Source: Pseudooceanicola batsensis HTCC2597
GTDB lineage: Bacteria; Pseudomonadota; Alphaproteobacteria; Rhodobacterales; Rhodobacteraceae
Assembly (NCBI RefSeq): GCF_000152725.1
Contig: NZ_CH724131.1
Span: 1,041,856 to 1,105,855 of the forward strand
Reading direction: 5' to 3'
Length of the DNA: 64,000 nucleotides
Position 1 is the first letter of the stretch; every line of letters starts with the position of its first letter. Below the pieces are notes generated by a model that was given only the letters and a program-made list of their open reading frames with translations, ran no database searches and was not told where the DNA came from. Both the position numbers and the translations under genes were made by a program. Below are positions 1 through 64,000 of this stretch, in pieces.

Positions 1-584
1 AGCCCGGCCTGCGTGCCCGCATAGAGCCAGATGCCACCCATCCCGGTCTCGTTGGCGACCGAGACGAGGCTGACCACGTCATGCTCCGCGCCGTCGAGAT
101 AGGGACGGTCCATGACGAACGCCCATGTCTTGCCGTCATCCTCGCTGCGCCACAGCCCGTCGCCCTCGAGAGAGGCATAAAGGGTGTCGGGCGCATGCGC
201 GGCCATAGTGAGGGACAGGATCGGCGCACCGGGCAGTCCGGCATCCGCCACGGTCCAGCTCACGCCGCCGTCACTGCTGCGGCGCAGGCTGCCGTCCTTC
301 CATCCGGCGAAGATAACACCAGGACGGGACGGGTGGGTCGAGAGAGTGTTGGGCGGCTCCACGTCGCCGAGCTTCGTCCAGCTTTCGCCGTCGTGCCGCA
401 GCAACCCGTCGGGCTTGGCGGCAAGAATGGCGGAGCCGTCGAAGGCCAGGGCAAAGGCCGGGTCGAATGCCAGCGACGGGCCTGATCGGGCAAAGCCGGG
501 GGCAAGGATCGTTGCGCCCAGCACGGCCAAGCCGGAGGACAGGACGCGACGACGCGAAAGCGCGCGTGCGGTAAGGGCAGTCAT
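1..584 (-). CDS. BNR/sialidase-repeat exported protein, 3' part outside the window
   Basis: The reading frame starts at ATG 584 and runs off the left edge, so only about 194 residues are visible. The N terminus has three consecutive arginines (LSRRRVLSS) followed by a hydrophobic stretch, a likely Tat or Sec export signal. The mature part shows repeated short beta motifs of the kind SSDGGVSWT, SEDDGKTW and LYAG, typical of BNR/YCF48-like propellers and of the sialidase-like proteins often found near copper-resistance genes. No catalytic residues can be judged because the C terminus is missing. It lies downstream of the small cysteine protein on the same strand and may share its operon. The exact substrate is unknown. 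Confidence 0.7.
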   Translation of the reverse strand, partial: MTALTARALSRRRVLSSGLAVLGATILAPGFARSGPSLAFDPAFALAFDGSAILAAKPDGLLRHDGESWTKLGDVEPPNTLSTHPSRPGVIFAGWKDGSLRRSSDGGVSWTVADAGLPGAPILSLTMAAHAPDTLYASLEGDGLWRSEDDGKTWAFVMDRPYLDGAEHDVVSLVSVANETGMGGIWLYAGTQAG

Positions 585-682
585 GGAAGATATCCTGAGA
601 AGGGATCGGTCGGTTCACGGCCTGCCTGTCCTGATCGGACAGGCACGGCGTTACCAGGCCGTCACCTATGCGGTGCGGCCGG

Positions 683-1024
683 TCAACTCAGGATAGTGGT
701 TCGAGGGGGCGCGGGATCGAAACCCGGTCGACGTGTTCGCAGCGCCGTATCGTCCGGACGCGTTATGCCCCGCGTGGCAACGGTTTGCGGCAGGATTTCG
801 GGCGACCCCTCGGTCGACAGCAGGGGCGCGGTGCAATCGAGATCGCAGACCAGTTGCTCGCTCGCATCCTGATCGCAGGCAGGGCAGAGATCGTCCTGCG
901 CCTCGGCGACTGCCGATGCCGCCATGTCGAACGACATCCGGGCACCGGCCGCGTCATGCATCATCACGCCGCCCAGAAGGGCGATCGAGAGGCAGAACGA
1001 GACAAGGCGGACCCATAGGCGCAT
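683..1024 (-). CDS. Small exported cysteine-containing protein
   Basis: A 113-residue protein with an N-terminal signal peptide (MRLWVRLVSFCLSIALLGGV). The mature part has a cysteine cluster (CPAC then CDLDC, about residues 47-63) followed by a Pro/Arg-rich tail. Layout and tail resemble the small protein at 14899-15210, which heads the copper operon, and loosely the DUF2946 family. I infer a periplasmic, possibly metal-binding role. It is transcribed leftward toward the BNR-repeat gene. No strong Shine-Dalgarno is visible before ATG 1024. Function is not established from sequence alone. Confidence 0.6.
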   Translation of the reverse strand: MRLWVRLVSFCLSIALLGGVMMHDAAGARMSFDMAASAVAEAQDDLCPACDQDASEQLVCDLDCTAPLLSTEGSPEILPQTVATRGITRPDDTALRTRRPGFDPAPPRTTILS

Positions 1025-1183
1025 GGCACAGATCTATGAACGGACGGGACGCCTGTCCACTGGGCACAGTCAGAAATCAGTCACGAGGCCGTCAACCGGC
1101 GGTCCGTTGCCGATACGGAGGTAGCGACGGAACGTCATCCCGGCCGCCGTGGTTTGTCCTGGCACTCAGCAGAGGAGCAAGAC

Positions 1184-1618
1184 ATGCAAGTCCAAGACAT
1201 CATGACGAGCAACCCCACCTGCTGTGGGGGGAACACCACCATCCAGGAAGCGGCGAAGCTGATGGCCGAGCAGTCCATCGGTGCCTTACCCGTGCTCAAC
1301 GAGGCGGGTGAACCAATCGGGGTCGTCACCGATCGCGACATCTGCTGCGGGGCCGTGGCCGAAGGCAAATCCGGTGCGACCGCCGTTTCGGACGTCATGT
1401 CCACGGACGTGCTGACCACGACGGCAGACGAGGAGGTCTCGTCCTGCTGCAACAAGATGGAGGAGCGTCAGGTGCGTCGTGCCGTCGTCACCGACGAGGA
1501 AGGCAAGTGCTGCGGCATGGTCGCGCAAGCCGACGTTGCGCGTGAGGCGCAAGGGGCAGAAACGGCAGATCTCGTGCAGAAGATTTCGCAGCCGGAAGGC
1601 CGTTCCGGCTGCTGCTGA
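1184..1618 (+). CDS. CBS-domain protein with cysteine pairs
   Basis: A 144-residue protein made of two CBS motifs and nothing else; such proteins usually sense adenosyl ligands or regulate a partner. ATG 1184 is chosen because AGGAGC lies just upstream and the paralogue near 4.8-5.1 kb begins with the same VQVQDIM sequence. It is unusual in carrying five cysteine pairs or clusters: TCCGG near residue 13, ICCGA near 54, SSCCNK near 89, KCCGM near 109, and a C-terminal GCC. This suggests metal or thiol sensing rather than nucleotide sensing only, which fits the surrounding copper genes. That role is inference. Confidence 0.8.
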   Translation: MQVQDIMTSNPTCCGGNTTIQEAAKLMAEQSIGALPVLNEAGEPIGVVTDRDICCGAVAEGKSGATAVSDVMSTDVLTTTADEEVSSCCNKMEERQVRRAVVTDEEGKCCGMVAQADVAREAQGAETADLVQKISQPEGRSGCC

Positions 1619-1760
1619 CGAAACGGGCGGAGCATCATTGTGGTGCTCCGCCCCTTACTCGGCCTCGGGGCCGGTGGACGAAGCCATCGTCCATGCCGGG
1701 GACCAAAAAGTCCGAAGGTCCCCGCAAGTATCGACGCGGACATAACATAGGAAGACACAG

Positions 1761-1865
1761 ATGATGGACGGCGGAATGATGTTCGGCATGGGGATCTGGG
1801 GTCTTCTGATCCTCGTGCTGGTGATCCTCGCGATCTTGGCGCTGGTGAAATATCTACGCAAATAG
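1761..1865 (+). CDS. 34-residue single-pass membrane peptide
   Basis: A short frame from ATG 1761 to TAG 1865. The N terminus is methionine and glycine rich (MMDGGMMFGMG), followed by a hydrophobic helix of about 18 residues (LLILVLVILAILALV) and a basic end (KYLRK), so it should insert as one membrane segment. The Met-rich head recalls copper-associated small membrane proteins. It lies 140 bases downstream of the CBS gene on the same strand. There is no clear Shine-Dalgarno beyond AGGAAGACAC, so expression is plausible but unproven. Confidence 0.5.
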   Translation: MMDGGMMFGMGIWGLLILVLVILAILALVKYLRK

Positions 1866-1873
1866 GTAAGGCA

Positions 1874-2011
1874 CCGGGCAAATTCGTCACTCTGGTCACC
1901 GACACCAGCGGCTACCTTGGAGTAGCGGTCGTTCGACGCCTGCACGAGAAGTATCGCGTTGTGGGGCGCGCGATTGCCATGGCCCCTGAATCATCAGGCT
2001 TCGGGTGTTAG
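1874..2011 (+). pseudogene. Remnant of an NAD-dependent epimerase/dehydratase N terminus
   Basis: In one frame the bases read KFVTLVTDTSGYLGVAVVRRL, matching the Rossmann dinucleotide-binding start of extended SDR proteins (usual form VTGASGYLGxxVVxxL). The first glycine of the motif is replaced by Asp, the frame stops after about 45 residues, and there is no start codon or ribosome site. It is a decayed fragment. Confidence 0.55.
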
Positions 2012-2379
2012 CTTGCAATCGCACCTCGTTTGCTATGTGGCGGCAACCTGTCCTCGAAGCCTCCTCGGTAGCCTTTCCAGCTCAGCACGGATCATCTTTG
2101 GCCGCCACATGCCCGGCTCGGCGACACGCATTACAACACGGCAGCCGGGACTGATACGAAGATTGCAGTCTCAAAGCTGAGACACGAACTGGTTGCCCCG
2201 AAAATTGAAGCGACAAGACTTTCCGTTCCTCCCTCTGGGGGCTGTAGGTAAGTGGTTCCGCTGTTCTCAGCATAGCAGACGTTGGAGACAATGGTGGCCA
2301 ACGGCAGCTTTGGGCCGAAAGGCGCGCTATGTGCGATCTACGACCTGGTGTAGGGTCAACGAGATACGAGGAGGAGGCA
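2012..2379. other. Intergenic stretch without a recognisable gene
   Basis: About 370 bases with open frames on both strands but no family resemblance or ribosome-binding site. The last 20 bases hold the purine-rich Shine-Dalgarno (GAGGAGG) of the next small gene. Confidence 0.5.
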
Positions 2380-2574
2380 ATGGCCCAGGACAGGCCGCAC
2401 GAAGGACGAAGACCCGGATTTGCGACCGGCCAGGAAATGCATGCGCGTCTGGCCAGAAGCGGGCCGCCACTCGACATCACCACCCAGGGCCTTCCGAAGC
2501 GTCGCCAGCCCCGAATGGATATCGATACCGCATTGTCTCGGCCAAAGAAGAGCACCGACCCCAACAAGAGCTGA
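2380..2574 (+). CDS. Hypothetical 64-residue basic protein
   Basis: ATG 2380 follows a strong GAGGAGG at good spacing. The product is short, rich in Arg, Lys and Pro, without hydrophobic segments, and probably cytosolic and disordered. I do not recognise it. It precedes the antitoxin/VapC pair on the same strand, about 90 bases upstream of the antitoxin start. The ribosome site is the main support for calling it a gene. Confidence 0.45.
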   Translation: MAQDRPHEGRRPGFATGQEMHARLARSGPPLDITTQGLPKRRQPRMDIDTALSRPKKSTDPNKS

Positions 2575-2631
2575 CACCTCCGCACCCTTTGCCTGTCTGT
2601 CTTTCTTCTTGATTGACAGATGATGCGCCAT

Positions 2632-2649
2632 CATATTGCCTGCAATATG
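2632..2649. promoter_or_regulatory. Perfect inverted repeat, candidate antitoxin operator
   Basis: CATATTGC-CT-GCAATATG is an 8-bp perfect dyad with a 2-bp spacer, ending 18 bases before the antitoxin ATG at 2668. FitA/VapB-type antitoxins autoregulate by binding dyads in this position. Confidence 0.65.
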
Positions 2650-2667
2650 CAAGCAACCGGTGGAAGC

Positions 2668-2910
2668 ATGGCTCAGCTTACGGTCCGAAATGTCGATGAT
2701 GCGATTGCCGCGGCCCTCAAGGAGCGCGCCGCGAAGGCTGGGCGCTCTGCCGAAGCGGAGCATCGCAAGATACTGGAGGAGGCTTTGGGCCCTGCCCGCA
2801 ATGCCGACTTCTTCTCGGAAGCCCGATCGCGGCGCATGAAGCTCGTCTCGGGTGCGCCCACAACCACGGAGCTTCTCCGCGCCGACCGGGATCGAGACGA
2901 GATCAGATGA
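2668..2910 (+). CDS. FitA/VapB-like antitoxin
   Basis: An 80-residue protein. Residues 1-40 (MAQLTVRNVDDAIAAALKER, then AGRSAEAEHRKILEEAL) match the ribbon-helix-helix domain of FitA-type antitoxins; the C-terminal half (SEARSRRMKLVSG onward) is the usual toxin-wrapping tail. ATG 2668 is chosen over an in-frame ATG at 2620 because a GGTGGAAG ribosome site precedes it and the upstream start would cover the 2632-2649 dyad. It overlaps the toxin by the ATGA tetranucleotide, typical of translational coupling. It should neutralise VapC and repress the pair. Confidence 0.85.
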   Translation: MAQLTVRNVDDAIAAALKERAAKAGRSAEAEHRKILEEALGPARNADFFSEARSRRMKLVSGAPTTTELLRADRDRDEIR

Positions 2911-3350
2911 CCACAAGGGCGGGCTTCGTTGTCGACACTTCCGTCACGATCAAGTGGGTGATCGACGAAGAGGGCAGTGACGAAGCCGACCTTCTTCAGA
3001 ACGCCGACATGGTGGCGCCCGCCCTTCTCCGGATCGAAGCCGCGAATGTCCTGCGCACCATCGCCGCGCGACAGACCGTGACCGGCCCCCAGGCGGTCGA
3101 CCTCTTCCTGCTCCTCCAGACCGCACCTGTCACGATCATAGATGCCGACGACATGCTCGAGCGCCGCGCCCTGGAGCTCGCCCTCGAGCTACGGCACCCT
3201 GTCTATGACTGCGTCTATCTGGCTCTCGCAGAGCGCACGGATCGTCGGCTGATCACCGCGGACAGGCGCTTCCTGGGCGCTCTTGCCGACACTGCACATT
3301 CATCCCGAGCCATGGACTTGGCCGACATCCCGAAGCTGTTTTCCGGCTGA
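2907..3350 (+). CDS. vapC: VapC-family PIN-domain ribonuclease toxin
   Basis: A 147-residue PIN-domain toxin, a Mg-dependent RNase that usually cuts tRNA or rRNA. The acidic residues expected for catalysis are visible: Asp in VVDTSV (residue 9), Glu in RIEAANVL (residue 47), Asp in DCVYLALAE (near 97) and Asp in ITADRRF (near 115). Length is normal for the family and the frame is intact. It is translationally coupled to the upstream antitoxin. RNA target specificity cannot be deduced. Confidence 0.88.
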   Translation: MTTRAGFVVDTSVTIKWVIDEEGSDEADLLQNADMVAPALLRIEAANVLRTIAARQTVTGPQAVDLFLLLQTAPVTIIDADDMLERRALELALELRHPVYDCVYLALAERTDRRLITADRRFLGALADTAHSSRAMDLADIPKLFSG

Positions 3351-3415
3351 CCCGATTTTGGCTCGGCACCCACCGGCCAATATCCAGTGAAGACGCCCTT
3401 ATTTGAGTGAGACCC

Positions 3416-3561
3416 ATGAACCCGACCGACATCTACGAAGCCCTCGACACCCTCGCCAAGGCACCCTTCGATCCGGTCGACTTCGGGTTCTCCTTCGCGG
3501 AGGCTACCGACAATGCACGCGCCACGGTGTCCAAGTTACGCGGCGGCTCCCTCAATCGATT
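3416..3561 (+). pseudogene. 5' stub of a probable MmeI-like DNA methyltransferase gene
   Basis: Forty-nine codons from ATG 3416, ending exactly at the left end of the IS3 element at 3562. The sequence IYEALDTLAKAPFDPVDFGFSF followed by TVSKLRGGSLNR resembles the N terminus of MmeI/type IIL restriction-methyltransferases, which have an I(Y)EAL...APFD start and a K(L/R)R.G..N(K/R)SD motif. The rest of the gene, normally well over 2 kb, is not present beyond the IS, so it was deleted rather than simply interrupted. The family call rests on this short stretch only. Confidence 0.5.
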
Positions 3562-4813
3562 TGACCTGCCCCCCGCGAGGTCCCTCAGTCTGATGTAGAG
3601 TTTGCTCAACCGCGAAGGAGCAGACGAATGAGGAAGAGCCGTTTCACCGAGGCGCAGATAATCGGAATGATCAAGGAGCAGGAGGCCGGGATGCCGACGG
3701 CAGAGGTGTGCCGCAGGCACGGCCTGAGTCCGGCGACGTTCTACAAAATGAAGTCCAAGTATGGCGGCATGGAGGTTTCCGAGGCGGTCAGGCTGAAGGC
3801 GCTGGAAGACGAGAACGCCAAGCTCAAGCGCCTGCTGGCCGACACTATGCTCGACAATGTCGTCCTAAAGGATCTGCTGGGAAAGAACTGACGACATTGA
3901 CCAGGCGGCGAGAGGCGGCGCTCAGGGCAATGCGGGACCATGATATCTCGCAGCGCCGGGCCTGCCAGCTTGTCGGTGTCGATCCCAAAACGGTCCGGCG
4001 CACACGCCCGCCGGACTGCCCCGAGATCCACGAAGAGATGAAGGAGATCGCCGGGAAGCGGCGCCGGTTCGGCTATCGCCGGATCGGCATCCTGCTCGAG
4101 CGCAAGGGCATGCTCATGAACCACAAGAAGCTGTATCGGCTCTACCGAGAAGAGGGACTGTCAGTGAAGCGACGGGGCGGGCGCAAGCGGGCCCGTGGGT
4201 CACGCACGCCGATGCCGGAGGCGGCGCATCCCAATGCCCGCTGGTCGCTCGACTTTCTGGCCGACAGCTTCGGCGCCTCGCGCAAGTTCCGCATCCTGGC
4301 GGTGATCGACGATTGCTGCCGGGAGAACCTGTGCCTGACCGCCGACACCAGCATCTCGGGCGCCCGCGTCGCCCGCGAGCTGGATGCGCTGGTGCGGATC
4401 TACGGAACGCCCGCTTGCATCGTCAGCGATAACGGCACCGAGTTCACCAGCCGCGCCATCCTAAAGTGGGCCGACAAGAACGGGGTGCCCTGGCATTACA
4501 TCGACCCGGGCAAGCCGCAGCAGAACGCCTTCATCGAGTCGTTCAACGGCAGCCTGCGCGACGAGCTTTTGTATGAGGAGATCTTCGATACTCTGGAGGA
4601 CGCCCGCCGGAAGCTGGCGCTCTGGCGCTACGATTACAACGCGGTCAGGCCGCATTCCTCGCTCGGGAACCAGACCCCGCTCGAAGCGCGCCGGACACTT
4701 GAGCAATCTGAGGGCTCCGCGCCCGGCGCGCTTGCCCAGAACGACCGCCCAGACTACCAATCTCGAACCCGCAAACTCTACATCAGACTGAGGGACCAGC
4801 GGGGGGCAGGTCA
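3562..4813 (+). mobile_element. IS3-family insertion sequence, about 1.25 kb
   Basis: The ends are imperfect inverted repeats starting TGACCTGCCCCCCGC and sharing GGTCCCTCAGTCTGATGTAG and a few more bases; the left copy has one extra base. Both ends finish in TG/CA as in IS3 elements. Two overlapping frames, orfA and orfB, are present and intact. No direct repeat is visible at the borders (left flank ...CAATCGAT, right flank TCTTCCATC...), and the two flanks belong to unrelated broken genes. This points to recombination or adjacent deletion rather than a simple insertion. Confidence 0.9.
3628..3891 (+). CDS. IS3-family transposase OrfA
   Basis: An 87-residue protein with an N-terminal helix-turn-helix ([21 protein letters not shown], then [21 protein letters not shown]) and a C-terminal leucine-zipper-like helix ([29 protein letters not shown]). 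This is the standard DNA-binding and dimerisation half of IS3 transposases. It ends at TGA 3891 after GGGAAAG; OrfB lies in the -1 frame, so the active enzyme is probably an OrfAB fusion made by ribosomal slippage near 3880-3890. Confidence 0.92.
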
Positions 4814-4952
4814 TCTTCCATCTTGTTGTAGCAGTTGTCGAGCTCCTCGTCGGGGGAGGTCGTTACGACTTTCTCCGACATCACGTCTGATACCTTGGTA
4901 TCTGCGCCTTTTCCTTCTGCAACAGCGCGGCAGCAGATGTCTCGGTCCGTAG
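3897..4952 (+). CDS. IS3-family transposase OrfB (DDE integrase domain)
   Basis: The retroviral-integrase-like half. An N-terminal helical region ([18 protein letters not shown]) is followed by the [16 protein letters not shown] motif and the DDE core: Asp in [10 protein letters not shown], Asp in VSDNGTEF and Glu in [15 protein letters not shown]. It is read in the -1 frame relative to OrfA; TTG 3897 is a nominal start. The frame has no stop inside the element and runs about 140 bases past the right end at 4813, so the last 46 or so residues are read out of the neighbouring CBS gene. Transposase length is otherwise normal. Confidence 0.85.
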
Positions 4953-5094
4953 CGATACCGACCGGCCGCCCGTCATCGTCGATCAACGGGATGGCGCCGA
5001 TGGAATTTTCTGTCATGACTTTTGCCACGTCCTGGATCAAATTCTCGGGCCCGCAGCAGGTCGGCTTAGATGTCATGATGTCTTGCACTTGCAC
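4814..5094 (-). pseudogene. CBS-domain gene truncated by the IS3 element
   Basis: Paralogue of the CBS protein at 1184-1618. From GTG 5094 (VQVQDIMTSKPTCCG) it follows the paralogue, including [15 protein letters not shown] and the second CBS motif, and stops being similar at ...CYNKMED where the IS right end begins; the last 40 or so residues are lost. GGAGGG upstream supports the GTG start, although an ATG at 5193 is also in frame. The Cys pairs TCCG and ICCR are retained. Confidence 0.75.
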
Positions 5095-5268
5095 GATTTT
5101 TTCCGGTTGCTCCCTCCGGGAAGGAGTAGGTAGGGAGGCATGTTCCGGGGAATCTGACCTGTCGGCGGCGATGCGCTGAGGATACGGCGTCATCGCTTAC
5201 GCCAGTTCTGCTCGACATCACTGCGATCCAGCTATGTTGAGGAGAGTAGCAATAGCCGTCCTGCAAAC

Positions 5269-6774
5269 GTGGTGACCCCGGTGCTAAGACGCAGATTTCT
5301 GAAAAGCGCACTCGCGTCCCTTGCGACGCCGGCATTGTGCGGACGCGCCTTCGCGGAGGCGGCTCCCGGAAACACGCTGCCGATCCCTCCGCTCATGGAA
5401 GTCGGGGAGGATGCCGGCAATCGCCTCGATGCGATCTATGGCACTCACGCGTTTCTCGAGGGCGCCGAGGCTCGGACCATGGGCTGGTCTCAGGATTTCC
5501 TTGGGCCGACGTTGAGGCTCCGTAGCGGGCGCACAGCGCGCCTCACGGTTGGCAATGGGATCGAGCACGCTATCACCTCTCACTGGCACGGTTTACATGT
5601 GCCTGGGTGGAACGACGGAGGACCGCAGTCACTGATCGCTCCGGACGCCGTCCTCGAACAGGCCCTGGAAATCGATCAGCCCGCCGGCACTTTCTGGTAT
5701 CACTCACACCCGCACGGCACGACCGGCGACCAGGTCTACCACGGGCTCGCTGGCCTGCTTTTGATCGAGGACGAGCAACCGGGCGAGAATGCGCTGCCTG
5801 CCACCTACGGGATCGACGATATTCCCCTGATCATACAGGACAAGTCTTTCTCTCGGCGCGGCAGGCTTCGCTACGATGACGACGGAATGACTGCGATGCA
5901 GGGATTCCGCGGCGACCGTATCGCGGTCAACGGAGCGCTCGAGCCGGTCGCTCAGGTCCCTCCCGGGCTGGTGCGCTTCCGCCTACTGAACGCCTCGAAC
6001 TCGCGCGTCTACGTCCTGAGCTTTGATGACGGCCGGGCTATTTATCAAATCGCCAGCGATGCCGGCCTGCTGCCAGCGCCGGTGCGCCTTGATCGCCTTC
6101 AGCTCGCGCCTGCGGAACGTGCGGAGATACTCGTCGACTTTTCGGATGGAGCGAGTAGCCGGCTGATATCGCAAGACGTCCCGGTGCAGATGATGGGTGG
6201 CATGATGGGCGGCCGGATGGGGGGAGGCATGATGGGCAGGAGCGCAGGCTCCGATAGCCCGAACGGCACCTTCAATATCTTGAGCCTGACGGTTGACGAG
6301 AGCCGACAGGCCGCGGTTTCCGACGTGCCGCGGGAAATCAGAGGCGCTCATATCCCGGACCTGGGGGAGCCGGTGCGTCGCCGCCGTTTCGAGCTCAACA
6401 TGATGATGGGCATGGGGATGATGCGAGGCATGTTCGGGGGCCGCCCCACCCTGGGGATCAACGGCCGGACCTACGACATGGAGCGCATCGATGAGCAGCT
6501 GCGCATAGGCGAGACGGAGATCTGGGAGATTTCAGCAGACATGATGTCTCACCCGTTTCACGTGCACGGCACTTCTTTCCAGGTCCTCAGCCAGAATGGC
6601 AGACCCGTCAGTTTCGCCGAAACCGGTATGAAGGACGTGGTCTGGGTGGAAAATCACGCCGAGATTCTCGTGCGGTTCGACCATCCGGCGACGCCCGAGG
6701 CACCCTACATGTATCACTGCCACATTCTCGAGCATGAGGACTCGGGTATGATGGGCCAGTTCACCGTCACCTGA
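5269..6774 (+). CDS. Tat-exported multicopper oxidase (CueO/CopA type)
   Basis: A 501-residue periplasmic oxidase that probably converts Cu(I) to the less permeable Cu(II) using oxygen. A twin-arginine signal (LRRRFLKSALASL) opens the protein. The type 2/3 copper ligands are visible as HWHGLH (near 105) and WYHSHPHG (near 145), HPFHVHGTSF (near 428) and HCHILEHEDSGMM (483-495), whose Cys 484 and following Met supply the type 1 site. Two methionine-rich inserts (around 307-325 and 377-388) resemble the Cu(I)-binding segment of CueO. The start is GTG 5269 or the adjacent GTG 5272. It stands alone between a truncated CBS gene and csoR. Confidence 0.9.
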   Translation: MVTPVLRRRFLKSALASLATPALCGRAFAEAAPGNTLPIPPLMEVGEDAGNRLDAIYGTHAFLEGAEARTMGWSQDFLGPTLRLRSGRTARLTVGNGIEHAITSHWHGLHVPGWNDGGPQSLIAPDAVLEQALEIDQPAGTFWYHSHPHGTTGDQVYHGLAGLLLIEDEQPGENALPATYGIDDIPLIIQDKSFSRRGRLRYDDDGMTAMQGFRGDRIAVNGALEPVAQVPPGLVRFRLLNASNSRVYVLSFDDGRAIYQIASDAGLLPAPVRLDRLQLAPAERAEILVDFSDGASSRLISQDVPVQMMGGMMGGRMGGGMMGRSAGSDSPNGTFNILSLTVDESRQAAVSDVPREIRGAHIPDLGEPVRRRRFELNMMMGMGMMRGMFGGRPTLGINGRTYDMERIDEQLRIGETEIWEISADMMSHPFHVHGTSFQVLSQNGRPVSFAETGMKDVVWVENHAEILVRFDHPATPEAPYMYHCHILEHEDSGMMGQFTVT

Positions 6775-6810
6775 CCCGGGCCGACCTTCCCAAACCCTTG
6801 GCTGCCCACC

Positions 6811-7092
6811 TTAGCTGTCGCGGGCTTTCTCCAGCAGCGTGACCATCTCCTGGAATTTCGCGCGCTGCTCGTCGGGGTCGCCTGATTGTATGGCCGCCTC
6901 CAAGCAATGCGAGGTGTGGTCTTCGATCAGCAAGCGTTCAACGGCTTTCAGTGCCGAGCGCACCGCCGCCGTCTGCATCAGCACGTCGACGCAGTAGCGG
7001 TCTTCCTCGACCATGCGCGACACGCCTCTGATCTGCCCTTCCAGCCGCGCGAGGCGCTTCTGAATCGCTGCTTTGTTTTTCTTTTCTTGCAT
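6811..7092 (-). CDS. csoR: CsoR-family Cu(I)-responsive repressor
   Basis: A 93-residue, all-helical DUF156 protein. The Cu(I) ligand triad of CsoR is intact: Cys34 (YCVDVL), His59 and Cys63 (DHTSHC). The basic surface [16 protein letters not shown] (about 12-27) is the DNA-binding region. It is transcribed divergently from the copper ATPase; the gap holds two ATACCCC-type palindromes. Copper binding should release the repressor and switch on both genes. Related RcnR and FrmR proteins differ in the ligand pattern, so copper is the best guess. Confidence 0.92.
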
Positions 7093-7141
7093 CTCGACGC
7101 CTCCGGCCTTGGAACAATAAGCGCGCCGACAGGTTTCCGCT

Positions 7142-7186
7142 ATACCCCATGCGGGTATCTTGCACAAGAATACCCCCAAGGGGTAT
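7142..7186. promoter_or_regulatory. Two tandem CsoR-type operators
   Basis: Two 17-bp dyads, ATACCCCATGCGGGTAT (7142-7158) and ATACCCCCAAGGGGTAT (7170-7186), lie between divergent csoR and the copper ATPase. They match the G/C-tract palindrome bound by CsoR/RcnR proteins. The centres are 28 bp apart. Confidence 0.88.
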
Positions 7187-7235
7187 CTTGCCCGCAGCAG
7201 CGCCGCGTTGGCGCTGTCGCAACGAGGAAACCGCC

Positions 7236-9581
7236 ATGAGCCACTCTCACGCGCACTCCCATGACCACGCCCTCCCGGGCGATCGGACAGCGACCGACCC
7301 GGTCTGCGGGATGACGGTCGAGGTCGAGACGGCCAAGCATGTCTCGGAACATGAGGGGGAGACTTTCTATTTCTGCTCGGCCGGATGCCGAGAGAAGTTC
7401 GGAACCCGCCCAGAGATCTTCCTCGACCCTGCGCTGAAGGCGGACCCGCCGGCACGCGAGGACGAAGTCTACACCTGCCCGATGCACCCCGAGATCGAGC
7501 AGATCGGCCCCGGCTCCTGCCCCATCTGCGGCATGGCGCTCGAGCCCAAGGGCATTCCAATGACGGAGGGGCCGAGCGAGGAATATATCGACTTCCGCCG
7601 CCGCTTCGTGGTCGGTGCGGTGCTGACCGTGCCGCTGGCTATCGTCGCGATGGGCCGGCATTTCGCGCCGCAGGCCTTCGCCATCATCTCGGCCTCCTGG
7701 CTCGACTGGATCGAGCTGATATTGGCGACCCCGGTGGTGCTGTGGAGCGCCTTGCCCTTCTTCGAGCGCGGCTGGGCCTCGGTGAAGAGTCGCAACCTCA
7801 ACATGTTTACGCTGATCGCCCTCGGCGTCGGCGTGGCCTACGTCTACTCGGTGGTGGCGACTGTCGCACCGTGGCTCTTCCCGCCGCAGTTCCGTGGGCA
7901 TGAGGGCGAGGTTGGCGTCTATTTCGAGGCTGCGGCGGTGATCGTGACGCTGGTGCTGCTGGGCCAGCTCCTGGAGCTGCGTGCGCGAGAGCAGACCGGC
8001 GGCGCGATCCGGGCGCTGCTCGATCTCGCGCCCAAGACAGCGCGGCTGGTCGACGCGAATGGCGAGCGGGACGTGCCGCTCGACATGGTGCGCTCGGGCG
8101 ACCGGTTGCGCGTGCGCCCGGGCGAGGCCGTGCCGGTGGACGGCATGGTGCTGGAGGGGCGCTCCACCATCGACGAGAGCATGATCACCGGTGAGCCGAT
8201 TCCGGTGGAGAAGGAAGAAGGCACCGAGGTCACCGGCGGGTCGATCAACCAGACCGGCAGCTTCGTGATGGAGGCCCAACGCGTGGGCGCGGACACGATG
8301 CTGAACCGCATCGTCGCCATGGTCGCCGAAGCGCAGCGCAGCCAGGCGCCGATCCAGAAGCTGGCCGACAGGATCTCGAGCTACTTCGTGCCCTTCGTGG
8401 TCGGCGTGGCGATTCTCGCCTTCGTCGTTTGGAGCTTTTTCGGCCCCGACCCGGCGATGGCCTTCGCGCTGGTCTCGGCGGTCTCGGTGCTGATTATCGC
8501 CTGCCCCTGTGCGCTCGGCCTCGCCACGCCGATGTCGATCATGGTCGGCGTCGGGAAGGGCGCGGGTCATGGTGTGTTGATCAAGAACGCCGAGGCGCTG
8601 GAGCGCTTCGCCGCCGTGGACACGCTGGTCGTCGACAAGACCGGCACGCTGACCGAGGGCCGGCCGGCGCTGGTCGAGGTCGTGGCCGAGGGCATGGGCG
8701 AGGACGAGCTTCTTGGCCTCGTCGCGGCATTGGAGGCGCAGTCGGAGCACCCCTTGGCGCGTGCCATCGTCGAGGGAGCCGAAGCGCGGGGTGTCGCTCT
8801 GCCCGAGGTCGAGAGCTTCGACAGCACCACCGGCAAGGGCATCTCTGGCCGTGTCGAAGGGCGGGCCGTGGCCGTGGGCAACCGCGCCATGATGGAGCAG
8901 GTCGGCGCCGATCCGGGCGTCCTTTCTGACCGGGCCGATGCCGCGCGGCGCATGGGACAGACCGCTATCCTGGTGGCGGTGGACGGCCGCGCAGTCGGCC
9001 TGGTCTCCGTCGCGGATCGCATCAAGGAAACGACCCCGCGCGCCATCGAGGCGCTGCATGACGAAGGCCTGCGTATCGTCATGCTCACCGGCGACAACGA
9101 GATGACGGCGCAAGCCGTGGCCGATGAGCTCGGGATCGACGAGGTGATTGCCGAGGTGTTGCCCGCTGACAAGCAGGCGGCGGTCCGCAGGCTGCAAGCG
9201 GAGGGCCGCACCGTCGCCATGGCCGGTGACGGGGTCAACGACGCGCCCGCGCTGGCGGCGGCGGACGTCGGGATCGCCATGGGCACCGGCGCCGATGTTG
9301 CGGTTGAGAGCGCGGGCGTCACGCTGGTGCGCGGCGACCTCACCGCGCTCGTCACGGCGCGCCGCCTGAGCCGCGCCACCGTGCGCAACATCAAGCAGAA
9401 CCTCGCCTTCGCCTTCCTCTACAACGGGCTCGGCGTGCCGATTGCGGCGGGCCTGCTCTATCCCTTCACCGGCCTTCTGCTGTCGCCGATGATCGCGGCG
9501 GCCGCGATGAGCCTGTCGTCGGTCTCGGTGATCGGCAACGCGCTTCGCCTGCGGGCCACCCGAGTGGGGTTTGACGCTTAA
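7236..9581 (+). CDS. Copper-translocating P1B-type ATPase with YHS and HMBD domains
   Basis: A 781-residue inner-membrane copper exporter. The N terminus is His-rich ([10 protein letters not shown]), then a YHS-like metal site (DPVCGM...FYFCSAGC, about 21-53) and a heavy-metal-binding domain (YTCPMHPEI...CPICGM, about 79-104). P-type signatures follow: TGEPIPV, CPC at 423-425 in the transport helix, DKTGT with the phosphorylated Asp near 467, SEHPLA, and GDGVNDAP at 664-671. ATG 7236 is preceded by CGAGGAAA. The N-terminal domains replace the usual CxxC HMA repeats, as in CopB/SilP-like subgroups. It is divergent from csoR and followed by cytochrome c and DUF305 genes. Confidence 0.93.
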
Positions 9582-9651
9582 CTTCGACGGCGGGCGGCGT
9601 TGGCCGCGTCGCCCTGTCGTCATTCGATAGCGAGTAACAGGGAGACAGACC

Positions 9652-10215
9652 ATGCCGAGATCGAAACCCGTCGCACTGGGTGTGCTGATCGGTAGTATCG
9701 CCACCGTTGGCATCGCCGCCGTCGCCGGCATCGCCTATGTCTACTCGGGCTCATACAACGTTGCCGCAACCGAGTCTCATGCGCCGACGATGCGATGGGC
9801 GCTCGACACCAGCTATGAAAATTCGGTCCGATCCCGCGCCGAGACGATCGAACCTCCCGCCGAACTGACCCCCGAGATGGTCGAGGCCGGCGGTGAGCGC
9901 TACGCCGCGATGTGTGCCCATTGCCATGGGGGGCCGGGCGCCGAGCCTGCGGGTTGGAGCCGTGGCATGCGCCCGGAACCGCCGATCCTGTGGCATGCGG
10001 CCAGCGAATGGGAGAGCCGGGAGGTCTTCTGGCTGGTCAAGCACGGGGTCAAGATGTCCGGCATGCCCGCCTTCGGAACCGATCACGAAGACGCGGCGAT
10101 CTGGGAGATCACGGCCTTCGTGAAGGAGCTTCCCGCGATGCGGCCCGAGACCTACGAAAGCCTGACAGCCGGGGCCAATGGCCACGGGCAATCGACAGAA
10201 AGCCATTCTGAATAG
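9652..10215 (+). CDS. Membrane-anchored class I cytochrome c
   Basis: A 187-residue protein with an uncleaved or signal-anchor N-terminal helix (about 8-32), one haem c motif CAHCH (residues 88-92) and a distal methionine in KMSGMPAFG. It should face the periplasm and pass electrons. The upstream GGGAGACAG is a good ribosome site. The downstream DUF305 gene is 12 bases away. In this setting it may pair with periplasmic copper oxidation, but no partner is proved. Confidence 0.85.
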   Translation: MPRSKPVALGVLIGSIATVGIAAVAGIAYVYSGSYNVAATESHAPTMRWALDTSYENSVRSRAETIEPPAELTPEMVEAGGERYAAMCAHCHGGPGAEPAGWSRGMRPEPPILWHAASEWESREVFWLVKHGVKMSGMPAFGTDHEDAAIWEITAFVKELPAMRPETYESLTAGANGHGQSTESHSE

Positions 10216-10227
10216 AAGGAGAGTTTC

Positions 10228-11124
10228 ATGTCCTACTGGCGCTTCGCCGCAATGATCGCGACCTCGACCGTGGTCATGTTCATCTTGATGTATCTCAACA
10301 CATACGCATTCGAGCATATCTTCTTCAGCGAGACCCGAACCTACATGGCGCTGCTGATGGGGGCCACAATGGCGGTCATCATGCTCAGCTTCATGCTGTC
10401 GATGTATGAGAGCAAAGCGATTAACATCGCCATCTATGCTGGTTCGATTGCCGTCTTCGCGCTGACACTTTGGCTGGTGCGCAGCCAAGCCACGGTGGGC
10501 GACACCAGCTACATGCGCGCCATGATCCCGCACCATTCCATTGCGATCATGACTTCGGAACGCGCCAACATTTCCGATCCGCGCGTGAAAAAACTGGCCG
10601 ATGAGATTATCGCGGCGCAGCGCAAGGAAATCGGGGAAATGCGCTACCTTATCGCCGATATCGAGGAGAACGGCGACGCCGCCGAGCCTGCGCTCGGGGA
10701 GCCGGAGGCTCCCCCAGCCGAAGGCAGCGTCGAAGAGGCATTAGGATCGGCGGAACTCGCCGGGCTCGATCCGGCAGGCCTGAAGCCCGAAGAGATCGAG
10801 GCGGCGCTGGAGACGGAAGCCGCCTGCGAGTTCCGGCGCACGAACGAGGGCGAGCCGATCCTGGCGATGGCCGGCGAAAGCGGCGCGATCAAGCTCTCGG
10901 GCACGCTCGTGCCGCTCGCCGCCGACGCACCGATCGCCGTGGAGACCTTGACCGACGGTGCTCGGTTCACCGCTTCGGGAACGGAGATCACCCTGATGCC
11001 CGACCCCGATGCGAACTGGACTGAGGAAAACCCCGGCCTTCGCCGCTCCGATGCCGAGATGGTCTTCCACCTCGACCAGGGCCTGACGGTCGGCTACCGC
11101 GGCTTCCTCGACTGTTCGGTCTGA
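10228..11124 (+). CDS. DUF305 membrane protein with an extra C-terminal domain
   Basis: A 298-residue protein. The first 90 residues hold about three transmembrane helices (from SYWRFAAMIATSTVVMFILM). A DUF305 segment with SYMRAMIPHHSIAIMTSERA follows (about 94-113), the His-His signature of this ferritin-like, copper-associated family. After an acidic/proline linker (about 150-185) comes a C-terminal domain (CEFRRTNEGEPILAM...GFLDCSV) bracketed by two cysteines that I do not recognise. Good GAAGGAGAG ribosome site. It probably works in periplasmic metal handling with the preceding cytochrome. Confidence 0.8.
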   Translation: MSYWRFAAMIATSTVVMFILMYLNTYAFEHIFFSETRTYMALLMGATMAVIMLSFMLSMYESKAINIAIYAGSIAVFALTLWLVRSQATVGDTSYMRAMIPHHSIAIMTSERANISDPRVKKLADEIIAAQRKEIGEMRYLIADIEENGDAAEPALGEPEAPPAEGSVEEALGSAELAGLDPAGLKPEEIEAALETEAACEFRRTNEGEPILAMAGESGAIKLSGTLVPLAADAPIAVETLTDGARFTASGTEITLMPDPDANWTEENPGLRRSDAEMVFHLDQGLTVGYRGFLDCSV

Positions 11125-11193
11125 GGCCGGATGGAGGTAACGGCCGCCCTGGCGGCGGCCGAGACCCTGAAACTGCAACGGTTGCGATATCTC

Positions 11194-12621
11194 TCACGTC
11201 ACCTCGAACCATCCCATCATGCCGGACTGCTGGTGCGAGAGCATGTGGCAGTGCAGCATCCACTTGCCGGGATTGTCGGCGACGAAGGCCACGTCGACCG
11301 TCTCGTCCGCACCCACCATCACGGTATCGCGCACGTCGCCCGGCTGGTTGAAGGCACCGCTACGGGGCTGAACTTCGCAGTGGTGGCCGTGAAGGTGGAT
11401 GGCGTGCGGGAAGAAGGTGCGGTTGGTCAGTTGTAGTTGCACCGTCTGGCCCCGCTGGGCGCGGAACATGGGCGCCTCCAGGCCATGCGCGACGCCGTTG
11501 AAGGCCCAGACAATGCCGTTCGCCGCGAGGTCACGAAAGCCCATCCTCTCGCCTCGGAACGACGCTCCGTCCATTCCCCGCATGGCGCCGCCTTCCATCA
11601 CCACCGCGGCGCGCAGCGGTTCGGTCAGGTCGGGAGCGGCGAGCGTGCCCCACGCCGGCAACGGACGGACCTCGCCCGGCTCCGGAACCACCGGATCGCC
11701 GTCGAGCACGAAGCCCGCGATCCCGGACCACTCGCCGTTGCCCGGATTGAGCTGGAGCGAGAGGGCGGCGGAGGCCTTCTGAGGCGCGTCAATAACGACG
11801 TCGGCTCGCTGGGCCGGGCCGAGCAGGATGGTCTCTACGGCACGCGGCGGCACAGGATGGCCGTCAAGGGCGACCAGGCGCGGTGAGAGCCCCGGCAGAG
11901 CCAGCGGCATGACTCGGTCTGTCGCGGCGTTGATGAGCCGCAGCCGGACCCGCTCCCCGAGGCGCAGATCGAAGGCAGGCCGCGTCTTGCCGTTGACGGT
12001 GATGGTGTTGCCCATGCGCCCGCTGTGCGAGGCTGCGTGGAGATCGTCCCACCGTCCCCCGACGATGGCCGCATCGTCGTCCAGCAGCCAGTCCGCCAGG
12101 AGCAGCGTAAGCTCGCGAGTCGCGGCGCCCGGCTGGCCCAGCCACGGATCGCGCTCCTCCACGATCAGGGGCCCGGCCAGACCGCGCCCGATCTGCTCGG
12201 TGCCGTTGTGGTGGGCGTGATACCAGTAGGTGCCGGGGTCGGGCGTCTCGAACGCGTAGTCAAAGGTCGAGCCCGGCTCCACCGGGGTCTGTGTCAGCGG
12301 CGCCGCTCCGTCCATGGCATTGGCGATGCGGATGCCGTGCCAGTGCACGGCCGTGGACTGCGGCAGGTCGTTGACCAGCCGGGTGCGCACCCATTCTCCA
12401 GCGGTGACACGGATCTCCGGCCCCGGAACCGTGCCGACGCCCTCCGTGGCATAGGCCCAGACCGGAGTGGCTGGGTATTGGCTGGGGACGAGCTGCGCGT
12501 TCGAAGGCGCTGCGCGCAGGATGGGCGCGGCGGCCCGGGCCAAGGCGTTCCTTGGCAGTAGCGCGACACCGCCGAGGGCGGCCGCGCAGACGAGGAAGGT
12601 GCGTCGTGTAGAATTGATCAT
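11194..12621 (-). CDS. Tat-exported multicopper oxidase, second copy
   Basis: A 475-residue periplasmic multicopper oxidase, last gene of the leftward copper operon. The N terminus carries STRRTFLVCAAALGG, a Tat signal. Copper-binding motifs are complete: AVHWHGIRI, YWYHAHHNG, HAIHLHGHHCEV and MLHCHMLSHQQSGMM. It lacks the Met-rich inserts of the oxidase at 5269-6774, so the two are not recent duplicates. The CopD gene ends upstream with only an 11-base gap. Substrate could be Cu(I) or an organic phenol; copper detoxification is favoured by context. Confidence 0.9.
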   Translation of the reverse strand: MINSTRRTFLVCAAALGGVALLPRNALARAAAPILRAAPSNAQLVPSQYPATPVWAYATEGVGTVPGPEIRVTAGEWVRTRLVNDLPQSTAVHWHGIRIANAMDGAAPLTQTPVEPGSTFDYAFETPDPGTYWYHAHHNGTEQIGRGLAGPLIVEERDPWLGQPGAATRELTLLLADWLLDDDAAIVGGRWDDLHAASHSGRMGNTITVNGKTRPAFDLRLGERVRLRLINAATDRVMPLALPGLSPRLVALDGHPVPPRAVETILLGPAQRADVVIDAPQKASAALSLQLNPGNGEWSGIAGFVLDGDPVVPEPGEVRPLPAWGTLAAPDLTEPLRAAVVMEGGAMRGMDGASFRGERMGFRDLAANGIVWAFNGVAHGLEAPMFRAQRGQTVQLQLTNRTFFPHAIHLHGHHCEVQPRSGAFNQPGDVRDTVMVGADETVDVAFVADNPGKWMLHCHMLSHQQSGMMGWFEVT

Positions 12622-12632
12622 AAGAAGTCCGT

Positions 12633-13511
12633 TCAGAGGTTCGCCGGAGGTGTTGTGATGGTCGTGAGCGCCGCGGTCGCCATCAGGATCAGGACGACAA
12701 CAACGCTCTCGAGCCGTATGGCGCGCCGCAAGCGGCTTGGGGCGGATGGGGTTTGGGCGGCGAGCGCGGGCACCAGCCTGAGCTTGTTCCGCGCGGCGAG
12801 GCCGAGGAGGCCCGTCACGGCAGTCAGCTTGACGATGAGCATCCAGCCGTAAGCGGTGCCGAAAAGCCCGCCGAGCGAGCCGATCGTCAGCCAGGCGAAG
12901 GTCAGCCCGAGCAGGACGAGGGCGGCGACCGTGCCTCCGGCGATGATGCCGAAGCGGTGCAGGAGGTCCACGCCCTCGACCCTGCCCGCCGCGCGATGGA
13001 GCGGGGCAAGCGCGCCGACCCAGAAGGCCGCTGCCAGCAGGTGCAGGCCGAGGAGGCTTGCCAGAAGCCAGCGCGGTTCACCCAGGGAGTGCCCCACCTG
13101 CGTGTAGGACCAAGCCACGAGCAGCGCGCCGAGCACCCCTCCGGCCAAGGTGAGCGTGCTTCTGAACACCAGGCCGAGGATCAGCACTTCACCCGCGCCG
13201 CGCCAGAGCGCTGCCGTTCCGAGCGGGCTGTCCCAGACCAGGCCGAGCATCATGGGGTCCGTCGCCCCCGCCAGCCCTATTCCCGAGATCCGGGCGGAGC
13301 GGATGCCGAGCCGCAGCGCCAGCACCACGAGCCCGAGAAGCGCCGCGAGGGCGGCGGCCCTGCGCGCGAGGCGCAGAACCTCTTCCGGCGCCTCGCGGAA
13401 GGTTGCGATGAAGAGCGGCCCGCCCATGGCAACGAGCGCAGCCGCATAGCCGGCAGCCTTCGCGGAGATCGCGAAGACTGCCCAACCGTCGACCGGGGAA
13501 AGACCCTCCAT
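12633..13511 (-). CDS. copD: CopD-family inner-membrane copper protein
   Basis: A 292-residue protein with about eight hydrophobic segments across its length, and the conserved CopD-like features GHSLGEPRW and LHLLAAAFWVGALAPL that carry membrane His residues. It lies directly downstream of copC with a 3-base gap, the standard partner arrangement in which CopC hands copper to CopD. Length is typical. Confidence 0.88.
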   Translation of the reverse strand: MEGLSPVDGWAVFAISAKAAGYAAALVAMGGPLFIATFREAPEEVLRLARRAAALAALLGLVVLALRLGIRSARISGIGLAGATDPMMLGLVWDSPLGTAALWRGAGEVLILGLVFRSTLTLAGGVLGALLVAWSYTQVGHSLGEPRWLLASLLGLHLLAAAFWVGALAPLHRAAGRVEGVDLLHRFGIIAGGTVAALVLLGLTFAWLTIGSLGGLFGTAYGWMLIVKLTAVTGLLGLAARNKLRLVPALAAQTPSAPSRLRRAIRLESVVVVLILMATAALTTITTPPANL

Positions 13512-13514
13512 CGG

Positions 13515-13856
13515 TCAATCCCCGACGGTAAAGGCGAAGGTGCCCTGCATCGGATGACCGTCCTCGGACAGACCGCGCCAATCCACCTTGTAGCCCCCGA
13601 CGACCACCTCCTCTGGCAGCAGTGCCCGGAACTCCGGAACCGGCTCGAGACCCGTCTCGCGGGTCAGCTCGACCTCCCCTTCCGGGCCGGTGAGGGTGAT
13701 GACGGTGATCCGCATCGGCATGTCGAAGCGCAGCTCAATCACCTCGACGGTTTCGACGATCGCCCCTTCCTGCGGGGTCGTCTCGTTCGAATTCGAATGT
13801 GCCAGCAGGGCCGAGGTGGTCAGCGTGAGCGCGGCGGCGAAGATGATCGTTTTCAT
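13515..13856 (-). CDS. copC: CopC-family periplasmic copper-binding protein
   Basis: A 113-residue exported protein; a signal peptide (MKTIIFAAALTLTTSALLAHS) places His at the mature N terminus, the usual Cu(II) ligand. The family fold is recognisable from IELRFDMPMR, EVVVGGYKVDWRGLSEDGHPMQGTFAFTVGD, including the C-terminal GHPMQGTF His ligand. It overlaps the preceding cytochrome gene by four bases and is followed by copD. Confidence 0.9.
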   Translation of the reverse strand: MKTIIFAAALTLTTSALLAHSNSNETTPQEGAIVETVEVIELRFDMPMRITVITLTGPEGEVELTRETGLEPVPEFRALLPEEVVVGGYKVDWRGLSEDGHPMQGTFAFTVGD

Positions 13857-14317
13857 GGTCTGTTTTCCAGTTCGTCGTGCCTGGCGCGGATCTCCTGCGG
13901 CCAGGTGGATTTGATGTAGCTAAGGACGGCGATGATATCGTCGTCCGTGAGCACGCCCTCGTAGGCGGGCATGTCTGACGGGTAATCGGTTTCACCGATA
14001 AGAGCGCCGACTCCGTATTTCGTCAGGCGGAACAGGGTGTCGGCATCATGGTGCCAGGTGTGGCCGGTCTCGTCGTGCGGCGGCGCGGGGAGGCGACCCT
14101 CAGGGGTGCGCTCGCGCCAGTTCGGCTGCCCTTCGAGATCGCCTCCGTGGCAGGCGGCGCAAGTCTCGGCGTAGACCGCCTGGCCCCGAGCCACGACCTC
14201 GGGATCGGAGGGCGCAAGGAGGCTCGACGGCTCGGTGTCGGACCCCATGGTCACGATGAGGGCGATGGCCGCGAGAACACCCGCGGCCCCGAGACCCGCC
14301 AACGTGCGCCGGTTCAC
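13853..14317 (-). CDS. Exported mono-haem cytochrome c
   Basis: A 154-residue protein with an N-terminal membrane anchor or signal (NRRTLAGLGAAGVLAAIALI), a haem c motif CAACH (about residues 54-58) and methionine in YPSDMPAYEG as the probable distal ligand. Similar small cytochromes accompany multicopper oxidases and CopC/CopD. It overlaps the DUF411 gene upstream and copC downstream by four bases each, so the operon is translationally coupled. Confidence 0.85.
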   Translation of the reverse strand: MNRRTLAGLGAAGVLAAIALIVTMGSDTEPSSLLAPSDPEVVARGQAVYAETCAACHGGDLEGQPNWRERTPEGRLPAPPHDETGHTWHHDADTLFRLTKYGVGALIGETDYPSDMPAYEGVLTDDDIIAVLSYIKSTWPQEIRARHDELENRP

Positions 14318-14808
14318 GACCCCGCGCGGAAGAACACCTCTCCCTCGCCCGCTTCCCCGCCGAAGGCAATGACGTCGTAGCGGGCCGCCGGATCGTTGCC
14401 CATGCCGGGTGAGCCGGCAGGCATGCCAGCCACCGCGATCCCGTCGATCGCAGGCCGCTCCTTGAGGAGCTTGGCAATCGCCTCGAACGGCACATGACCT
14501 TCGACGACGTAGCCGTCGATCACCGCCGTATGGCAGGCCCAGAGCGTCCCGGGCACGTCATGCTCCTGCTTCGCCAGGGTGATGGCGCCGGTGTTGGTCA
14601 CCTCGACCTCGTAGCCCTCTTCGCGAGCCAGTTCGACCCAGGCGCCGCAGCAGCCGCAGGTGGGGCTCTTGGTCACGTGCATCGTGCCATGCTCGGCCAT
14701 GTCTGCGTGGCTCTCGGCATGGACACCGTTCACGGCGGCAAGGGTGGTGATGCCGAGCGACAGAGCAGCCGCAGGCACGACGGCGAAGAGCGTCTTGATC
14801 GGTTTCAT
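14314..14808 (-). CDS. DUF411 periplasmic metal-binding protein
   Basis: A 164-residue DUF411 protein. After the signal peptide (MKPIKTLFAVVPAAALSLGI) the core shows VTKSPTCGCCGAWVE, TLWACHTAVIDGYVVEGHVP and AVAGMPAGSPGMG, all hallmarks of this copper-associated family. ATG 14808 is supported by GAGAGGATC. The Cys trio CGCC plus His and Met residues could bind Cu(I). A second DUF411 gene lies at 44725-45192 in the other metal block. Confidence 0.85.
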   Translation of the reverse strand: MKPIKTLFAVVPAAALSLGITTLAAVNGVHAESHADMAEHGTMHVTKSPTCGCCGAWVELAREEGYEVEVTNTGAITLAKQEHDVPGTLWACHTAVIDGYVVEGHVPFEAIAKLLKERPAIDGIAVAGMPAGSPGMGNDPAARYDVIAFGGEAGEGEVFFRAGS

Positions 14809-14898
14809 GGATGATCCTCTCGATAGGATTGCGCACGGGCACAGCCCGTTTGTCTTTGGGTGCAAGGTGTAGCCGCGCCCCGGAAGGCGCAGAGAAGG

Positions 14899-15210
14899 CT
14901 ACGACGCGCGAGGAGGTTCGAGAGGGCTTGGCGGATCGATGCCGGTTAGCATGCTGTGGCTGATTGCGAACACGAGCCTCCGCGCATTCAACCCACCAGG
15001 TGAGGAATCAAGGGGGGAAAGCAGAGCCACTGTGAGATGGCAACTCTGACCACGTTCGGTGCTTTCGGAGCAGCACCAGGGCTCGTCATCTGCCATGGGC
15101 TCGTTATAAAAATGTTCGTGCCCGTCAACTGCATGGCCGGTGCTTGCCCCTCCCGCCACCGCAGTGGTGAGGACCAAAAAGACCAGCAGGACAGCACGAA
15201 GAAGAGCCAT
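14899..15210 (-). CDS. Small exported protein heading the copper operon
   Basis: A 103-residue protein with a signal peptide (MALLRAVLLVFLVLTTAVAGG). The mature part is His-rich (GHAVDGHEHFYNE) and has three cysteines (WCCSES, SCHL). It ends in a Pro-rich tail like the protein at 683-1024. ATG 15210 lies only six bases from a CsoR-like dyad, so the message may be leaderless or start at a later codon. Function unknown; metal binding is inferred from His/Cys content and position as first gene of the operon. Confidence 0.55.
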   Translation of the reverse strand: MALLRAVLLVFLVLTTAVAGGASTGHAVDGHEHFYNEPMADDEPWCCSESTERGQSCHLTVALLSPLDSSPGGLNARRLVFAISHSMLTGIDPPSPLEPPRAS

Positions 15211-15215
15211 GCCCG

Positions 15216-15232
15216 ATACCTAACAGGGGTAT
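15216..15232. promoter_or_regulatory. CsoR-like operator at the head of the leftward copper operon
   Basis: On the minus strand the 17 bases read ATACCCCTGTTAGGTAT, close to the two operators by csoR (ATACCCC-N3-GGGTAT). The site is immediately upstream of the first operon gene, so CsoR probably represses the operon. Confidence 0.65.
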
Positions 15233-15459
15233 ACCTGCCAAAGCAACCAGGGGCGCGATGCGGGATAGCCTATCATGGACATCCGCCGTCCCGCCCGCTC
15301 CTCCCTGAAGCAAAGGCAGAAGCTTTTAAGATTTGCGCTATAGCATTGATCCTATGCCCGACGCCCAAGACGGATGGCTGCTGGCATCGCCTTTATTTAA
15401 TCGGCGGCACGAGCATGATGCGCGCTTCGTATCAGCTTCAGACGATGTAGCGATCCCAA

Positions 15460-15806
15460 CTACCGTAATGCTCGGAACTGCGACTGCGCCGAGGCAGGCT
15501 TAGAACGATAAGGCTCAGACCCGCCAACACCCCCAGAAGGCTTCCCGCCGCCATCCAGCAGCCAAAGGGCCAGGATTAGCCAAAGTCCGAACAGAATGTT
15601 CAGAATGCGCAGGGGGCGGGCAACCTCGGCCCATGCGATCACGGCTGTGGTAAGGACCAGCGCGCCCACGAGATGATCACTTCCCGCAAGCGGCATCACG
15701 TTGCCGAAAAATCTCCCGCGACAGCATCAGCATCACCCCGATGGCGGCGCTGAGACCAAGCGTCCAGGGCACGGTGACGCCCCGGAAGTCGTCGGCGTAT
15801 TTTGCC
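15460..15806 (-). pseudogene. Frameshifted remnant of an SPW-repeat-like membrane protein
   Basis: Two minus-strand frames join into one hydrophobic protein: WAKYADDFRGVTVPWTLGLS to LMLSREIF, then after one extra base near 15706, NVMPLAGSDHLVGALVLTT to RPLRILNILFGLWLILALWLL. The paired tryptophan-containing helices resemble SPW-repeat membrane proteins. Its 5' end is cut off at about 15806 by the IS3 fragment. Confidence 0.5.
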
Positions 15807-16072
15807 CAGGCGGAGCTCGACCGCCCGTCGAAGCGATGATCGCGTTCATCGATGACCACCGCAACGTCCATGGGGTCGAGCCGATCTGCCACCTGCTGCC
15901 GATCGCCCCGTCGACGTATCATGCGCATCGGGCGCGGCGGGTTGATCCTTCTCGCCTCCCCGACTGCGCCAAGCGGGACGCCGAGCTGCGCATCGAGATC
16001 GCCCGCGTGCATGCCGAGAACTTGGGTGTTTACAGGGCTCGGAAAGTCTGGCGGCAGCTGCTGCGCGAGTCT
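15807..16072 (+). mobile_element. IS3-family fragment (end of orfA, start of orfB)
   Basis: QAELDRPSK, the end of an IS3 OrfA, is followed in the next frame by MIAFIDDHRNVHGVEPICHLL, then PIAPSTYHAH and NLGVYRARKVWRQLLRES, a typical OrfB N terminus. The DDE core and both ends are missing. The sequence differs from the intact IS3 element at 3562-4813. Confidence 0.75.
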
Positions 16073-16786
16073 CATGGAGCAGACCGAGCCATGGACCGTC
16101 CAGCGCGAACGCTACATGACGCCGGAAACGCTCGCACCGGTCTGCAACGATCTCATCGTCAGCCTGCCTGCCGCGCACACAGACTGATCAGCTCGGCCCG
16201 CCGACATCCATCTCGTCAAGAGCTACACCACGCGGTGGGACACACTCTCTCGTTCACAAGATGCCCGTCATTCCGCAGGTGCCAAGTCACCTGGCAGACA
16301 CCGAGGAACGGCTTCTCCAGGAACTGCTCGCCGATCTGCCGCATCAGAGTTGGAGAGGTGCTACAGATCTGCTACGACGATGTAACGTGCCTTGCAACTA
16401 TCGAATTTTAAATGATTTTCGAGATGTCGGTCCAGTCCATCATCGGGGCGACGGACAGGCGGGCGGCGCCGCAAAGATCAGTTTTCCCTTGTTTCATTGG
16501 CCTTCGGACTGGTGGCGCAGTGCTGGTTTCGGGGCCCGAAGGCTGAGATTGCAGCCGTTTCCGACACGAGGGCCTACAAATGTAGGCCCGAGAGACGCCT
16601 TGTAGGCCCGAAGCGACGGTCCATAGCACCTTACAGGCTCCAACGCAAAGGACTGGTATCCGTTCGCCTCAGAGGACCGCCGCGCAACCCCGTGCACGCG
16701 TCGGTTCCTCTGGACGAGCGGCGGATTTTTTTCCGCAACTGGATGAACCGACTTCCCTCCCGCCAGACCAAGAAGGGAAGTTACCC
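16073..16786. other. Intergenic region upstream of the integrase
   Basis: Seven hundred bases with no convincing gene. It contains a 20-base dyad at 16570-16589 and a further copy of its right arm at about 16601-16611. The GGGAAG before ATG 16787 is the integrase ribosome site. Confidence 0.5.
16570..16589. repeat. Inverted repeat with an extra half-site
   Basis: GGGCCTACA-AA-TGTAGGCCC is a perfect 9-bp dyad; TGTAGGCCCGA recurs about 11 bases further on. It may be an integrase arm site or an operator. Confidence 0.5.
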
Positions 16787-17938
16787 ATGGGACAAATCAT
16801 CGAACGCAGCCGGAAAGACGGCAGCATAACCTACACCGCGCAGGTCCGACGCAAAAAAAGCGGCAAGACCATCTTCAGCTTCGCGCAGACCTTCGATAAG
16901 AGGGCCGACGCCAAAGCATGGATGAAGCGAAAGGAGCGGGAACTCAACCAGCCCGACGGCCTTGCGATCGCCCTCAAGAAGAAGACGGCGAAGACGCTTG
17001 GCGAGGTCATCATCGCCTATATCGAGAGCCAGAATGGTCAGATCGGAAAGTCGAAGCTCCAGAACCTGAGGGCGACATGCCGGTTTGAGATCGCCAACGA
17101 GAACGTCGAGGCTCTCGTCGCATCGGACTTCGTAGCCTTCGCACAAGAATTGCTGAAGGGGACGCAGCCTGCGCCCTTGGACCCCAAGTCCATCCCTCTC
17201 GACTACTACGAACCTAAGCCCCGATTGCCCCAGACTGTCGGCGGCTACATGACGCATCTCGGCGTCGTCCTGCGTCACGGAGGACCATTGGTCGGGCTGA
17301 AGCTGCCAAAGGCAGAATTTCTCGAGGCAATGGAAACCTGCCGTCATCTCGGAATTGTGGGACCTTCAGACAAGCGTGACCGCCGACCTACCGTTGAAGA
17401 ACTCGATCAGCTTATGGCCTACTTTGTCCGCTTCAGCGATGATGACCCTCGCGCAGTTCCAATGCACATGATGGTATTGGCTGCCATCTTTCTTACTTAT
17501 CGTCAGGCGGAGCATACCCGGCTTCTTCGGTCGGACGTCGAGGCAGCACTGACCGATGAGGAGCCCACACTCACGATCCGCAACATGAAGCATCCCCGGA
17601 AGAAGCAAGGGAACGACATTACGGTTCAAATTCGCAGTGAAGGATTAGCAGTTATAAGGGCTATGGATCATGACGACAGTCGGATCTTTCCTTATCATCC
17701 TGATACTGTCAGTCGACGGTTCACTCAGGCCTGCAAGGTGCTGGGAATCGAGGACCTTCATTTTCATGACCTGCGTCATGAGGGGATCTCACGTCTCTTC
17801 GAAATGGGCCTCCAGATCCCGGAAGTAGCGGCCGTCACTGGTCACCAACACTGGCTGACGCTCGAACGCTATACCCACCTCAAAAAGAAGGGTGACAAAT
17901 TTAAGGATTGGCGGTGGTTGTGTCTGATCGGACTTTAG
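16787..17938 (+). CDS. Phage-type tyrosine recombinase (integrase)
   Basis: A 383-residue integrase. The N terminus has a short beta region and a SAM-like core-binding domain (about 60-170). The catalytic domain shows Arg in LTYRQAEHTRLL, Lys in MKHPRKKQ, HDLRHEGISR (His-x-x-Arg), GHQHW and the nucleophile in LERYTHL, all intact. ATG 16787 follows GAAGGGAAG. It is the most likely integration enzyme of the adjacent island, but no flanking attachment-site duplication was found. Confidence 0.88.
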   Translation: MGQIIERSRKDGSITYTAQVRRKKSGKTIFSFAQTFDKRADAKAWMKRKERELNQPDGLAIALKKKTAKTLGEVIIAYIESQNGQIGKSKLQNLRATCRFEIANENVEALVASDFVAFAQELLKGTQPAPLDPKSIPLDYYEPKPRLPQTVGGYMTHLGVVLRHGGPLVGLKLPKAEFLEAMETCRHLGIVGPSDKRDRRPTVEELDQLMAYFVRFSDDDPRAVPMHMMVLAAIFLTYRQAEHTRLLRSDVEAALTDEEPTLTIRNMKHPRKKQGNDITVQIRSEGLAVIRAMDHDDSRIFPYHPDTVSRRFTQACKVLGIEDLHFHDLRHEGISRLFEMGLQIPEVAAVTGHQHWLTLERYTHLKKKGDKFKDWRWLCLIGL

Positions 17939-17984
17939 TTCCTATCAGTTTAATGATCGAATCTCTCCAACGCGGCCTCGTAGC

Positions 17985-18287
17985 TTGAGGCCGCGCAGCT
18001 GTGCCACGGCGTCCGCCGCATCAACGAGCGGCTCGTTCCTCAGAGGGATGAGGCGCTGGCGCACGTCGTTGTGCAACACGATGACCACCATCTTACCCTC
18101 GGCTTGCAACGTAGCCACGCCGGCACATAGGCCGTCCGTGAGTGCCCCGCTCTCTGGCGCCAGCAATATAACACGTGACGGTCGCGACCAATGCTTCCGC
18201 CCCCTTGCCGGGGCGCACGTGGCCTCCAATCACCGCAGCGCGAGCACGCCCTTTCGCTCAGACTCGTTGCAGATCGCCTGTCGAGCG
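17985..18287 (-). pseudogene. Decayed fragment of a Zn/Cd/Pb-type P-type ATPase
   Basis: The minus strand closely follows 45772-46070 inside the intact ATPase: ALTDGLCAGVATLQAEGKMVVIVLHNDV against ALTDDLRTRVAALEAEGKTVVIVLRDDV, and DAADAVAQLRGL in both. Only about 100 codons of the nucleotide-binding domain remain, with indels and no start. It adjoins an IS1182-like fragment. Confidence 0.85.
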
Positions 18288-18290
18288 CGT

Positions 18291-18745
18291 GGCGTCCCGA
18301 TCCGCCTTCGAATGGGACCCGGAGAACGACCGATACATCTGCCCCGAGGGCCATGAGCTGAAGCAATTCCGCCGGAACTACTCCGATACCGCCCGCGGCA
18401 GAGACTTGACCGGCACCCGCAAATACCGCGCCCTCAAGGCCGACTGCCAGGCCTGCCCGTCGAGGCACAGGTGCTGCTCGAACATGGAGTTCCGTGCGGT
18501 GACCCGCGAGGAGCACGAGGACGCCCCGCCATGTGGCCGGGGCCTGCCGGACGACGAAGGGATATAGGGTCTCGCGCGACAAGCGGAAGAAGGTCGAGAT
18601 GCTCCTCGCCCATCTCAAGCGCATCCTGAACCTGACGCGGCTTCGATTGCGGGGGCCGAAGGGCGCCAGGACGAGTTCCTCCTCGCCGCCATTGCCCAGA
18701 ACCTCCGGAAGCTGGCGAAGCCGAGGCCTTCGACGTTGGCAACGG
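18291..18745 (+). pseudogene. IS1182-like transposase remnant
   Basis: Consecutive frames read FEWDPENDRYICPEGHELK, CQACPSRHRCC, then SRDKRKKVEMLLAHLKRILN, LTRLRLRGPKGA and EFLLAAIAQNLRKLAKP. These are the Cys-rich insertion and C-terminal helices of IS1182-family DDE transposases. At least two frameshifts break the gene, and the N-terminal half is missing. Confidence 0.75.
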
Positions 18746-19111
18746 CATGATCTGAGGGGCGGCGGCGTTGATCCAGTGAGGGAACAGCTGCATCGCAGCG
18801 CCTATCAGGAGTCCCGTCCCGGCGGCCAGGCGGTGCGTCGGAATGCGGCGAGTTCTTCAACAGAAGCGGCTCGAAGGAGACATACAGAAGCCAGCTTTGA
18901 TGCTGCGGTCTCAGCCCGCATTGCCGTCATACATTTAGCGCGCAAGGGGTAACAGGGCAGGAGGCGGCCGACCTCGAAGGCGGTTGTGGAGATCAAATCG
19001 TTGTTCCAGTAGGTAAAGACGGCCCTGCGCTGATAAGGGACTCCCAACTCCACAGACGAGAATTCTATTCCTTAGCACCCAGCAGGAACGGTAGGTCGAG
19101 CCCGAAATAAG
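18746..19111. other. Intergenic region before the large defence gene
   Basis: About 365 bases with no recognisable gene. It probably holds the promoter of the gene at 19112, but no clear -35/-10 pair stands out. The ribosome site before ATG 19112 is weak. Confidence 0.45.
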
Positions 19112-22100
19112 ATGACTGAAATCACGAACCGTAGCCTCCGAGCGCCCAACGATTGGCAGGAGTTTGAGCGGCTTACCTACGATCTGTTCCGGCGGGTTTG
19201 GGAAACCGACGACGCCCACATGCACGGTAGAACCGGCCAAGAGCAGCATGGCGTCGATGTCTACGGCACGGACCGACGGCAAGGAAAGCGAGTCGGTGTC
19301 CAGTGCAAAGGGAAGAACGGCGATTACAACAGCGCCGTGACCGCTGCCGAGCTCGCAGGCGAAGTCGAGAAGGCCAAGAGGTTTAAGCCTCGCCTCGATC
19401 GCTTCGTTCTTGTGACCACCGCGCCGAATGACGCGAAGATCCAGTCGCAAGCACGAACGCTCAACGAGAAGAACCAGAAGGTCGGCCTCTTCGAGGTCGA
19501 CATCATGGGATGGGAGGAGATCAAGCATCTCATCCAGGATCATCCCGCGGTCTTCGAGGCCTACTACAGCGGTATGTCTCCTGGCGTTCCGCAGAGGGTG
19601 ATCGCAGCAATAGAAGAAGATGGCGAACGCACCCGCGCTCACTTCACGAGCGAGATGGAACGAAGGTTCCCAGCGTCCGCGCATCGCGACGACGTCAGAA
19701 GTTCACAGGCGACGGCACCTGACAGCTCGCCCGCGGAAGACCCGCTCGGGCGGCGCATCACGGATACCGCCGATCTACTCAAGGACACGCCTCCACGGAC
19801 TGTGCTCACGCGCTTCGAGAAGCTGTGGCAGGAGGAGGCGGCGACTGCCTCTGACCGAAACCGATACCGGATCAAGGCGAATATCGGTGCGGCATACTGG
19901 ATTCTTGGGGACTACCCGGCAACCTGTGCCAGCTTCCGCGAAGCTCATGACGAGCTGCCCGAAGAGCCCGACGGGATAGCGATCCTTGCCTCAGCAGAGA
20001 TGCTCGAAGGCGACCATAATAAGGCCTTTGAGCTCGCTCAGCAGGCGCTTGCGGGCGACAAGGACTCCGAGCGAGCTGCGGGCGTGCGTGTCGAGACCGC
20101 ACCCGCAGAACTCCCCTGGCAGGACGTTCAGAGTCTCCTGCCCGACAAGTTCCAGCAGAAACCGATGGTGTTGATGGCACTGGCCGAACGTGCTCTCGCA
20201 CAGGGCGACACGAAGGAGGCCAAGAAACTGTCTTCCTCAGCGCTCAGGCGCGAGCCCGAGAATTGGCGCATTCTGGTCAGAGCGGGGTTGCTCGAGTTCG
20301 GCAAGGTTGCGGAGAAGGATGAAATCCGCTTCCTCCGCATGCTTCGAGAGGCGGACCGGAAAGTCGTGGAAGACGCCTCCTCCCACTTTGGCGACGCCTG
20401 GTCGGCGATCAAGGAGACCGGATGGCCAGCGCAGGGCGACTGGATTGCCGCCAATCGAGTATCGACGCTGTTGCTCCTCGGCGATGTCGCGTTGGCCGAT
20501 CAGGTGCTCGAGGAGGCACTCGCCCTCTGCGGAAGAACGCCGTCGCTGCTTCGCGTGAAGGCCTTGCGCCACATGGTCCTGGACGAGTGTCATGAGGCGC
20601 GACGCGCCCTCAGCGACCTAACTGAGCAGGAACGTGATCCCAACGATCGGCTGATGCTGATCCAAGCTCAGATCAGAGACGGTGCAGCCGAAGAGGCCCT
20701 GGAAGCCGCCGTGAAGCTCTACGACGACGCGGACGGGGATGAACTCAGGCTATCGGCCGCCAGCTGTCGGCTTCTTGGTGCCTCGCAGTTGTCCGACGAT
20801 GCCTTGGACGCTGAGGCTTCCGCCCTCCTCGAGGTTCATGGGGACTCCGTCCTCCTTATCTCGACTTACCTGGGTTTGAGGCCTAAGGCCCCCAACAAGG
20901 AGGAGCTCAAGCAGCGCCTTCTCGATACGCTTCCCAAGGACGCCGACACCTTCACGAAGGATCGCGCGGCGCATGCACTCTACGAAGTCGGAGAACACTC
21001 AGCAGCGGCTGACCTCTTCATGGCGGTGTGCGATCCGAGCACTGACAGTCACCAGCTGCGGCTGGCTTTGAGATCTCTTACGCACGCTCGCCGCCTCAAA
21101 GAGGCGAGAAAACTCTACCAGAAGCTCGACAGACGCATCCGCGACAAGAAGGAAATCCGGCGGATCGGGACATGGATCTTCGAGGAATCTGGACAGCTTG
21201 AGCAGGCGCGGAAGGAGTTCGAGCCATGCCTGACCGGAGCAGATGAAACTCTTGAAGACCGACTTCTTTGGCTGAACCTCTGTCTACGGATTCCGGACCT
21301 TGAGGCCGCCGAGGAATACCTTCGGGAGGTCAGCGTCGGCATCGTCGGTGAGCCGCGGACACGGATGCAACTCGCGGTCATCATGGACCGGATACTCGAT
21401 GATCCGCTGAAAATTCTCGAGATAGGCTATCGGGCTCTTAGGGACGACTACACCGACCCGCAGCTCCATGCCGCGTTCATCATCCACCTCTTTTTCATGG
21501 GACGTGCGGGGCGCAGGGCTGATCTTGAACGGCAAGTCGTCGAGCCGGACACCGCAGTCGTTCTGTCTGGCAACAACCGTGACGACATCGTTCGGATCAT
21601 TGAAGCCGCTCCGGCCCCTCAGTCGACCCGGGACGAAATCGCACCAGATGATGCGCTCGCTCAGCGCCTGATGGGCAAGAAAGTGGGCGATCAGATCGAG
21701 ATGGAAGGGCTGAACGGCCCCTACGCCCTCACGATCAAGGAGATCGTCAGCAAGTTCGTTCACGCCCAAGCTCGCGCCCTCAGGGACTGCGATCGCATGT
21801 TTCCCGAGAACAGGTTCCTCGGCGCCCTTCGTCTCGACGAAGACGACGTCGAAGGTAGCCTCAAGCCCGTCTTGGAGAGTGCACGGCGGCGCCGAGAGAC
21901 CGTAGAACGCATCGAGGAAGCCTACCGCACCGGGAACATGCCGCTGCCGCTACTGGCTATCATCGGGGGAGGCACGCCCTTCGACTTGTGGGATCACATC
22001 AGACACCATCCCGAGCTTCGCTTCCAAGTCGCTGTCGGTGACGGCGCAGAACGCACAACCGCGACACGCACGCTTCGGAAATCCTCGAGGGCCATCATCG

Positions 22101-23116
22101 ACCCGGTGACCCTCTACGGTCTGGCGGGACTTGGGGTCCTCGAAACCTTCGTGGCCGCTCGCCCTGACCTCATGATCACCCGCAGCAGCATCGATCTGCT
22201 GCAAGAAGCGCTGGTCGATCGCGACGACTCGTTTCGCGATCCGGACCGCCAAGGTGTGCTCGTTCCTGTCGGCGATCATTTCCAGATCATCGAGCGGTCG
22301 AAGGACCTAACGGAGATGCTTGTCCGACAGCTCTCGCAAACCCTCGATGCCGCAAGGAAGCTCGAAGTTATCATGCCCGAAGCCGGGATGAGACTCAGCC
22401 CCGAGGTGGAAGAGCTCTTCTCGAAGATTGCCCCCTGTTTCATCGACTCGATGATCGTCGCCAAAGAGCAAGGAGTGCCCCTGCTTGCAGACGACCTCGC
22501 ACTCCGAAAGATCGCCGCTCTCGAGGGTATCTCATCGGCCTGGTCCCAAGCGGCGCTGCTCACCGCGCGTAATACAGGAGGGATCGATCCCGGATCGTAT
22601 GCAGATGCCGTCCTAAACTTGCTGGAGGGCACCTACGAATACACCAGCGTGGACACGGCGACCCTTCTCCACGAGTGGAACACGGCAGGCCACGACGAGA
22701 GCGAGCGGCTTCAGAAGATCATGGATCAGGTGGCAGCGCCGAACAACGAGCTGGGCAGCGTGACCAACCTTCTCGCCGGAGCCCTGATGGAGACTTGGAA
22801 AGGCGAGGGCGGGCAGGAAAGGTGCACTCGGCTCGCGGAGATTGCGCTTCGCGCCTTTGAGACCCAGCAAGGGCGAGAAGCTGCGGAGAAGGCTCTGGTC
22901 AACACAGTGTTGCGGGCCGTTGCCCGGCACCAACGGGCCGGACGAACTCCTGTCTTGCCGGGGCGACTGCGCGCAACAACGTCACTAACTCCCCCGGATG
23001 CCCTCACGCCCGATGTCGACTATGTCCGCCGAAAAGAGGTCGAGGAAACCATCGGAGCATCTGTTCTCGTCGCACTTCGACGCGATATCGAGAACGAAGC
23101 GGAAGCCACATCATGA
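19112..23116 (+). CDS. Giant putative defence protein: Mrr-like nuclease, TPR, GreAB-C-like, PIN
   Basis: A 1334-residue protein. Residues 1-130 look like a PD-(D/E)xK nuclease: Glu19 in EFERLTYDLF, Asp49 in HGVDVYG and Gln64-Cys-Lys66 in GVQCKGKNG. About 200-830 is an alpha-helical, TPR-like repeat region (for example AYWILGDYPATCASFREAHDEL). Residues 854-885 (MGKKVGDQIEMEGLNGPYALTIKEI) resemble the C-terminal domain of GreA/GreB. About 940-1165 looks PIN-like: Asp in IIDPVTLYGL (near 997), Asp in CFIDSMIVAKEQG and LLADDLALRKIA (near 1124-1129). A TPR-GreAB-C-PIN architecture has been described computationally in bacterial conflict systems; here a nuclease is fused to it. One intact frame, low similarity to neighbours, next to mqsR. 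Antiphage action by nucleic-acid cleavage is inferred. Confidence 0.72.
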   Translation: MTEITNRSLRAPNDWQEFERLTYDLFRRVWETDDAHMHGRTGQEQHGVDVYGTDRRQGKRVGVQCKGKNGDYNSAVTAAELAGEVEKAKRFKPRLDRFVLVTTAPNDAKIQSQARTLNEKNQKVGLFEVDIMGWEEIKHLIQDHPAVFEAYYSGMSPGVPQRVIAAIEEDGERTRAHFTSEMERRFPASAHRDDVRSSQATAPDSSPAEDPLGRRITDTADLLKDTPPRTVLTRFEKLWQEEAATASDRNRYRIKANIGAAYWILGDYPATCASFREAHDELPEEPDGIAILASAEMLEGDHNKAFELAQQALAGDKDSERAAGVRVETAPAELPWQDVQSLLPDKFQQKPMVLMALAERALAQGDTKEAKKLSSSALRREPENWRILVRAGLLEFGKVAEKDEIRFLRMLREADRKVVEDASSHFGDAWSAIKETGWPAQGDWIAANRVSTLLLLGDVALADQVLEEALALCGRTPSLLRVKALRHMVLDECHEARRALSDLTEQERDPNDRLMLIQAQIRDGAAEEALEAAVKLYDDADGDELRLSAASCRLLGASQLSDDALDAEASALLEVHGDSVLLISTYLGLRPKAPNKEELKQRLLDTLPKDADTFTKDRAAHALYEVGEHSAAADLFMAVCDPSTDSHQLRLALRSLTHARRLKEARKLYQKLDRRIRDKKEIRRIGTWIFEESGQLEQARKEFEPCLTGADETLEDRLLWLNLCLRIPDLEAAEEYLREVSVGIVGEPRTRMQLAVIMDRILDDPLKILEIGYRALRDDYTDPQLHAAFIIHLFFMGRAGRRADLERQVVEPDTAVVLSGNNRDDIVRIIEAAPAPQSTRDEIAPDDALAQRLMGKKVGDQIEMEGLNGPYALTIKEIVSKFVHAQARALRDCDRMFPENRFLGALRLDEDDVEGSLKPVLESARRRRETVERIEEAYRTGNMPLPLLAIIGGGTPFDLWDHIRHHPELRFQVAVGDGAERTTATRTLRKSSRAIIDPVTLYGLAGLGVLETFVAARPDLMITRSSIDLLQEALVDRDDSFRDPDRQGVLVPVGDHFQIIERSKDLTEMLVRQLSQTLDAARKLEVIMPEAGMRLSPEVEELFSKIAPCFIDSMIVAKEQGVPLLADDLALRKIAALEGISSAWSQAALLTARNTGGIDPGSYADAVLNLLEGTYEYTSVDTATLLHEWNTAGHDESERLQKIMDQVAAPNNELGSVTNLLAGALMETWKGEGGQERCTRLAEIALRAFETQQGREAAEKALVNTVLRAVARHQRAGRTPVLPGRLRATTSLTPPDALTPDVDYVRRKEVEETIGASVLVALRRDIENEAEATS

Positions 23117-23407
23117 CCTCGAAGCGATCCAGTCAAAGTTCAAGGATGTTGAGAGTTTCGAGATCACGCGAACCGCGGTGAAGACAGCAGACGAGCTCGG
23201 CTTCGGCCTCGAAGACATCGTGGAGGCAGTTCAGGACCTGGAAAGTGCAGACTTCGTGAGTTCAAGTCCTGCGCACAGTCCTCCGATCCCTGGCGTCTGG
23301 CACGACACGTATAACATGCGCTGGGGGGGCATCACCTCTACATCAAGTTCGCAGGCCAGACGATCGTCGACATCACCCTGGTCTCGTTCAAGGAGAAGAA
23401 CGGATGA
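23022..23407 (+). pseudogene. mqsR: MqsR-like toxin, frameshifted
   Basis: The frame KRKPHHDLEAIQ, SFEITRTAVKTADELGFGLEDI, LESADFVSSS and WHDTYNMRWGG matches MqsR mRNA interferases, which cleave at GC-rich codons. The reading then shifts after a run of seven G (about 23322-23328); in the next frame it continues HHLYIKFAGQTIVDITLVSFKEKNG to TGA 23407, the family C terminus. Eight G would restore one protein. In-frame ATGs at 22998, 23013 and 23022 all lie inside the upstream gene, so the true start is uncertain. The stop overlaps the mqsA ATG. Either the toxin is dead, or the G tract slips, or there is a sequence error. Confidence 0.8.
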
Positions 23408-23619
23408 CGGGAACTCGTATCCATCCGGTGACCGGAAAAGCGCTGACCCGACAGGTCCGCGCTCAGGTCGTCAGCTTCGGCTCGATGAGCGAGCGCGTGT
23501 AACCGCCGCTCGTAATCTCCCCAGAACCGCCGTTTGAAAATTCCCCAGACGCGAGCGGCGTCGTGAATTTCCGGACCTCATTTATCCGGAAATTTGCGTC
23601 GCCGCGGACCACTGGCCTG

Positions 23620-24879
23620 ATGCCCTCAGCGCAGAGACGGGGGCGGCAGGTGAAGGGACTGAGGGAGATCGTCTTGATCCATGATCTGAAGAAACAGGGG
23701 CTGAGCATCAGCGCCATCGCGCGGAAGGTGGGCTGCGACCGCAAGACCGTCCGCAGGCATCTCGACCGAGGTCTGGAGGCTCCTGTCTACGGACCGCGGG
23801 CGCCGCGACCGCGGACCATCGAGCCGTTCGAGGCGTTCCTGCGGGAGCGTGTTCTGGCTTTCCCTGATCTCAGCGGGGCCCGGCTTCTGCGCGAGATCAA
23901 GCAGATGGGTTACGCGGGCGGCTACACCGCAGTGACCGACTTCCTGCGCGAGGTTCGGCCGCCGCGGCAGACCCGCTTCGAGTGCCGGTTCGAGACGCCG
24001 CCGGGCCGCCAGGCGCAGATGGATTTCGCCGAGTTCGCTGTCGAGTTCAGCGACGCGCCCGGCACCGTCCGGAAGGTCTGGCTGTTCAGCATGATCCTTG
24101 GTCACAGCCGCTGGCTCTGGGGCCAGTTCGTCGCCAGCCAGAACCTGCAATCGGTCCTGCGCTGCCACGTCGGTGCCTTCGAGGCGATGGGCGGGGCGCC
24201 GGAGGAGGTTCTCTATGACCGGATGAAGACCGCGGTGATCGGCGAGGACGAGGCCGGCGTGATCACCTACAACGCCGCGCTGGTGGCGCTGCTGAACCAC
24301 TACGGTGCCGTGCCGCGCGCGTGCCGCCCCTATCGGGCCAAGACCAAGGGGAAGATCGAGAGGCCGTTCCGCTACATCCGGCAGGACTTCTTCCTGGCCC
24401 GGACCTTCCGGAACCTCGAGGACCTCAACGCCCAGTTCGACAGCTGGCGCCGCGAAGTGGCCAACCCGCGCGTCCACGCCACCACGCGGCGGATCATCAA
24501 CGAGGCTTTCGTCGAGGAACGGCCGAGCCTCAAGCCGCTGCCCACCATCCCCTACAACGCAGTGCTGACGGTGGAGCGCCGCGTCAGCAAGGACGGCATG
24601 ATCTCGGTCGGCGGCAATCTCTATTCGGTGCCGGACACGGCCCGGCGGCGCACGCTGGAGATTCAGCACCATGTCACGGAGCTCAGGATCTTCGAGGATG
24701 GCCAGCTGATCGCTCGCCATCCCGTGCTCGAGGGCAAGGCCCTGCGCCGCATCGACCCTACCCACCGCAAGGCGCCGCCACCGCGACTGCCGCACCAGAT
24801 GCCCATCCAGGGGCTGCGTCGGCCGCTGGAGTTCTATGACGCCGTCGGCCGCCGCCTTGCGGCGGGCGCCCCGCAATGA
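23620..24879 (+). CDS. istA: IS21-family transposase IstA
   Basis: About 420 residues. An N-terminal helix-turn-helix (REIVLIHDLKKQGLSISAIA, RKVGCDRKTVRRHL) is followed by a DDE integrase core: Asp in RQAQMDFAEF, Asp in VLYDRMKTAV and Glu in TKGKIERPFRYIR. The C-terminal beta domain (SKDGMISVGGNLYSVPD) is normal for IstA. ATG 23620 and GTG 23650 are both possible starts. The stop overlaps the istB start by four bases. Confidence 0.93.
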   Translation: MPSAQRRGRQVKGLREIVLIHDLKKQGLSISAIARKVGCDRKTVRRHLDRGLEAPVYGPRAPRPRTIEPFEAFLRERVLAFPDLSGARLLREIKQMGYAGGYTAVTDFLREVRPPRQTRFECRFETPPGRQAQMDFAEFAVEFSDAPGTVRKVWLFSMILGHSRWLWGQFVASQNLQSVLRCHVGAFEAMGGAPEEVLYDRMKTAVIGEDEAGVITYNAALVALLNHYGAVPRACRPYRAKTKGKIERPFRYIRQDFFLARTFRNLEDLNAQFDSWRREVANPRVHATTRRIINEAFVEERPSLKPLPTIPYNAVLTVERRVSKDGMISVGGNLYSVPDTARRRTLEIQHHVTELRIFEDGQLIARHPVLEGKALRRIDPTHRKAPPPRLPHQMPIQGLRRPLEFYDAVGRRLAAGAPQ

Positions 24880-25718
24880 CCGAGCTCCTCGATCGCATTC
24901 GCGGCGCGCTGGTCGGCCTCCGGATGCCCCGAGCGCTGGAAGCTCTGGATCACACCCTCCAGCAGCTGGAGAAGGGCGAGATCACCGCCATCGAGGCCAT
25001 CGACGGTCTGCTCAGCGAAGAGTTCATCACGCGGGAGAGCCGCCGCATCGATATGGCCCTGCGCACCGCCAAGCTGATGCCGGTCAAGACGCTGGAAAGC
25101 TTCGAGTTCAGCTTTCAGCCTTCGCTCGACCGAGACCGGATTGCGGCCCTGGCCCAACTCGACTTCATCCGGCGGGCAGAGGTGGTCCATTTCCTCGGCC
25201 CTCCCGGAACCGGCAAGAGCCATCTCGCCACGGCTCTCGGCGTCGCGGCAGTGAAGGCGGGCCGCAGCGTCTACCGCGCCACCCTCGCCGAGCTGATCGA
25301 GGGGCTGGCCCAAGCCGAACGAGAGGGCCGCCTACCGGAGAAGATCCGGTTCTATGCCCGAGCGTCTCTGCTGATCGTGGACGAGATCGGCTATCTACCC
25401 ATCACCCGCGGCGGCGCCAACCTCTTCTTCCAGCTGGTGAACGCCCGCTACGAGAAGGGCGCCATGATCCTGACCTCCAACCGCGGCTTCGCTGAATGGG
25501 GTGAGGTCTTTGGCGATCCTGTCGTCGCCACCGCGCTGCTCGACCGGCTCCTGCACCACGCTGTCGTCATCCAGATCGAGGGCGCCAGCTATCGCCTGCG
25601 CGCGCACGCGGACCTGATCCCCGAGCACGTCCGAGCCAACGCGCCCATCTCGCCGCCTCCACCGCCCAGGCGCAGGGGGCGACCGCTGAAACCCAAGAAT
25701 GGAGCTGCAAATCACTGA
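24876..25718 (+). CDS. istB: IS21 helper ATPase IstB
   Basis: A 280-residue AAA+ ATPase of the DnaA/DnaC type. Walker A is FLGPPGTGKSHLATAL (about 106-121), Walker B is LLIVDEIGYLPI, and sensor 1 is ILTSNRGFAEW. It directs target capture by IstA. Length is slightly greater than usual because of a Pro/Arg-rich tail (PPPPRRRGRPLKPK). Confidence 0.93.
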   Translation: MTELLDRIRGALVGLRMPRALEALDHTLQQLEKGEITAIEAIDGLLSEEFITRESRRIDMALRTAKLMPVKTLESFEFSFQPSLDRDRIAALAQLDFIRRAEVVHFLGPPGTGKSHLATALGVAAVKAGRSVYRATLAELIEGLAQAEREGRLPEKIRFYARASLLIVDEIGYLPITRGGANLFFQLVNARYEKGAMILTSNRGFAEWGEVFGDPVVATALLDRLLHHAVVIQIEGASYRLRAHADLIPEHVRANAPISPPPPPRRRGRPLKPKNGAANH

Positions 25719-26170
25719 CTGCCGGCCGATCGCCGGCCCCGCCGAAGTGGGGAATTTTACTTCGGCACTTCTGGGGAAATTTACCTCGGCGTTGACAAGC
25801 GCGTCGATGTTCCCGGCTGGTATCCGAAAGACGACAGCGACTCGATCCATTCCGGAGCGGACCTCGCGGTAAGAGAAGAGACCCTCGCAAGGCTGCGCAA
25901 GGACTACGGAAACCATGTCCGAGGAATCCGCAAGGCGTTGCGCCTCACGCAGAGCGAGGCTGGAAACATCGTCGGTGGCGGGCCCCGCGCCTTCCAGAAA
26001 TACGAGAAGGGCGTCATGCCGCCCAGCGATGCCGCCGTTGGTCTACTGGAGATCCTGAAGGACGACCCGGGCAAGATCGAGATACTCAAGCGGCTTCGAG
26101 AATCTCACTCGCCGGTGCCGGTTCAGGGGTCCGGATCATCTGGTCGGAGAGACGGCGCGACAGCGTAGGT

Positions 26171-26186
26171 GTTGGCAGCTGCCAAC
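26171..26186. repeat. Palindrome copy 1 (GTTGGCAGCTGCCAAC)
   Basis: A perfect 16-bp palindrome starting three bases after the mqsA stop at 26168 and ending 36 bases before the small gene at 26223. First of five related copies up to 32754. Confidence 0.9.
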
Positions 26187-26222
26187 TGTAGGACGCGAGC
26201 GCCCCAAGCCAGGAGCATGACG

Positions 26223-26540
26223 ATGTCGGTCAGGGAAATCGCGGAGAAGCTCGGACCGGTGCACGAGGTCAAGAGGCACACCTCCGGTTCGCAGGAGGTC
26301 GTCGTCCTGCGGCCATCCAGGGCTGGAGAGCCGATCAAGGCCATCGTGGCAGCCCTGGCACTCGCTCGATGCGGCACCTCCCTTCCCGCGGCGAAGCGAG
26401 CCATAGAGCGCGTCGTCGACGCAGGTGACGCGACAGTCATCCTGCCGACAGTCTTCGCGCGCCATGATCTCGCCCGGGCGCTCGCATCTACCGGGATCGA
26501 CGTGGCGTTCAGTTCCGAAGTTGGCAGCTGCCAACTTTGA
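26223..26540 (+). CDS. Unrecognised 105-residue protein ending inside a palindrome
   Basis: ATG 26223 (MSVREIAEKLGPVHEVKRH) is chosen over ATG 26217, which is too close to AGGAGC. The product has a beta-like segment (SQEVVVLRPSRAGEPI) and two helices (KAIVAALALARCG, LPAAKRAIERVVDAG), then TVILPTVFARHDLARALAS. I do not recognise the family; a small regulator or antitoxin is possible. Its last codons, VGSCQL-stop, are supplied by palindrome copy 2, so the present C terminus was created by whatever placed that repeat. It stands alone between mqsA and the CBASS operon. Confidence 0.55.
   Translation: MSVREIAEKLGPVHEVKRHTSGSQEVVVLRPSRAGEPIKAIVAALALARCGTSLPAAKRAIERVVDAGDATVILPTVFARHDLARALASTGIDVAFSSEVGSCQL
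26518..26537. repeat. Palindrome copy 2 (20 bp)
   Basis: AAGTTGGCAGCTGCCAACTT is a perfect 20-bp palindrome overlapping the 3' end of the gene at 26223-26540. It shares the 16-bp core with copies 1 and 4. Confidence 0.9.
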
Positions 26541-26632
26541 CAAGGCACCTCAGCGACGTCCGGTGCCGCAGCTATGTCAGTGGATCGGCCAAAAGCTGTC
26601 CTACGGGCTGCCTTGGAACAGGTGGCGAACAA

Positions 26633-26650
26633 AACACCATCAGTGGTGTT
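26633..26650. promoter_or_regulatory. Inverted repeat upstream of the CBASS operon
   Basis: AACACCA-TCAG-TGGTGTT is a perfect 7-bp dyad in the 490-base gap before the CD-NTase gene. It may be an operator or a weak terminator; it has no T tract. Confidence 0.45.
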
Positions 26651-26709
26651 GCCCTGAGGGTAGTAAGCTCATATATTGTGCAGGTGAGCAAGTTGATTGA
26701 GGGAGGCAG

Positions 26710-27027
26710 TTGAACGAGCTCGAAGGGAAGGAGTTCGTCATGCCCCTTGGTAATTTTTATCAACGCAGACGCCCGGACGGCGTCACCCCTCACTTCGATA
26801 TTCGGTCGTGTGAGACCCCCTCTTTTAGGTCGGCGCTGCCGGGCGCCCAGGTGCATCGGCATGATCGTCTGATTTTCGGAGCGTGGAAAGCGGACCCATT
26901 TCCAGCATCAGTGCACCAAGTCGGCCTTGTTGGTTCTTCGTCTGGCCTCACGCACCGGGGAACCAAGATCTCAGCCCACCTCGCACGCTGCCATGCGCCG
27001 AACACTAACGTGAAAGGTCTCCAGTAG
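26710..27027 (+). CDS. Possible 105-residue leader protein of the CBASS operon
   Basis: TTG 26710 follows GGGAGGCAG, a good ribosome site, and the frame ends at TAG 27027, one base before the CD-NTase ATG. The product has no recognised domain and an unremarkable composition. It could be a real leader that couples translation into the operon, or chance. There is no better gene in this interval. Confidence 0.3.
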   Translation: MNELEGKEFVMPLGNFYQRRRPDGVTPHFDIRSCETPSFRSALPGAQVHRHDRLIFGAWKADPFPASVHQVGLVGSSSGLTHRGTKISAHLARCHAPNTNVKGLQ

Positions 27028-27028
27028 A

Positions 27029-28048
27029 ATGACGGTCCCCAACGCCCGCTTCACCGAACTCTTGCAGGACATCGAGCCAAGCTCGACGACCAAGTCTCAT
27101 GCCTCGACAGCCCACATCAAGATGCGGGAGCACCTGCGCACGCAGTCAGACTTCAAGGACCTATACACTGGCAGCTTCCTGTCAGGGAGTTCCGCTCGCG
27201 ACACGGCGCTGCGGCCCAGGACGTCCGCAGGCCAAGTCGAGCGGCCCGACATCGACATCATCGTGGTCACGGACTTTTCCACCGACGATGACCCCGAGTG
27301 GGTTCTCAAGAAGGTCTGCCGGGCCATCGAAGACAAAGGAATCGGATATCCCGTCGAGCGCATGAATCGTCGCTCGGTCCGTGTGAATACCTGGCGGGCT
27401 GAAATGGACATCGTCCCTGTGGTCGAGGATGGGACGGAAGGCTACTGGATCGCGGACCGCGAGAGCGGGACATGGCAGTTTACGAACCCGCCGGTCCATA
27501 AGACGTGGAGCGCCGAACAGAATGCTATCTTCAACGGGCGCTTCACGCCCATGGTGAAGCTCTTTAAGTGGTGGCGCCGGATTAACCCGACGAGCGGCAA
27601 GCGGCCGAAGGGCTTCGTTTTGGAGCGACTGGTTTCCCTCCATGCGCCAGTCGGAGAGGCGCATTACGGGGAGGCGTTCACTCAGCTCCTCGAAAATATC
27701 CAGAGCGCTTACGAGATCAATGCGGCACTCGGAATGAAACCCTTCATCTCGGACCCTGCCGTTCCTGGCAACGACATCCTCTCGAGGGTGACCGTCGCCC
27801 AGTGGCAAGAGTTCATCCGGAAGGTCGCGACCTACGCCGCCATCGCGCGCAAGGCGCAGGATGCTGACGATCTCGACGAAGCCACGCGTCAGTGGCGCCG
27901 TGTCCTCGGAGACCGCTTTAAGACCACCCAGAAGACCAAGGCCTCTGCGTCCGCTTTCGGCACTTTTGCAACAGCTACTCCGGCGCCCGGCTATTCATTC
28001 CCGGACGCCATGGCGGCGCCGACCACAAAGCCGCGCGGGTTTGCATGA
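27029..28048 (+). CDS. cdnA: CD-NTase (cGAS/DncV-like cyclic oligonucleotide synthase)
   Basis: A 339-residue nucleotidyltransferase that makes the CBASS alarm nucleotide. The active site is visible: Gly48-Ser49 in TGSFLSGSSARDT, Asp74/Asp76 in RPDIDIIVV and the third Asp127 in AEMDIVPV. A helical C-terminal half follows (MVKLFKWWRR onward) and ends in a flexible Ala/Thr/Pro tail (TTKPRGFA), the part Cap2 conjugates in studied systems. It overlaps cap2 by ATGA. Nucleotide product and clade cannot be set from sequence by eye. Confidence 0.92.
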   Translation: MTVPNARFTELLQDIEPSSTTKSHASTAHIKMREHLRTQSDFKDLYTGSFLSGSSARDTALRPRTSAGQVERPDIDIIVVTDFSTDDDPEWVLKKVCRAIEDKGIGYPVERMNRRSVRVNTWRAEMDIVPVVEDGTEGYWIADRESGTWQFTNPPVHKTWSAEQNAIFNGRFTPMVKLFKWWRRINPTSGKRPKGFVLERLVSLHAPVGEAHYGEAFTQLLENIQSAYEINAALGMKPFISDPAVPGNDILSRVTVAQWQEFIRKVATYAAIARKAQDADDLDEATRQWRRVLGDRFKTTQKTKASASAFGTFATATPAPGYSFPDAMAAPTTKPRGFA

Positions 28049-29718
28049 AGTTCTGGTGGCTGGTGGACAGCGCGCGTCTCGCCGCTGAAAGGCGCTCTAT
28101 CGAGCAGGCGGCCGCCGGCGAGTGGTTCCGTTTCGCTCGCTGGACGCTGCACCACGGCCTGGTCTGCGTCGAGGGCGAAATCCTCGCCCACGACAACACC
28201 TATCCCGTCCGACTGATCTACCCGGACCAATTTCCTTTGGTTCCGGCATGGGTTGAACCAGCAGAAAAAGCTCGGTGGAGCAGTCACCAGTATAGCGGCG
28301 GTAGCCTGTGCCTCGAACTTAGGCCGGACAACTGGATTCCGACCGCGACAGGGGCTGACGTTCTGGAAAGCGCGTTCAACCTTCTTCACACGGAAGATCC
28401 CCTCGGGGAGGGAGGCGCCACCGCACCTTCCGATCACCGGGTCGGCGAAGTTCAGACCTACGGCGACTTGCATCTGCCTGCGCTGATCGGAGCAGGGTGT
28501 CTCGATCGACTGAAAAAAGGGGAAAGGAACGATGTTCGCGCATTGCGGTGGCACTACGTCGACGACACCCTCCCCCTGCATATTCATGACGCTGAAGATC
28601 TGGCAGCGCAGAACCGCCCGCCTGACCCAAGCCAAGAAGCCGGTCTCAATACCGTCCCCCTGTATATCTCCGCCAAGGAGGCTCCAGACGCGGTCAACGA
28701 TCGCACCGCTCTCCTTGAGGCGAGCGAATGGGAGCCTGAAGAGGCTCTGGCCATTGAACTGACTCACGGAGCCGAAGTTCTGTTCCTCGGAGGTCCAACG
28801 CCCAGCATCTTTAGTCTGATCGCGGAGAAGACATATCGAAGGGAGCTCTACGTCCTGCCGGACGAAGGCGGCCTTCGGGCGGCAGCCAAGTCTCCACGAG
28901 ACGACAAATCCGTGTCGATAGTGGGCGCAGGATCTGTAGGTTCAAAGATTGCTGAGTCACTGGTGCGCTCCGGTGTCCGTCGCCTCCAAATCGCCGATGG
29001 TGACGTCATGCTTCCCGGGAACTTGGAGCGGCATGTTCTCGACTGGAGGGATGTCGGAGGACGGAAGGTTCATGCGCTGAAGAAGCGGCTGCTGAACATA
29101 AGTCCAGGGGCCAGCATCAGCATTACCCCCAGCAACTTGAACTGGCAGCGGTCAGCTGTCGCCCACGCCTGGCAAGTCGAGGACATTGCCGAGGGAAAGG
29201 TCATCGTCGACGCCACCGGCGACCCGGCCACATCCTTGCTTCTTGGTGCCATCGCGCACGCGAACAAGCGCCCCTTCGTATCCGTTGAGGTGTTCGAAGG
29301 CGGCATCGGCGGTCTCGTCGCGGCAGTCATCCCGGAACGTGACCCCCCTTTCGCCGAAGGTCGGGCCACCTTCCTAAGCTGGTGTCATGAGCAGGACCAG
29401 CCGCCCCCCGCCGCCGGGCCGCGGAGCTACGAGGCTCTGACCCCGGATGGGATTCCGATGGCTGCCGACGACGCCGCAGTTTCCACCATCGCCGGGCACG
29501 CCGCGCGCGTCATCCTGGACGTTCTCGATGGGAATCCGCCGCGACCGGAGGCGGCGTGGCTCCTTCTCGGTCTGCAAGAATCCTGGCTGTTTGAGGGGCA
29601 TGGTCACACCATCCGTTTGAGCGTCGGTTTTCAAGCCGAGACCCCAGTCAAACAGGATGATGAGGAAGCGAAGAAATTTGCACTCGAGCTCCTGAACGGG
29701 GCCCGCAGTGCGGATTAG
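28045..29718 (+). CDS. cap2: Cap2: E2-E1 fusion conjugating enzyme of type II CBASS
   Basis: A 557-residue protein. The N-terminal E2-like part includes SGGSLCLELRPDNWIP with candidate catalytic Cys89. The C-terminal E1/ThiF part has the adenylation loop VSIVGAGSVGSKIAESLVRSG (near 290-310), Asp in IVDATGDPATS, and Cys447 in LSWCHEQD, the likely E1 cysteine. In characterised systems Cap2 links the CD-NTase C terminus to targets and primes signalling. It overlaps the CD-NTase by four bases and cap3 by eleven. Confidence 0.9.
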   Translation: MKFWWLVDSARLAAERRSIEQAAAGEWFRFARWTLHHGLVCVEGEILAHDNTYPVRLIYPDQFPLVPAWVEPAEKARWSSHQYSGGSLCLELRPDNWIPTATGADVLESAFNLLHTEDPLGEGGATAPSDHRVGEVQTYGDLHLPALIGAGCLDRLKKGERNDVRALRWHYVDDTLPLHIHDAEDLAAQNRPPDPSQEAGLNTVPLYISAKEAPDAVNDRTALLEASEWEPEEALAIELTHGAEVLFLGGPTPSIFSLIAEKTYRRELYVLPDEGGLRAAAKSPRDDKSVSIVGAGSVGSKIAESLVRSGVRRLQIADGDVMLPGNLERHVLDWRDVGGRKVHALKKRLLNISPGASISITPSNLNWQRSAVAHAWQVEDIAEGKVIVDATGDPATSLLLGAIAHANKRPFVSVEVFEGGIGGLVAAVIPERDPPFAEGRATFLSWCHEQDQPPPAAGPRSYEALTPDGIPMAADDAAVSTIAGHAARVILDVLDGNPPRPEAAWLLLGLQESWLFEGHGHTIRLSVGFQAETPVKQDDEEAKKFALELLNGARSAD

Positions 29719-30172
29719 GATTGCGCCCGATCAAGCCAAGAAGCTCCGTATGGCGTTGAACGAGGGAGGACACCGAGAGATCGGCGGACAACTCTTTGGC
29801 GAGCAACTGGCTCCGTCCCAATTCCTTGTGACCAACCTTACGGTCCAAGCTCGTCGGGGGTCCTATACGCGCTTCATTGTCGATCTCTTTCAGGCGGCGC
29901 GTGATGCCATGCGCTTCTTTGACAGCACGCAGCACGACTACACCCGCCACAACTACATTGGCGAGTGGCATAGCCATCCGAGTTTCAAGGTTCGTCCAAG
30001 CGGAACTGACCTGACAACCATGCGCGAGCTTGTTCGAGATCCGGGTTTCAAGGGCACCTTCGCTGTCCTCATGATCGTCCGACTGGATGCGGATTGCATT
30101 GCAGCGGCCGCCTGGAATTTCGACCCCCTGGGCCGGGAAGGCGTTGCTCAGCTGGAGATCGAGAATGACTGA
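29708..30172 (+). CDS. cap3: Cap3: JAB/JAMM deconjugating protease of CBASS
   Basis: A 154-residue MPN-fold metalloprotease that reverses Cap2 conjugation. The JAMM zinc motif is intact: Glu in REIGGQLFGE near residue 22, then His88-x-His90 and Asp101 in GEWHSHPSFKVRPSGTD. The start is GTG 29708, inside the end of cap2. The stop lies beyond the start of the effector, so the operon is fully coupled. Confidence 0.9.
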   Translation: MRIRIAPDQAKKLRMALNEGGHREIGGQLFGEQLAPSQFLVTNLTVQARRGSYTRFIVDLFQAARDAMRFFDSTQHDYTRHNYIGEWHSHPSFKVRPSGTDLTTMRELVRDPGFKGTFAVLMIVRLDADCIAAAAWNFDPLGREGVAQLEIEND

Positions 30173-31586
30173 GGAGACACTGGGTCACGCCCTCACTGAC
30201 AAGAAGGGGATGGGCGGCGTCACTGCTCAAGATGGGTTCGACTACCAGATGTGGGACGGGCTGAGGCGGGTCCCTGGCTGGCTTGCCAATCCTGTCTTCG
30301 AACACCTGCTTTTCGAGGGGCTCGAAGACTACGAGGCTCGCTTTTTCGCCCCACACGCCCCGGAGCATCACGTTCTCGAGCGCTATCAGGCGAAAGGGAA
30401 TGATCTTGGACCGGCCGACATTCGAGAGATCCTCGAGGGTTTCCATGCCTTCGATGAGCGCTTTCCTCAGCGGGCGCGCCTGCACGCACTGGTGACGCCA
30501 CGCCTCCCCCCGACTCTACAATGGCTGGGAAAACACACCGATCGGGTTCGGCGCGCCCGCCCCTTCTATTCGCCGTTCTCGGACATCGCCGCGGTGAGCG
30601 ACGCTGAGTTGAACCGTCGTATCTCCGGGCACTTCGATGAACCGCTGGCTTCCTTCATCGCCAATGCAGTCGAGTTCAGCGAGCAAAACATCCCAGACTT
30701 GGACGGAGCCACACGGGCATTCGACACTGCCTTGGGCGAGGCGTTTCCTGCGCTCGACCCCCGATCCAGCCAGGTCAAAGCAGCCTTCAATGCGCTGATC
30801 GAGCTCGCAAGAGGCAATCGCGGTCGACCCTTACCCCGGAACGCGCTCATCGATGCCATCGAAGCAGGGCTGGGTGAGCGGCTACCTCAGCCTGCCTGCT
30901 TTCCTTTACTCATGCGCTCCGATCGGAACGAGTCCAACGAGCTCGCGCTCGAGATTGACGGAAGTCCGTTCTCCGGAGGTTCGGCCAGATTCCCCCAGAC
31001 AGGACAGTGGCAAGATGATCTGGTATCGCCGCTCCGGCAGGCGGCGGTTTGGCTCCGTCGGAATGATCAGTCTCGGATCGCCGTCCAAGGGTCCTACCGG
31101 CTGACGAGCGCGATGGTGCTCGGACAATCGCTACGTGCCGCCCACGGTTTCGAGATAGAGATACCCACGCGCGAAGGCGTCTGGAGGACCGATGATCACG
31201 GCAGTGCACAGGATGCGTCGGCTGACTGGAAGATTGTGATGCCCAGCACCTTGGCAAACGGTGAGCTCACAGTTTGCATCGGTGTGATAAGAGACCCTTC
31301 TGCCGCGATCTCTCAGACAGCCGGCACCTCGCACGACGCGATGCTGGTGGCCCATCTCCCGAAGGCGATCACCTCGGGAAGGGAGGCACAGAACGGCGTG
31401 GCTCTGATAAAGGACAGCGTGACGAAGACGGTCACTTCACTAAATCCGCAAAGAGTGCGGCTCTATATCGCTGGACCTGCCGCCTTCGCCGTCGCCCTCG
31501 GGCATCGGTGGAACGCAATGCCACCGACCCAACTCCACGAGTATCTTGCCGATGAGCAGCGCTATATTCCCACTGCGAGCATCTGA
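30165..31586 (+). CDS. cap4: Cap4-like CBASS effector: DUF4297-type nuclease plus SAVED domain
   Basis: A 473-residue effector. The N-terminal part begins with GMGGVTAQDGFDYQMWDGL and has Glu in LEDYEARFF and Gln75-Ala-Lys77 in RYQAKGND, the signature of DUF4297 PD-(D/E)xK DNases. From about 290 the C-terminal half resembles SAVED, the cyclic-oligonucleotide sensor (IAVQGSYRLTSAMVLG, ELTVCIGVIRD, VRLYIAGPAAFAVALGHRWN). Binding of the CD-NTase product should oligomerise the protein and trigger DNA degradation. ATG 30165 overlaps the end of cap3. Confidence 0.88.
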   Translation: MTEETLGHALTDKKGMGGVTAQDGFDYQMWDGLRRVPGWLANPVFEHLLFEGLEDYEARFFAPHAPEHHVLERYQAKGNDLGPADIREILEGFHAFDERFPQRARLHALVTPRLPPTLQWLGKHTDRVRRARPFYSPFSDIAAVSDAELNRRISGHFDEPLASFIANAVEFSEQNIPDLDGATRAFDTALGEAFPALDPRSSQVKAAFNALIELARGNRGRPLPRNALIDAIEAGLGERLPQPACFPLLMRSDRNESNELALEIDGSPFSGGSARFPQTGQWQDDLVSPLRQAAVWLRRNDQSRIAVQGSYRLTSAMVLGQSLRAAHGFEIEIPTREGVWRTDDHGSAQDASADWKIVMPSTLANGELTVCIGVIRDPSAAISQTAGTSHDAMLVAHLPKAITSGREAQNGVALIKDSVTKTVTSLNPQRVRLYIAGPAAFAVALGHRWNAMPPTQLHEYLADEQRYIPTASI

Positions 31587-31607
31587 GCCGTCGGCTCATG
31601 TTTGGAG

Positions 31608-31621
31608 TTGGCATCTGCCAA
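31608..31621. repeat. Palindrome copy 3 (TTGGCA-TC-TGCCAA)
   Basis: The same 6-bp arms as the other copies with TC instead of GC in the centre. It lies 22 bases after the CBASS operon stop and 34 bases before kptA. Confidence 0.85.
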
Positions 31622-31655
31622 ACACGATGCACTGCCCAGATGAGGCGACCGTTCG

Positions 31656-32195
31656 ATGAGCAGTGACAGCAAGTTCCTTTCGAGGGTTCTCAGACATGAG
31701 CCCGAACTGATCGCGATCCAGCTCGACCCCCAGGGCTGGGTATCGGTCGACGATCTCCTACGTCGGTTGAAGAAAGTCGGCCACGGCATGAGTAGAGAGC
31801 AACTCCGCGAGATCGTGGAGACGAACGACAAGCGTCGCTTCACCTTGAGCGCTGACGGCCGGCGAATTCGGGCGGCACAGGGACACTCCGTCGACGTCGA
31901 CCTCGGCCTCACGCCGCTTGTCCCGCCGGAATTTCTGTATCACGGCACCGCGGCCCAGAACCTCGACGCGATCTTCGAGACGGGTCTCAATCCCGGCCGT
32001 AGGCGGCAGGTTCATCTCTCTCCCGAACCCGAGACAGCGAACCGCGTCGGCCAGCGGCATGGCAAGCCGACAGTCCTGCGGGTCGAGGCGAGCAAGATGC
32101 ACGCCGACGGCTTCGTCTTCACCTGCTCCGACAACGGTGTCTGGCTTACCGATAGCGTTCCTGCCGCCTATCTCGGCTTCGGCGTCATGCTCTGA
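31656..32195 (+). CDS. kptA: RNA 2'-phosphotransferase (KptA/Tpt1 family), copy 1
   Basis: A 179-residue protein that removes a 2'-phosphate from RNA splice or repair junctions using NAD. The family signatures are present: KFLSRVLRHEPELIAI (about 6-21), the winged-helix part (DLLRRLKKVGHGMSREQL), NDKRRFTLS, IRAAQGHSVDVD, LYHGTAAQNLDAI and VHLSPEPETANRVGQRHGKP. The catalytic Arg-His-Arg-Arg set appears conserved. It is framed by palindrome copies 3 and 4. A second copy is at 40499-41044. Confidence 0.92.
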   Translation: MSSDSKFLSRVLRHEPELIAIQLDPQGWVSVDDLLRRLKKVGHGMSREQLREIVETNDKRRFTLSADGRRIRAAQGHSVDVDLGLTPLVPPEFLYHGTAAQNLDAIFETGLNPGRRRQVHLSPEPETANRVGQRHGKPTVLRVEASKMHADGFVFTCSDNGVWLTDSVPAAYLGFGVML

Positions 32196-32198
32196 CCC

Positions 32199-32218
32199 CT
32201 GTTGGCAGCTGCCAACAG
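32199..32218. repeat. Palindrome copy 4 (20 bp)
   Basis: CTGTTGGCAGCTGCCAACAG is a perfect 20-bp palindrome, four bases after the kptA stop and between kptA and the convergent ynfA-like gene. Confidence 0.9.
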
Positions 32219-32236
32219 CGCGGTCAGGGCAGAGCG

Positions 32237-32563
32237 TCAGGCGGCCCGGGGTGCCCAGAGAATGATCGCGGCACCAGCAAGGCAGACAGCTGCCCCGACG
32301 AGATCCCACTGGTCCGGGCGATGCCCCTCCACGAGCCAGAGCCAGAAAAGCGACGCGGCGATGTAGACCCCGCCGTAGATGGCGTAAGCGCGGCCGGCCT
32401 GGTCAGCCGGACTGAGTGTCAGAAGCCAGGCGAAGGCAGCCAGAGACGCAATCCCCGGCACGAGCCAGAGCGAGGAGTGCCCCATTCGGAACCAGGCCCA
32501 GAAGGCAAAGCATCCGGCGATCTCCGCCAGCGCGGCCGCGCAGTATGTCGCGATGGTCATCAT
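32237..32563 (-). CDS. YnfA/UPF0060 family small membrane protein, copy 1
   Basis: A 108-residue protein with four hydrophobic helices and the family signatures [32 protein letters not shown] and [19 protein letters not shown]. YnfA proteins belong to the small multidrug resistance superfamily. ATG 32563 is chosen by comparison with the second copy at 50985-51311. It is convergent with kptA. Confidence 0.88.
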
Positions 32564-32876
32564 GTCCTCAGTGGATGCGATCGCACCGAAGATGCGGCAG
32601 TTCAAGATCCGCTGCGGTTCCGTAGGCCCGCCGGACATGTTGATGCGCGCGATGTTGGCCGCCACGACCTGATGCTCGGCGAGGCGGTCGGCGCCATCTC
32701 TGTGCCGGACCTCGTGGCACACGTGCTGGTCGAGCCCAACGATGGCAGCTGCCAACGTCTCGCTGCCTGCCGCTTTAGGGTGTCGGCATCTGAATCTTGG
32801 CACCGGATCTTGATCGGCCCGGCTTCGACCCATGTATATCGGCTGGCCCTCGACCGAGAAACCCTTCTTACTGAAC
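32564..32876. other. Intergenic stretch, possible decayed coding sequence
   Basis: About 310 bases with no convincing gene. One plus-strand frame ([27 protein letters not shown]) looks protein-like and runs into palindrome copy 5, but it has no start or family match. Confidence 0.35.
32743..32754. repeat. Palindrome copy 5 (TGGCAGCTGCCA core)
   Basis: ATGGCAGCTGCCAA keeps the 12-bp core and differs from copies 1, 2 and 4 at one outer base. Confidence 0.75.
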
Positions 32877-32910
32877 GGGAAACGGCCGCCCGAATGGGCA
32901 GCCGTTTCCC
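32877..32910. terminator. Strong hairpin downstream of the KfrA-like gene
   Basis: GGGAAACGGCCGCCC and GGGCAGCCGTTTCCC can pair around GAAT with one mismatch. It lies 17 bases past the minus-strand stop at 32927 and could end that transcript. Confidence 0.65.
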
Positions 32911-32926
32911 TTCGTTCGTCTTCGCC

Positions 32927-33601
32927 TTACGCTGCCGGTTCTGGTGACGAGGTTGCCATTATATCCGAGACGACCGCACGAATGTCGGCCTTGTTGGCCG
33001 GATTTCGCAATTCAGCGAGCAGACGGTCAAAGCCGGCTGGTTCACGGCCAAGCCGCTCGATCTCTGCTCGTGCCACCCGTAGCTCTTCCTGAAGATCAGC
33101 CAATTGCTGCGCAACAGCGTCACGCTCCTGCTCGATCTTGTGGCGAGCAGTCTTCTCTTCGGCGAGATCACCTTCGAGTTCGGTGACGCGATGTTGCGCG
33201 ATGCGCTTGTCGGCGCGCAGTTCTTCGCACGCCTTGTCCGCGATGCCTTGAGAAGTCACGTGCTGGCGGGCCACAACCAGCAGCAATTCGCGTCCGGCAG
33301 CCGCGACAGCGGCGTCGACGGAAGATGCGATGCCACCAGGCAAAGCCTTCAGGAGCGCACGGCTCTCGGCCTCCGCGATCTCGGCATGGACAGCGTCAAC
33401 CAGGGCCTCGAGGGCCTCCTTGCGGATCGTGCCGTTCACGCCGTGTTCCGTGCACAGCTTCTCCTTGACGTAGGAAGCGTCGAGCTTGGCCGCGGGTGTG
33501 CCACCGGCGAGGCCGTCGGCGATGATCTGGTGCACGAGGTTGGGATCGTAACTGTGCGGGCGGCCGCCAGTGTTTGTCTTGTTTTTTGCGGTCTTTGTCA
33601 T
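32927..33601 (-). CDS. KfrA-like plasmid DNA-binding protein with coiled coil
   Basis: A 224-residue protein with an N-terminal helix-turn-helix region (DPNLVHQIIADGLAGGTPAAK, YVKEKLCTEHGVNGTIRKEAL) and a long alpha-helical coiled coil (about 130-195: RVTELEGDLAEEKTARHKIE, VAQQLADLQEELRVARAEIERL). This is the KfrA architecture, known on broad-host-range plasmids as an autorepressor helping plasmid stability. Two 13-bp palindromes lie just upstream of its start. It supports a plasmid or plasmid-derived history for the region. Confidence 0.75.
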   Translation of the reverse strand: MTKTAKNKTNTGGRPHSYDPNLVHQIIADGLAGGTPAAKLDASYVKEKLCTEHGVNGTIRKEALEALVDAVHAEIAEAESRALLKALPGGIASSVDAAVAAAGRELLLVVARQHVTSQGIADKACEELRADKRIAQHRVTELEGDLAEEKTARHKIEQERDAVAQQLADLQEELRVARAEIERLGREPAGFDRLLAELRNPANKADIRAVVSDIMATSSPEPAA

Positions 33602-33617
33602 GGCGCGTTTGTCCTTC

Positions 33618-33644
33618 GGTTTGTCAAACCCGGTTTGTCAAACC
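33618..33644. promoter_or_regulatory. Tandem palindromic operators of the KfrA-like gene
   Basis: GGTTTGTCAAACC occurs twice (33618-33630 and 33632-33644), each a 13-bp palindrome. The sites begin 17 bases upstream of the minus-strand ATG at 33601, so autoregulation is likely. Confidence 0.8.
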
Positions 33645-34302
33645 CCGGGCTGAACATTTCGACTGCCATGAAGATTGGTCCGTTCTCAGGAGAACAAAAA
33701 ATTCTGAGGCAGCCCGACACCATGTGCTGCCGTCCCAAGGAGCATACGTGGGCGTGCTACATGTCCAGATCTGCGATAGTGGTGTCGGGGTCCTACTGGC
33801 TTCCCCGACCATCGCCGGCTTCGGCGGTCGCCCCCAAGATTGTCACAAGAGCGCACGCGCGTGCTCTGTGAGACCGAGGCGTCCATCACGTGTGCAAGTG
33901 GTCAGCCGGAACATCTACAGACGGAGCATTCTCATCCACGCGCGCCGGGCTCACATTCGCGCGCATACATTTCCCCAGGGTCAAGGTCTCCCATCCCCAC
34001 CGACCGCTGCTACCGCGGTGTGCGTTCATGATCCGATATCTGGCGATTTGTGGCATTTCCCTCCCTTCCTACCCTTCTATCACTTCAGCCGCACGAAATA
34101 ATCGACTTATCAGTTAGTTAGAGCAAGCATACCGACCGAATTGAGGGGTGGCTTGGCATCGTTGCGGGAACCGGCGCCGAAAGTGCGGGCAAAATGGACA
34201 TCGTTGCGGTGAATGTCGACCAGACAGCGGACCCCCGCGACATTTCTGTATCGATGCAATCGCACCCACCTTCCGCCTCCACACCATAGAAGGAGGCACT
34301 CC
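33645..34302. other. Intergenic region between the KfrA-like and 268-residue genes
   Basis: About 650 bases with no gene seen. Parts are relatively AT-rich (around 34080-34130). AAGGAGG at about 34290 serves the next gene. Confidence 0.45.
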
Positions 34303-35109
34303 ATGCCGCTCGACAACGGAAAGGTCATGATCCCATGGCCACTTGCCGAAAGGCTTCTCTCATTCGACCTTGCAGCACCGACGCTGCGCCTGACCATCTC
34401 GATGCTGCACCAACTCGATCTTGCCGGCGTTTGTGGCCCGGGCAGTCCCCGGGTTTGCCCGGTCACCTGGGCAAGTTGCGCGGATCTCCGGGAGCGGGTC
34501 GGTCCGAAGGGAAGTAATAGCGCCCGCGAAATCCGCAACGCGGCCGCGGCCTTGAGCACCTCAGGACTGGTTGATCAGATAGCGTTGTTACACAACGCTA
34601 CGAAGCTGCAATGGCAGTTCAGTGAGGTCGTCTGGGAAGCCATGCGTGTCCGAGACACCAGTAACTACGTGCTGATCGACTTGGAAGAACTCGGCCAGTT
34701 CCGCTCCCAGTTCCAAATCAGCGTCTACATGAACGCGACGAAACGGAGAAGGTCCAAGGCGCCGGAGTTCTTCGTCCCCTATGATTCCCGGGTATCTGAA
34801 GAAGCGAACATTCGGCGGCTCACCAAGGCTTTAATGTCCGTCGCAAAAGTGTTGGACTGGGTGTGCTTCACGGCACTCGAATTACAAGAGTCCTCGCCGG
34901 AGCCGGAACACTTCAAGGTGCGGATCATCCATTCCGCTGCGCGATGGCGCTATCACGCCTACCTGTTGTTCAAACGGCCAAAAGCGGTCTGGAAGGTCGA
35001 TCGATCAGGAATAACGAAGTTTGATCCCAAGGTCGTTTGCGATGAGCGGGCTGATCTTGTTCAAGCCGACGACATGGGTTTGGATCATCAGGTTGTTGAC
35101 CCCGTATAG
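34303..35109 (+). CDS. Unrecognised 268-residue protein
   Basis: ATG 34303 follows a strong AAGGAGG. The protein is soluble; the N-terminal part is helical (MIPWPLAERLLSFDLAAPTL) and the C-terminal half alternates basic helices and beta strands (KRRRSKAPEFFVPYDSRVSE, FKVRIIHSAARWRYHAYLLF). That recalls winged-helix replication initiators, but no motif confirms it. It precedes an AlpA-like gene and two recombinases on the same strand and may belong to that mobile module. Confidence 0.6.
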   Translation: MPLDNGKVMIPWPLAERLLSFDLAAPTLRLTISMLHQLDLAGVCGPGSPRVCPVTWASCADLRERVGPKGSNSAREIRNAAAALSTSGLVDQIALLHNATKLQWQFSEVVWEAMRVRDTSNYVLIDLEELGQFRSQFQISVYMNATKRRRSKAPEFFVPYDSRVSEEANIRRLTKALMSVAKVLDWVCFTALELQESSPEPEHFKVRIIHSAARWRYHAYLLFKRPKAVWKVDRSGITKFDPKVVCDERADLVQADDMGLDHQVVDPV

Positions 35110-35234
35110 CAGTATTTTGCTATCCGATTTGCGGGTCGACCGAGCAATCCTCATGCGGAGGATGAAATCGGCCGCCCCGTTTTGGAAGTCTGCCGGATCT
35201 TCCTATTTCCCCGTCGCCATCAACGGAGGAAACC

Positions 35235-35462
35235 ATGTCGGCACCAAAATACTACTCTGCCAAGAAGCTGGGCGAAATCTTCGAGCGCGACCCACACACG
35301 ATCCGGGACTGGATCAACAAGGGCTGTCCGACGCCGGACGGCCCGGTGAAATTGCAGGCGGTGAAGCTGGGGAAATCCTGGCAGGTCAAGGACGAATGGC
35401 TCGCGGTCTTCGAGCTTCGAGTCCGGCCTGACACTGGAAGGCCGGATCTCGAGCTCGACTGA
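35235..35462 (+). CDS. AlpA/excisionase-like helix-turn-helix protein
   Basis: A 75-residue protein with a single winged helix-turn-helix: YYSAKKLGEIFERDPHTIRD followed by WINKGCPTPDGPVKLQAVKLGKSWQVKDEWL. Proteins of this size and pattern act as excisionases or activators for tyrosine recombinases. It lies 27 bases upstream of the first recombinase, preceded by GGAGGAAACC. Confidence 0.75.
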   Translation: MSAPKYYSAKKLGEIFERDPHTIRDWINKGCPTPDGPVKLQAVKLGKSWQVKDEWLAVFELRVRPDTGRPDLELD

Positions 35463-35489
35463 GCCGGTCGCCAGATCAGGAGACAGACC

Positions 35490-37595
35490 ATGACCCTCGT
35501 CGAAACCTTGAAGAACTACCTCGAAGCCAGCGGGGAATCGAAACGATCGCTGTCAGTCCGCTCCGGTCTCGGCGAGAGTGCAGTGAAAGACATTCTTCGC
35601 ATCCCCGGCCTGAATCCTCGAGCTACGACGCTCGCGGCCCTATCGCGCACGACGGGAACTGATCTCTTCGCGTGCTTGGAGCACCCGCCCATCTACTACT
35701 CAGACCTTCTTGCCCGCTTCGACGCGGAGGGCGAGAAACGCAAGGCGGCCAGGGTGCGGTGGCTGACGCGCGTGACTGGTTGGGTTCCTGAAACAACTAT
35801 CGTGTGTCGTCGCGAGGTCGTCGAATTCCTCCGAACCCATCATTCTGCGGAGTTCAATCTGACGAAAGGCAGCTACGCGACCTATTCGAGCGAGGCGATC
35901 GACATCGTCAGCCAGTTGGGAGTGCGCAACCGGAAGCGTGGTTCTCGTGATCTTACCGGGGAGCATGCGGACATCCTGATGGCGATCTCAGACGATGAGA
36001 GCGGTCTCCGAGAATGGCAGGTAGGTGTGGCTCGTCCTTTCCTGGTGTTCCTGCATGACCGGAAGATGCAGATCCGGGATGTCACGACGGATACGCTCGC
36101 AGCCTACTATTCAGAGCGGCTCGAGGTGTCGTCGAAGACAAAGGAAAAGTGCCGGCAACATGTCATCGAAGTCGCCAAGTTTCTGAAGGATGCCAGCGGG
36201 AACGCGGCCTTGCAGACTTACGGCTTTCGACCCGTGGAGCACCCCTTTGGCAAATACTCTGGTAAATATGGCGTTGCGGACGAAGTCGTCGCCGACCTGA
36301 TGAAGGAATTTGATCGGGATGTGGCGCCGTGGGCCATGGGTGAGATGTCCCGGACAGGTCAGTCGCTTGCTGCGTTCATCGAGGACTTGGACAAACGCGA
36401 AGGATCGGTTTCCGAACGGAAGGCGCTGTTGCAGAAGCGGCGTGCGGAGAAAGCCGCGCGTCCTGGTCAGAAACCGGTCGAGGAGACACGGACGAATGAC
36501 GATGTATTGGCAGCGAACGGATTCTTAACCGACAAGGAGAAGTGGTCGACGAAGACGCTGGAAAAACGTCGGGGCTACATCGTGTCGCTGGCGAAAGCGA
36601 CCGTCGCGACCGTCGACATCGTGCCGGAATCCATGGAGGAACTGCTTGATCCGGACTTCCTGGAGACCGCCGTTGATGGCATCAGGGAGGCCAACGTGGG
36701 TGAATTTTCAAGCGGGTATCTGGGGGGCGTTCTGAAGTGCGCGCGAAAGATCGCCAAGGGTTTTCAGCGCCGGTCAAAAGATGACCTGGTGCGGATCGAC
36801 AATTTGGTCAGAATACATGACCGCAAGCGCAGGGGCATCGCGCCGCGCAACAAGGCAAAGTTACGCGAATTCGACGAACAGCGAATCCAACGCACCATCG
36901 ATCTGGGCGACGAGATCATCGCCGACGTGAACGCCGAGATCGATCGTCGGCGGGTGGCCCACCGCAAGAAGCACGGGGTGCTGCCCGCCCGCGTCGATGT
37001 CATCGATGCCGAACTGGGCAGGAAGGTCATGGCGGCGCTCGCGCATGAGATCCTGCTCCGGAACGCGCCTCGCAGCGACAACCTGATCAATGCCCGAATG
37101 GACTGGATCAGCTGGCAAGGCGAGCAGGCGCGCATCACCGTTCCCGCGGTGCACGTAAAAATGCGCGGCCCGGATGACGAAGACCTCACTCTGTTCCTCG
37201 ATGGGAGGCAAAGCAAGCTCCTGAGGTCCTACCTCGAGACGGTGAGGGCAAAGTGCCTCGTCAGCGGCGATGATCGGAATCCCTACCTTTTCCCCGCACA
37301 AGTCCGGAAAGAGGAGGTCGGGCAGCCTTACAAGACCATTCTGAAGCGCGTCACCCGCGTGCTCAACGAGAAGGTTGGCACCAGGATCAATCCGCATCTC
37401 TATCGACATCTCATCGGGTGGATCTGGCTGAAACAGAGCATCGACAACTTGCCCAAGGTCAAGCGGATGCTGGGCCATACGCGCCTCCAGACGACGATAG
37501 ACTACTATGCCGAGCTCGATCCAAGCCTCGTCTTCGACGCCTGGAACGAACATCTCAACAGCAAGTCCACTTCCGGTAAGGTCAGGGCCGCATAG
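35490..37595 (+). CDS. Large tyrosine recombinase with N-terminal helix-turn-helix
   Basis: A 701-residue recombinase. Residues 1-65 look like a Cro/C1-type helix-turn-helix (TLKNYLEASGESKRSLSVRS, GLGESAVKDILRIPGLNPRATTLAAL). The C-terminal catalytic domain shows Arg in APRSDNLINARM, Lys in VHVKMRGPDDEDL, His-x-x-Arg in NPHLYRHLIGW, GHTRLQTT and the Tyr nucleophile in IDYYAELD (about 671-672). It is about twice the usual phage integrase length because of the added N-terminal and middle regions. It is followed after 36 bases by a second recombinase. Confidence 0.85.
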   Translation: MTLVETLKNYLEASGESKRSLSVRSGLGESAVKDILRIPGLNPRATTLAALSRTTGTDLFACLEHPPIYYSDLLARFDAEGEKRKAARVRWLTRVTGWVPETTIVCRREVVEFLRTHHSAEFNLTKGSYATYSSEAIDIVSQLGVRNRKRGSRDLTGEHADILMAISDDESGLREWQVGVARPFLVFLHDRKMQIRDVTTDTLAAYYSERLEVSSKTKEKCRQHVIEVAKFLKDASGNAALQTYGFRPVEHPFGKYSGKYGVADEVVADLMKEFDRDVAPWAMGEMSRTGQSLAAFIEDLDKREGSVSERKALLQKRRAEKAARPGQKPVEETRTNDDVLAANGFLTDKEKWSTKTLEKRRGYIVSLAKATVATVDIVPESMEELLDPDFLETAVDGIREANVGEFSSGYLGGVLKCARKIAKGFQRRSKDDLVRIDNLVRIHDRKRRGIAPRNKAKLREFDEQRIQRTIDLGDEIIADVNAEIDRRRVAHRKKHGVLPARVDVIDAELGRKVMAALAHEILLRNAPRSDNLINARMDWISWQGEQARITVPAVHVKMRGPDDEDLTLFLDGRQSKLLRSYLETVRAKCLVSGDDRNPYLFPAQVRKEEVGQPYKTILKRVTRVLNEKVGTRINPHLYRHLIGWIWLKQSIDNLPKVKRMLGHTRLQTTIDYYAELDPSLVFDAWNEHLNSKSTSGKVRAA

Positions 37596-37631
37596 GCGCC
37601 CTGACCGACGCGGCTCGACAGGAGAATAAGC

Positions 37632-38951
37632 ATGAATCCCCATATCGACATGCTCGCCGACTTCCGGTCAGCCGGGCCCGCGCAAGCCGTTCCCGGCATG
37701 AGCGAGCTGTCCGAGCATCTGCACGGGCGGATGGCGGCGGTCGGTGAGGTCGCTTTCCAGGAGTTCGCATACCTGCAACATGTCGCCGCCGCCACGTGGG
37801 GACCGGAGCGGACAAGCCACTTCGCGGTTGTCTTGCGGCAAGCTCGTGTCGCGGCGAAAGCTCCCAAGGTCAGCCGATGGAAAATGGCCAGCACCGCGAT
37901 CGAGCGCCTACCTCCGGAATGGCAGAGCTCGCTACGGGAAATTCTCGACCGATCCGAGGCAGGTAAGGTCACGTCCGGTCTCCCCATTCTGAGCTCAGAC
38001 TATCTCGGGGCGGTCACGACCGCGCTTGGTCGCTATGTCGACTATGCGCGCAGTTGCGGCGCCGGCTTGATCCCATCGGGGTCGGACCTGCATTGCTACG
38101 CGCTATGGCTGACCAACCCGACCAACACCGACCACGGGGTCTCAGTCAGAACGGCGGCGGACTATCTCTCTCGGATCAAGGCGGGGCTGGCAATCATTGC
38201 GCCCTGGGCCGACTCGTCCGCGAGGGAGTTCGTGTGCCGCTACTGGCGCGAAAAAGGCCGCGCGGGCGGGTCTCCGACGAAGACCGGAGACCAACTTGTG
38301 GGCGCCGTCGCTATCTACGACCTGGGGTTTCGGCAGATCGAGGAAGCGCAGAGCAAATCCATCCGTGGCGTCCGAGCGGCGACGATCTTCCGCAATGGGT
38401 TGATCTTGGTCTTGGGCACCGCCTTGCCGCAGCGGGCACGCGCAATCTCGGCGCTCCAGGCGGGAACAACTCTTTGGTCCGAGCAGCCTGATCGCCTGCA
38501 TGTCCGTATCCCTGCGCGGATGTTGAAGAGGCGTGAGGACCAAAAGGCCGGCGACCCCTTCGACATCGTGTGGCACAACGCACGCCTCGTGGCGGCGCTG
38601 GAGGAATACTACCGCTGCTACCGGCCGCTTTTCGATGACGGCTCTTGTCTCTTCCCTTCCGTTCATGCGCCGGGCCAGTCGATCAGTGAAAAGCGGATTG
38701 GGCGATTGTCGGCGGAGATCACCGAGAAGAAGCTTGGAGTTCGTATCCCGATCCATCGACTGCGGGACAATGTCGGCACCGATGCCGCGGAAAACCTGGT
38801 CGGAGGCCGTCTCGCGACGAAGGCGCTGCTCGACCACGCCGACATCGGCACCGGCGACCACTACGACCATTCGACCGCAGCAAAAGCGGCTGCCGAGTTC
38901 GGGCACTATATCGACAGTTGCCGCACCACGCCGACGGATCTCGCCCTATGA
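37632..38951 (+). CDS. Second tyrosine recombinase of the pair
   Basis: A 439-residue protein. The catalytic part is recognisable from Arg in ALPQRARAISAL, HRLRDNVGTDA (His-x-x-Arg) and LLDHADIGTGDHYDHS, which supplies His and the probable nucleophile Tyr. The basic segment IPARMLKRREDQK may supply the active-site Lys. It lies 36 bases after the larger recombinase, as in multi-recombinase elements, and a bidirectional terminator follows. Confidence 0.8.
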   Translation: MNPHIDMLADFRSAGPAQAVPGMSELSEHLHGRMAAVGEVAFQEFAYLQHVAAATWGPERTSHFAVVLRQARVAAKAPKVSRWKMASTAIERLPPEWQSSLREILDRSEAGKVTSGLPILSSDYLGAVTTALGRYVDYARSCGAGLIPSGSDLHCYALWLTNPTNTDHGVSVRTAADYLSRIKAGLAIIAPWADSSAREFVCRYWREKGRAGGSPTKTGDQLVGAVAIYDLGFRQIEEAQSKSIRGVRAATIFRNGLILVLGTALPQRARAISALQAGTTLWSEQPDRLHVRIPARMLKRREDQKAGDPFDIVWHNARLVAALEEYYRCYRPLFDDGSCLFPSVHAPGQSISEKRIGRLSAEITEKKLGVRIPIHRLRDNVGTDAAENLVGGRLATKALLDHADIGTGDHYDHSTAAKAAAEFGHYIDSCRTTPTDLAL

Positions 38952-39021
38952 TGCAGACCGAATTCAGTCCCCGCCCACCGCTGAGTGTCGCCGCAATTTC
39001 CGCTATTTCCGCATCGAGTTA

Positions 39022-39066
39022 AAAACGGGGTGTCATCATCCGCACGGGATGACGGCACCCCGTTTT
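39022..39066. terminator. Bidirectional intrinsic terminator after the recombinase pair
   Basis: AAAACGGGGTG and CACCCCGTTTT pair, with further pairing of GTCATC with GATGAC inside; A and T runs flank the stem on both sides. It lies 71 bases after the recombinase stop. Confidence 0.85.
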
Positions 39067-39344
39067 CAACTTCTTCCGCCGACCGCTGCAACTTCCTCGA
39101 ACCACCGTCCTTTTGGCACCGCATCATTAACTCGCTTCGCAGCGATCAAGCATCGACTTTCATCGAAAATGCGTTGGATTGTGGACCTGCTCGGTCCGCG
39201 CCCCTCTCATGAGGGCGCGGCCAAGCCGGCCACTATCAGAATGAGGAGAAGAAACAGAAGGAGAGTTCATCGCTATGCCGGACCGGAAGCGCGGTTCGGG
39301 CTTGACGGGTCATCTGGACCCGGAATCCTCGAAGGAGATTCAGT

Positions 39345-39737
39345 ATGAACGACAACAGCAAAAGCATGCGCGCCACGCTTCGGGCCGCTGAACAACGCGG
39401 CGAGTTCGTTGCTTGGCTCCGAGCCGATTTTAATCGGCTCGTTGCGGCAGCCGACCTCCTCGGCGGAGAGCCTTGGACACGCCGTGCGGGCGTGGTGGCC
39501 GAGGCCATGGCAAGCGGAGCGTCGCCCGAGGTGGTGGAGGAGGAACTGATCGAACTGCACCGGCTTCTGACGTTGGAATTCGCGGATGACATCGAAAGCG
39601 ACGAAGCCGCCCGCTTCGCCGCGGTGCATCCAGACGACCCAATTGCCGATGACGCGCGCGTTTGCGCCGAGGCTCTGGAGAGGGGCCTCCAGGCGTTGCG
39701 AGCGTTTCCTGCTCTGGCGGTAAAGGAGGCGGCATGA
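39345..39737 (+). CDS. Hypothetical acidic helical protein (130 residues)
   Basis: ATG 39345 follows GGAGATTCAGT. The product is acidic and entirely alpha-helical in character (RATLRAAEQRGEFVAWLRAD, VVEEELIELHRLLTLEFADD), with no recognised domain. It overlaps the next gene by ATGA, so both are made together. It belongs to a four-gene set ending in the second kptA. Confidence 0.6.
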   Translation: MNDNSKSMRATLRAAEQRGEFVAWLRADFNRLVAAADLLGGEPWTRRAGVVAEAMASGASPEVVEEELIELHRLLTLEFADDIESDEAARFAAVHPDDPIADDARVCAEALERGLQALRAFPALAVKEAA

Positions 39738-40141
39738 TGGACAGAATCTCGGAGATCGTCGCCGACGCCCTCGGTCAATCCCGCCGCGTGCGCAAACGCC
39801 TCGACGTGAAGATCATACCGATCCTCGATCCGCGACATCGCACCTTCGCCGGTGACATCAGTCGCAGGATCGCCTCTCGCAACATTGTCAATGAAGCTTT
39901 CCTTCGCGACATCGAAACACTCATCCTTCGCGTGGGCGAGGAGGCGGAGAGGGAGACTTCCTACGCGTGGCACGGTCACGAGCATGATCCTGAGTGCGGT
40001 TACAAGGTGGCCGTCCGCAGCGAACGTGCAGGGGCGCTACAGCTTGCGCAGGATGAACTCGTCGAGCTGGCCACCCTCGTGCAGGCGGCACTCGACGCCG
40101 TCCAGGCCTGCGTCATCGCCAATCAGCTCTTCGACCTGTGA
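39734..40141 (+). CDS. Hypothetical helical protein (135 residues)
   Basis: ATG 39734 overlaps the previous stop and is preceded by AAAGGAGG, a strong ribosome site. The protein is helical (DRISEIVADALGQSRRVRKR, ELVELATLVQAALDAVQAC) with a His/Cys stretch AWHGHEHDPECGYK near the middle that could bind a metal. I do not recognise it. Its coupled expression with the preceding gene suggests a complex. Confidence 0.6.
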   Translation: MMDRISEIVADALGQSRRVRKRLDVKIIPILDPRHRTFAGDISRRIASRNIVNEAFLRDIETLILRVGEEAERETSYAWHGHEHDPECGYKVAVRSERAGALQLAQDELVELATLVQAALDAVQACVIANQLFDL

Positions 40142-40221
40142 CTCCGCGGCGCATCGCGAGATGCGCCGTCTTGACTGCACGTTACGGGCCACCGTCGGAA
40201 GCCGCTTACAGGAGAATTACA

Positions 40222-40509
40222 GTGAAACTGCAACTGGACCTGAGCGAGGTCCGCATCTCGCGCAATCTCGAGGCGCCGCGGCTGAGAGCCTGCTACGCGG
40301 GCGCACGGTTATCGACGACGCGGACCGAGAACTCTCTCCGTGAAGATGAGGTTACCGGAAATTACACTGCGACTTGGGTCGCGGTCGTCGGTGCCTGCAA
40401 CAGGATGGCTAACAAAGTCCAATGCGCATGTCTTGCAGCAGCATGTATGGCCGGTCCGAAAAGTTGCGGCGTCGAACGGCCGCTACTGCGGGATTACCAT
40501 GTCGCGTGA
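40222..40509 (+). CDS. Hypothetical 95-residue protein overlapping kptA copy 2
   Basis: GTG 40222 follows AGGAGAATTACA at good spacing. The first 30 residues (VKLQLDLSEVRISRNLEAPR) look structured; the remainder contains several cysteines (NKVQCACLAAACMAGPKSCG). The stop at 40509 lies eleven bases inside the kptA copy 2 frame. No family recognised; it could be a real small protein or a leader. Confidence 0.45.
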   Translation: MKLQLDLSEVRISRNLEAPRLRACYAGARLSTTRTENSLREDEVTGNYTATWVAVVGACNRMANKVQCACLAAACMAGPKSCGVERPLLRDYHVA

Positions 40510-41044
40510 AGGCCGTTTTCTCAGCCGCGTTCTGCGTCATGAGCCGGAATTGCTTGGGCTAACACTGAAACCCGGTGGATGGGTCGAGGTTGACCTGCTG
40601 CTGCGCGCCCTGAGACGGGCTGGTCGGGGAATGTCGCGGGGGCATCTCGTCCGGCTTGTTGCGGATGATAACAAGAGGCGCTTTACCCTCTCCGAGGGAG
40701 GAGAGCGTATCCGAGCCGCCCAAGGGCACTCGCTCGCGGTCGACCTCACCCTCGCTCCCCAGAGCCCGCCGGCGGTGCTCTATCATGGCACAAACAGACA
40801 ATCACTGGATTCGATCTTTCAGTCTGGATTGCTCTCGGGGCGACGCCAGTTCGTGCATCTCAGCGCCGATGTCGACACGGCACTCGACGTGGGCACGCGT
40901 CACGGCAAGCCAATCGTGCTCAGCGTGGAAGCGGGCGCGATGTCGCGGGGCGGGCATCAATTCTGGGTAGCCGACAACGGTGTCTGGCTTACCCGACAGG
41001 TCCCCGCGCAATTTCTCGCCTTCGCGCCAAGGCACGACCCGTAG
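40499..41044 (+). CDS. kptA: RNA 2'-phosphotransferase (KptA/Tpt1 family), copy 2
   Basis: A 181-residue paralogue of the protein at 31656-32195. It shares RFLSRVLRHEPELLGL, DNKRRFTLSEGGERIRAAQG, LYHGTNRQSLDSIF, SADVDTALDVGTRHGKP and ADNGVWLT. The two are clearly divergent, so this is not a recent duplication. ATG 40499 lies within the previous small frame. Same proposed activity: NAD-dependent transfer of an RNA 2'-phosphate. Why one replicon carries two copies is not evident. Confidence 0.9.
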   Translation: MSREGRFLSRVLRHEPELLGLTLKPGGWVEVDLLLRALRRAGRGMSRGHLVRLVADDNKRRFTLSEGGERIRAAQGHSLAVDLTLAPQSPPAVLYHGTNRQSLDSIFQSGLLSGRRQFVHLSADVDTALDVGTRHGKPIVLSVEAGAMSRGGHQFWVADNGVWLTRQVPAQFLAFAPRHDP

Positions 41045-41241
41045 CTCCGCCCGGACAAGCGCGCTTCAATACACACCAGAGCCCCGCCTAACATACTGCC
41101 ATAGTTCAGTTTTTTGCGCGGCACAATGAGCCCCATGCGGGCGCAAAACGACCAAGCAAAAAAATTTCTCCCGCCTTACCTGAACCGCACCCACTCTTCT
41201 GGCAGCGGCCCATGACGGCGGCGAACAATTGGACAACTGAC

Positions 41242-41514
41242 ATGAACCTACTGCCATACACGCTGATGACCATCCTTGCCTTCAATGAAGGCGACCCTCT
41301 CGTCGATCTGGAGAGGATCGCCACTCACTACTTCGATACTTCGGTGGAGAAGTTCATGCGAAAGGTCAGAAAGGGTGACATACCCTTGCCAATCATGGAA
41401 ATGGAGCCTGGAAATCGAAAATCCCGGAAAGGCGTATTGGTCACCGATCTCGCAAACTACCTCCACGACCGCGCTGAAGAAGCACGCAAGTTGGCAGTGA
41501 AGCGAGCGGCATGA
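41242..41514 (+). CDS. PrtN-like pyocin/phage activator family protein
   Basis: A 90-residue protein resembling PrtN: MNLLPYTLMTILAFNEGDPL, then LERIATHYFDTSVEKFMRKV, RKGDIPLPIMEME and GVLVTDLANYLHDRAEEA, matching the family order (two helices, a wing, then a DLAxYLDxR end). In Pseudomonas PrtN activates pyocin genes; here no pyocin or tail genes are nearby, so it is an orphan regulator or has another role. An in-frame ATG at 41212 could extend it by ten residues. Confidence 0.65.
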   Translation: MNLLPYTLMTILAFNEGDPLVDLERIATHYFDTSVEKFMRKVRKGDIPLPIMEMEPGNRKSRKGVLVTDLANYLHDRAEEARKLAVKRAA

Positions 41515-41587
41515 TCCGATCAACATCTGATCTCGAAATCGCGCCTGGAGATCGCGTGTCAGGCTCGCGCTGGCCAGCCTGACACCG

Positions 41588-42046
41588 TTAACCCAGGTTG
41601 GGCGCACATCCGGCCCGCTGCCGCGCATCTTGGCTGGCCATATGCAGCGATCGGGCGATCCGTTCCGCCCGCTCGATCACATGCACAGCGCCCTCCGGCG
41701 TGCAGACCTCGCCGGCCGTCTCCCGGAAAAGCTCGAGCCAACGCTCGAAGTGAGCCCAGATCACGGGCAAACCCTCGTGCTTCGGCACCGGCGCACCGTG
41801 ATAGCGCCCGGTCATCAGAGCGACAGATGACCAGAAGTCGACCATCTTCTCGAGATGGGGTCGCCAGTCGGTAATCCGTTCCGCGAAGATCGGACCAAGC
41901 ACCGGATCGAGGCGGATCTTGCCGTAGAAGCCATGCACCAGGTCGGTGAGCACAGCTTCGCTGAGACCGGTCCTCTCCATCATTTCCAAGGTCATGGCAG
42001 GACGTGTGGAGCGGATCGGCGGGATAGAGGCTTGCGTCTGAGACAT
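41588..42046 (-). CDS. Group III truncated haemoglobin
   Basis: A 152-residue globin. The sequence LTDLVHGFYGKIRLDPVLGPIF, MVDFWSSVALMTGRYHGAPV and HFERWLELFRETAGEV matches group III truncated haemoglobins, with the proximal His in the helix around FERWLELF. It probably detoxifies or senses NO. It is divergent from nsrR across a shared operator, so NO should relieve repression of both genes. The C-terminal GCAPNLG tail has one Cys of unknown role. Confidence 0.88.
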   Translation of the reverse strand: MSQTQASIPPIRSTRPAMTLEMMERTGLSEAVLTDLVHGFYGKIRLDPVLGPIFAERITDWRPHLEKMVDFWSSVALMTGRYHGAPVPKHEGLPVIWAHFERWLELFRETAGEVCTPEGAVHVIERAERIARSLHMASQDARQRAGCAPNLG

Positions 42047-42093
42047 GGCTGACCTGGCGTGAGCGATTGTTGCGGGAGCAGGATAGAATTTAT

Positions 42094-42116
42094 AATAGGT
42101 ATTGGAAATACTTATT
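42094..42116. promoter_or_regulatory. NsrR-type operator between globin and nsrR
   Basis: AATAGGTATT-GGA-AATACTTATT is a dyad with nine of ten arm positions matched. It is 18 bases before nsrR and 47 before the globin gene, in an AT-rich promoter gap. Confidence 0.75.
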
Positions 42117-42133
42117 CATAGCGGGGTCGCCAG

Positions 42134-42553
42134 ATGCGCCTGACCAGTTTCACGGATTACGGGCTTCGGGCGCTCATGCGCATGGCCAGTGTCCCGGAGC
42201 GCGCCTTCTCGACGGCGGAGATCGCGGACGAGTTCGGTATCTCCCGCAATCACCTGAACAAGGTCGTTCAGCGCCTCGCTCGGCACGGCTTCGTCGCCAC
42301 GCGCCGCGGCGCCGGCGGCGGTGCGATTCTTGCACTTCCCGCCAGCGAGATAGGACTTGGAGATCTCGTGCGGCTCCTCGAGCAGGATCAGGCACTCGTC
42401 GAGTGTTTCTCTCCGGACGGAGCCTGCTGCGTCACCCCGGTCTGTCGCCTGAAAGGCAAGCTCTACGCTGCGGAGGCGGCTTTCCTGGCTGAGCTTGACC
42501 GCTCGACGCTGGCCGACGTCGCCTTGCCGGCGCCTGCGCCAGCCGTGGCTTGA
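42134..42553 (+). CDS. nsrR: NsrR, Rrf2-family NO-sensing repressor
   Basis: A 139-residue winged-helix repressor. The N terminus (MRLTSFTDYGLRALMRMA) and recognition helix (ISRNHLNKVVQRLARHGFVA) are typical of NsrR. The Fe-S cluster cysteines are in ECFSPDGACCVTPVCRLKG. It should bind the dyad at 42094-42116 and release it when NO destroys the cluster. Followed closely by DUF6522 (12-base gap), which suggests co-transcription. Confidence 0.9.
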   Translation: MRLTSFTDYGLRALMRMASVPERAFSTAEIADEFGISRNHLNKVVQRLARHGFVATRRGAGGGAILALPASEIGLGDLVRLLEQDQALVECFSPDGACCVTPVCRLKGKLYAAEAAFLAELDRSTLADVALPAPAPAVA

Positions 42554-42565
42554 AAGGAGAGCGTC

Positions 42566-42865
42566 ATGAGCAACGTGACTTTCAGCACCGATGGCTTTGT
42601 GGTCGACGCGGAGACAGTGAGTGCTGCTTTCAAACTTCCGCCTGCCGACGTCCCCGCAAAGCTCCGTGCCGGAGAGATCACCAGCCGGTGCGAGACCGGT
42701 ATCGACGAGGACGCCGGCCGCTGGCGTCTGACCTTCTATTGCGGAGGCCGCGCGTTGCGTCTCGTCGTCGACCGGAGCGGCACGATCCTGTCGCGCGCGA
42801 CCTTCCCTGCACACGCGCCGGCCGCAGGTCCGATCGACCTCGCGACCATGAGCGCGAAGATCTGA
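42566..42865 (+). CDS. DUF6522 family protein
   Basis: A 99-residue cytosolic protein matching DUF6522, small proteins often found beside NsrR and denitrification genes in alphaproteobacteria. Visible pattern: FVVDAETVSAAFKLPPADVP, GEITSRCETGIDEDAGRWRL and TFYCGGRALRLVVDRSGTIL, with two conserved cysteines. Good AAAGGAGAGC ribosome site. Role unknown; NO stress is suggested by the operon. Confidence 0.75.
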   Translation: MSNVTFSTDGFVVDAETVSAAFKLPPADVPAKLRAGEITSRCETGIDEDAGRWRLTFYCGGRALRLVVDRSGTILSRATFPAHAPAAGPIDLATMSAKI

Positions 42866-42898
42866 TCACCAATCCCTCACAATAAAGGGGCATCCATC

Positions 42899-44359
42899 AT
42901 GCTGTCCTCCCTCCCCCGCAAACCAGGCCTTGGCATCGCCCTCGCGCTCACCGGCGCGCTGGCGCCGGCTGCGGCCTCGGCCCATGTGAAGTGGTTCGCG
43001 CCCTACATCGTCGACGCGGCGCCGGCGCCAATCACCCGGACCCTGGCTGATCCCTGGTTCTGGACCGGAATCGTTCTGGTGCTGGTCTTCTTCATCGCCA
43101 CGCGTCTCGTCGAGCGCACTGCCGCCGGAGAGACGGCGCTCGACGCGATGGATCGCGTCACGAACCCGCTCTGGTTTAGGCTCGATGACTTCGTCCGTAT
43201 CGTGGTCGCGGGCTTCTTCGTCGCGATCTTCTCGGTTGGCGGCGTATACCTGACGCCCGACCTCAAGACCCCGGCCGAATGGGTGAGCTGGCTTCAGCTC
43301 CTGATCGCCGCCGGGATTGTCTCGCGCAAGACCATGCCGCTTTCGGCGGCCGGGATCATCTTCCTCTGGGTGCTCGCCCTGCGCGATTACGACCCGTTCC
43401 ACCTGCTCGATTACCTGGCGCTCGGCGTCGCCGTGGCGGCCTACCTGGTCCTCGAGTCCTCAGAGCGGGAGGACTGGCGCAAGCACCGTTTCGAGGTGCT
43501 CCGCTGGGGTGTCGCGATCGCACTGATGTGGTCGAGCCTGGAGAAGTTCGCCTACCCCGAATGGTTCTACCCGCTGGTCGAGGAGAAGCCGTTCCTGACC
43601 TTCGGCATCCCGCGCGACATGTTCATCCCGATGGCAGGTGTCGCGGAGTTCACCATGGGCTTCGGCCTGCTTGCCACGCCACTGGTGCGGCGCCTATCCG
43701 CGATCGCGCTCTTCGTGATCTTCAATGCCGCAGTCTACCCCTTCGGTCGCGTCGACCTGATCGGCCACGCACTGATCATGGCGATCATTGTCGTGATCGC
43801 GGTCGACCATACCCGAGAACTGCATTTCTGGTCCTGGATCAGGCGCGCGCTTGTCGGTGTTCCGATCGGCTTGGCGGGCGCGCTGGTGATTTTCGCCACA
43901 GCCTACTGGGGCCTGCACGCGGCCTTCTACGGCACCGATACCCGGACGATGGCCGAGATAATGGCTGAGGAGGGCGAGATGGCGACGCACTCCTATTCGC
44001 TGGAGCATCCGCACGGGCCTCAGGCCATGGAGACCCTGCGCGAGGGCGATGAGCTCCCGCCGATCACGCCGGCCGAGCTTGGCGACACCTCCGTCGCCGA
44101 CGCCTATGCGCAGTCGATGATGGGGATGCACGACGAGATGATGGCCGGCCTCCGGCACGAGGACCCCGACGTGGCCTTCGTGCTTGGAATGATCCCTCAC
44201 CACCAGGGGGCCATCGACATGGCCCGCATCCAGCTCGCCGCCGGCACCGATGCCGAGAACATGGGCCTGGCCCGACACATTATCGCTGAACAGCAACAAG
44301 AGATCGACGCCATGCGCGCTTGGCTTGACGCGCGCGGGATCGAGATGCCCGGCGGCTGA
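42899..44359 (+). CDS. Polytopic membrane protein with C-terminal DUF305
   Basis: A 486-residue fusion. A signal-like start ends in ASAHVKWFAPY, and about eight membrane helices follow (50-345), with features resembling DoxX-like proteins (WGVAIALMWSSLEKFAYPEWFYPL). The C-terminal 100 residues are a DUF305 domain: DAYAQSMMGMHDEMMAGL, VAFVLGMIPHHQGAIDMARIQ, IIAEQQQEIDAMRAWL. The Met/His pattern suggests copper binding outside the membrane. It follows DUF6522 by 33 bases and ends at a hairpin terminator. Confidence 0.8.
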   Translation: MLSSLPRKPGLGIALALTGALAPAAASAHVKWFAPYIVDAAPAPITRTLADPWFWTGIVLVLVFFIATRLVERTAAGETALDAMDRVTNPLWFRLDDFVRIVVAGFFVAIFSVGGVYLTPDLKTPAEWVSWLQLLIAAGIVSRKTMPLSAAGIIFLWVLALRDYDPFHLLDYLALGVAVAAYLVLESSEREDWRKHRFEVLRWGVAIALMWSSLEKFAYPEWFYPLVEEKPFLTFGIPRDMFIPMAGVAEFTMGFGLLATPLVRRLSAIALFVIFNAAVYPFGRVDLIGHALIMAIIVVIAVDHTRELHFWSWIRRALVGVPIGLAGALVIFATAYWGLHAAFYGTDTRTMAEIMAEEGEMATHSYSLEHPHGPQAMETLREGDELPPITPAELGDTSVADAYAQSMMGMHDEMMAGLRHEDPDVAFVLGMIPHHQGAIDMARIQLAAGTDAENMGLARHIIAEQQQEIDAMRAWLDARGIEMPGG

Positions 44360-44370
44360 TTGCGTCTTTT

Positions 44371-44396
44371 CGGTGCCGCATCTCGATGCGGCACCG
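44371..44396. terminator. Hairpin downstream of the DUF305 fusion gene
   Basis: CGGTGCCGCAT-CTCG-ATGCGGCACCG is a perfect 11-bp stem 11 bases after the stop. There is no T tract, so it may stabilise the 3' end rather than terminate by itself. Confidence 0.65.
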
Positions 44397-44724
44397 GATC
44401 ACGTCTGCCGCAAAGGAGCCGGATTCCGCTATATGCTGCGGACGACCCAGTCACTTCTGGGAGATGTCCGCTATGAGCCGAGACTGAACGAAGCGCTCCA
44501 GCCCCAGTCTGCATGTGCAGCAACGTGATGTCCGGTGTGAGCGGCCCCAACCAGCCATTCTTCGGGGCTGGGCACGCTGCAATGCAGCTTCACCGAACCG
44601 GCCATTCGCTGTGCTCGCTAAAGGGGTGCGTTGTCGCGCTTCGGGAAAGCGGGTCTTTCCGGACCTCCGCTGCAACTGCAAGGTGTGGAATATGCGCAGC
44701 GACCTGACGGCGATCCTTGTGCCC
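44397..44724. other. Intergenic stretch without a recognisable gene
   Basis: About 330 bases between the DUF305 fusion and the convergent DUF411 gene. No family resemblance or ribosome site was seen on either strand. Confidence 0.5.
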
Positions 44725-45192
44725 TCAGGCAGCCTCGTAGCTTGAGAAGATCTCCGTGCTGCCATCCTTGCGGATCAGGAACACATCGTAGGCTTCGCGC
44801 TCATCCTCTGGACCCATGCCCGGCGACCCGTAAGGCATGCCGGGAACGGCGAGCCCGACGGCATCGGGGCGCTCGGAAAGCAGCCTATGAATGTCGGCCA
44901 TCGGCACGTGTCCCTCGATCATGTAACCGCCGATCTCGCCGGTATGACAGGAGGTCATGCTCTGGGGGATGCCGTTCTCGAGCTTGTGCCGGATCAGGAG
45001 GGTGCCGAAGCTGCGCTCGGTGGTGACGGTAAAGCCGTCCTCCTTCAGGATCTCGATCCAGGCGGCGCAGCATCCACAGTTCTGATCTTTCAAGACGTGG
45101 ATCGAGGGAGCATCCTGGGTCAGTCCGGCGGTCGGCGCCACCGCGGCAAAGCTTGCGGCGTAGGCTATCATGGCGCGGCGGGTAAGGATCAT
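44725..45192 (-). CDS. DUF411 periplasmic protein, second copy
   Basis: A 155-residue DUF411 protein. The N terminus has LTRRAMIAYAASFAAVAPTA, probably a Tat or Sec signal. Core motifs: LKDQNCGCCAAWIEIL, MTSCHTGEIGGYMIEGHVP and AVPGMPYGSPGMG. It differs considerably from the copy at 14314-14808. It lies directly downstream of the metal ATPase with a 13-base gap and is probably in the same transcript. Confidence 0.85.
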   Translation of the reverse strand: MILTRRAMIAYAASFAAVAPTAGLTQDAPSIHVLKDQNCGCCAAWIEILKEDGFTVTTERSFGTLLIRHKLENGIPQSMTSCHTGEIGGYMIEGHVPMADIHRLLSERPDAVGLAVPGMPYGSPGMGPEDEREAYDVFLIRKDGSTEIFSSYEAA

Positions 45193-45205
45193 CGGTGTCT
45201 CCTTT

Positions 45206-47494
45206 TCAAGTCGTTGCGGATGTGTGATCGGGGCGGGCCTTCCCGGCGTTCCGACCGACGCGCCCCGTGGATTTAGGCGTGCCGGTGGGTTGGAAGAACA
45301 GCAGTCGGAGCGCGTTCATCGTCACAAGCACGGTGGCGCCGGTGTCGGCGAGGATAGCGATCCAGAGGCCGGTGATCCCGAGCACGGTAGTCACGAGGAA
45401 TACCGCCTTGAGCCCGAGCGCGATCGCGATGTTCTGGCGGATGTTCGACATGGTTGCCCGGGCGAGCCGGACCTTGCCCGCCACGTCGGTCACGCGATTG
45501 CGCAGGATCGCCGCGTCGGCCGTCTCGAGCGCCACGTCGGTGCCCGAGCCCATGGCAACGCCGACATGCGCCGCCGCGAGCGCGGGCGCGTCGTTGATCC
45601 CGTCGCCGATCATCATCACACGGGCGTCCGTCGTCAGATCGCGGATCGCCGTCACCTTGTCTTCGGGCATGAGCTCCGAGCGATGCTCGATCCCGAGCCC
45701 CTCGGCGATGGCCTGGGCCGTGCGCGGGTTGTCCCCGGTCAGCATGACCGAAGAGATGCCGAGCCCGCGCAGTTGCGCGACGGCGTCCGCCGCATCGGCG
45801 CGCGGTTCGTCCCTGAGCGCGATGAGGCCCTGGGGCACGTCATCGCGCAACACGATGACCACCGTCTTGCCTTCGGCTTCCAGCGCCGCCACGCGGGTCC
45901 GCAGGTCGTCCGTGAGTGCGCCGCGCTCGTTTGCCAGCCGCGGGGAGCCCACGCTGACGGTTACGCCGTCGATCGACGCTTCCGCCCCCTTGCCGGGAAG
46001 CGCGCGACCTCCGGTCGCCGCCGCCGCGTCCACGCCCCGCCTTTCGGCCTCGGCGGAGATCGCCTGTCCGAGAGGGTGGCTCGCGCCGCTCTCGACCCCG
46101 GCGGCAAGCGCCATGAGATCGTCGTCGCTTCCACTCAACACCGAGACATCTGTCACGCGGGGCTTGCCATGCGTCAGCGTCCCCGTCTTGTCGAAGGCGA
46201 CATGGGTCGTGCGGGCCGCCGCCTCGATCACAGCGCCGCCCTTCATCAACAGGCCGTTGCGGGCCCCGGTCGACAGCGCCGAAGTGATCGAGGCCGGCAC
46301 CGAGATCACCAGCGCGCAGGGGCAGCCGATCAGCAGCAGCGCCAGCGCACGATAGACCCATTCGCCCCAGGCCAGGCCGAAGGCCAGCGGAGGGACCATG
46401 GCGACGAGAACAGCTGCCCCGACCACGGCGGGCATGTAGACCCGGCTGAACCGGTCGATGAAGCGCTCGGTCGGCGCGCGGGCGCTCTCGGCCTCCTCCA
46501 CGAGCCGCACGATGCGGGCGATGGTGTTGTCCTCGGCCGCCTTCGTGACCCGCACGCGCAGAAGCGCCTCGGCGTTGATCGACCCGGCGAAAACCTCCGC
46601 GCCCGGCTCCTTGAGGCTCGGGACACTCTCGCCAGTCACCGGGCTCTCGTCGACACCCGACGTGCCATCAATCACCTCGCCGTCGCAGGGGACACGGTCG
46701 CCGGGACGGACCTGAACGACCTGGCCGACCTGGAGCTTCTCGGCCGAGACCTCACGTGTCTTCCCGCCCACTTCGAGCCGCGCCGTCTTCGGCACGAGCT
46801 TCGAGAGCGCCCGGATGCTGTCGCGTGCCTTGCCGGCCGAAACACCTTCGAGAAGCTCGCCCACGGCGAAGAGGAAGACGACCAGCGCCGCCTCTTCCGG
46901 CTCGCCGATCACCAGCGCGCCGCCGGCGGCGATGGTCATCAGCATCTCGATGGTGAAGGGCATGCCGGCCCGCGTCATGGCGAAGGCGCGCTGCGCCACC
47001 GGCACGATCCCGACGAGGGTTGCCAGGACGAACACCCAGTGGGCAATCTCTGCCGGGAAGATGAGGCGGGACGCCCAAGCCGCGGCAAGCAGTGCGCCGG
47101 TGCCGATCACGAGGCGGCCTTTGGAGGATTTCATCCACGATCTCGGCGCCTCTTCGGCCGGCTCGTCGTTTTCCTGCGGCTCGCTGTCGGTCGCCGATCT
47201 CTCCGCAGCATCTGGAAAGGCTCCGTTCGGCAGGACGAAGCCGCCCTTGGGCTTTTCCGGGCGCGCGCCTTTGGGCGCGATGCCAAAGCCGACGCCACGC
47301 ACTGCCTTCTCGATGCGCTCGGGCGGTGTCTGGCTCTCGTCCAGCGTCAGGCGCAGCCGTTCGGCCATCAGCGCGACGTCGACATCCGCCACACCAGGCA
47401 GACGTTCGACCGCCCCGCGCACCTTCGCGGCGCAGGACCCGCAATCCATGCCCGTCACGCGCCACTCGCGTTGTCCTGCGCTCCCGTCGGCCAT
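45206..47494 (-). CDS. Zn/Cd/Pb-type heavy-metal P-type ATPase
   Basis: A 762-residue efflux pump. An N-terminal HMA domain has GMDCGSC (Cys18, Cys21); a charged linker rich in Glu follows (about 85-130). TGESVPS, CPC at 391-393, DKTGTLTHGKP, SHPLGQAI and MIGDGINDAPALA are all present. The CPCALVISVP transport motif is that of ZntA/CadA/PbrA pumps rather than copper pumps, which have [13 protein letters not shown] 47494 is chosen because the upstream in-frame ATG at 47578 lies beyond the MerR-type promoter. A decayed fragment of a related gene is at 17985-18287. Confidence 0.9.
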   Translation of the reverse strand: MADGSAGQREWRVTGMDCGSCAAKVRGAVERLPGVADVDVALMAERLRLTLDESQTPPERIEKAVRGVGFGIAPKGARPEKPKGGFVLPNGAFPDAAERSATDSEPQENDEPAEEAPRSWMKSSKGRLVIGTGALLAAAWASRLIFPAEIAHWVFVLATLVGIVPVAQRAFAMTRAGMPFTIEMLMTIAAGGALVIGEPEEAALVVFLFAVGELLEGVSAGKARDSIRALSKLVPKTARLEVGGKTREVSAEKLQVGQVVQVRPGDRVPCDGEVIDGTSGVDESPVTGESVPSLKEPGAEVFAGSINAEALLRVRVTKAAEDNTIARIVRLVEEAESARAPTERFIDRFSRVYMPAVVGAAVLVAMVPPLAFGLAWGEWVYRALALLLIGCPCALVISVPASITSALSTGARNGLLMKGGAVIEAAARTTHVAFDKTGTLTHGKPRVTDVSVLSGSDDDLMALAAGVESGASHPLGQAISAEAERRGVDAAAATGGRALPGKGAEASIDGVTVSVGSPRLANERGALTDDLRTRVAALEAEGKTVVIVLRDDVPQGLIALRDEPRADAADAVAQLRGLGISSVMLTGDNPRTAQAIAEGLGIEHRSELMPEDKVTAIRDLTTDARVMMIGDGINDAPALAAAHVGVAMGSGTDVALETADAAILRNRVTDVAGKVRLARATMSNIRQNIAIALGLKAVFLVTTVLGITGLWIAILADTGATVLVTMNALRLLFFQPTGTPKSTGRVGRNAGKARPDHTSATT

Positions 47495-47536
47495 GATGGT
47501 TCTCCGTCGTGATTCCCGATCGGATGTGGATATACG

Positions 47537-47555
47537 ACCTACAGCAACTGTAGGT
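47537..47555 (-). promoter_or_regulatory. MerR-type operator/promoter of the metal ATPase
   Basis: On the minus strand ACCTACAGTTGCTGTAGGT is a perfect 8+3+8 dyad. TTGAAC overlaps its upstream side and TATATC follows after a 19-bp spacer, the long spacing used by ZntR/CadR/PbrR activators. Confidence 0.88.
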
Positions 47556-47616
47556 TCAAGCCGAAATGAGGAATTCATCCGGCTCTGGCGTTGTCAGCGC
47601 TTCAGCTGGTCCCGTC

Positions 47617-48228
47617 TTACTGCGCGCCCATCGCCCGCCGGATCTTTGGGAGAGCAAACTCACGCGGCTCGTGATAGTCGATGATGCTCACGTGGCGCCC
47701 ATCGGCATCGAACAGGAAAACACCCGATGTGTGGTTCATCGTGTAGCCGCCGCCCTCCATCGGCCTCTTCTCGTAGCGCACCCGGAAGTCGCTTGTCGCC
47801 TGATCGACCTGCGACGTCGTCCCCGTCCAGCCGCGGATCGCAGGATGAAAATAGCCGACATACTCGGCGAGCGCCTCGACCGTGTCGCGTTCCGGATCGA
47901 CCGTGATGAGCACGACGTTCAGATCCGCCGCGTCCTCGCCGAGCCCATCGAACCAGATTGAGATGTCAGACAGCGTCGTCGGACAGACCTCCGGGCAGTA
48001 GGTGAACCCGAAGAAGACGAGCGAGGCGCGACCCAGGAGAGTCTGCGGGCCGACAGACTTCCCCTCGTGATCCGTCAGCCGGAAGGACATCTCGGTCAGT
48101 GGCAGGGGGCGTTTGCCGACCGGTGCATCCGCGCCGGGACCGTCCACCCGCCACCAGCCGATCCCGAGTGTCGTTGCGATCGCGCCAATCCCGGCCACGC
48201 CGTAGATCAGAAAGCTCCGCCTTTGCAT
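47617..48228 (-). CDS. SCO1/SenC-family copper chaperone, copy 1
   Basis: A 203-residue membrane-anchored thioredoxin-fold protein. An N-terminal helix (RRSFLIYGVAGIGAIATTLG) anchors it; the copper site is FFGFTYCPEVCPTTL (CxxxC) plus the distal His in YTMNHTSGVFLFD. SCO proteins deliver copper to cytochrome oxidase or act as thiol reductases. It overlaps the PCu(A)C gene start by one base. Confidence 0.9.
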   Translation of the reverse strand: MQRRSFLIYGVAGIGAIATTLGIGWWRVDGPGADAPVGKRPLPLTEMSFRLTDHEGKSVGPQTLLGRASLVFFGFTYCPEVCPTTLSDISIWFDGLGEDAADLNVVLITVDPERDTVEALAEYVGYFHPAIRGWTGTTSQVDQATSDFRVRYEKRPMEGGGYTMNHTSGVFLFDADGRHVSIIDYHEPREFALPKIRRAMGAQ

Positions 48229-48686
48229 CAGTCCGCCGGAACGCGCGCAGCGATGCCGAGGATCGGGACCTCGACGGAGATTTTCTCGCCATCAGAGAAA
48301 TCTACGGTCAGGGAAAAGATCTCGCCTTCGACCATCGGGCGCTGAAGGTCCATGAGCATCAGGTGCAGCCCGCCAGGAGCGAGCGCCACGGCCTCGCCAG
48401 CCGGGATCTCAAGCTCCTCCATGTGCGTCATCCGGGAGACCCCGTGCTCATCCGTGGCGGTGGCGTGGATCATCGGCATCATCGCGAGATCGGTGCGCAG
48501 TCCAGTCACCACGACGGGCTCGCCCCCGTTGTTTTGCAGTGTCATGTAGGCCGCGCCGGGTCGGCTCGTCCCGATCGAGGCGCGTGACCAGGCGTCCCTG
48601 GCCACGACGTCTTCCCCGCCGGCGAGAACAGGGGGCGCCGCGGTCAGAAGCGCAAGGGCCAGGGCTGTCGTCGCAGAAAATCTCAT
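48228..48686 (-). CDS. PCu(A)C-family periplasmic copper chaperone
   Basis: A 152-residue exported protein (signal RFSATTALALALLTAAPPVL). The Cu(I) motif H-M...H-x-M is visible: MMPMIHATATDEHGVSRM then the GGLHLMLMDL stretch. It partners with SCO in building the CuA centre. The neighbouring SCO gene supports that role. Confidence 0.9.
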   Translation of the reverse strand: MRFSATTALALALLTAAPPVLAGGEDVVARDAWSRASIGTSRPGAAYMTLQNNGGEPVVVTGLRTDLAMMPMIHATATDEHGVSRMTHMEELEIPAGEAVALAPGGLHLMLMDLQRPMVEGEIFSLTVDFSDGEKISVEVPILGIAARVPAD

Positions 48687-48717
48687 GCGTAGTCTCCAGA
48701 TGCTTTGAATCGTCCGT

Positions 48718-49371
48718 TCAGGTCCCCGCGCGGCGGACCTCTTCCGCGACGAGTGCGCGGAGTTCGGCCTCCCCGAAGGGTTCGAGCGGACGTTCGTTCA
48801 CGAAGAAAGTGGGGGTTTGACGGACGCCGACCGCCTCGACGTCGCTGCGGTCCCGATTGAGGACGGCGACGATGTCGGGCGCACGGATCTGCGTCTCGGC
48901 CGCCGCGACGTCGAGCCCGGCCTCGCCGGCGATCGGCATGATCAGGTCGGGTCGCATTCCGCCATGGGATGCCCAGCGGGGCTGCTCGCGCATCAGCGCA
49001 TCCATCACCGGCTCGAAGACGCCCTGCATCCGGGCGGCTTCCAGAACGCGGATCGCGACTTCGGAGATTTTGCCATGAAAGGGCGTGTAACGCACCACGA
49101 CCCGCACGGCGTCGCCATGTTCTGCCATGATGTCTTTCACGATCGGGTGGAAGGCGCGGCAGGCTTCGCAGGCGGGGTCGAAGAACTCGACGATGGTCAC
49201 GGGCGCCTCCTCGCGGCCCAGAACCGGAGACCACGGCCGCACCAGCGCCTCGGCCACCTCGGGCGGCACGGTTTCGGCCCCGGCATCCGAACGAGAGACG
49301 AACCATGCGGCACCCGCGAAGAGGACGAGCGCGAGCGCGAGAATGGACAGGATGATCGGTCTGCGAGTCAT
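48718..49371 (-). CDS. DsbA-family thiol-disulfide oxidoreductase
   Basis: A 217-residue protein with an N-terminal membrane helix (IILSILALALVLFAGAAWFV) and a thioredoxin/DsbA fold. The active site is EFFDPACEACRAFHP (CEAC). The cis-Pro loop is VRQTPTFFVNERPLEPFG. It overlaps the dsbB-like gene by four bases, so the two form an oxidation pair in the periplasm. The true start is ATG 49371; upstream sequence in this frame belongs to the dsbB-like gene. Confidence 0.87.
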   Translation of the reverse strand: MTRRPIILSILALALVLFAGAAWFVSRSDAGAETVPPEVAEALVRPWSPVLGREEAPVTIVEFFDPACEACRAFHPIVKDIMAEHGDAVRVVVRYTPFHGKISEVAIRVLEAARMQGVFEPVMDALMREQPRWASHGGMRPDLIMPIAGEAGLDVAAAETQIRAPDIVAVLNRDRSDVEAVGVRQTPTFFVNERPLEPFGEAELRALVAEEVRRAGT

Positions 49372-49790
49372 GCGGAAACACCCTTTTGCGAGAGGGCACA
49401 GAGCGCCGCGATGGCAAGGAAGGACAGAAGAGCCAGCGCCGGGAGCGGCACGCCGAGGATCAGCTGGTTGGCGTCGGTGCAGGAGGGGCCGCTGGCCGCG
49501 CAGGGCTGGATGCGCTCCGGGATCAGCCCGGCATAGAGTGCGACGTGCCAGAGCGCGATCGCGGCGCCGGCCAGCGCGAGCACAGCGCCGTAGCGGCCGG
49601 CGCCAAGGTCGCGCCACCAGAGCCCGAGCCCGAGCAGGACGGCCAGCGGAAACATGAAGGCGCGCTGGAACCAGCAGAGCGAACAGGGTGTCTGGCCCAA
49701 AACCTCGCCGATGAACAGCACTGCAAGCGAGGCTCCGAGCGCCACGAGCCATGCCAAGAACAGGGCCGTCTCACCGCGCAAGCTATCCAT
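49368..49790 (-). CDS. dsbB: DsbB-family disulfide bond formation protein
   Basis: A 140-residue protein with four membrane helices. DsbB cysteine pairs are visible: QTPCSLCWFQRAFM (CxxC) and the periplasmic pair in RIQPCAASGPSCTD. It reoxidises the DsbA-like partner and passes electrons to quinone. It overlaps the SCO gene upstream by eight bases and the DsbA-like gene downstream by four. Confidence 0.9.
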   Translation of the reverse strand: MDSLRGETALFLAWLVALGASLAVLFIGEVLGQTPCSLCWFQRAFMFPLAVLLGLGLWWRDLGAGRYGAVLALAGAAIALWHVALYAGLIPERIQPCAASGPSCTDANQLILGVPLPALALLSFLAIAALCALSQKGVSA

Positions 49791-50388
49791 GCGCGTCGAT
49801 CCGCGCGCGGAGGTCTGCGGTTATCTCTGGGGCGGGTGTTCCGTAACCGTAGAGCCGCACGAAGCCGCCATCCGGGTCGAAGAGGAACACCTGGCTCGTA
49901 TGGCCCATCGTGTATCCGTCGGGCGCCGTGTCCTCCGGGACGCGCTCGTAGAAGATCTTGAAGGACGCGGCGGCGTCCTTGATCTGCTCGGGCGTGCCGG
50001 CAAGGCCCAGGATCGACGGATGGAACTGCGGCACGTATTCGGCCAGGTCCCCCGGGCGGTCGCGGTCACTGTCGACCGAGATGAAGAGCGGCTGAACCGC
50101 TTCGGCTTTCGGACCGAGATCATCCAGAGTCTGCGCGATCTCCGCCAGCGTTGTCGGGCAGACGTCGGGGCAGTTCGTGAAGCCGAAGAAGACAAGCGTC
50201 CACTTGCCCTTGAAATCATCCTCCGTGCGCATGACACCGTCGTGGCCCGTCAGCTCGAAATCAGCTTTCACCGACGGGGCGGCGCTTGCCGTGCCGTTCG
50301 GCGCGCGTGATCCGTAGGCCGCAAGTCCCGCCGCGGCGAGCGCGGCGACAGCCACTGCCGCCCATAAACCCTTCTGAAGTCTCGTCAT
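49783..50388 (-). CDS. SCO1/SenC-family copper chaperone, copy 2
   Basis: A 201-residue SCO protein with an N-terminal anchor (GLWAAVAVAALAAAGLAAYG). Metal ligands are FFGFTNCPDVCPTTL and His in YTMGHTSQVFLFD. It differs from copy 1 in most other positions. ATG 50388 sits downstream of a MerR-type dyad at 50434-50452. It heads the operon SCO, DsbB, DsbA, possibly continuing to PCu(A)C and SCO copy 1. Confidence 0.9.
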   Translation of the reverse strand: MTRLQKGLWAAVAVAALAAAGLAAYGSRAPNGTASAAPSVKADFELTGHDGVMRTEDDFKGKWTLVFFGFTNCPDVCPTTLAEIAQTLDDLGPKAEAVQPLFISVDSDRDRPGDLAEYVPQFHPSILGLAGTPEQIKDAAASFKIFYERVPEDTAPDGYTMGHTSQVFLFDPDGGFVRLYGYGTPAPEITADLRARIDAHG

Positions 50389-50433
50389 CCGCCCGGAATA
50401 CCTCGCAGTTCTTCGGTCTGGCGGCTGCATACA

Positions 50434-50452
50434 AGCTACAGTGGGTAGAGGT
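50434..50452 (-). promoter_or_regulatory. Degenerate MerR-type dyad upstream of SCO copy 2
   Basis: Minus strand: TTGAAC, then a 19-bp spacer containing CTACCCACTGTAGC, then TATGCA. One arm matches the site at 47537-47555 well; the other is imperfect. Confidence 0.65.
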
Positions 50453-50522
50453 TCAAGAACTTTCCCGGTTGGAATGTCGATCCTTACGGGTTCGTGAAGC
50501 TCTTGTCTGATCTGGGCAATAA

Positions 50523-50541
50523 ACCTACACAGACTGTAGCA
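50523..50541 (+). promoter_or_regulatory. MerR-type dyad upstream of its own regulator gene
   Basis: ACCTACACAGACTGTAGCA is a near-dyad with CTACAC and CTGTAG arms, 15 bases before the merR ATG. The short distance fits autoregulation. Confidence 0.7.
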
Positions 50542-50556
50542 ATCAGGAGGCTTCCC

Positions 50557-50985
50557 ATGCTGCCGATCGGCACGCTCGCCAAGCGCACCGGCACCAAGGT
50601 GCAGACCATCCGCTATTACGAACAGATCGGGCTTCTGCCCGAGCCGGGACGGACCGAAGGCGGGCAGCGCCGCTATGGCGACAAGGATCTCGACCGGCTC
50701 GCCTTCATCCGCCATTCCCGGCAACTTGGCTTCTCGCTGGAGGCGATCCGGGAACTGCTTGAACTCTCCGACAGCCCGGAACGGTCCTGTGCGCAGGTTG
50801 ATGCGGTCGCCCACAGACAGCTTCGCGAGGTCGAGGCGCGCATCGACCGGCTCGAAGCGCTCCGGAGCGAACTGCGACGGATGATCAGCGAGTGCAGTGC
50901 CGACAGGGTTGCCGATTGCCGCATCCTCGAGGTGCTGCGCGACCACGAAGAATGCCTCGCCGATCACCACGCGACCGGCGCTTGA
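50557..50985 (+). CDS. MerR-family heavy-metal regulator (CadR/ZntR/PbrR type)
   Basis: A 142-residue regulator. The winged helix-turn-helix is at the N terminus ([27 protein letters not shown]), then a dimerisation helix ([20 protein letters not shown]) and a metal loop with cysteines in [24 protein letters not shown] and HEECLADHH. That C-terminal Cys/His pattern suits Cd, Pb or Zn. It should act on the four dyads in this block. The stop overlaps the ynfA-like start. Confidence 0.88.
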
Positions 50986-51311
50986 TGTCGGCCGCCTTCG
51001 TCTATCCTCTCGCCGCGCTGGCCGAAATCGCTGGATGTTTCGCCATCTGGGCCTGGTGGCGGAACGGCGCCTCAGCGCTTTGGCTCATGCCGGGCGTAGC
51101 GAGCCTCGCAATCTTCGGCTGGCTGCTTGCACAAGTCGAGACGGGCTTCGCGGGGCGCGCCTTCGCCGCCTATGGCGGGGTCTACATCGCCGCCTCGCTG
51201 CTCTGGATGTGGACCGCCGAGGGGCAGAGGCCGGATGGGTGGGACATAGCCGGGGCTACCCTCTGCCTCATCGGCGCCCTCGTCATCCTTGCGGCGCCGC
51301 GAGCCGCGTAA
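50985..51311 (+). CDS. YnfA/UPF0060 family small membrane protein, copy 2
   Basis: A 108-residue, four-helix protein with [31 protein letters not shown] and [19 protein letters not shown]. It starts within the merR stop codon (TGATG), so it is co-translated with the regulator. Similar to copy 1 at 32237-32563. Transport substrate is unknown; linkage to a metal regulator hints at metal or toxic-cation efflux. Confidence 0.88.
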
Positions 51312-51322
51312 AAAGGACTTGA

Positions 51323-51341
51323 AGCTACAGTCGCTGTAGCA
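51323..51341 (+). promoter_or_regulatory. MerR-type dyad upstream of the transglutaminase-like gene
   Basis: AGCTACAGTCGCTGTAGCA has perfect CTACAG and CTGTAG arms, and TTGAAG overlaps its upstream side. The -10 is not obvious. Confidence 0.75.
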
Positions 51342-51378
51342 ATCACCATGATCATGATCCGATTCGATGGAGCCGATC

Positions 51379-52173
51379 ATGATCGACGAGACCCGCTTGC
51401 TTGACGCCACCCCGCTGCTCGACTTCCGCTCGGAGGGCATAGCGCGCCTGATCGAGGACCGGGGGTGGCTCCGGCTTCCCGAGCATGACCGCATCGGGGC
51501 CACCTACGACTTCGTCCGGGACGAGATCCTCTTCGGTTACAACCGCGCCGACGACATCCCCGCCTCCGAGGTGTTGGCGGACGGCTACGGCCAGTGCAAC
51601 ACGAAGGGCACGCTCCTGATGGCGCTGCTGCGCGCGCTCGGCGTGCCCTGCCGCCTTCATGGTTTCACCATTCACAAAGCACTCCAGCGCGGCGTGGTCC
51701 CCGAAGCCGTCTATCCGATCGCGCCGGACGAGATCCTGCATTCCTGGGTCGAGGTCCAGACGGATGGGCGGTGGGTCGAGCTTGAGGGTTTCATCCTCGA
51801 CAAGGCCTTCCTCGGTTCTCTTCAACAGGCGTTCGCGGGCACGGAGAGCTTCTGCGGATACGGCGTCGGAACCGACTGCCTGAGCGCGCCGCCGGTCGAA
51901 TGGGCCGGGCGGGACACCTACATCCAGAAGACCGGCATCGCCCGCGATTTCGGAACATACGATACGCCGGACCTGTTCTACATCGAGCATCGCCAGCAAT
52001 TCGGCCCGCTTCGAGATCTGATCTACCGCGGCATCGTCCGGCACTGGATGAATGCCCGGGTGCGGGCGATCCGCTCCGGCCAGGTTCCGCGCATCCCCAG
52101 GCTCAAACGACTCGGGCCACTCGGCAAGGAGGTCGCGGATACAGTAAATCGGCGTGCTCCGAAGGAGGCCTGA
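51379..52173 (+). CDS. Transglutaminase-like cysteine protein
   Basis: A 264-residue protein of the transglutaminase/protease-like superfamily. The catalytic Cys lies in ADGYGQCNTKGTLLMALLRA (about 70-89) and the His in DEILHSWVEVQTDGRWVELEG, with a following acidic residue. ATG 51379 has GGAG eight bases upstream; an in-frame ATG at 51367 is less likely. It overlaps no gene but is directly adjacent to the cation transporter and under a MerR-type dyad, so it belongs to the metal regulon. Substrate unknown. Confidence 0.75.
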   Translation: MIDETRLLDATPLLDFRSEGIARLIEDRGWLRLPEHDRIGATYDFVRDEILFGYNRADDIPASEVLADGYGQCNTKGTLLMALLRALGVPCRLHGFTIHKALQRGVVPEAVYPIAPDEILHSWVEVQTDGRWVELEGFILDKAFLGSLQQAFAGTESFCGYGVGTDCLSAPPVEWAGRDTYIQKTGIARDFGTYDTPDLFYIEHRQQFGPLRDLIYRGIVRHWMNARVRAIRSGQVPRIPRLKRLGPLGKEVADTVNRRAPKEA

Positions 52174-52821
52174 TTGGATAACCGGAAACAATGGCTGCGA
52201 CACGGGCGATACGTCGAAATCGCCAGCCTGGTCTACAATGCCATCGAGGTTGCCATCTCGCTGACTGCGGGTTTCCTTTCAGGCAGTGCGGCGCTGATCA
52301 GTTGGGGACTCGACAGCACCGTGGAAGGAGCGTCCGCGGGAACAATGATCTGGCGACTGCACGGAGAGGAGGCGGAGATCAGCCGTAGAGACCTCGTGCG
52401 GCGGAAGAAAATCGCTCTTTCCGTGGTGGCGGCGGCCTTCTGGATCGTGGTGGCGTTCATTCTCTACGAGGCGATCGGCAAGTTCATCTCACAGCAGGCT
52501 CCGGCGTTTTCGTGGCTCGGCATCGGAATCCTAATCGTGGCTTTGTTGGTTAATCCGTTCCTGGCGTGGGGCAAATACCGCTACGGCAGTAAGCTGGACG
52601 CGCCGTCGCTCAAGTATGACGCAAAGGACACCCTGATCTGCCAGTATCAAACAATCGTGGTGTTGGCGGGCCTGATCCTTACCGAGACTATGGGGTGGTG
52701 GTGGGCCGATCCCGTCGCGGCTCTGGCCATCGTGCCCTACGTCGCATGGGAAGGCATTGAGGCGACCCGCGATGCGTGGCGCGTGGACCGGGACGAAGTC
52801 GACGGAGAAGCGCAGGCTTGA
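52174..52821 (+). CDS. Cation efflux (CDF-like) transporter
   Basis: A 215-residue membrane protein resembling the transmembrane part of cation diffusion facilitators: SLVYNAIEVAISLTAGFLSG, SWGLDSTVEGASAG and LKYDAKDTLICQYQTIVVLAG, with Asp residues at the metal-site positions of helices 2 and 5. The usual C-terminal cytoplasmic domain is missing, making it shorter than a typical 300-residue CDF. The start is TTG 52174, immediately after the stop of the previous gene. Probably Zn/Cd efflux. Confidence 0.78.
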   Translation: MDNRKQWLRHGRYVEIASLVYNAIEVAISLTAGFLSGSAALISWGLDSTVEGASAGTMIWRLHGEEAEISRRDLVRRKKIALSVVAAAFWIVVAFILYEAIGKFISQQAPAFSWLGIGILIVALLVNPFLAWGKYRYGSKLDAPSLKYDAKDTLICQYQTIVVLAGLILTETMGWWWADPVAALAIVPYVAWEGIEATRDAWRVDRDEVDGEAQA

Positions 52822-53793
52822 TGGGCACCCGGGACATATACAGGAGCAGCCCGGGAGGTGTAGCATGACCTTAGAAAAATTTTCTTCAGAACTCGAGCTC
52901 AGCCGCGCATAATCGATGCCCTCCATGGACACCCCGGCTACACCGCCGGCGCGGTGCCAAATTCCACCACGTGCTCGGACACTGCCCGAATATGCACGAA
53001 CTGACCGCAAGAAATGCACTGCGTTAGTGGGCCCCCACAAATTCGGAACGACTTTTCAGGAGTGCCGAACAAGTCCTATTTGAGAGAGACCCGAATGTCT
53101 GCTTCCATTTGACCGGCGTGCTTGCCTCGCTTTTGCAGAAAATGTCCGCATCCCGCCCTTCGTGCCGATCATGTGTATGCCGGACTGGTTTACTGGCTGA
53201 ACGTCCGCTTCGTGCTTACCACCGGAGCGCCTGTGCGCACGTAGCGAATGGCCGGAGTCCGCCCTACCTCACGGTGAACTTCGCGGCCGCGGCACAAACT
53301 GAGCATGCGCGGCGAACGGGAGTAAGGTCCGCATACCCGGCATCCGACGCGACCGCGCGCTCGCAGATTTCTGCGAAGCAGCGCGTTTGCTAAAAGCCCC
53401 TTTGCAGTTGGGACTTGGCGCTGGCCATACGAGACGTCTGGTAAGGGGCTTGCTCGGCGTCGTCCGCCCTCATGGCACCAACGGACGGTGCCAGAAGATC
53501 GCGGGCCGCGTCGCGCCCTTGATAAGCACGCGCGGAGCGCCGATATTCCGAGTATGACCAAGTTCAGGCTTCATACGAGGTTCCTGCTTTACGCAGGAAG
53601 CACACTGAACCGCCGGTAGCCCCGGGCGGGATCAGGCCGCTTGCCTGTCCGCGCCTCGGGGTTTCCTCGATCTCATACAGATCAGTCGAAGCGACGAACG
53701 CGCCATCGTGAGCGGTCGATCCTGTCAGTTCGCAGACGGGTCGACGGCAGTGGTGCGGAAGTCTCGGTTCAATTCCTCGCCATGGAGCACGTC
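52822..53793. other. Long intergenic region without a supported gene
   Basis: Almost 1 kb with only short or improbable frames. No transposase, tRNA or family match was found. It separates the metal block from the stress genes and could be a decayed insertion site. Confidence 0.5.
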
Positions 53794-54096
53794 ATGCACC
53801 TTAACATGTTCAAGCCAACCCCTCCTCATCTCCCAGCTAACCGAATACCTGGTCAGCACAATCGCAAGTCGGGGGCTTTTTGGGAATGGTTCCGGACCGC
53901 ATTCCGCAATCGGGAGCGCCGGAAGATGATCCAAACCCTACAAGGAATGGACGATCGCCTGCTACGCGACATCGGGATCGAGCGCAGCGATATCCCGCGC
54001 GTCGTGGATGTTTTTACGGATCGCGAATGGGCCGTGCGTCCGGTCTCCCCGGACGTAGAGCAGAGCTACAGGCTGCGTTGCGACCGCGCGGCATAG
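53794..54096 (+). CDS. DUF1127 small protein
   Basis: A 100-residue protein ending in the DUF1127 motif: AFRNRERRKMIQTLQGMDDRLLRDIGIERSDIPR. DUF1127 proteins are small Arg-rich RNA-binding or regulatory proteins in alphaproteobacteria. ATG 53794 follows GGAGCACGTC; ATG 53782 is also in frame. The family's Arg-rich helix is intact. A strong hairpin lies 24 bases after the stop. Confidence 0.8.
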   Translation: MHLNMFKPTPPHLPANRIPGQHNRKSGAFWEWFRTAFRNRERRKMIQTLQGMDDRLLRDIGIERSDIPRVVDVFTDREWAVRPVSPDVEQSYRLRCDRAA

Positions 54097-54119
54097 CTCC
54101 ACATTCTCGCATAGGCAAT

Positions 54120-54144
54120 CGCACCATTGCATCGCAATGGTGCG
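54120..54144. terminator. Hairpin after the DUF1127 gene
   Basis: CGCACCATTGC-ATC-GCAATGGTGCG is a perfect 11-bp stem with a 3-base loop. No long T run follows. Confidence 0.65.
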
Positions 54145-54253
54145 CATCCTTCCCAAACGGTCCGAGGTGGAGAGAAAGATGTGATGTCCCAGATGTTGAA
54201 AGCGGATTCTCGTGGCGGCGTTTTCGATCTCTGGTTCGGAAACCGCTCCGGCT

Positions 54254-54787
54254 TCAATCCGGACGATAGATTACCGTCCCGTCGTTGCGCAGTCGCGCTC
54301 CTTCCGACGGCCGGGCCGCGTCGATCCGACCGGGAGCCATCAGATGCTGGACCTTGTGTCCGTGAAGCAGCAGGTAGTCTGTGATGATCCGACGGTGGCA
54401 ACGCCACCAGACGGCCTCCGAGCACATCATCGCAAGGGACTGGTCGCGGCCGAGCTGCTCGAGATCGGCCAACGCTTGCTGGAAATCGTCGCTGAGGGCG
54501 TAGTCCGCGTAATTGTGGAAGCTCCGCACGCGCCAGAAAGCGTTCAGGTCGTCGTCAACACCGGGTTGCTTCGGGCGACGACCGCCGAGGGCCAGCATGT
54601 GACGGTAGCCGATCTGATGATCGGCCAATTTCTGAGGAAAGCTGTCATCATTGAAATCCGGATTGGTCCGCGACTTCGGGAATGAGCGCACATCGATCAG
54701 GAGCCGGACCCCGGCCTCGCGCAGCATGTCGATGACCGTCTGCGGCGACCGGTTGGAATGTCCGATGGTCGCGAACCCCCCACTCAC
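54254..54787 (-). CDS. DUF488 family protein
   Basis: A 177-residue protein matching DUF488: FATIGHSNRSPQTVIDMLRE, LLIDVRSFPKSRTNPDFN, LGGRRP and MCSEAVWWRCHRRIITDYLL, where the Cys-rich CSEAVWWRCHR segment is the family hallmark. The biochemical role of DUF488 is unknown. It overlaps the DUF2945 gene by four bases. Confidence 0.85.
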   Translation of the reverse strand: MSGGFATIGHSNRSPQTVIDMLREAGVRLLIDVRSFPKSRTNPDFNDDSFPQKLADHQIGYRHMLALGGRRPKQPGVDDDLNAFWRVRSFHNYADYALSDDFQQALADLEQLGRDQSLAMMCSEAVWWRCHRRIITDYLLLHGHKVQHLMAPGRIDAARPSEGARLRNDGTVIYRPD

Positions 54788-54996
54788 GAGTCGAGCTTGG
54801 TCAGCGCGTCCTCCTTATGCGCCGCGATATGGTCGGTCTTGTCGCTCTCGATCTCGTATTGCGGCTCCTCCTTCGACGCGCGCCGACGATGGCCCTTGTA
54901 GTCGAAATCCGCCTCGTGGACCTTCACGATGTGGCCGCTCACGCGGCCCGCCTCGGAACTCCAGCTTACATGGTCGCCTTTAGAAAATTTCGCCAT
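54784..54996 (-). CDS. DUF2945 (HVA1-like) small protein
   Basis: A 70-residue protein with the DUF2945 pattern: FSKGDHVSWSSEAGRVSGHI, YEIESDKTDHIAAHKEDALTKL. These small beta proteins are often stress induced. Good spacing from GAGGTGACC. It is the first gene of a two-gene leftward operon with DUF488. Confidence 0.85.
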   Translation of the reverse strand: MAKFSKGDHVSWSSEAGRVSGHIVKVHEADFDYKGHRRRASKEEPQYEIESDKTDHIAAHKEDALTKLDS

Positions 54997-55249
54997 CGGT
55001 CACCTCCTTGACCTGCTCAACAGCTGTGCCTCTTGATCCGTTCCAGATCGGGTCCGATGCCCGCGATTGACAGCCTGTCCCCAATGGCTAAGCTCTCCTC
55101 ATGGTCACGCACGAGAACCTTTTCCGGTTTCTGCTTCTGAACCGCCCGGGTCCCCGGGCGGTCTGCGCATAAGCGCGCCTTCGACCACCCGGGGCTTTCT
55201 CAAATCCTTGAATTGAGAACGCGGGCTTCGCCGCCCCGGGAGACACGTC

Positions 55250-55717
55250 ATGACCATCACCAGGATCACCCATCTGCCTGCGGGCAGTGACTTTCGATCA
55301 CTCTTCGAGCGCTCCGCTGTCGAGACAGGCTTTCTCCTCACCGTTGAGGATCGGCTTGGCATCGAGCGCCTGCTCCGCCACCGCGGAACCAAGAATGCGC
55401 CCAATCCACCGCTCTTGAACGGGCTTCTGCGCCACAAGCTACGGATCTCGCGCGGAGCTCCGGAGCCGGCTCCGCCCGAGCTCGTCGTGGCCGGATGCCA
55501 CGTCACCTACATGATCAGCGGTGAGGGAGCGCGCACAGGAGCGCTTTCCATGAGCCCGGTGCCGATCCCGGGTCACGTTCTCGTCGCATCCTTGCTTGGG
55601 GCGACCCTGATCGGGATGCGAAAACTACAGAAGGTGCCGCTCCTGCGGGACGACGGTCAGATCGAGACGGTCGTCGTGCTGGATGTGCATCCGTCTCCGG
55701 ACCATGCCGCGGCCTGA
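55250..55717 (+). CDS. Rnk/GreAB-C-like protein, divergent copy
   Basis: A 155-residue protein. Its C-terminal half (PELVVAGCHVTYMISGEGAR, GALSMSPVPIPGHVLVASLLGATLIGM, IETVVVLDVHP) follows the GreA/GreB C-terminal fold found in Rnk, a regulator of nucleoside diphosphate kinase, and resembles the next gene. The first half is helical and less conserved than in Rnk. It is 84 bases upstream of the true Rnk-like gene. Function is inferred only from this similarity. Confidence 0.6.
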   Translation: MTITRITHLPAGSDFRSLFERSAVETGFLLTVEDRLGIERLLRHRGTKNAPNPPLLNGLLRHKLRISRGAPEPAPPELVVAGCHVTYMISGEGARTGALSMSPVPIPGHVLVASLLGATLIGMRKLQKVPLLRDDGQIETVVVLDVHPSPDHAAA

Positions 55718-55801
55718 TGCTTTGATCCGTCCCGTGGCGGGTCAGGGACTATCGCCACCCATAATTCACTCACACCACCAGTAGTTGGAAAGGAAACTAC
55801 G

Positions 55802-56245
55802 ATGAACAAACAACGCTCCACCTCTCGCGGCACCGGCCTGCGGCCCAAGGTCGTCATAGGTGCTGACTGCCTGAGAAGGCTCGAGGCACTTGCAGAGGGC
55901 GCGATCCAGCGCAATCCGGACCTTGCCGACCGGCTGCTCGGCGAAATCGGGCGGGCCCGTATCGTTCCGGCGGCGAAACTCCCGCAGAACGTTGTGGCCA
56001 TCGGTCGCGCGGTCACCTATCGCGACGAAACGACCGGTCAGGAAAAGAGGGTAACGCCAGTGTTTCCCGAGGACGCCGACATCGCACGCGGCCGGATCTC
56101 GATCCTGACACCGATCGGGGTTGCCCTGATCGGACTGGCAGAGGGCGCATCGCTCCACTGGGACACCAGGGACGGAGAGCGGCGGGTTCTGACCGTGCTT
56201 CACGTTGCGTCCCGGGATGTCCCCGAAGGCCTGGAGGCACAATGA
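55802..56245 (+). CDS. rnk: Rnk-like nucleoside diphosphate kinase regulator
   Basis: A 147-residue protein. The helical N terminus (KVVIGADCLRRLEALAEGAI) is followed by the GreAB-C fold: NVVAIGRAVTYRDETTGQEK, RVTPVFPEDADIARGRISIL, TPIGVALIGLAEGASLHWDT. Rnk binds RNA polymerase or affects GTP pools in other bacteria. GGAAAGGAAAC precedes the ATG. Length fits the family. Confidence 0.78.
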   Translation: MNKQRSTSRGTGLRPKVVIGADCLRRLEALAEGAIQRNPDLADRLLGEIGRARIVPAAKLPQNVVAIGRAVTYRDETTGQEKRVTPVFPEDADIARGRISILTPIGVALIGLAEGASLHWDTRDGERRVLTVLHVASRDVPEGLEAQ

Positions 56246-56386
56246 ACCGACATTCCCGGGGCCCTGCCGAAGCCCATGTTCTGCCCGGAAGGAGCCGCTC
56301 GATGCGCTGACGAAGCCACGACGCTCCTTCCGGGATTTCGGCAATCGCCGCTTCGGCGCCTTCCCTTCCCGTTGAAAGAGGGTCTC

Positions 56387-56614
56387 ATGAATCGTCACCT
56401 TCCGCTTACCTGCCCGTCCTGCAAGACATCGCTTCCCCGCGCAGCCGCTCATCGCTGCCCCACCTGTCGGCACATTCTCGGCGACACCATTCCAATCATT
56501 CGGCTTTCCTGTCGTCGCTGCGGCTCCGCTGTCGAGCGACACGCCGGCGCCACCGTGACCTGCCTCCGGTGCCGGTTTCATCGGCCATCACAGCTCGCGC
56601 GACAGGGCTGCTGA
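56387..56614 (+). CDS. Small zinc-ribbon protein
   Basis: A 75-residue protein with three zinc-ribbon half-sites plus one: LTCPSCKTSLP, HRCPTCRHIL, LSCRRCGSAV and VTCLRCRFHR, making two complete four-cysteine sites. It probably binds nucleic acid or protein. It ends one base before the MscS gene and shares its transcript. ATG 56387 follows AAAGAGGG. Confidence 0.7.
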   Translation: MNRHLPLTCPSCKTSLPRAAAHRCPTCRHILGDTIPIIRLSCRRCGSAVERHAGATVTCLRCRFHRPSQLARQGC

Positions 56615-56615
56615 C

Positions 56616-57572
56616 ATGAACCTGGTCTCTTATCTCCGACGGCTGATCTGGCCTTCGATCCTGCTTCTTGTCGCCGTCGGCCTGTTGATCCTTGACCGGG
56701 AGGTCGAGCAGCGGGTCGGGCTGTCTGTCCGCTTGGCAGGCGGCGTTGTCGGTTGCCTCGCCGCGGCCTGGCTGGGAAGCCGGCTGTTCGGCCTGTTCGC
56801 CGATCGCCGGAGGCGCCACAAGCGCCCTTACCCGCGTCTGTTCCGGGATCTCGTGGCCGTTCTGCTGTTCTTCGCCGCGGTCGTTGCCTCGGCCGCACTT
56901 CTGCTTGGCCAGGGTCTTCTTGGCGCGCTGGCGGGCTCGAGCCTGATACTCGCGATGCTGGGATTCGCGATCCGGAACGTCGTAGCCGACACTTTGTCCG
57001 GCATCGCACTCGGCATTGAGGCGCCCTACCGGATTGGGGACTGGGTGGAAATCGAACAGGTCGCGCGCGGCCGGGTCATCGAGATCGGCTGGCGCACGAC
57101 GCGGGTGCTGACGCAGGACTCGACCTACATGATTCTGCCGAACAGCCAGATCGCCCGCAGACGCATCACCAACTATTCCGCGCCGAAACCGCAGTATCGT
57201 GCGCAGTTGTCGCTGAAGCTAACGCGTGAACTTCCGGTGGATACCGCGAAGGCGCTGATCCTGAAGGCCTTGCGCCAAGCACGTGTGATCCAGGCCGACC
57301 CGCCCCCGGATGTGCGGGTGCAGGAGTTGGGAAGCGACAGTAACTCCTATGCTGTCCGCTTCTGGCTGTCCCGTTTCGAGCGGGACGTCGACTGCCGCGA
57401 CGAGGTTCTGTCCCTGATCGACCACGCGATGCGGCAGGCGAAGATCCCTACCCCGCGCATGCAGATCGAGTTGAACCGGCCACGTAGCGCGGAAATCGAC
57501 CCTCTGGCGCATGACGCGGAGGTTGCGCGGGTCTTCGCAGAGCCGTCCGAACGAAAACGTCTCGAGGCGTGA
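56616..57572 (+). CDS. MscS-family mechanosensitive channel
   Basis: A 318-residue channel with three or four N-terminal helices. The pore-lining TM3 and the start of the beta domain are recognisable: SSLILAMLGFAIRNVVADTL, SGIALGIEAPYRIGDWVEIE, GRVIEIGWRTTRVLTQDSTYMILPNS. The C-terminal alpha-beta domain follows. It releases solutes during hypo-osmotic shock. The zinc-ribbon gene is directly upstream. Confidence 0.9.
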   Translation: MNLVSYLRRLIWPSILLLVAVGLLILDREVEQRVGLSVRLAGGVVGCLAAAWLGSRLFGLFADRRRRHKRPYPRLFRDLVAVLLFFAAVVASAALLLGQGLLGALAGSSLILAMLGFAIRNVVADTLSGIALGIEAPYRIGDWVEIEQVARGRVIEIGWRTTRVLTQDSTYMILPNSQIARRRITNYSAPKPQYRAQLSLKLTRELPVDTAKALILKALRQARVIQADPPPDVRVQELGSDSNSYAVRFWLSRFERDVDCRDEVLSLIDHAMRQAKIPTPRMQIELNRPRSAEIDPLAHDAEVARVFAEPSERKRLEA

Positions 57573-57597
57573 CGAGGAACATGATGAAGGAGCCCCG

Positions 57598-58140
57598 ATG
57601 CGGAACCGCATTGCCAGTCGCCACGTCGTGATCTCCGGCTGCTCGGGTGGCGGGAAGTCGACGCTGCTGGTTGAACTGAGACGGCGCGGTTTCGAGACCG
57701 TCGAGGAGCCCGGCAGGAGGATCGTCGAGGAGGAACTGCGCGGGGACGGCAGGGCGCTTCCCTGGATCGATCTCGAAGTGTTCGCGAGGCGGGCCATCAA
57801 GGTGGCGGCCGCCGACCGAGCACGAATGAGGCGAACGGAAGGATGGGTCTTCTTCGATCGCGGCCTTCTCGATGCAGCCGTCGCACTGGAGCATGCATCC
57901 GGCGTGCCAGTGTCCGAGACCCTGTCCGGACATGACCGCTTCCATCGCCAGGTGTTCCTGACCCCGCTCTGGCCGGAGATCTACCACAGGGACAGTGAAC
58001 GCCAGCAGGATCTGAGGGAAGGCGCCGCCGAGTATCATCGCCTGGTCCTGGCTTTCGACCGGCTCGGATATGAGCCGGTCATCTTGCCTAAGCTCAATAC
58101 GACAGCGCGAGCCGACTTCGTTCTGAACACGCTTGCCTGA
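57598..58140 (+). CDS. AAA_28-like ATP/GTP-binding protein
   Basis: A 180-residue P-loop protein. Walker A is VVISGCSGGGKSTLLVELR (about 9-27). FETVEEPGRRIVEEELRGDG and WVFFDRGLLDAAVALEH follow the AAA_28 family pattern, which includes predicted kinases. ATG 57598 follows AAGGAG. Substrate unknown. It lies 25 bases after mscS. Confidence 0.8.
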   Translation: MRNRIASRHVVISGCSGGGKSTLLVELRRRGFETVEEPGRRIVEEELRGDGRALPWIDLEVFARRAIKVAAADRARMRRTEGWVFFDRGLLDAAVALEHASGVPVSETLSGHDRFHRQVFLTPLWPEIYHRDSERQQDLREGAAEYHRLVLAFDRLGYEPVILPKLNTTARADFVLNTLA

Positions 58141-58351
58141 CAGAGGATCAAGCAGGGCCCAACGGGGGCGAAGAACAATTCTCTCTTCCGGATTTGACCC
58201 GCCCTTCCGAGACGACTACATGCAGATTGGAAGGCAGCATGCGATGGCGTCGCGGTTCCGCTGCCGCAACTCCGATACCCGCAATCTATGTCCCGAACGC
58301 CCGGACTTCCCCGCACAGCTCATGCGGGTTCTGAAGTAACGAGGTGGTGTC

Positions 58352-59314
58352 ATGATCTTTGCCCAGCCCAATACATCGACGACCCAGTGGACAGGGTCGT
58401 CCGCAGGAATGACCTGCATGGCCGCGGCGATGCTCCTGCTACCGCTGGGCGACACGTTGTCGAAGCTGCTGACGGAGACACTGAACCCGATCGAGGTCGC
58501 GACCGTGCGCGTTCTCGCCCAGGCGGCCTTCCTCTTGCCGGCGGCGGTGGTGCTGCGGAATCGTCTCAGGGGCGCAATGTTCTCCCCGATCGTCGCGCTG
58601 TCCGGTCTTCTGGTGATGATCACGCTCATCTGCCTGATCGGCGCCTTTGCGGTCATGCCGATTGCTACCGCGATCGCCATCTTCTTCGTCGAGCCACTGA
58701 TCCTGACGGTGCTGGCGGGCCCACTTCTCGGCGAGATTGTCGGGGCGCGACGACTTGCGGCCGTCGGCGTCGGTCTCTTGGGCGCGCTGATCGTGATCCG
58801 GCCGGGCGCCGAGTTCGAGATCGCCGCGCTCCTGCCACTCATCGCAGCCACTTCCTATGCGCTCAACATGATCGTCCTGCGTCGCGCCTCGCGCACCCGC
58901 TCGGGGCTGACGGTCCAGTGCGGCGCCACGATCTATGCCTGCATCGGCATGGTGGTCCTCAGCTTCGGTCTTCAGGAAGCGGGCTTTGTCGCGCTCGACC
59001 CTGGCGCTCTGACTGCCTCTGGTTGGGCTCTGATCTTGGGAAGCGGCTTCTTCGCAGCCGCGAGCTACGTCCTGATCGCCGAAGCCTTCCGCCACGCCGA
59101 AGCCGGTCTCCTGGCGCCGTTCCAGTATCTCGAGATCATCGGTGCCACCGCCGCCGGCTATCTGGTCTTCGGAGACCTCCCGGATGGCATGACGTGGGCC
59201 GGGATCGCGGTCATTGTCGCTTCCGGTCTCTACGTCGTCTATCGCGAGCGATCACGCGCGCCGGCATCCCTGGAACCGACGGCCCACAGGAGCCGCAGGA
59301 TTCGGCCACGGTGA
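58352..59314 (+). CDS. EamA/DMT-family transporter
   Basis: A 320-residue inner-membrane protein with ten predicted helices in two EamA repeats (about 20-150 and 160-300). Visible signatures include FFVEPLILTVLAGPLLGEIV, GVGLLGALIVIRPG and FQYLEIIGATAAGYLVFGDL. It probably exports a small metabolite. The GntR-family gene is convergent, eight bases away. Good GAGGTGGTGTC site upstream. Confidence 0.88.
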   Translation: MIFAQPNTSTTQWTGSSAGMTCMAAAMLLLPLGDTLSKLLTETLNPIEVATVRVLAQAAFLLPAAVVLRNRLRGAMFSPIVALSGLLVMITLICLIGAFAVMPIATAIAIFFVEPLILTVLAGPLLGEIVGARRLAAVGVGLLGALIVIRPGAEFEIAALLPLIAATSYALNMIVLRRASRTRSGLTVQCGATIYACIGMVVLSFGLQEAGFVALDPGALTASGWALILGSGFFAAASYVLIAEAFRHAEAGLLAPFQYLEIIGATAAGYLVFGDLPDGMTWAGIAVIVASGLYVVYRERSRAPASLEPTAHRSRRIRPR

Positions 59315-59322
59315 CGCAGATA

Positions 59323-60024
59323 TCAAAGGTCTGGCGGCTCCGGGTCGAGAACGCCCATGTCAATGCTGACGACCTGTAGGTGATGGGCCATGGCGCTATG
59401 CGCGGCAGGACCGTCGCCGGCCGCAATCGCGTCGACGACCTGTTCGTGATGATCACCATGCACTCTGGTGAATTCTTCCACGCCGACCCGGCGATAGGTG
59501 CGATCCCACTCCCTCTGCCATACGGCGCGGCAGCGGGCGCTGGAGAAATGTCGCAGAAGGGCGATCAGGAGCGGATTCCGCGCGACCTGAGCGATCGACT
59601 GGTGAAAGGCGTCATCCGCACGCTCGCAAGCCGCACGATCGCGCGCCGACCGACCCTCGGCAACGCGCTTGCGCAGAAGGGCAATGTCAGCCTGAATCCG
59701 CCGCGTCGCGGCGGCCCGCGCCACCTGCGGCTCGAGCAGGCGCCGTGCGTCCATCAGGTCCGAGGGCGTCGTCGCCTCGAGAAGTAGCGTATCCTTCACC
59801 GGCCGGCCGAGCGGTGCCCGGCCCCGAAACGTGCCCTGTCCGACATGCCGCCAGATTTCGCCCTGCGCCTCGAGAGCCGCCAATGCTGCGCGAAGAGTTT
59901 CACGACTGCATCCGACCAGGTCCTTCAGCACCCTCTCCGGCGGCAGGCGATCTCCCGACGCAGGCGCACGCTTCTCGAGGACGTGCCAGAGCCGCGCCTG
60001 CGCCGTCTCCTTGTCTGTTCGCAT
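59323..60024 (-). CDS. FadR-subfamily GntR transcription regulator
   Basis: A 233-residue regulator. The N-terminal winged helix has LPPERVLKDLVGCSRETLRAALAALEAQGEIWRHVGQGTF; the C-terminal FCD domain is helical (LMDARRLLEPQVARAAATRR, DDAFHQSIAQVARNPLLIAL, HHEQVVDAIAAGDGPAAHSAM) with the His residues that bind metal and ligand. A 17-bp element upstream of its start recurs before the TauE/SafE gene. Confidence 0.88.
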   Translation of the reverse strand: MRTDKETAQARLWHVLEKRAPASGDRLPPERVLKDLVGCSRETLRAALAALEAQGEIWRHVGQGTFRGRAPLGRPVKDTLLLEATTPSDLMDARRLLEPQVARAAATRRIQADIALLRKRVAEGRSARDRAACERADDAFHQSIAQVARNPLLIALLRHFSSARCRAVWQREWDRTYRRVGVEEFTRVHGDHHEQVVDAIAAGDGPAAHSAMAHHLQVVSIDMGVLDPEPPDL

Positions 60025-60039
60025 GCCATTCTCCTGATC

Positions 60040-60056
60040 GGACCAATTTTCAGACC
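60040..60056. promoter_or_regulatory. Candidate GntR operator, copy 1
   Basis: GGACCAATTTTCAGACC lies 15 bases upstream of the minus-strand GntR ATG. The same 17 bases recur in reverse orientation at 63367-63383. Confidence 0.75.
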
Positions 60057-60259
60057 CCGCCTCACTGAAGGCAAGCGGCAGACCCCGTGCAATCAGCCGT
60101 TTCGATCCAGAGCTTCTCCGCAGAATCCCGGTCCCGGCATCCGGAAAGAGACAGGACCAACGTTCTTTTCATCACGCAGGGCCGTTCCCATTCTGCCGTC
60201 ATATGAGGCATATGGCTCGATATTCGCCCGCTTTGCGGGCGAGTCAGGAGATATCCCAC

Positions 60260-61360
60260 ATGCGGGCATGGCATCATCTCTATCCGGCTTTGCCGGCATT
60301 TCACGGCGGCGAGCAGCTGCGGGCCGGCATCGGCGCCATGCTCGGGATCAGCCTGTGCGCCCTCTTGGTGAGCCTGGCTGCCAGCCTTGAGCTGTCTTCC
60401 ATCTATCTGATCGCGCCACTCGGAGCGACGGCGGTGCTGGTCTTCTGCGTTCCGAACTCGCCCCTCGCCCAACCGTGGTCGGCTGTCGTCGGCAATGTGA
60501 CGGCGGCACTCGTCGCGCTCCTGGTGCTCCAGGTCGTTGCCGGCCCATGGTCGGCCGGCGTCGCAGTCGGCGCCGCGATCACAGCCATGATGTTCGTCCG
60601 GGCCCTGCACCCGCCGGGAGGAGCCGTTGCGCTGCTGACCGCCCTCGATCCGGCACTGGCACTGGATGCGGGACCGCTCTTTGCCTTGGTGCCGGTCGGG
60701 GTGACCACCGCCGTGCTGGTCCTTGCCGCTATCGCCTACAACAGGGTCACGGGGCGGATCTATCCGTTCCGCCAGCCCGAGACGGATGACACCGGAGATC
60801 CCGCGCTGCGGCTGGGGTTGTCGACCGAGCAGCTGGGCGAGCTGCTCGAGCGGTTCAACCAGTCGACCAACCTCGGTGTGGCGGACCTCGGCCGCTTGCT
60901 GGCGGCAGCCGAAGCCGAGGCGGCGCAACACCGTTTCGACGGCACAACCTGCGCCGACATCATGACCACCGGTCTCATCACGGTGCGGCCCGGCATGCCG
61001 CTCCCGGAGGCGGCGCGTCTGTTCCGCAGCCATGCCATCAAGAGCCTTCCCGTCGTGGACGGCGACATGAACCTGCGCGGCCTGGTGCTCCAGGCGGATC
61101 TTCTCGATGCGGTCGCAGCGCAGGACCACCCGGCGGCCTGGCGGCAGCGATCCCCGCGTCGCACCGTATCAGACGTGATGCGACCCGCCGACCGGGCGGT
61201 ATCGCACGATCTGCCCGTGGGCGCTCTTCTGAGCCGCCTGGCGGCCCAGGGAAGCGAGGTCGTTCCGGTGACCCGGGAGGGACGACTCGTCGGCATCCTG
61301 ACCCGCTCCGATATCATGCGGCTGCTGCTTCATGGGGCGGAGGAGCGTCCTGCGGCGTAA
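60260..61360 (+). CDS. HPP-family membrane protein with two CBS domains
   Basis: A 366-residue protein. The HPP part (about 1-165) has four helices and the family signatures APLGATAVLVFCVPNSPLAQPW and ALHPPGGAVALLTAL (the His-Pro-Pro motif). The C-terminal half carries two CBS motifs (CADIMTTGLITVRPGMPLPEAA, SHAIKSLPVVDGD, VSDVMRPADRAV). HPP proteins are linked to nitrite or anion transport. ATG 60260 follows AGGAGATATCC. Confidence 0.88.
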   Translation: MRAWHHLYPALPAFHGGEQLRAGIGAMLGISLCALLVSLAASLELSSIYLIAPLGATAVLVFCVPNSPLAQPWSAVVGNVTAALVALLVLQVVAGPWSAGVAVGAAITAMMFVRALHPPGGAVALLTALDPALALDAGPLFALVPVGVTTAVLVLAAIAYNRVTGRIYPFRQPETDDTGDPALRLGLSTEQLGELLERFNQSTNLGVADLGRLLAAAEAEAAQHRFDGTTCADIMTTGLITVRPGMPLPEAARLFRSHAIKSLPVVDGDMNLRGLVLQADLLDAVAAQDHPAAWRQRSPRRTVSDVMRPADRAVSHDLPVGALLSRLAAQGSEVVPVTREGRLVGILTRSDIMRLLLHGAEERPAA

Positions 61361-61473
61361 GAGCCGCTTGAAAAACCGGCATCCGGAACACATCATCGGG
61401 GCAAGCGAGGACGACCTCGCCCGGCCAGACGGTCAGCACGCGGGACGGCCCGACCTACAATCGGAGCCAACCA

Positions 61474-61905
61474 ATGCGCAGCACCGCGGACCGTATTCGT
61501 CACGCCATCAGCTTCGAGTTCATCGGCATCCTGATCGTCACGCCGCTCTTCGCCTGGGCCTTCGACCACCCGATGGGCGACATGGGCGTCTTGGTCGTGC
61601 TGGGCGCCACGGCTGCGACGGCCTGGAACTACCTCTTCAACCTCGGGTTCGATCATGTGCTGAACTGGCGCCGCGGCGATGTGCGCAAGTCGCTGCCGCT
61701 CCGGGTTGTCCATGCCGTGCTCTTCGAGGCGACGCTCCTGGCGCTCCTCCTGCCGCTTTTCGCGTGGTGGCTCAATGTCTCTCTGCTCGCCGCGCTGTTG
61801 ATGGAGATCTCTTTCGCCGCCTTCTACATGGTTTACGCTTTCGTCTTCACCTGGGGCTACGACAGCCTGTTCCCACCGCAACGAAGCCAACGGGTGTCCG
61901 CATGA
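61474..61905 (+). CDS. PACE-family efflux transporter
   Basis: A 143-residue protein with four helices made of two BTP repeats: RSTADRIRHAISFEFIGILI, VTPLFAWAFDHPMGDMGVL and KSLPLRVVHAVLFEATLLAL, with the conserved Glu in the first repeat. PACE pumps export chlorhexidine and other biocides. It overlaps the next gene by four bases (ATGA). Confidence 0.88.
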   Translation: MRSTADRIRHAISFEFIGILIVTPLFAWAFDHPMGDMGVLVVLGATAATAWNYLFNLGFDHVLNWRRGDVRKSLPLRVVHAVLFEATLLALLLPLFAWWLNVSLLAALLMEISFAAFYMVYAFVFTWGYDSLFPPQRSQRVSA

Positions 61906-62552
61906 CAGAGGACGAGACCGGCGGAGGCAATGCTCCCTGCTTCGCTCACCTCCTTGTTGACGGGCATCCTGTCGACCCGGAGATGGCTCAGGACGTGGCG
62001 CGGTTCAGACGCTCCGAGCGGGCGCGGCTGATAGCGGCGCGCGCCCTCTCATCGGAAGAGCGCGAGAGGGCGACGGCGGCGCTCGTCACAGGTCTCGACC
62101 GGATCGTGACCCTCGAGGCTGGCATGAACGTTGCCGTCTACTGGCCAATCCGCGGCGAACCTGATCTCCGCTCCTGGATGGAGAGGGCACATGCTGCTGG
62201 TGCCCGGGTCCTGCTCCCTGTCGTCGTCGAAGAACACGCACCCGTTGAGTTCCACGCCTGGTCTCCGGGCTGCCGCATGACCCGCGGATTCTGGAACATC
62301 TTGGTGCCGGCCGATCGAGAGGACCATGAGCCGGACATTGTCATCGCACCACTGGTGGGCGCCGACGAGAATCTTTACCGCCTCGGCAATGGCGGAGGTT
62401 ACTATGACCGCACGCTGGCGCGGCGCGCCCCGCGGCCACGGGTTATCGGCGTCGGGTTCTCCGGCTGTCTCCTGCCGACCATCTACCCTATGCCCTGGGA
62501 CGTGCCTATGAGCGAGGTGCTATTGTCGGATGGGACGCATTTGAAGCGATAG
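61902..62552 (+). CDS. 5-formyltetrahydrofolate cyclo-ligase
   Basis: A 216-residue enzyme that converts 5-formyl-THF to 5,10-methenyl-THF with ATP. The C-terminal signature RLGNGGGYYDRTLARR (about 163-178) is diagnostic, with VAVYWPIRGEPDLRSW and VIAPLVGADEN around the substrate pocket. About 30 extra N-terminal residues precede the usual start. ATG 61902 overlaps the PACE stop. Confidence 0.9.
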   Translation: MTEDETGGGNAPCFAHLLVDGHPVDPEMAQDVARFRRSERARLIAARALSSEERERATAALVTGLDRIVTLEAGMNVAVYWPIRGEPDLRSWMERAHAAGARVLLPVVVEEHAPVEFHAWSPGCRMTRGFWNILVPADREDHEPDIVIAPLVGADENLYRLGNGGGYYDRTLARRAPRPRVIGVGFSGCLLPTIYPMPWDVPMSEVLLSDGTHLKR

Positions 62553-62572
62553 GGCGCTTGAGCGCCCGTCGG

Positions 62573-63319
62573 TCAGATTGCGAAGAACACCACCGTCAGC
62601 ACAGCACCGATGCCGACGATCAGGGCGCGGAGAGATTCAGTGTCCCGTATGCGACGCGCCTGCCGGGCCCCGATGTATCCTCCCACCGTCGTCGAGATCG
62701 CCAGGACCGCCGCAGACTCCCATGCGATCAGGCCGGCGGTCGCGTAGATCGTGACCGAGACCAAGGAGAGCACGGCGGAGAGCAGGTTCTTGAGGCCGTT
62801 CATCCCGTGCAGGTTCTGGTAGCCGACCAGGCTGAACACTGCCAGCAACATGATCCCCAGCCCGGCGTTGAAGTAGCCGCCGTAGCCGGCCACGAGGAAG
62901 ATCGCGAGAGCCGAGAGAGCCGGCCCGATCATCAGCCCCCTCGCGCGAACGACTGCCACGAGACGTGGCCCTGCGGCGAAGAGCAGCGTGGCAGTGAGCA
63001 GGAGCCAGGGAACGGTCCCGACGAAGGCTTCGCCGGGCGTGACCAACAGAAGACCCGCGCCCGCCAGCCCCCCAAAGGCCGCGACCGTGATAATGCTTCT
63101 CAGCCTTAGGCTTCCCTCGGCGTGGATGTCATAGCGGTAGGCCCAGGCACTCCCGATATAACCCGGTAGCGCGGTCAGTGTCGCCGTGGCGTTGGCTATG
63201 ATCGGAGGGACACCAAGCCAGATCAGGGCGGGGAAGCTGAGCAGTGTGCCGCCGCCGGCGATGGCATTGACGATGCCGGCGAGCAGGCCTGCGATGACAA
63301 GCACAATGATGGAAAGCAC
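62573..63319 (-). CDS. TauE/SafE-family permease
   Basis: A 248-residue protein with about eight helices in two repeats: IAGLLAGIVNAIAGGGTLLSFPALIWLGVPP (diagnostic N-terminal motif) and FLVAGYGGYFNAGLGIMLLA. These permeases move sulfite, taurine-derived or other anions. GTG 63319 is chosen because GAGGG lies upstream and earlier starts lie beyond the putative operator. The GntR-type element at 63367-63383 lies 47 bases upstream. Confidence 0.88.
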   Translation of the reverse strand: MLSIIVLVIAGLLAGIVNAIAGGGTLLSFPALIWLGVPPIIANATATLTALPGYIGSAWAYRYDIHAEGSLRLRSIITVAAFGGLAGAGLLLVTPGEAFVGTVPWLLLTATLLFAAGPRLVAVVRARGLMIGPALSALAIFLVAGYGGYFNAGLGIMLLAVFSLVGYQNLHGMNGLKNLLSAVLSLVSVTIYATAGLIAWESAAVLAISTTVGGYIGARQARRIRDTESLRALIVGIGAVLTVVFFAI

Positions 63320-63366
63320 TTTGATGCCCTCATGTTGAAGGCCTCTCGATATCCATCGATTGATTT

Positions 63367-63383
63367 GGTCTGAAAATTGGTCC
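63367..63383. promoter_or_regulatory. Candidate GntR operator, copy 2
   Basis: GGTCTGAAAATTGGTCC, the exact reverse complement of the element at 60040-60056, upstream of the TauE/SafE gene. Two TTGGTC repeats 12 bp apart are visible here. Confidence 0.75.
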
Positions 63384-64000
63384 AGAATGCAGAACGATTT
63401 CTTGCCGCCTGGCAACTTGAGCCGCGAATTGCGGAACTCCGCGGAAAACGTCATGGCGCTGCGGGGGAATGCCCCCGGGTCAGAACCAAGCCGCAGCATT
63501 AGCGAGGGCGAAGGGATGCTAAATTCACTCCTCCCGTCGGATACAGCAAGAGGTTCGCATCGGCATTGGGAGCCGGATTCCGCGTTGCTCACGGGCGAGA
63601 GCTTAAAGAGCACGGACCGGGCCGGGCCTACATTTTCGGCCTACAAGGGTTTTCTATCCGCACGACGAAGGCAACGAAATAAGGCAATTCGCTGCAATTC
63701 TATGATCCCTCGGCATTATCCATCATGGGTGCAACGGAAAGCCGTGCGGCCCGCTGGACGTCCGAAACCCCTTGTTTTGCTGGCTCTGCGCGCATGGTCA
63801 CCTGACCGGTCTTCCTCTGTTTTCGGGCCTTTTGCCCCCGTTTTCGGGGGTAGTGCAACAAATGTTGCACCGAATCCCGAATTGTTACACCGCCCTCCAG
63901 CTCCTTCGGAGCCTCGCCTCGTCGCTGCGAAGGCGAGGTCTCCGCCGGGTGCGCCGGTGAGATATCGAACCCTGGACAAAGTTCCGACCGGCGCGCGCCG
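63384..64000. other. Right-hand non-coding end
   Basis: About 600 bases without a supported gene. It contains a small hairpin CCCCCG-TTTT-CGGGGG (63835-63850), two GTTTTCGGG repeats and the dyad described separately. Confidence 0.5.
63853..63870. repeat. Inverted repeat GTGCAAC-AAAT-GTTGCAC
   Basis: A perfect 7-bp dyad with a 4-bp centre, three bases after the 63835-63850 hairpin. It could be an operator for a gene to the right of the window. Confidence 0.6.

What the first reader, a model, noticed from the sequence alone, without database searches (positions are those of the whole stretch)
26171..32754. A 14-20 bp palindrome recurs five times at module boundaries in the defence island
TTGGCA-NN-TGCCAA occurs at 26171, 26518, 31608, 32199 and 32743, and I saw no full copy elsewhere in the window. 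Positions are not random: three bases after the mqsA stop, overlapping the end of the 105-residue gene, 22 bases after the CBASS operon, four bases after kptA. Each module therefore ends in a copy. Perfect loop-less palindromes make poor terminators. Two readings: recombination or insertion boundaries that let defence cassettes be swapped, or operators of one island-wide regulator. The first would be a new kind of cassette junction.
Basis: partly seen in the sequence, partly recalled or inferred. Interest (0 to 1): 0.82.

Follow-up and report, generated by a model that had tools for sequence, protein, structure and literature searches.

The report
Orphan plasmid centromeres bounding defence cassettes
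A 16-letter mirror-image DNA word in this bacterium's defence island matches the segregation site (centromere) of a plasmid-type partition system whose protein genes are missing here, and in related bacteria defence genes have been gained, lost or swapped next to these words, so it looks like a centromere site that also marks where gene modules are exchanged.

Summary
The palindrome is real: copies at 26171, 26520 and 32201 are GTTGGCAGCTGCCAAC; 32741 has one change, 31607 two. The 14-mer core occurs four times in the 4.44-Mb genome, all here.

It is very probably a repABC-type parS centromere: it fits the published consensus GTTNNCNGCNGNNAAC, and relatives carry it in and around a RepB-type parB gene. 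Of 394 family genomes, 3 have that ParB and all 3 have the site, which 7 have. The window shows no parB and only a parA scrap at 18962-19013: orphan sites.

The cassette reading also gains support. Window site-kptA-site recurs in Roseivivax marinus with unrelated neighbours. Marivita lacus has one site where the window has site-CBASS-site. With palindromes masked, homology breaks abut 13 of 40 sites against 13 of 380 ordinary gene ends.

Weaknesses: some breaks lie 12-35 bp from the palindrome, these islands turn over at ordinary gene ends too, and how exchange happens is unproven. No conserved sequence beyond 16 bp argues against a classical recombinase site.

The parts
26171..26186 (.). parS-like palindrome 1, GTTGGCAGCTGCCAAC, 2 bp after the mqsA stop
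   Evidence: 0 mismatches to consensus GTTNNCNGCNGNNAAC
26520..26535 (.). parS-like palindrome 2, exact, overlapping the 3' end of the 105-residue gene
   Evidence: left flank homologous to Marivita lacus L136 up to the site, other side replaced
31607..31622 (.). parS-like palindrome 3, GTTGGCATCTGCCAAA (2 changes), 20 bp after the CBASS operon and 33 bp before kptA
32201..32216 (.). parS-like palindrome 4, exact, 5 bp after the kptA stop
32741..32756 (.). parS-like palindrome 5, GATGGCAGCTGCCAAC (1 change), beyond ynfA
18962..19013 (+). parA C-terminal remnant (RRPTSKAVVEIKSLFQ, stop); no other part of parA and no parB was detected
   Evidence: tblastn 69.6% over 23 aa, E 3.4e-4; translation; same order (truncated parA, then TPR gene) in L262 and L263
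19112..23116 (+). 1334-aa protein with PIN-TPR-GreABC and Mrr-like matches; its homologues in G047 and L086/L087 are followed by a palindrome
   Evidence: Pfam
25800..26168 (+). MqsA-type antitoxin, C-terminal part, next to an IS21-like element (the IS named by eye)
   Evidence: MqsA_antitoxin E 9e-12; inverted repeats 23493-23547 / 25748-25802
26223..26540 (+). 105-residue gene between palindromes 1 and 2, no Pfam match
   Evidence: homologue 55% in Marivita lacus next to the site, 43% in G047
27029..31586 (+). CBASS operon (CD-NTase, E2-E1 ThiF, JAB, SAVED endonuclease effector), cargo between palindromes 2 and 3
   Evidence: Pfam, PADLOC
31656..32195 (+). kptA (RNA 2'-phosphotransferase), cargo between palindromes 3 and 4
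   Evidence: Pfam; site-kptA-site shared with Roseivivax marinus, 80%
16787..17938 (+). tyrosine recombinase left of the sites; 31% to the integrase beside the truncated parA in G396
   Evidence: Phage_integrase E 9.2e-13; tblastn
35490..38951 (+). two consecutive genes right of the sites: a 701-aa tyrosine recombinase and a 439-aa weak match to the same family
   Evidence: E 4e-9; E 0.018, below the cut-off

Best explanation
The five palindromes are centromere (parS) sites of a repABC-type ParA-ParB system that once belonged to a family of elements of Rhodobacteraceae carrying defence and other cargo. In members with parB, ParB (ParB_N plus RepB domains) would bind the sites, two of which lie inside parB itself and the others outside it over up to 21 kb. 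In the window parB and nearly all of parA are gone, so the sites are orphans that have begun to decay. Many modules carry a copy just after their stop codon and all copies share the same 16 bp, so the sites have served as exchange points: modules such as kptA and CBASS were gained, lost or swapped next to copies. Shown by comparison: fit to the parS consensus, link with parB, parA/parB decay, excess of homology breaks at sites. Inferred: ParB binding, and that exchange runs by recombination between copies, most simply short-homology or ParB-clustered recombination rather than a dedicated recombinase.
For: parS identity: fits GTTNNCNGCNGNNAAC. In one search, 10 of 13 loci with another RepB-type ParB hit had a repeated 16-bp palindrome of their own nearby. 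Seven close homologues of the L034 ParB (74-100%) each hold two exact sites 579 bp apart inside parB, but these loci were found by the motif. In a sample not chosen by motif, ParB (E below 1e-50; 100, 90 and 52% identity) is in 3 of 394 family genomes, all 3 among the 7 of 394 with the site (hypergeometric 3.5e-6). Orphan state: no ParB hit in the window, parA scrap; parA truncated or frameshifted without this parB in G394, G396/G397, L262/L263, L264. Boundaries: site-kptA-site; CBASS present/absent; 23 of 49 homologous flank pairs have a replaced partner; 13 of 40 sites against 13 of 380 gene ends, palindromes masked; Fisher 3e-8. Decay: sites outside parB 15 of 15 exact where parB is present, 12 of 18 where not (p 0.021).
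Against: These islands turn over at ordinary gene ends too: 35 of 113 control pairs replaced against 21 of 37 at sites, odds ratio 2.9. Pairs share ancestry, so p-values are optimistic. With the palindrome left out, the kptA homology between window and R. marinus starts 12-17 bp inside the sites, and several other families start 11-37 bp away; the exact ends are partly due to the shared palindromes. In G395/G396 similarity runs about 25 bp past the site. Of the 7 masked breaks, 2 have similar genes elsewhere within 3 kb. A second parS class also collects alignment ends at its sites (17 of 1050, null 0.08). Three ParB loci (L061, interrupted by a run of N; L063; L071) showed no repeated palindrome. 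G047 has a RepB-like gene on the same contig as its sites, so a partner there is possible. The codon test within parB (10 of 10 site codons invariant against 122 of 217) is circular, because the sequences were chosen by exact sites; I give it no weight. No binding or recombination was measured.
Confidence: 0.6

Rival explanations
1. The palindrome is primarily a site for a dedicated recombinase (a dif-module or integron-like cassette system), and its match to parS is secondary.
For: Exchange junctions at or near sites; in 17 of 40 copies an ORF stop lies -1 to 6 bp from the site edge, as attC and dif modules do (recalled); tyrosine recombinases lie in several islands.
Against: No conservation beyond 16 bp except a stop codon trace, where tyrosine recombinases need about 28 bp (recalled); no recombinase cluster was common to the 14 partial loci compared. 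Serine recombinases were not searched.
Confidence: 0.15
2. Stolen centromeres, as in SGI1: the island keeps parS copies to use the ParAB of a resident or incoming plasmid for its own stability.
For: SGI1 carries two parS copies that hijack IncC ParABS (PMC10954446, passages). Some copies stay exact while flanks drift to 68-80% identity. The own genome's contig C5 has a RepB-type ParB beside a parS differing by one base per half.
Against: Sites without the cognate parB show more changes; truncated parA scraps point to loss; the chromosomal location makes partition needless unless the island excises, which was not tested.
Confidence: 0.1
3. Pure relics: the sites are leftover centromeres, and module turnover at them only reflects ordinary turnover at gene ends.
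For: 31% of ordinary gene-end pairs in these islands are also replaced; sites lie at gene ends (17 of 40 against 15.1% of random positions); some breaks lie 12-35 bp off the site.
Against: Break density at sites is about ten-fold that at gene ends with palindromes masked; the CBASS segment has a copy at each end where Marivita lacus has one.
Confidence: 0.12
4. Operators of one island-wide transcriptional regulator.
For: Copy 3 lies 33 bp upstream of kptA and copy 1 about 36 bp upstream of the 105-residue gene.
Against: Copies favour gene 3' ends; one sigma-70-like promoter in the region, 1.1 expected, though that consensus suits this group poorly. I searched for no regulator apart from ParB.
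Confidence: 0.02
5. Transcription terminators.
For: Palindromes close after stop codons.
Against: Loop-less with no T-run; none of the 5 terminator-like hits in 25900-33000 is at a site.
Confidence: 0.01

Closest known systems
parS centromeres of repABC replicons (e.g. pAMI4, PMC9040568, passages read)
   Same: 16-bp palindrome matching GTTNNCNGCNGNNAAC; several copies, some in ORFs or tens of kb from repABC; partner ParB has ParB_N and RepB domains
   Different: Window copies lack parA/parB, sit on a 3.4-Mb contig, and lie where defence modules are exchanged
SGI1 parS copies that hijack IncC ParABS (PMC10954446, passages read)
   Same: Partition sites on an island without its own parAB
   Different: SGI1 has two copies and a known helper plasmid; here five, a parA scrap remains, and no close ParB is in the genome (best 35%)
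Acinetobacter dif (pdif) modules (PMC13141974, PMC6449649; search listing and abstract starts only)
   Same: Small gene modules flanked by short repeated sites and shuffled at them
   Different: dif modules use 28-bp XerC/XerD sites (recalled); here 16 bp, symmetric, no conserved arms
Integron gene cassettes (attC; recalled)
   Same: One palindromic site close after the ORF's stop
   Different: attC architecture not seen; copies also lie inside parB; intI was not searched

Membership tests
repABC-type parS | Match to consensus GTTNNCNGCNGNNAAC | tested here: met
   3 of 5 window copies match all fixed positions, one off by 1, one off by 2; consensus from PMC9040568
repABC-type parS | Copies at or near a parAB operon with a RepB-type ParB | tested here: inconclusive
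   Met in 7 relatives found by the motif and in 3 of 3 ParB genomes found without it; not met in the window, where only a parA scrap was found
repABC-type parS | Bound by cognate ParB and needed for partition | not testable with these tools
   no binding or stability assay
Xer dif module | 28-bp site with conserved recombinase arms (recalled) | tested here: not met
   at most 0.18 bit at any flanking position in 78 flanks
Xer dif module | Modules bounded by sites and exchanged at them | tested here: inconclusive
   Excess of breaks at sites and examples, but several breaks lie 12-35 bp off the site
Integron cassette | intI integrase and structured attC | not tested
   only a general Phage_integrase search was run
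Transcription operator set | Sites in promoter regions with a shared regulator | tested here: inconclusive
   placement favours gene ends; promoter scan at chance; regulators not searched

The most novel reading that the evidence does not exclude
A plasmid centromere has become a cassette junction: dispersed parS copies, kept by partition in complete elements, act as exchange points that let defence modules be inserted, deleted and re-ordered, and outlive the partition genes in chromosomal islands, possibly because ParB clustering brings the sites together and raises recombination between them.
Probability: 0.4. Interest if true: 0.87.

Novelty: new variant of a known kind. Interest (0 to 1): 0.72.

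Why it matters
How defence islands gain and swap modules without obvious mobile genes is an open question. If centromere sites double as module junctions, a 16-bp word marks cassette ends, islands become readable, and new defence genes can be sought between copies. It would also give partition systems an evolutionary role beyond segregation. The claim is directly testable with a binding assay and a two-site reporter.

Tried and rejected
Terminator and operator readings were looked at and found no support. A recombinase common to the loci was sought and not found in the partial loci compared; one search lists Phage_integrase matches in 12 of 12 genomes but its listing is cut, and serine recombinases were not searched. 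I first took a junction in the NP5 contig (L074, part of G401) for a circular-permutation junction; the contig end is a repeat, so I claim nothing from it. Alignment-end counts without masking (17 of 518 ends, random null 0.004, stop-adjacent null 0.06) overstate precision because the shared 16-mer anchors alignments; I rely on masked counts and matched gene ends. The second parS class gave a similar unmasked excess (17 of 1050), which I suspect reflects divergence around repB/repC but did not check. The codon test in parB is circular and only 4 of 7 homologues passed its filter. The window's CBASS DNA gave any match in 12 of 394 family genomes, in full only in the own genome, so no second CBASS junction could be compared. 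3775 plasmid records match the ParB, none at 60% or more. Rows dropped before counts: parB-internal site pairs; G397 (near-copy of G396), L087 (near-copy of L086) and loci on contigs already in the set; the single parB sites of G404 and G405; one search's decay count uses 7 contigs with parB and 5 without, leaving out single-site loci. In one search continuing pairs count from both sides (18 counts, 9 pairs) and the L086 and L170 partner flanks were short (913 and 566 bp); one search used longer stretches there.
Full report
Observation. The window holds four exact copies of TTGGCANNTGCCAA and one with a single mismatch; none is expected by chance. The 14-mer occurs nowhere else in the 4.44-Mb genome held. 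The 16-mers are GTTGGCAGCTGCCAAC (26171, 26520, 32201), GTTGGCATCTGCCAAA (31607) and GATGGCAGCTGCCAAC (32741).

What it is. The word fits the repABC centromere consensus GTTNNCNGCNGNNAAC quoted in PMC9040568 (passages read). In relatives copies lie in and around a parB whose product has ParB_N and RepB domains. Seven close homologues of this ParB (74-100% identity) each carry two exact copies inside parB, 579 bp apart, and 6 of the 7 carry more outside parB; two homologues at 52-53% carry one. All nine came in through the motif. In a sample not chosen by motif, 3 of 394 family genomes have this ParB (E below 1e-50; 100, 90, 52%), all 3 among the 7 of 394 that have the site; the own genome is one of the seven (p 3.5e-6). 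Of 13 loci with other RepB-type ParB hits, 10 hold a repeated palindrome of the same length of their own, such as GTTGACAGCTGTCAAC on the own genome's contig C5; L061, L063 and L071 showed none.

Orphan state. The window has no ParB hit and the own genome's nearest is 35%. A scrap encoding the last residues of ParA lies at 18962-19013, just upstream of the 1334-aa gene. In two other genomes (L262, L263) the same gene is preceded by a parA lacking its first 73 residues, with no parB in the 20 kb. G394 and G396/G397 hold parA open frames without the N-terminal part, L264 one broken over several frames, and G395 aligns with the G396 parA stretch at 87%; none of their genomes has an L034-type ParB. 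Sites outside parB are exact in 15 of 15 cases in 7 contigs with parB and in 12 of 18 in 5 contigs without it (p 0.021). Yet some orphan copies stay exact while adjacent DNA has drifted to 68-80%, so loss may be recent or another use persists.

Cassette boundaries. Window 31607-32216 (site, kptA, site) aligns to Roseivivax marinus at 80% over 610 bp, the alignment running from one palindrome's outer edge to the other's; without the palindromes the homology starts 12-17 bp inside them, and the outer sides show no similarity in 3 kb. In Marivita lacus the 105-residue gene's homologue, one site and a partly deleted kptA are contiguous, where the window has gene, site, CBASS operon, site, kptA. 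On the core side of parA, four genomes share 75-96% identity on one side of the site, starting 13-26 bp from it, and have four unrelated neighbours on the other; G403 and G396 share 94% over 3000 bp from the first base beside the site, the other side replaced. In R. marinus a 33-residue mqsA fragment stops at the base next to a palindrome.

Controls. Of 49 homologous flank pairs, 23 have a replaced partner, 18 continue (9 pairs counted from both sides) and 8 show similarity elsewhere in 3 kb. With stricter matching, 21 of 37 pairs are replaced at sites against 35 of 113 at ordinary stop codons in the same contigs (p 0.006); continuing pairs can count twice at sites but once in the control, which works against my reading. 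With palindromes masked, 7 homology ends abut sites, touching 13 of 40 sites, against 7 ends within 36 bp after stops, touching 13 of 380; 5 of the 7 have a replaced partner. Pairs share ancestry, so p-values are optimistic. A second parS class also gathers alignment ends (17 of 1050), a warning that divergence can mimic breaks.

Mechanism. Flanks show no conservation beyond the 16 bp apart from a trace of the stop codon at positions 2-4; 17 of 40 copies lie by an ORF stop, against 15.1% of 6000 random positions. This fits a ParB site and short shared homology better than a recombinase site with arms. Tyrosine recombinases occur in several islands, but no cluster was common to the 14 partial loci; serine recombinases were not searched. 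Homology that starts 12-35 bp off the palindrome is not what a strict crossover at the site predicts.

Comparison and novelty. parS copies far from repABC and within ORFs are known (PMC9040568), islands with stolen parS copies are known (SGI1, PMC10954446, passages), and modules shuffled at short sites are known as dif modules (listing). Searches listed no paper that joins these; I saw only the top rows, and the library lacks most subscription papers. On checking I rescaled the odds to sum to one, lowered the best explanation from 0.68 to 0.6 and interest from 0.74 to 0.72, because the kptA ends are less exact once palindromes are left out and the codon test proved circular.

Noticed in passing
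own genome G000:C2 50130, 1562107, 1753988, 1964017, 2979156, 3166415 (L243-L248): Six single, widely spaced copies of GTTGACAGCTGTCAAC, the palindrome beside the ParB of contig C5; simple arithmetic expects far less than one, and they are unexplained.
   Followed up: partly
window 31656-32195 and 40340-41044: Two different kptA genes within 9 kb; only the first is bounded by palindromes.
   Followed up: no
window 22998-26168: An mqsRA-like pair seems split by an IS21-type insertion; MqsA by Pfam, MqsR and the IS by eye only.
   Followed up: no
L083/L171 and L074/L133: Records titled Enemella evansiae and Rickettsiales MAG carry this element; the first matches a contig of G002, which is classed in the window's family, so titles or bins look wrong.
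   Followed up: no
window 19112-23116: 1334-aa protein with PIN-TPR-GreABC and Mrr-like matches, no PADLOC match, next to palindromes in relatives: a candidate defence gene.
   Followed up: partly
window 32927-33601: Minus-strand coiled-coil protein that looks like a plasmid KfrA (recalled; Pfam gives only coiled-coil matches below cut-off).
   Followed up: no
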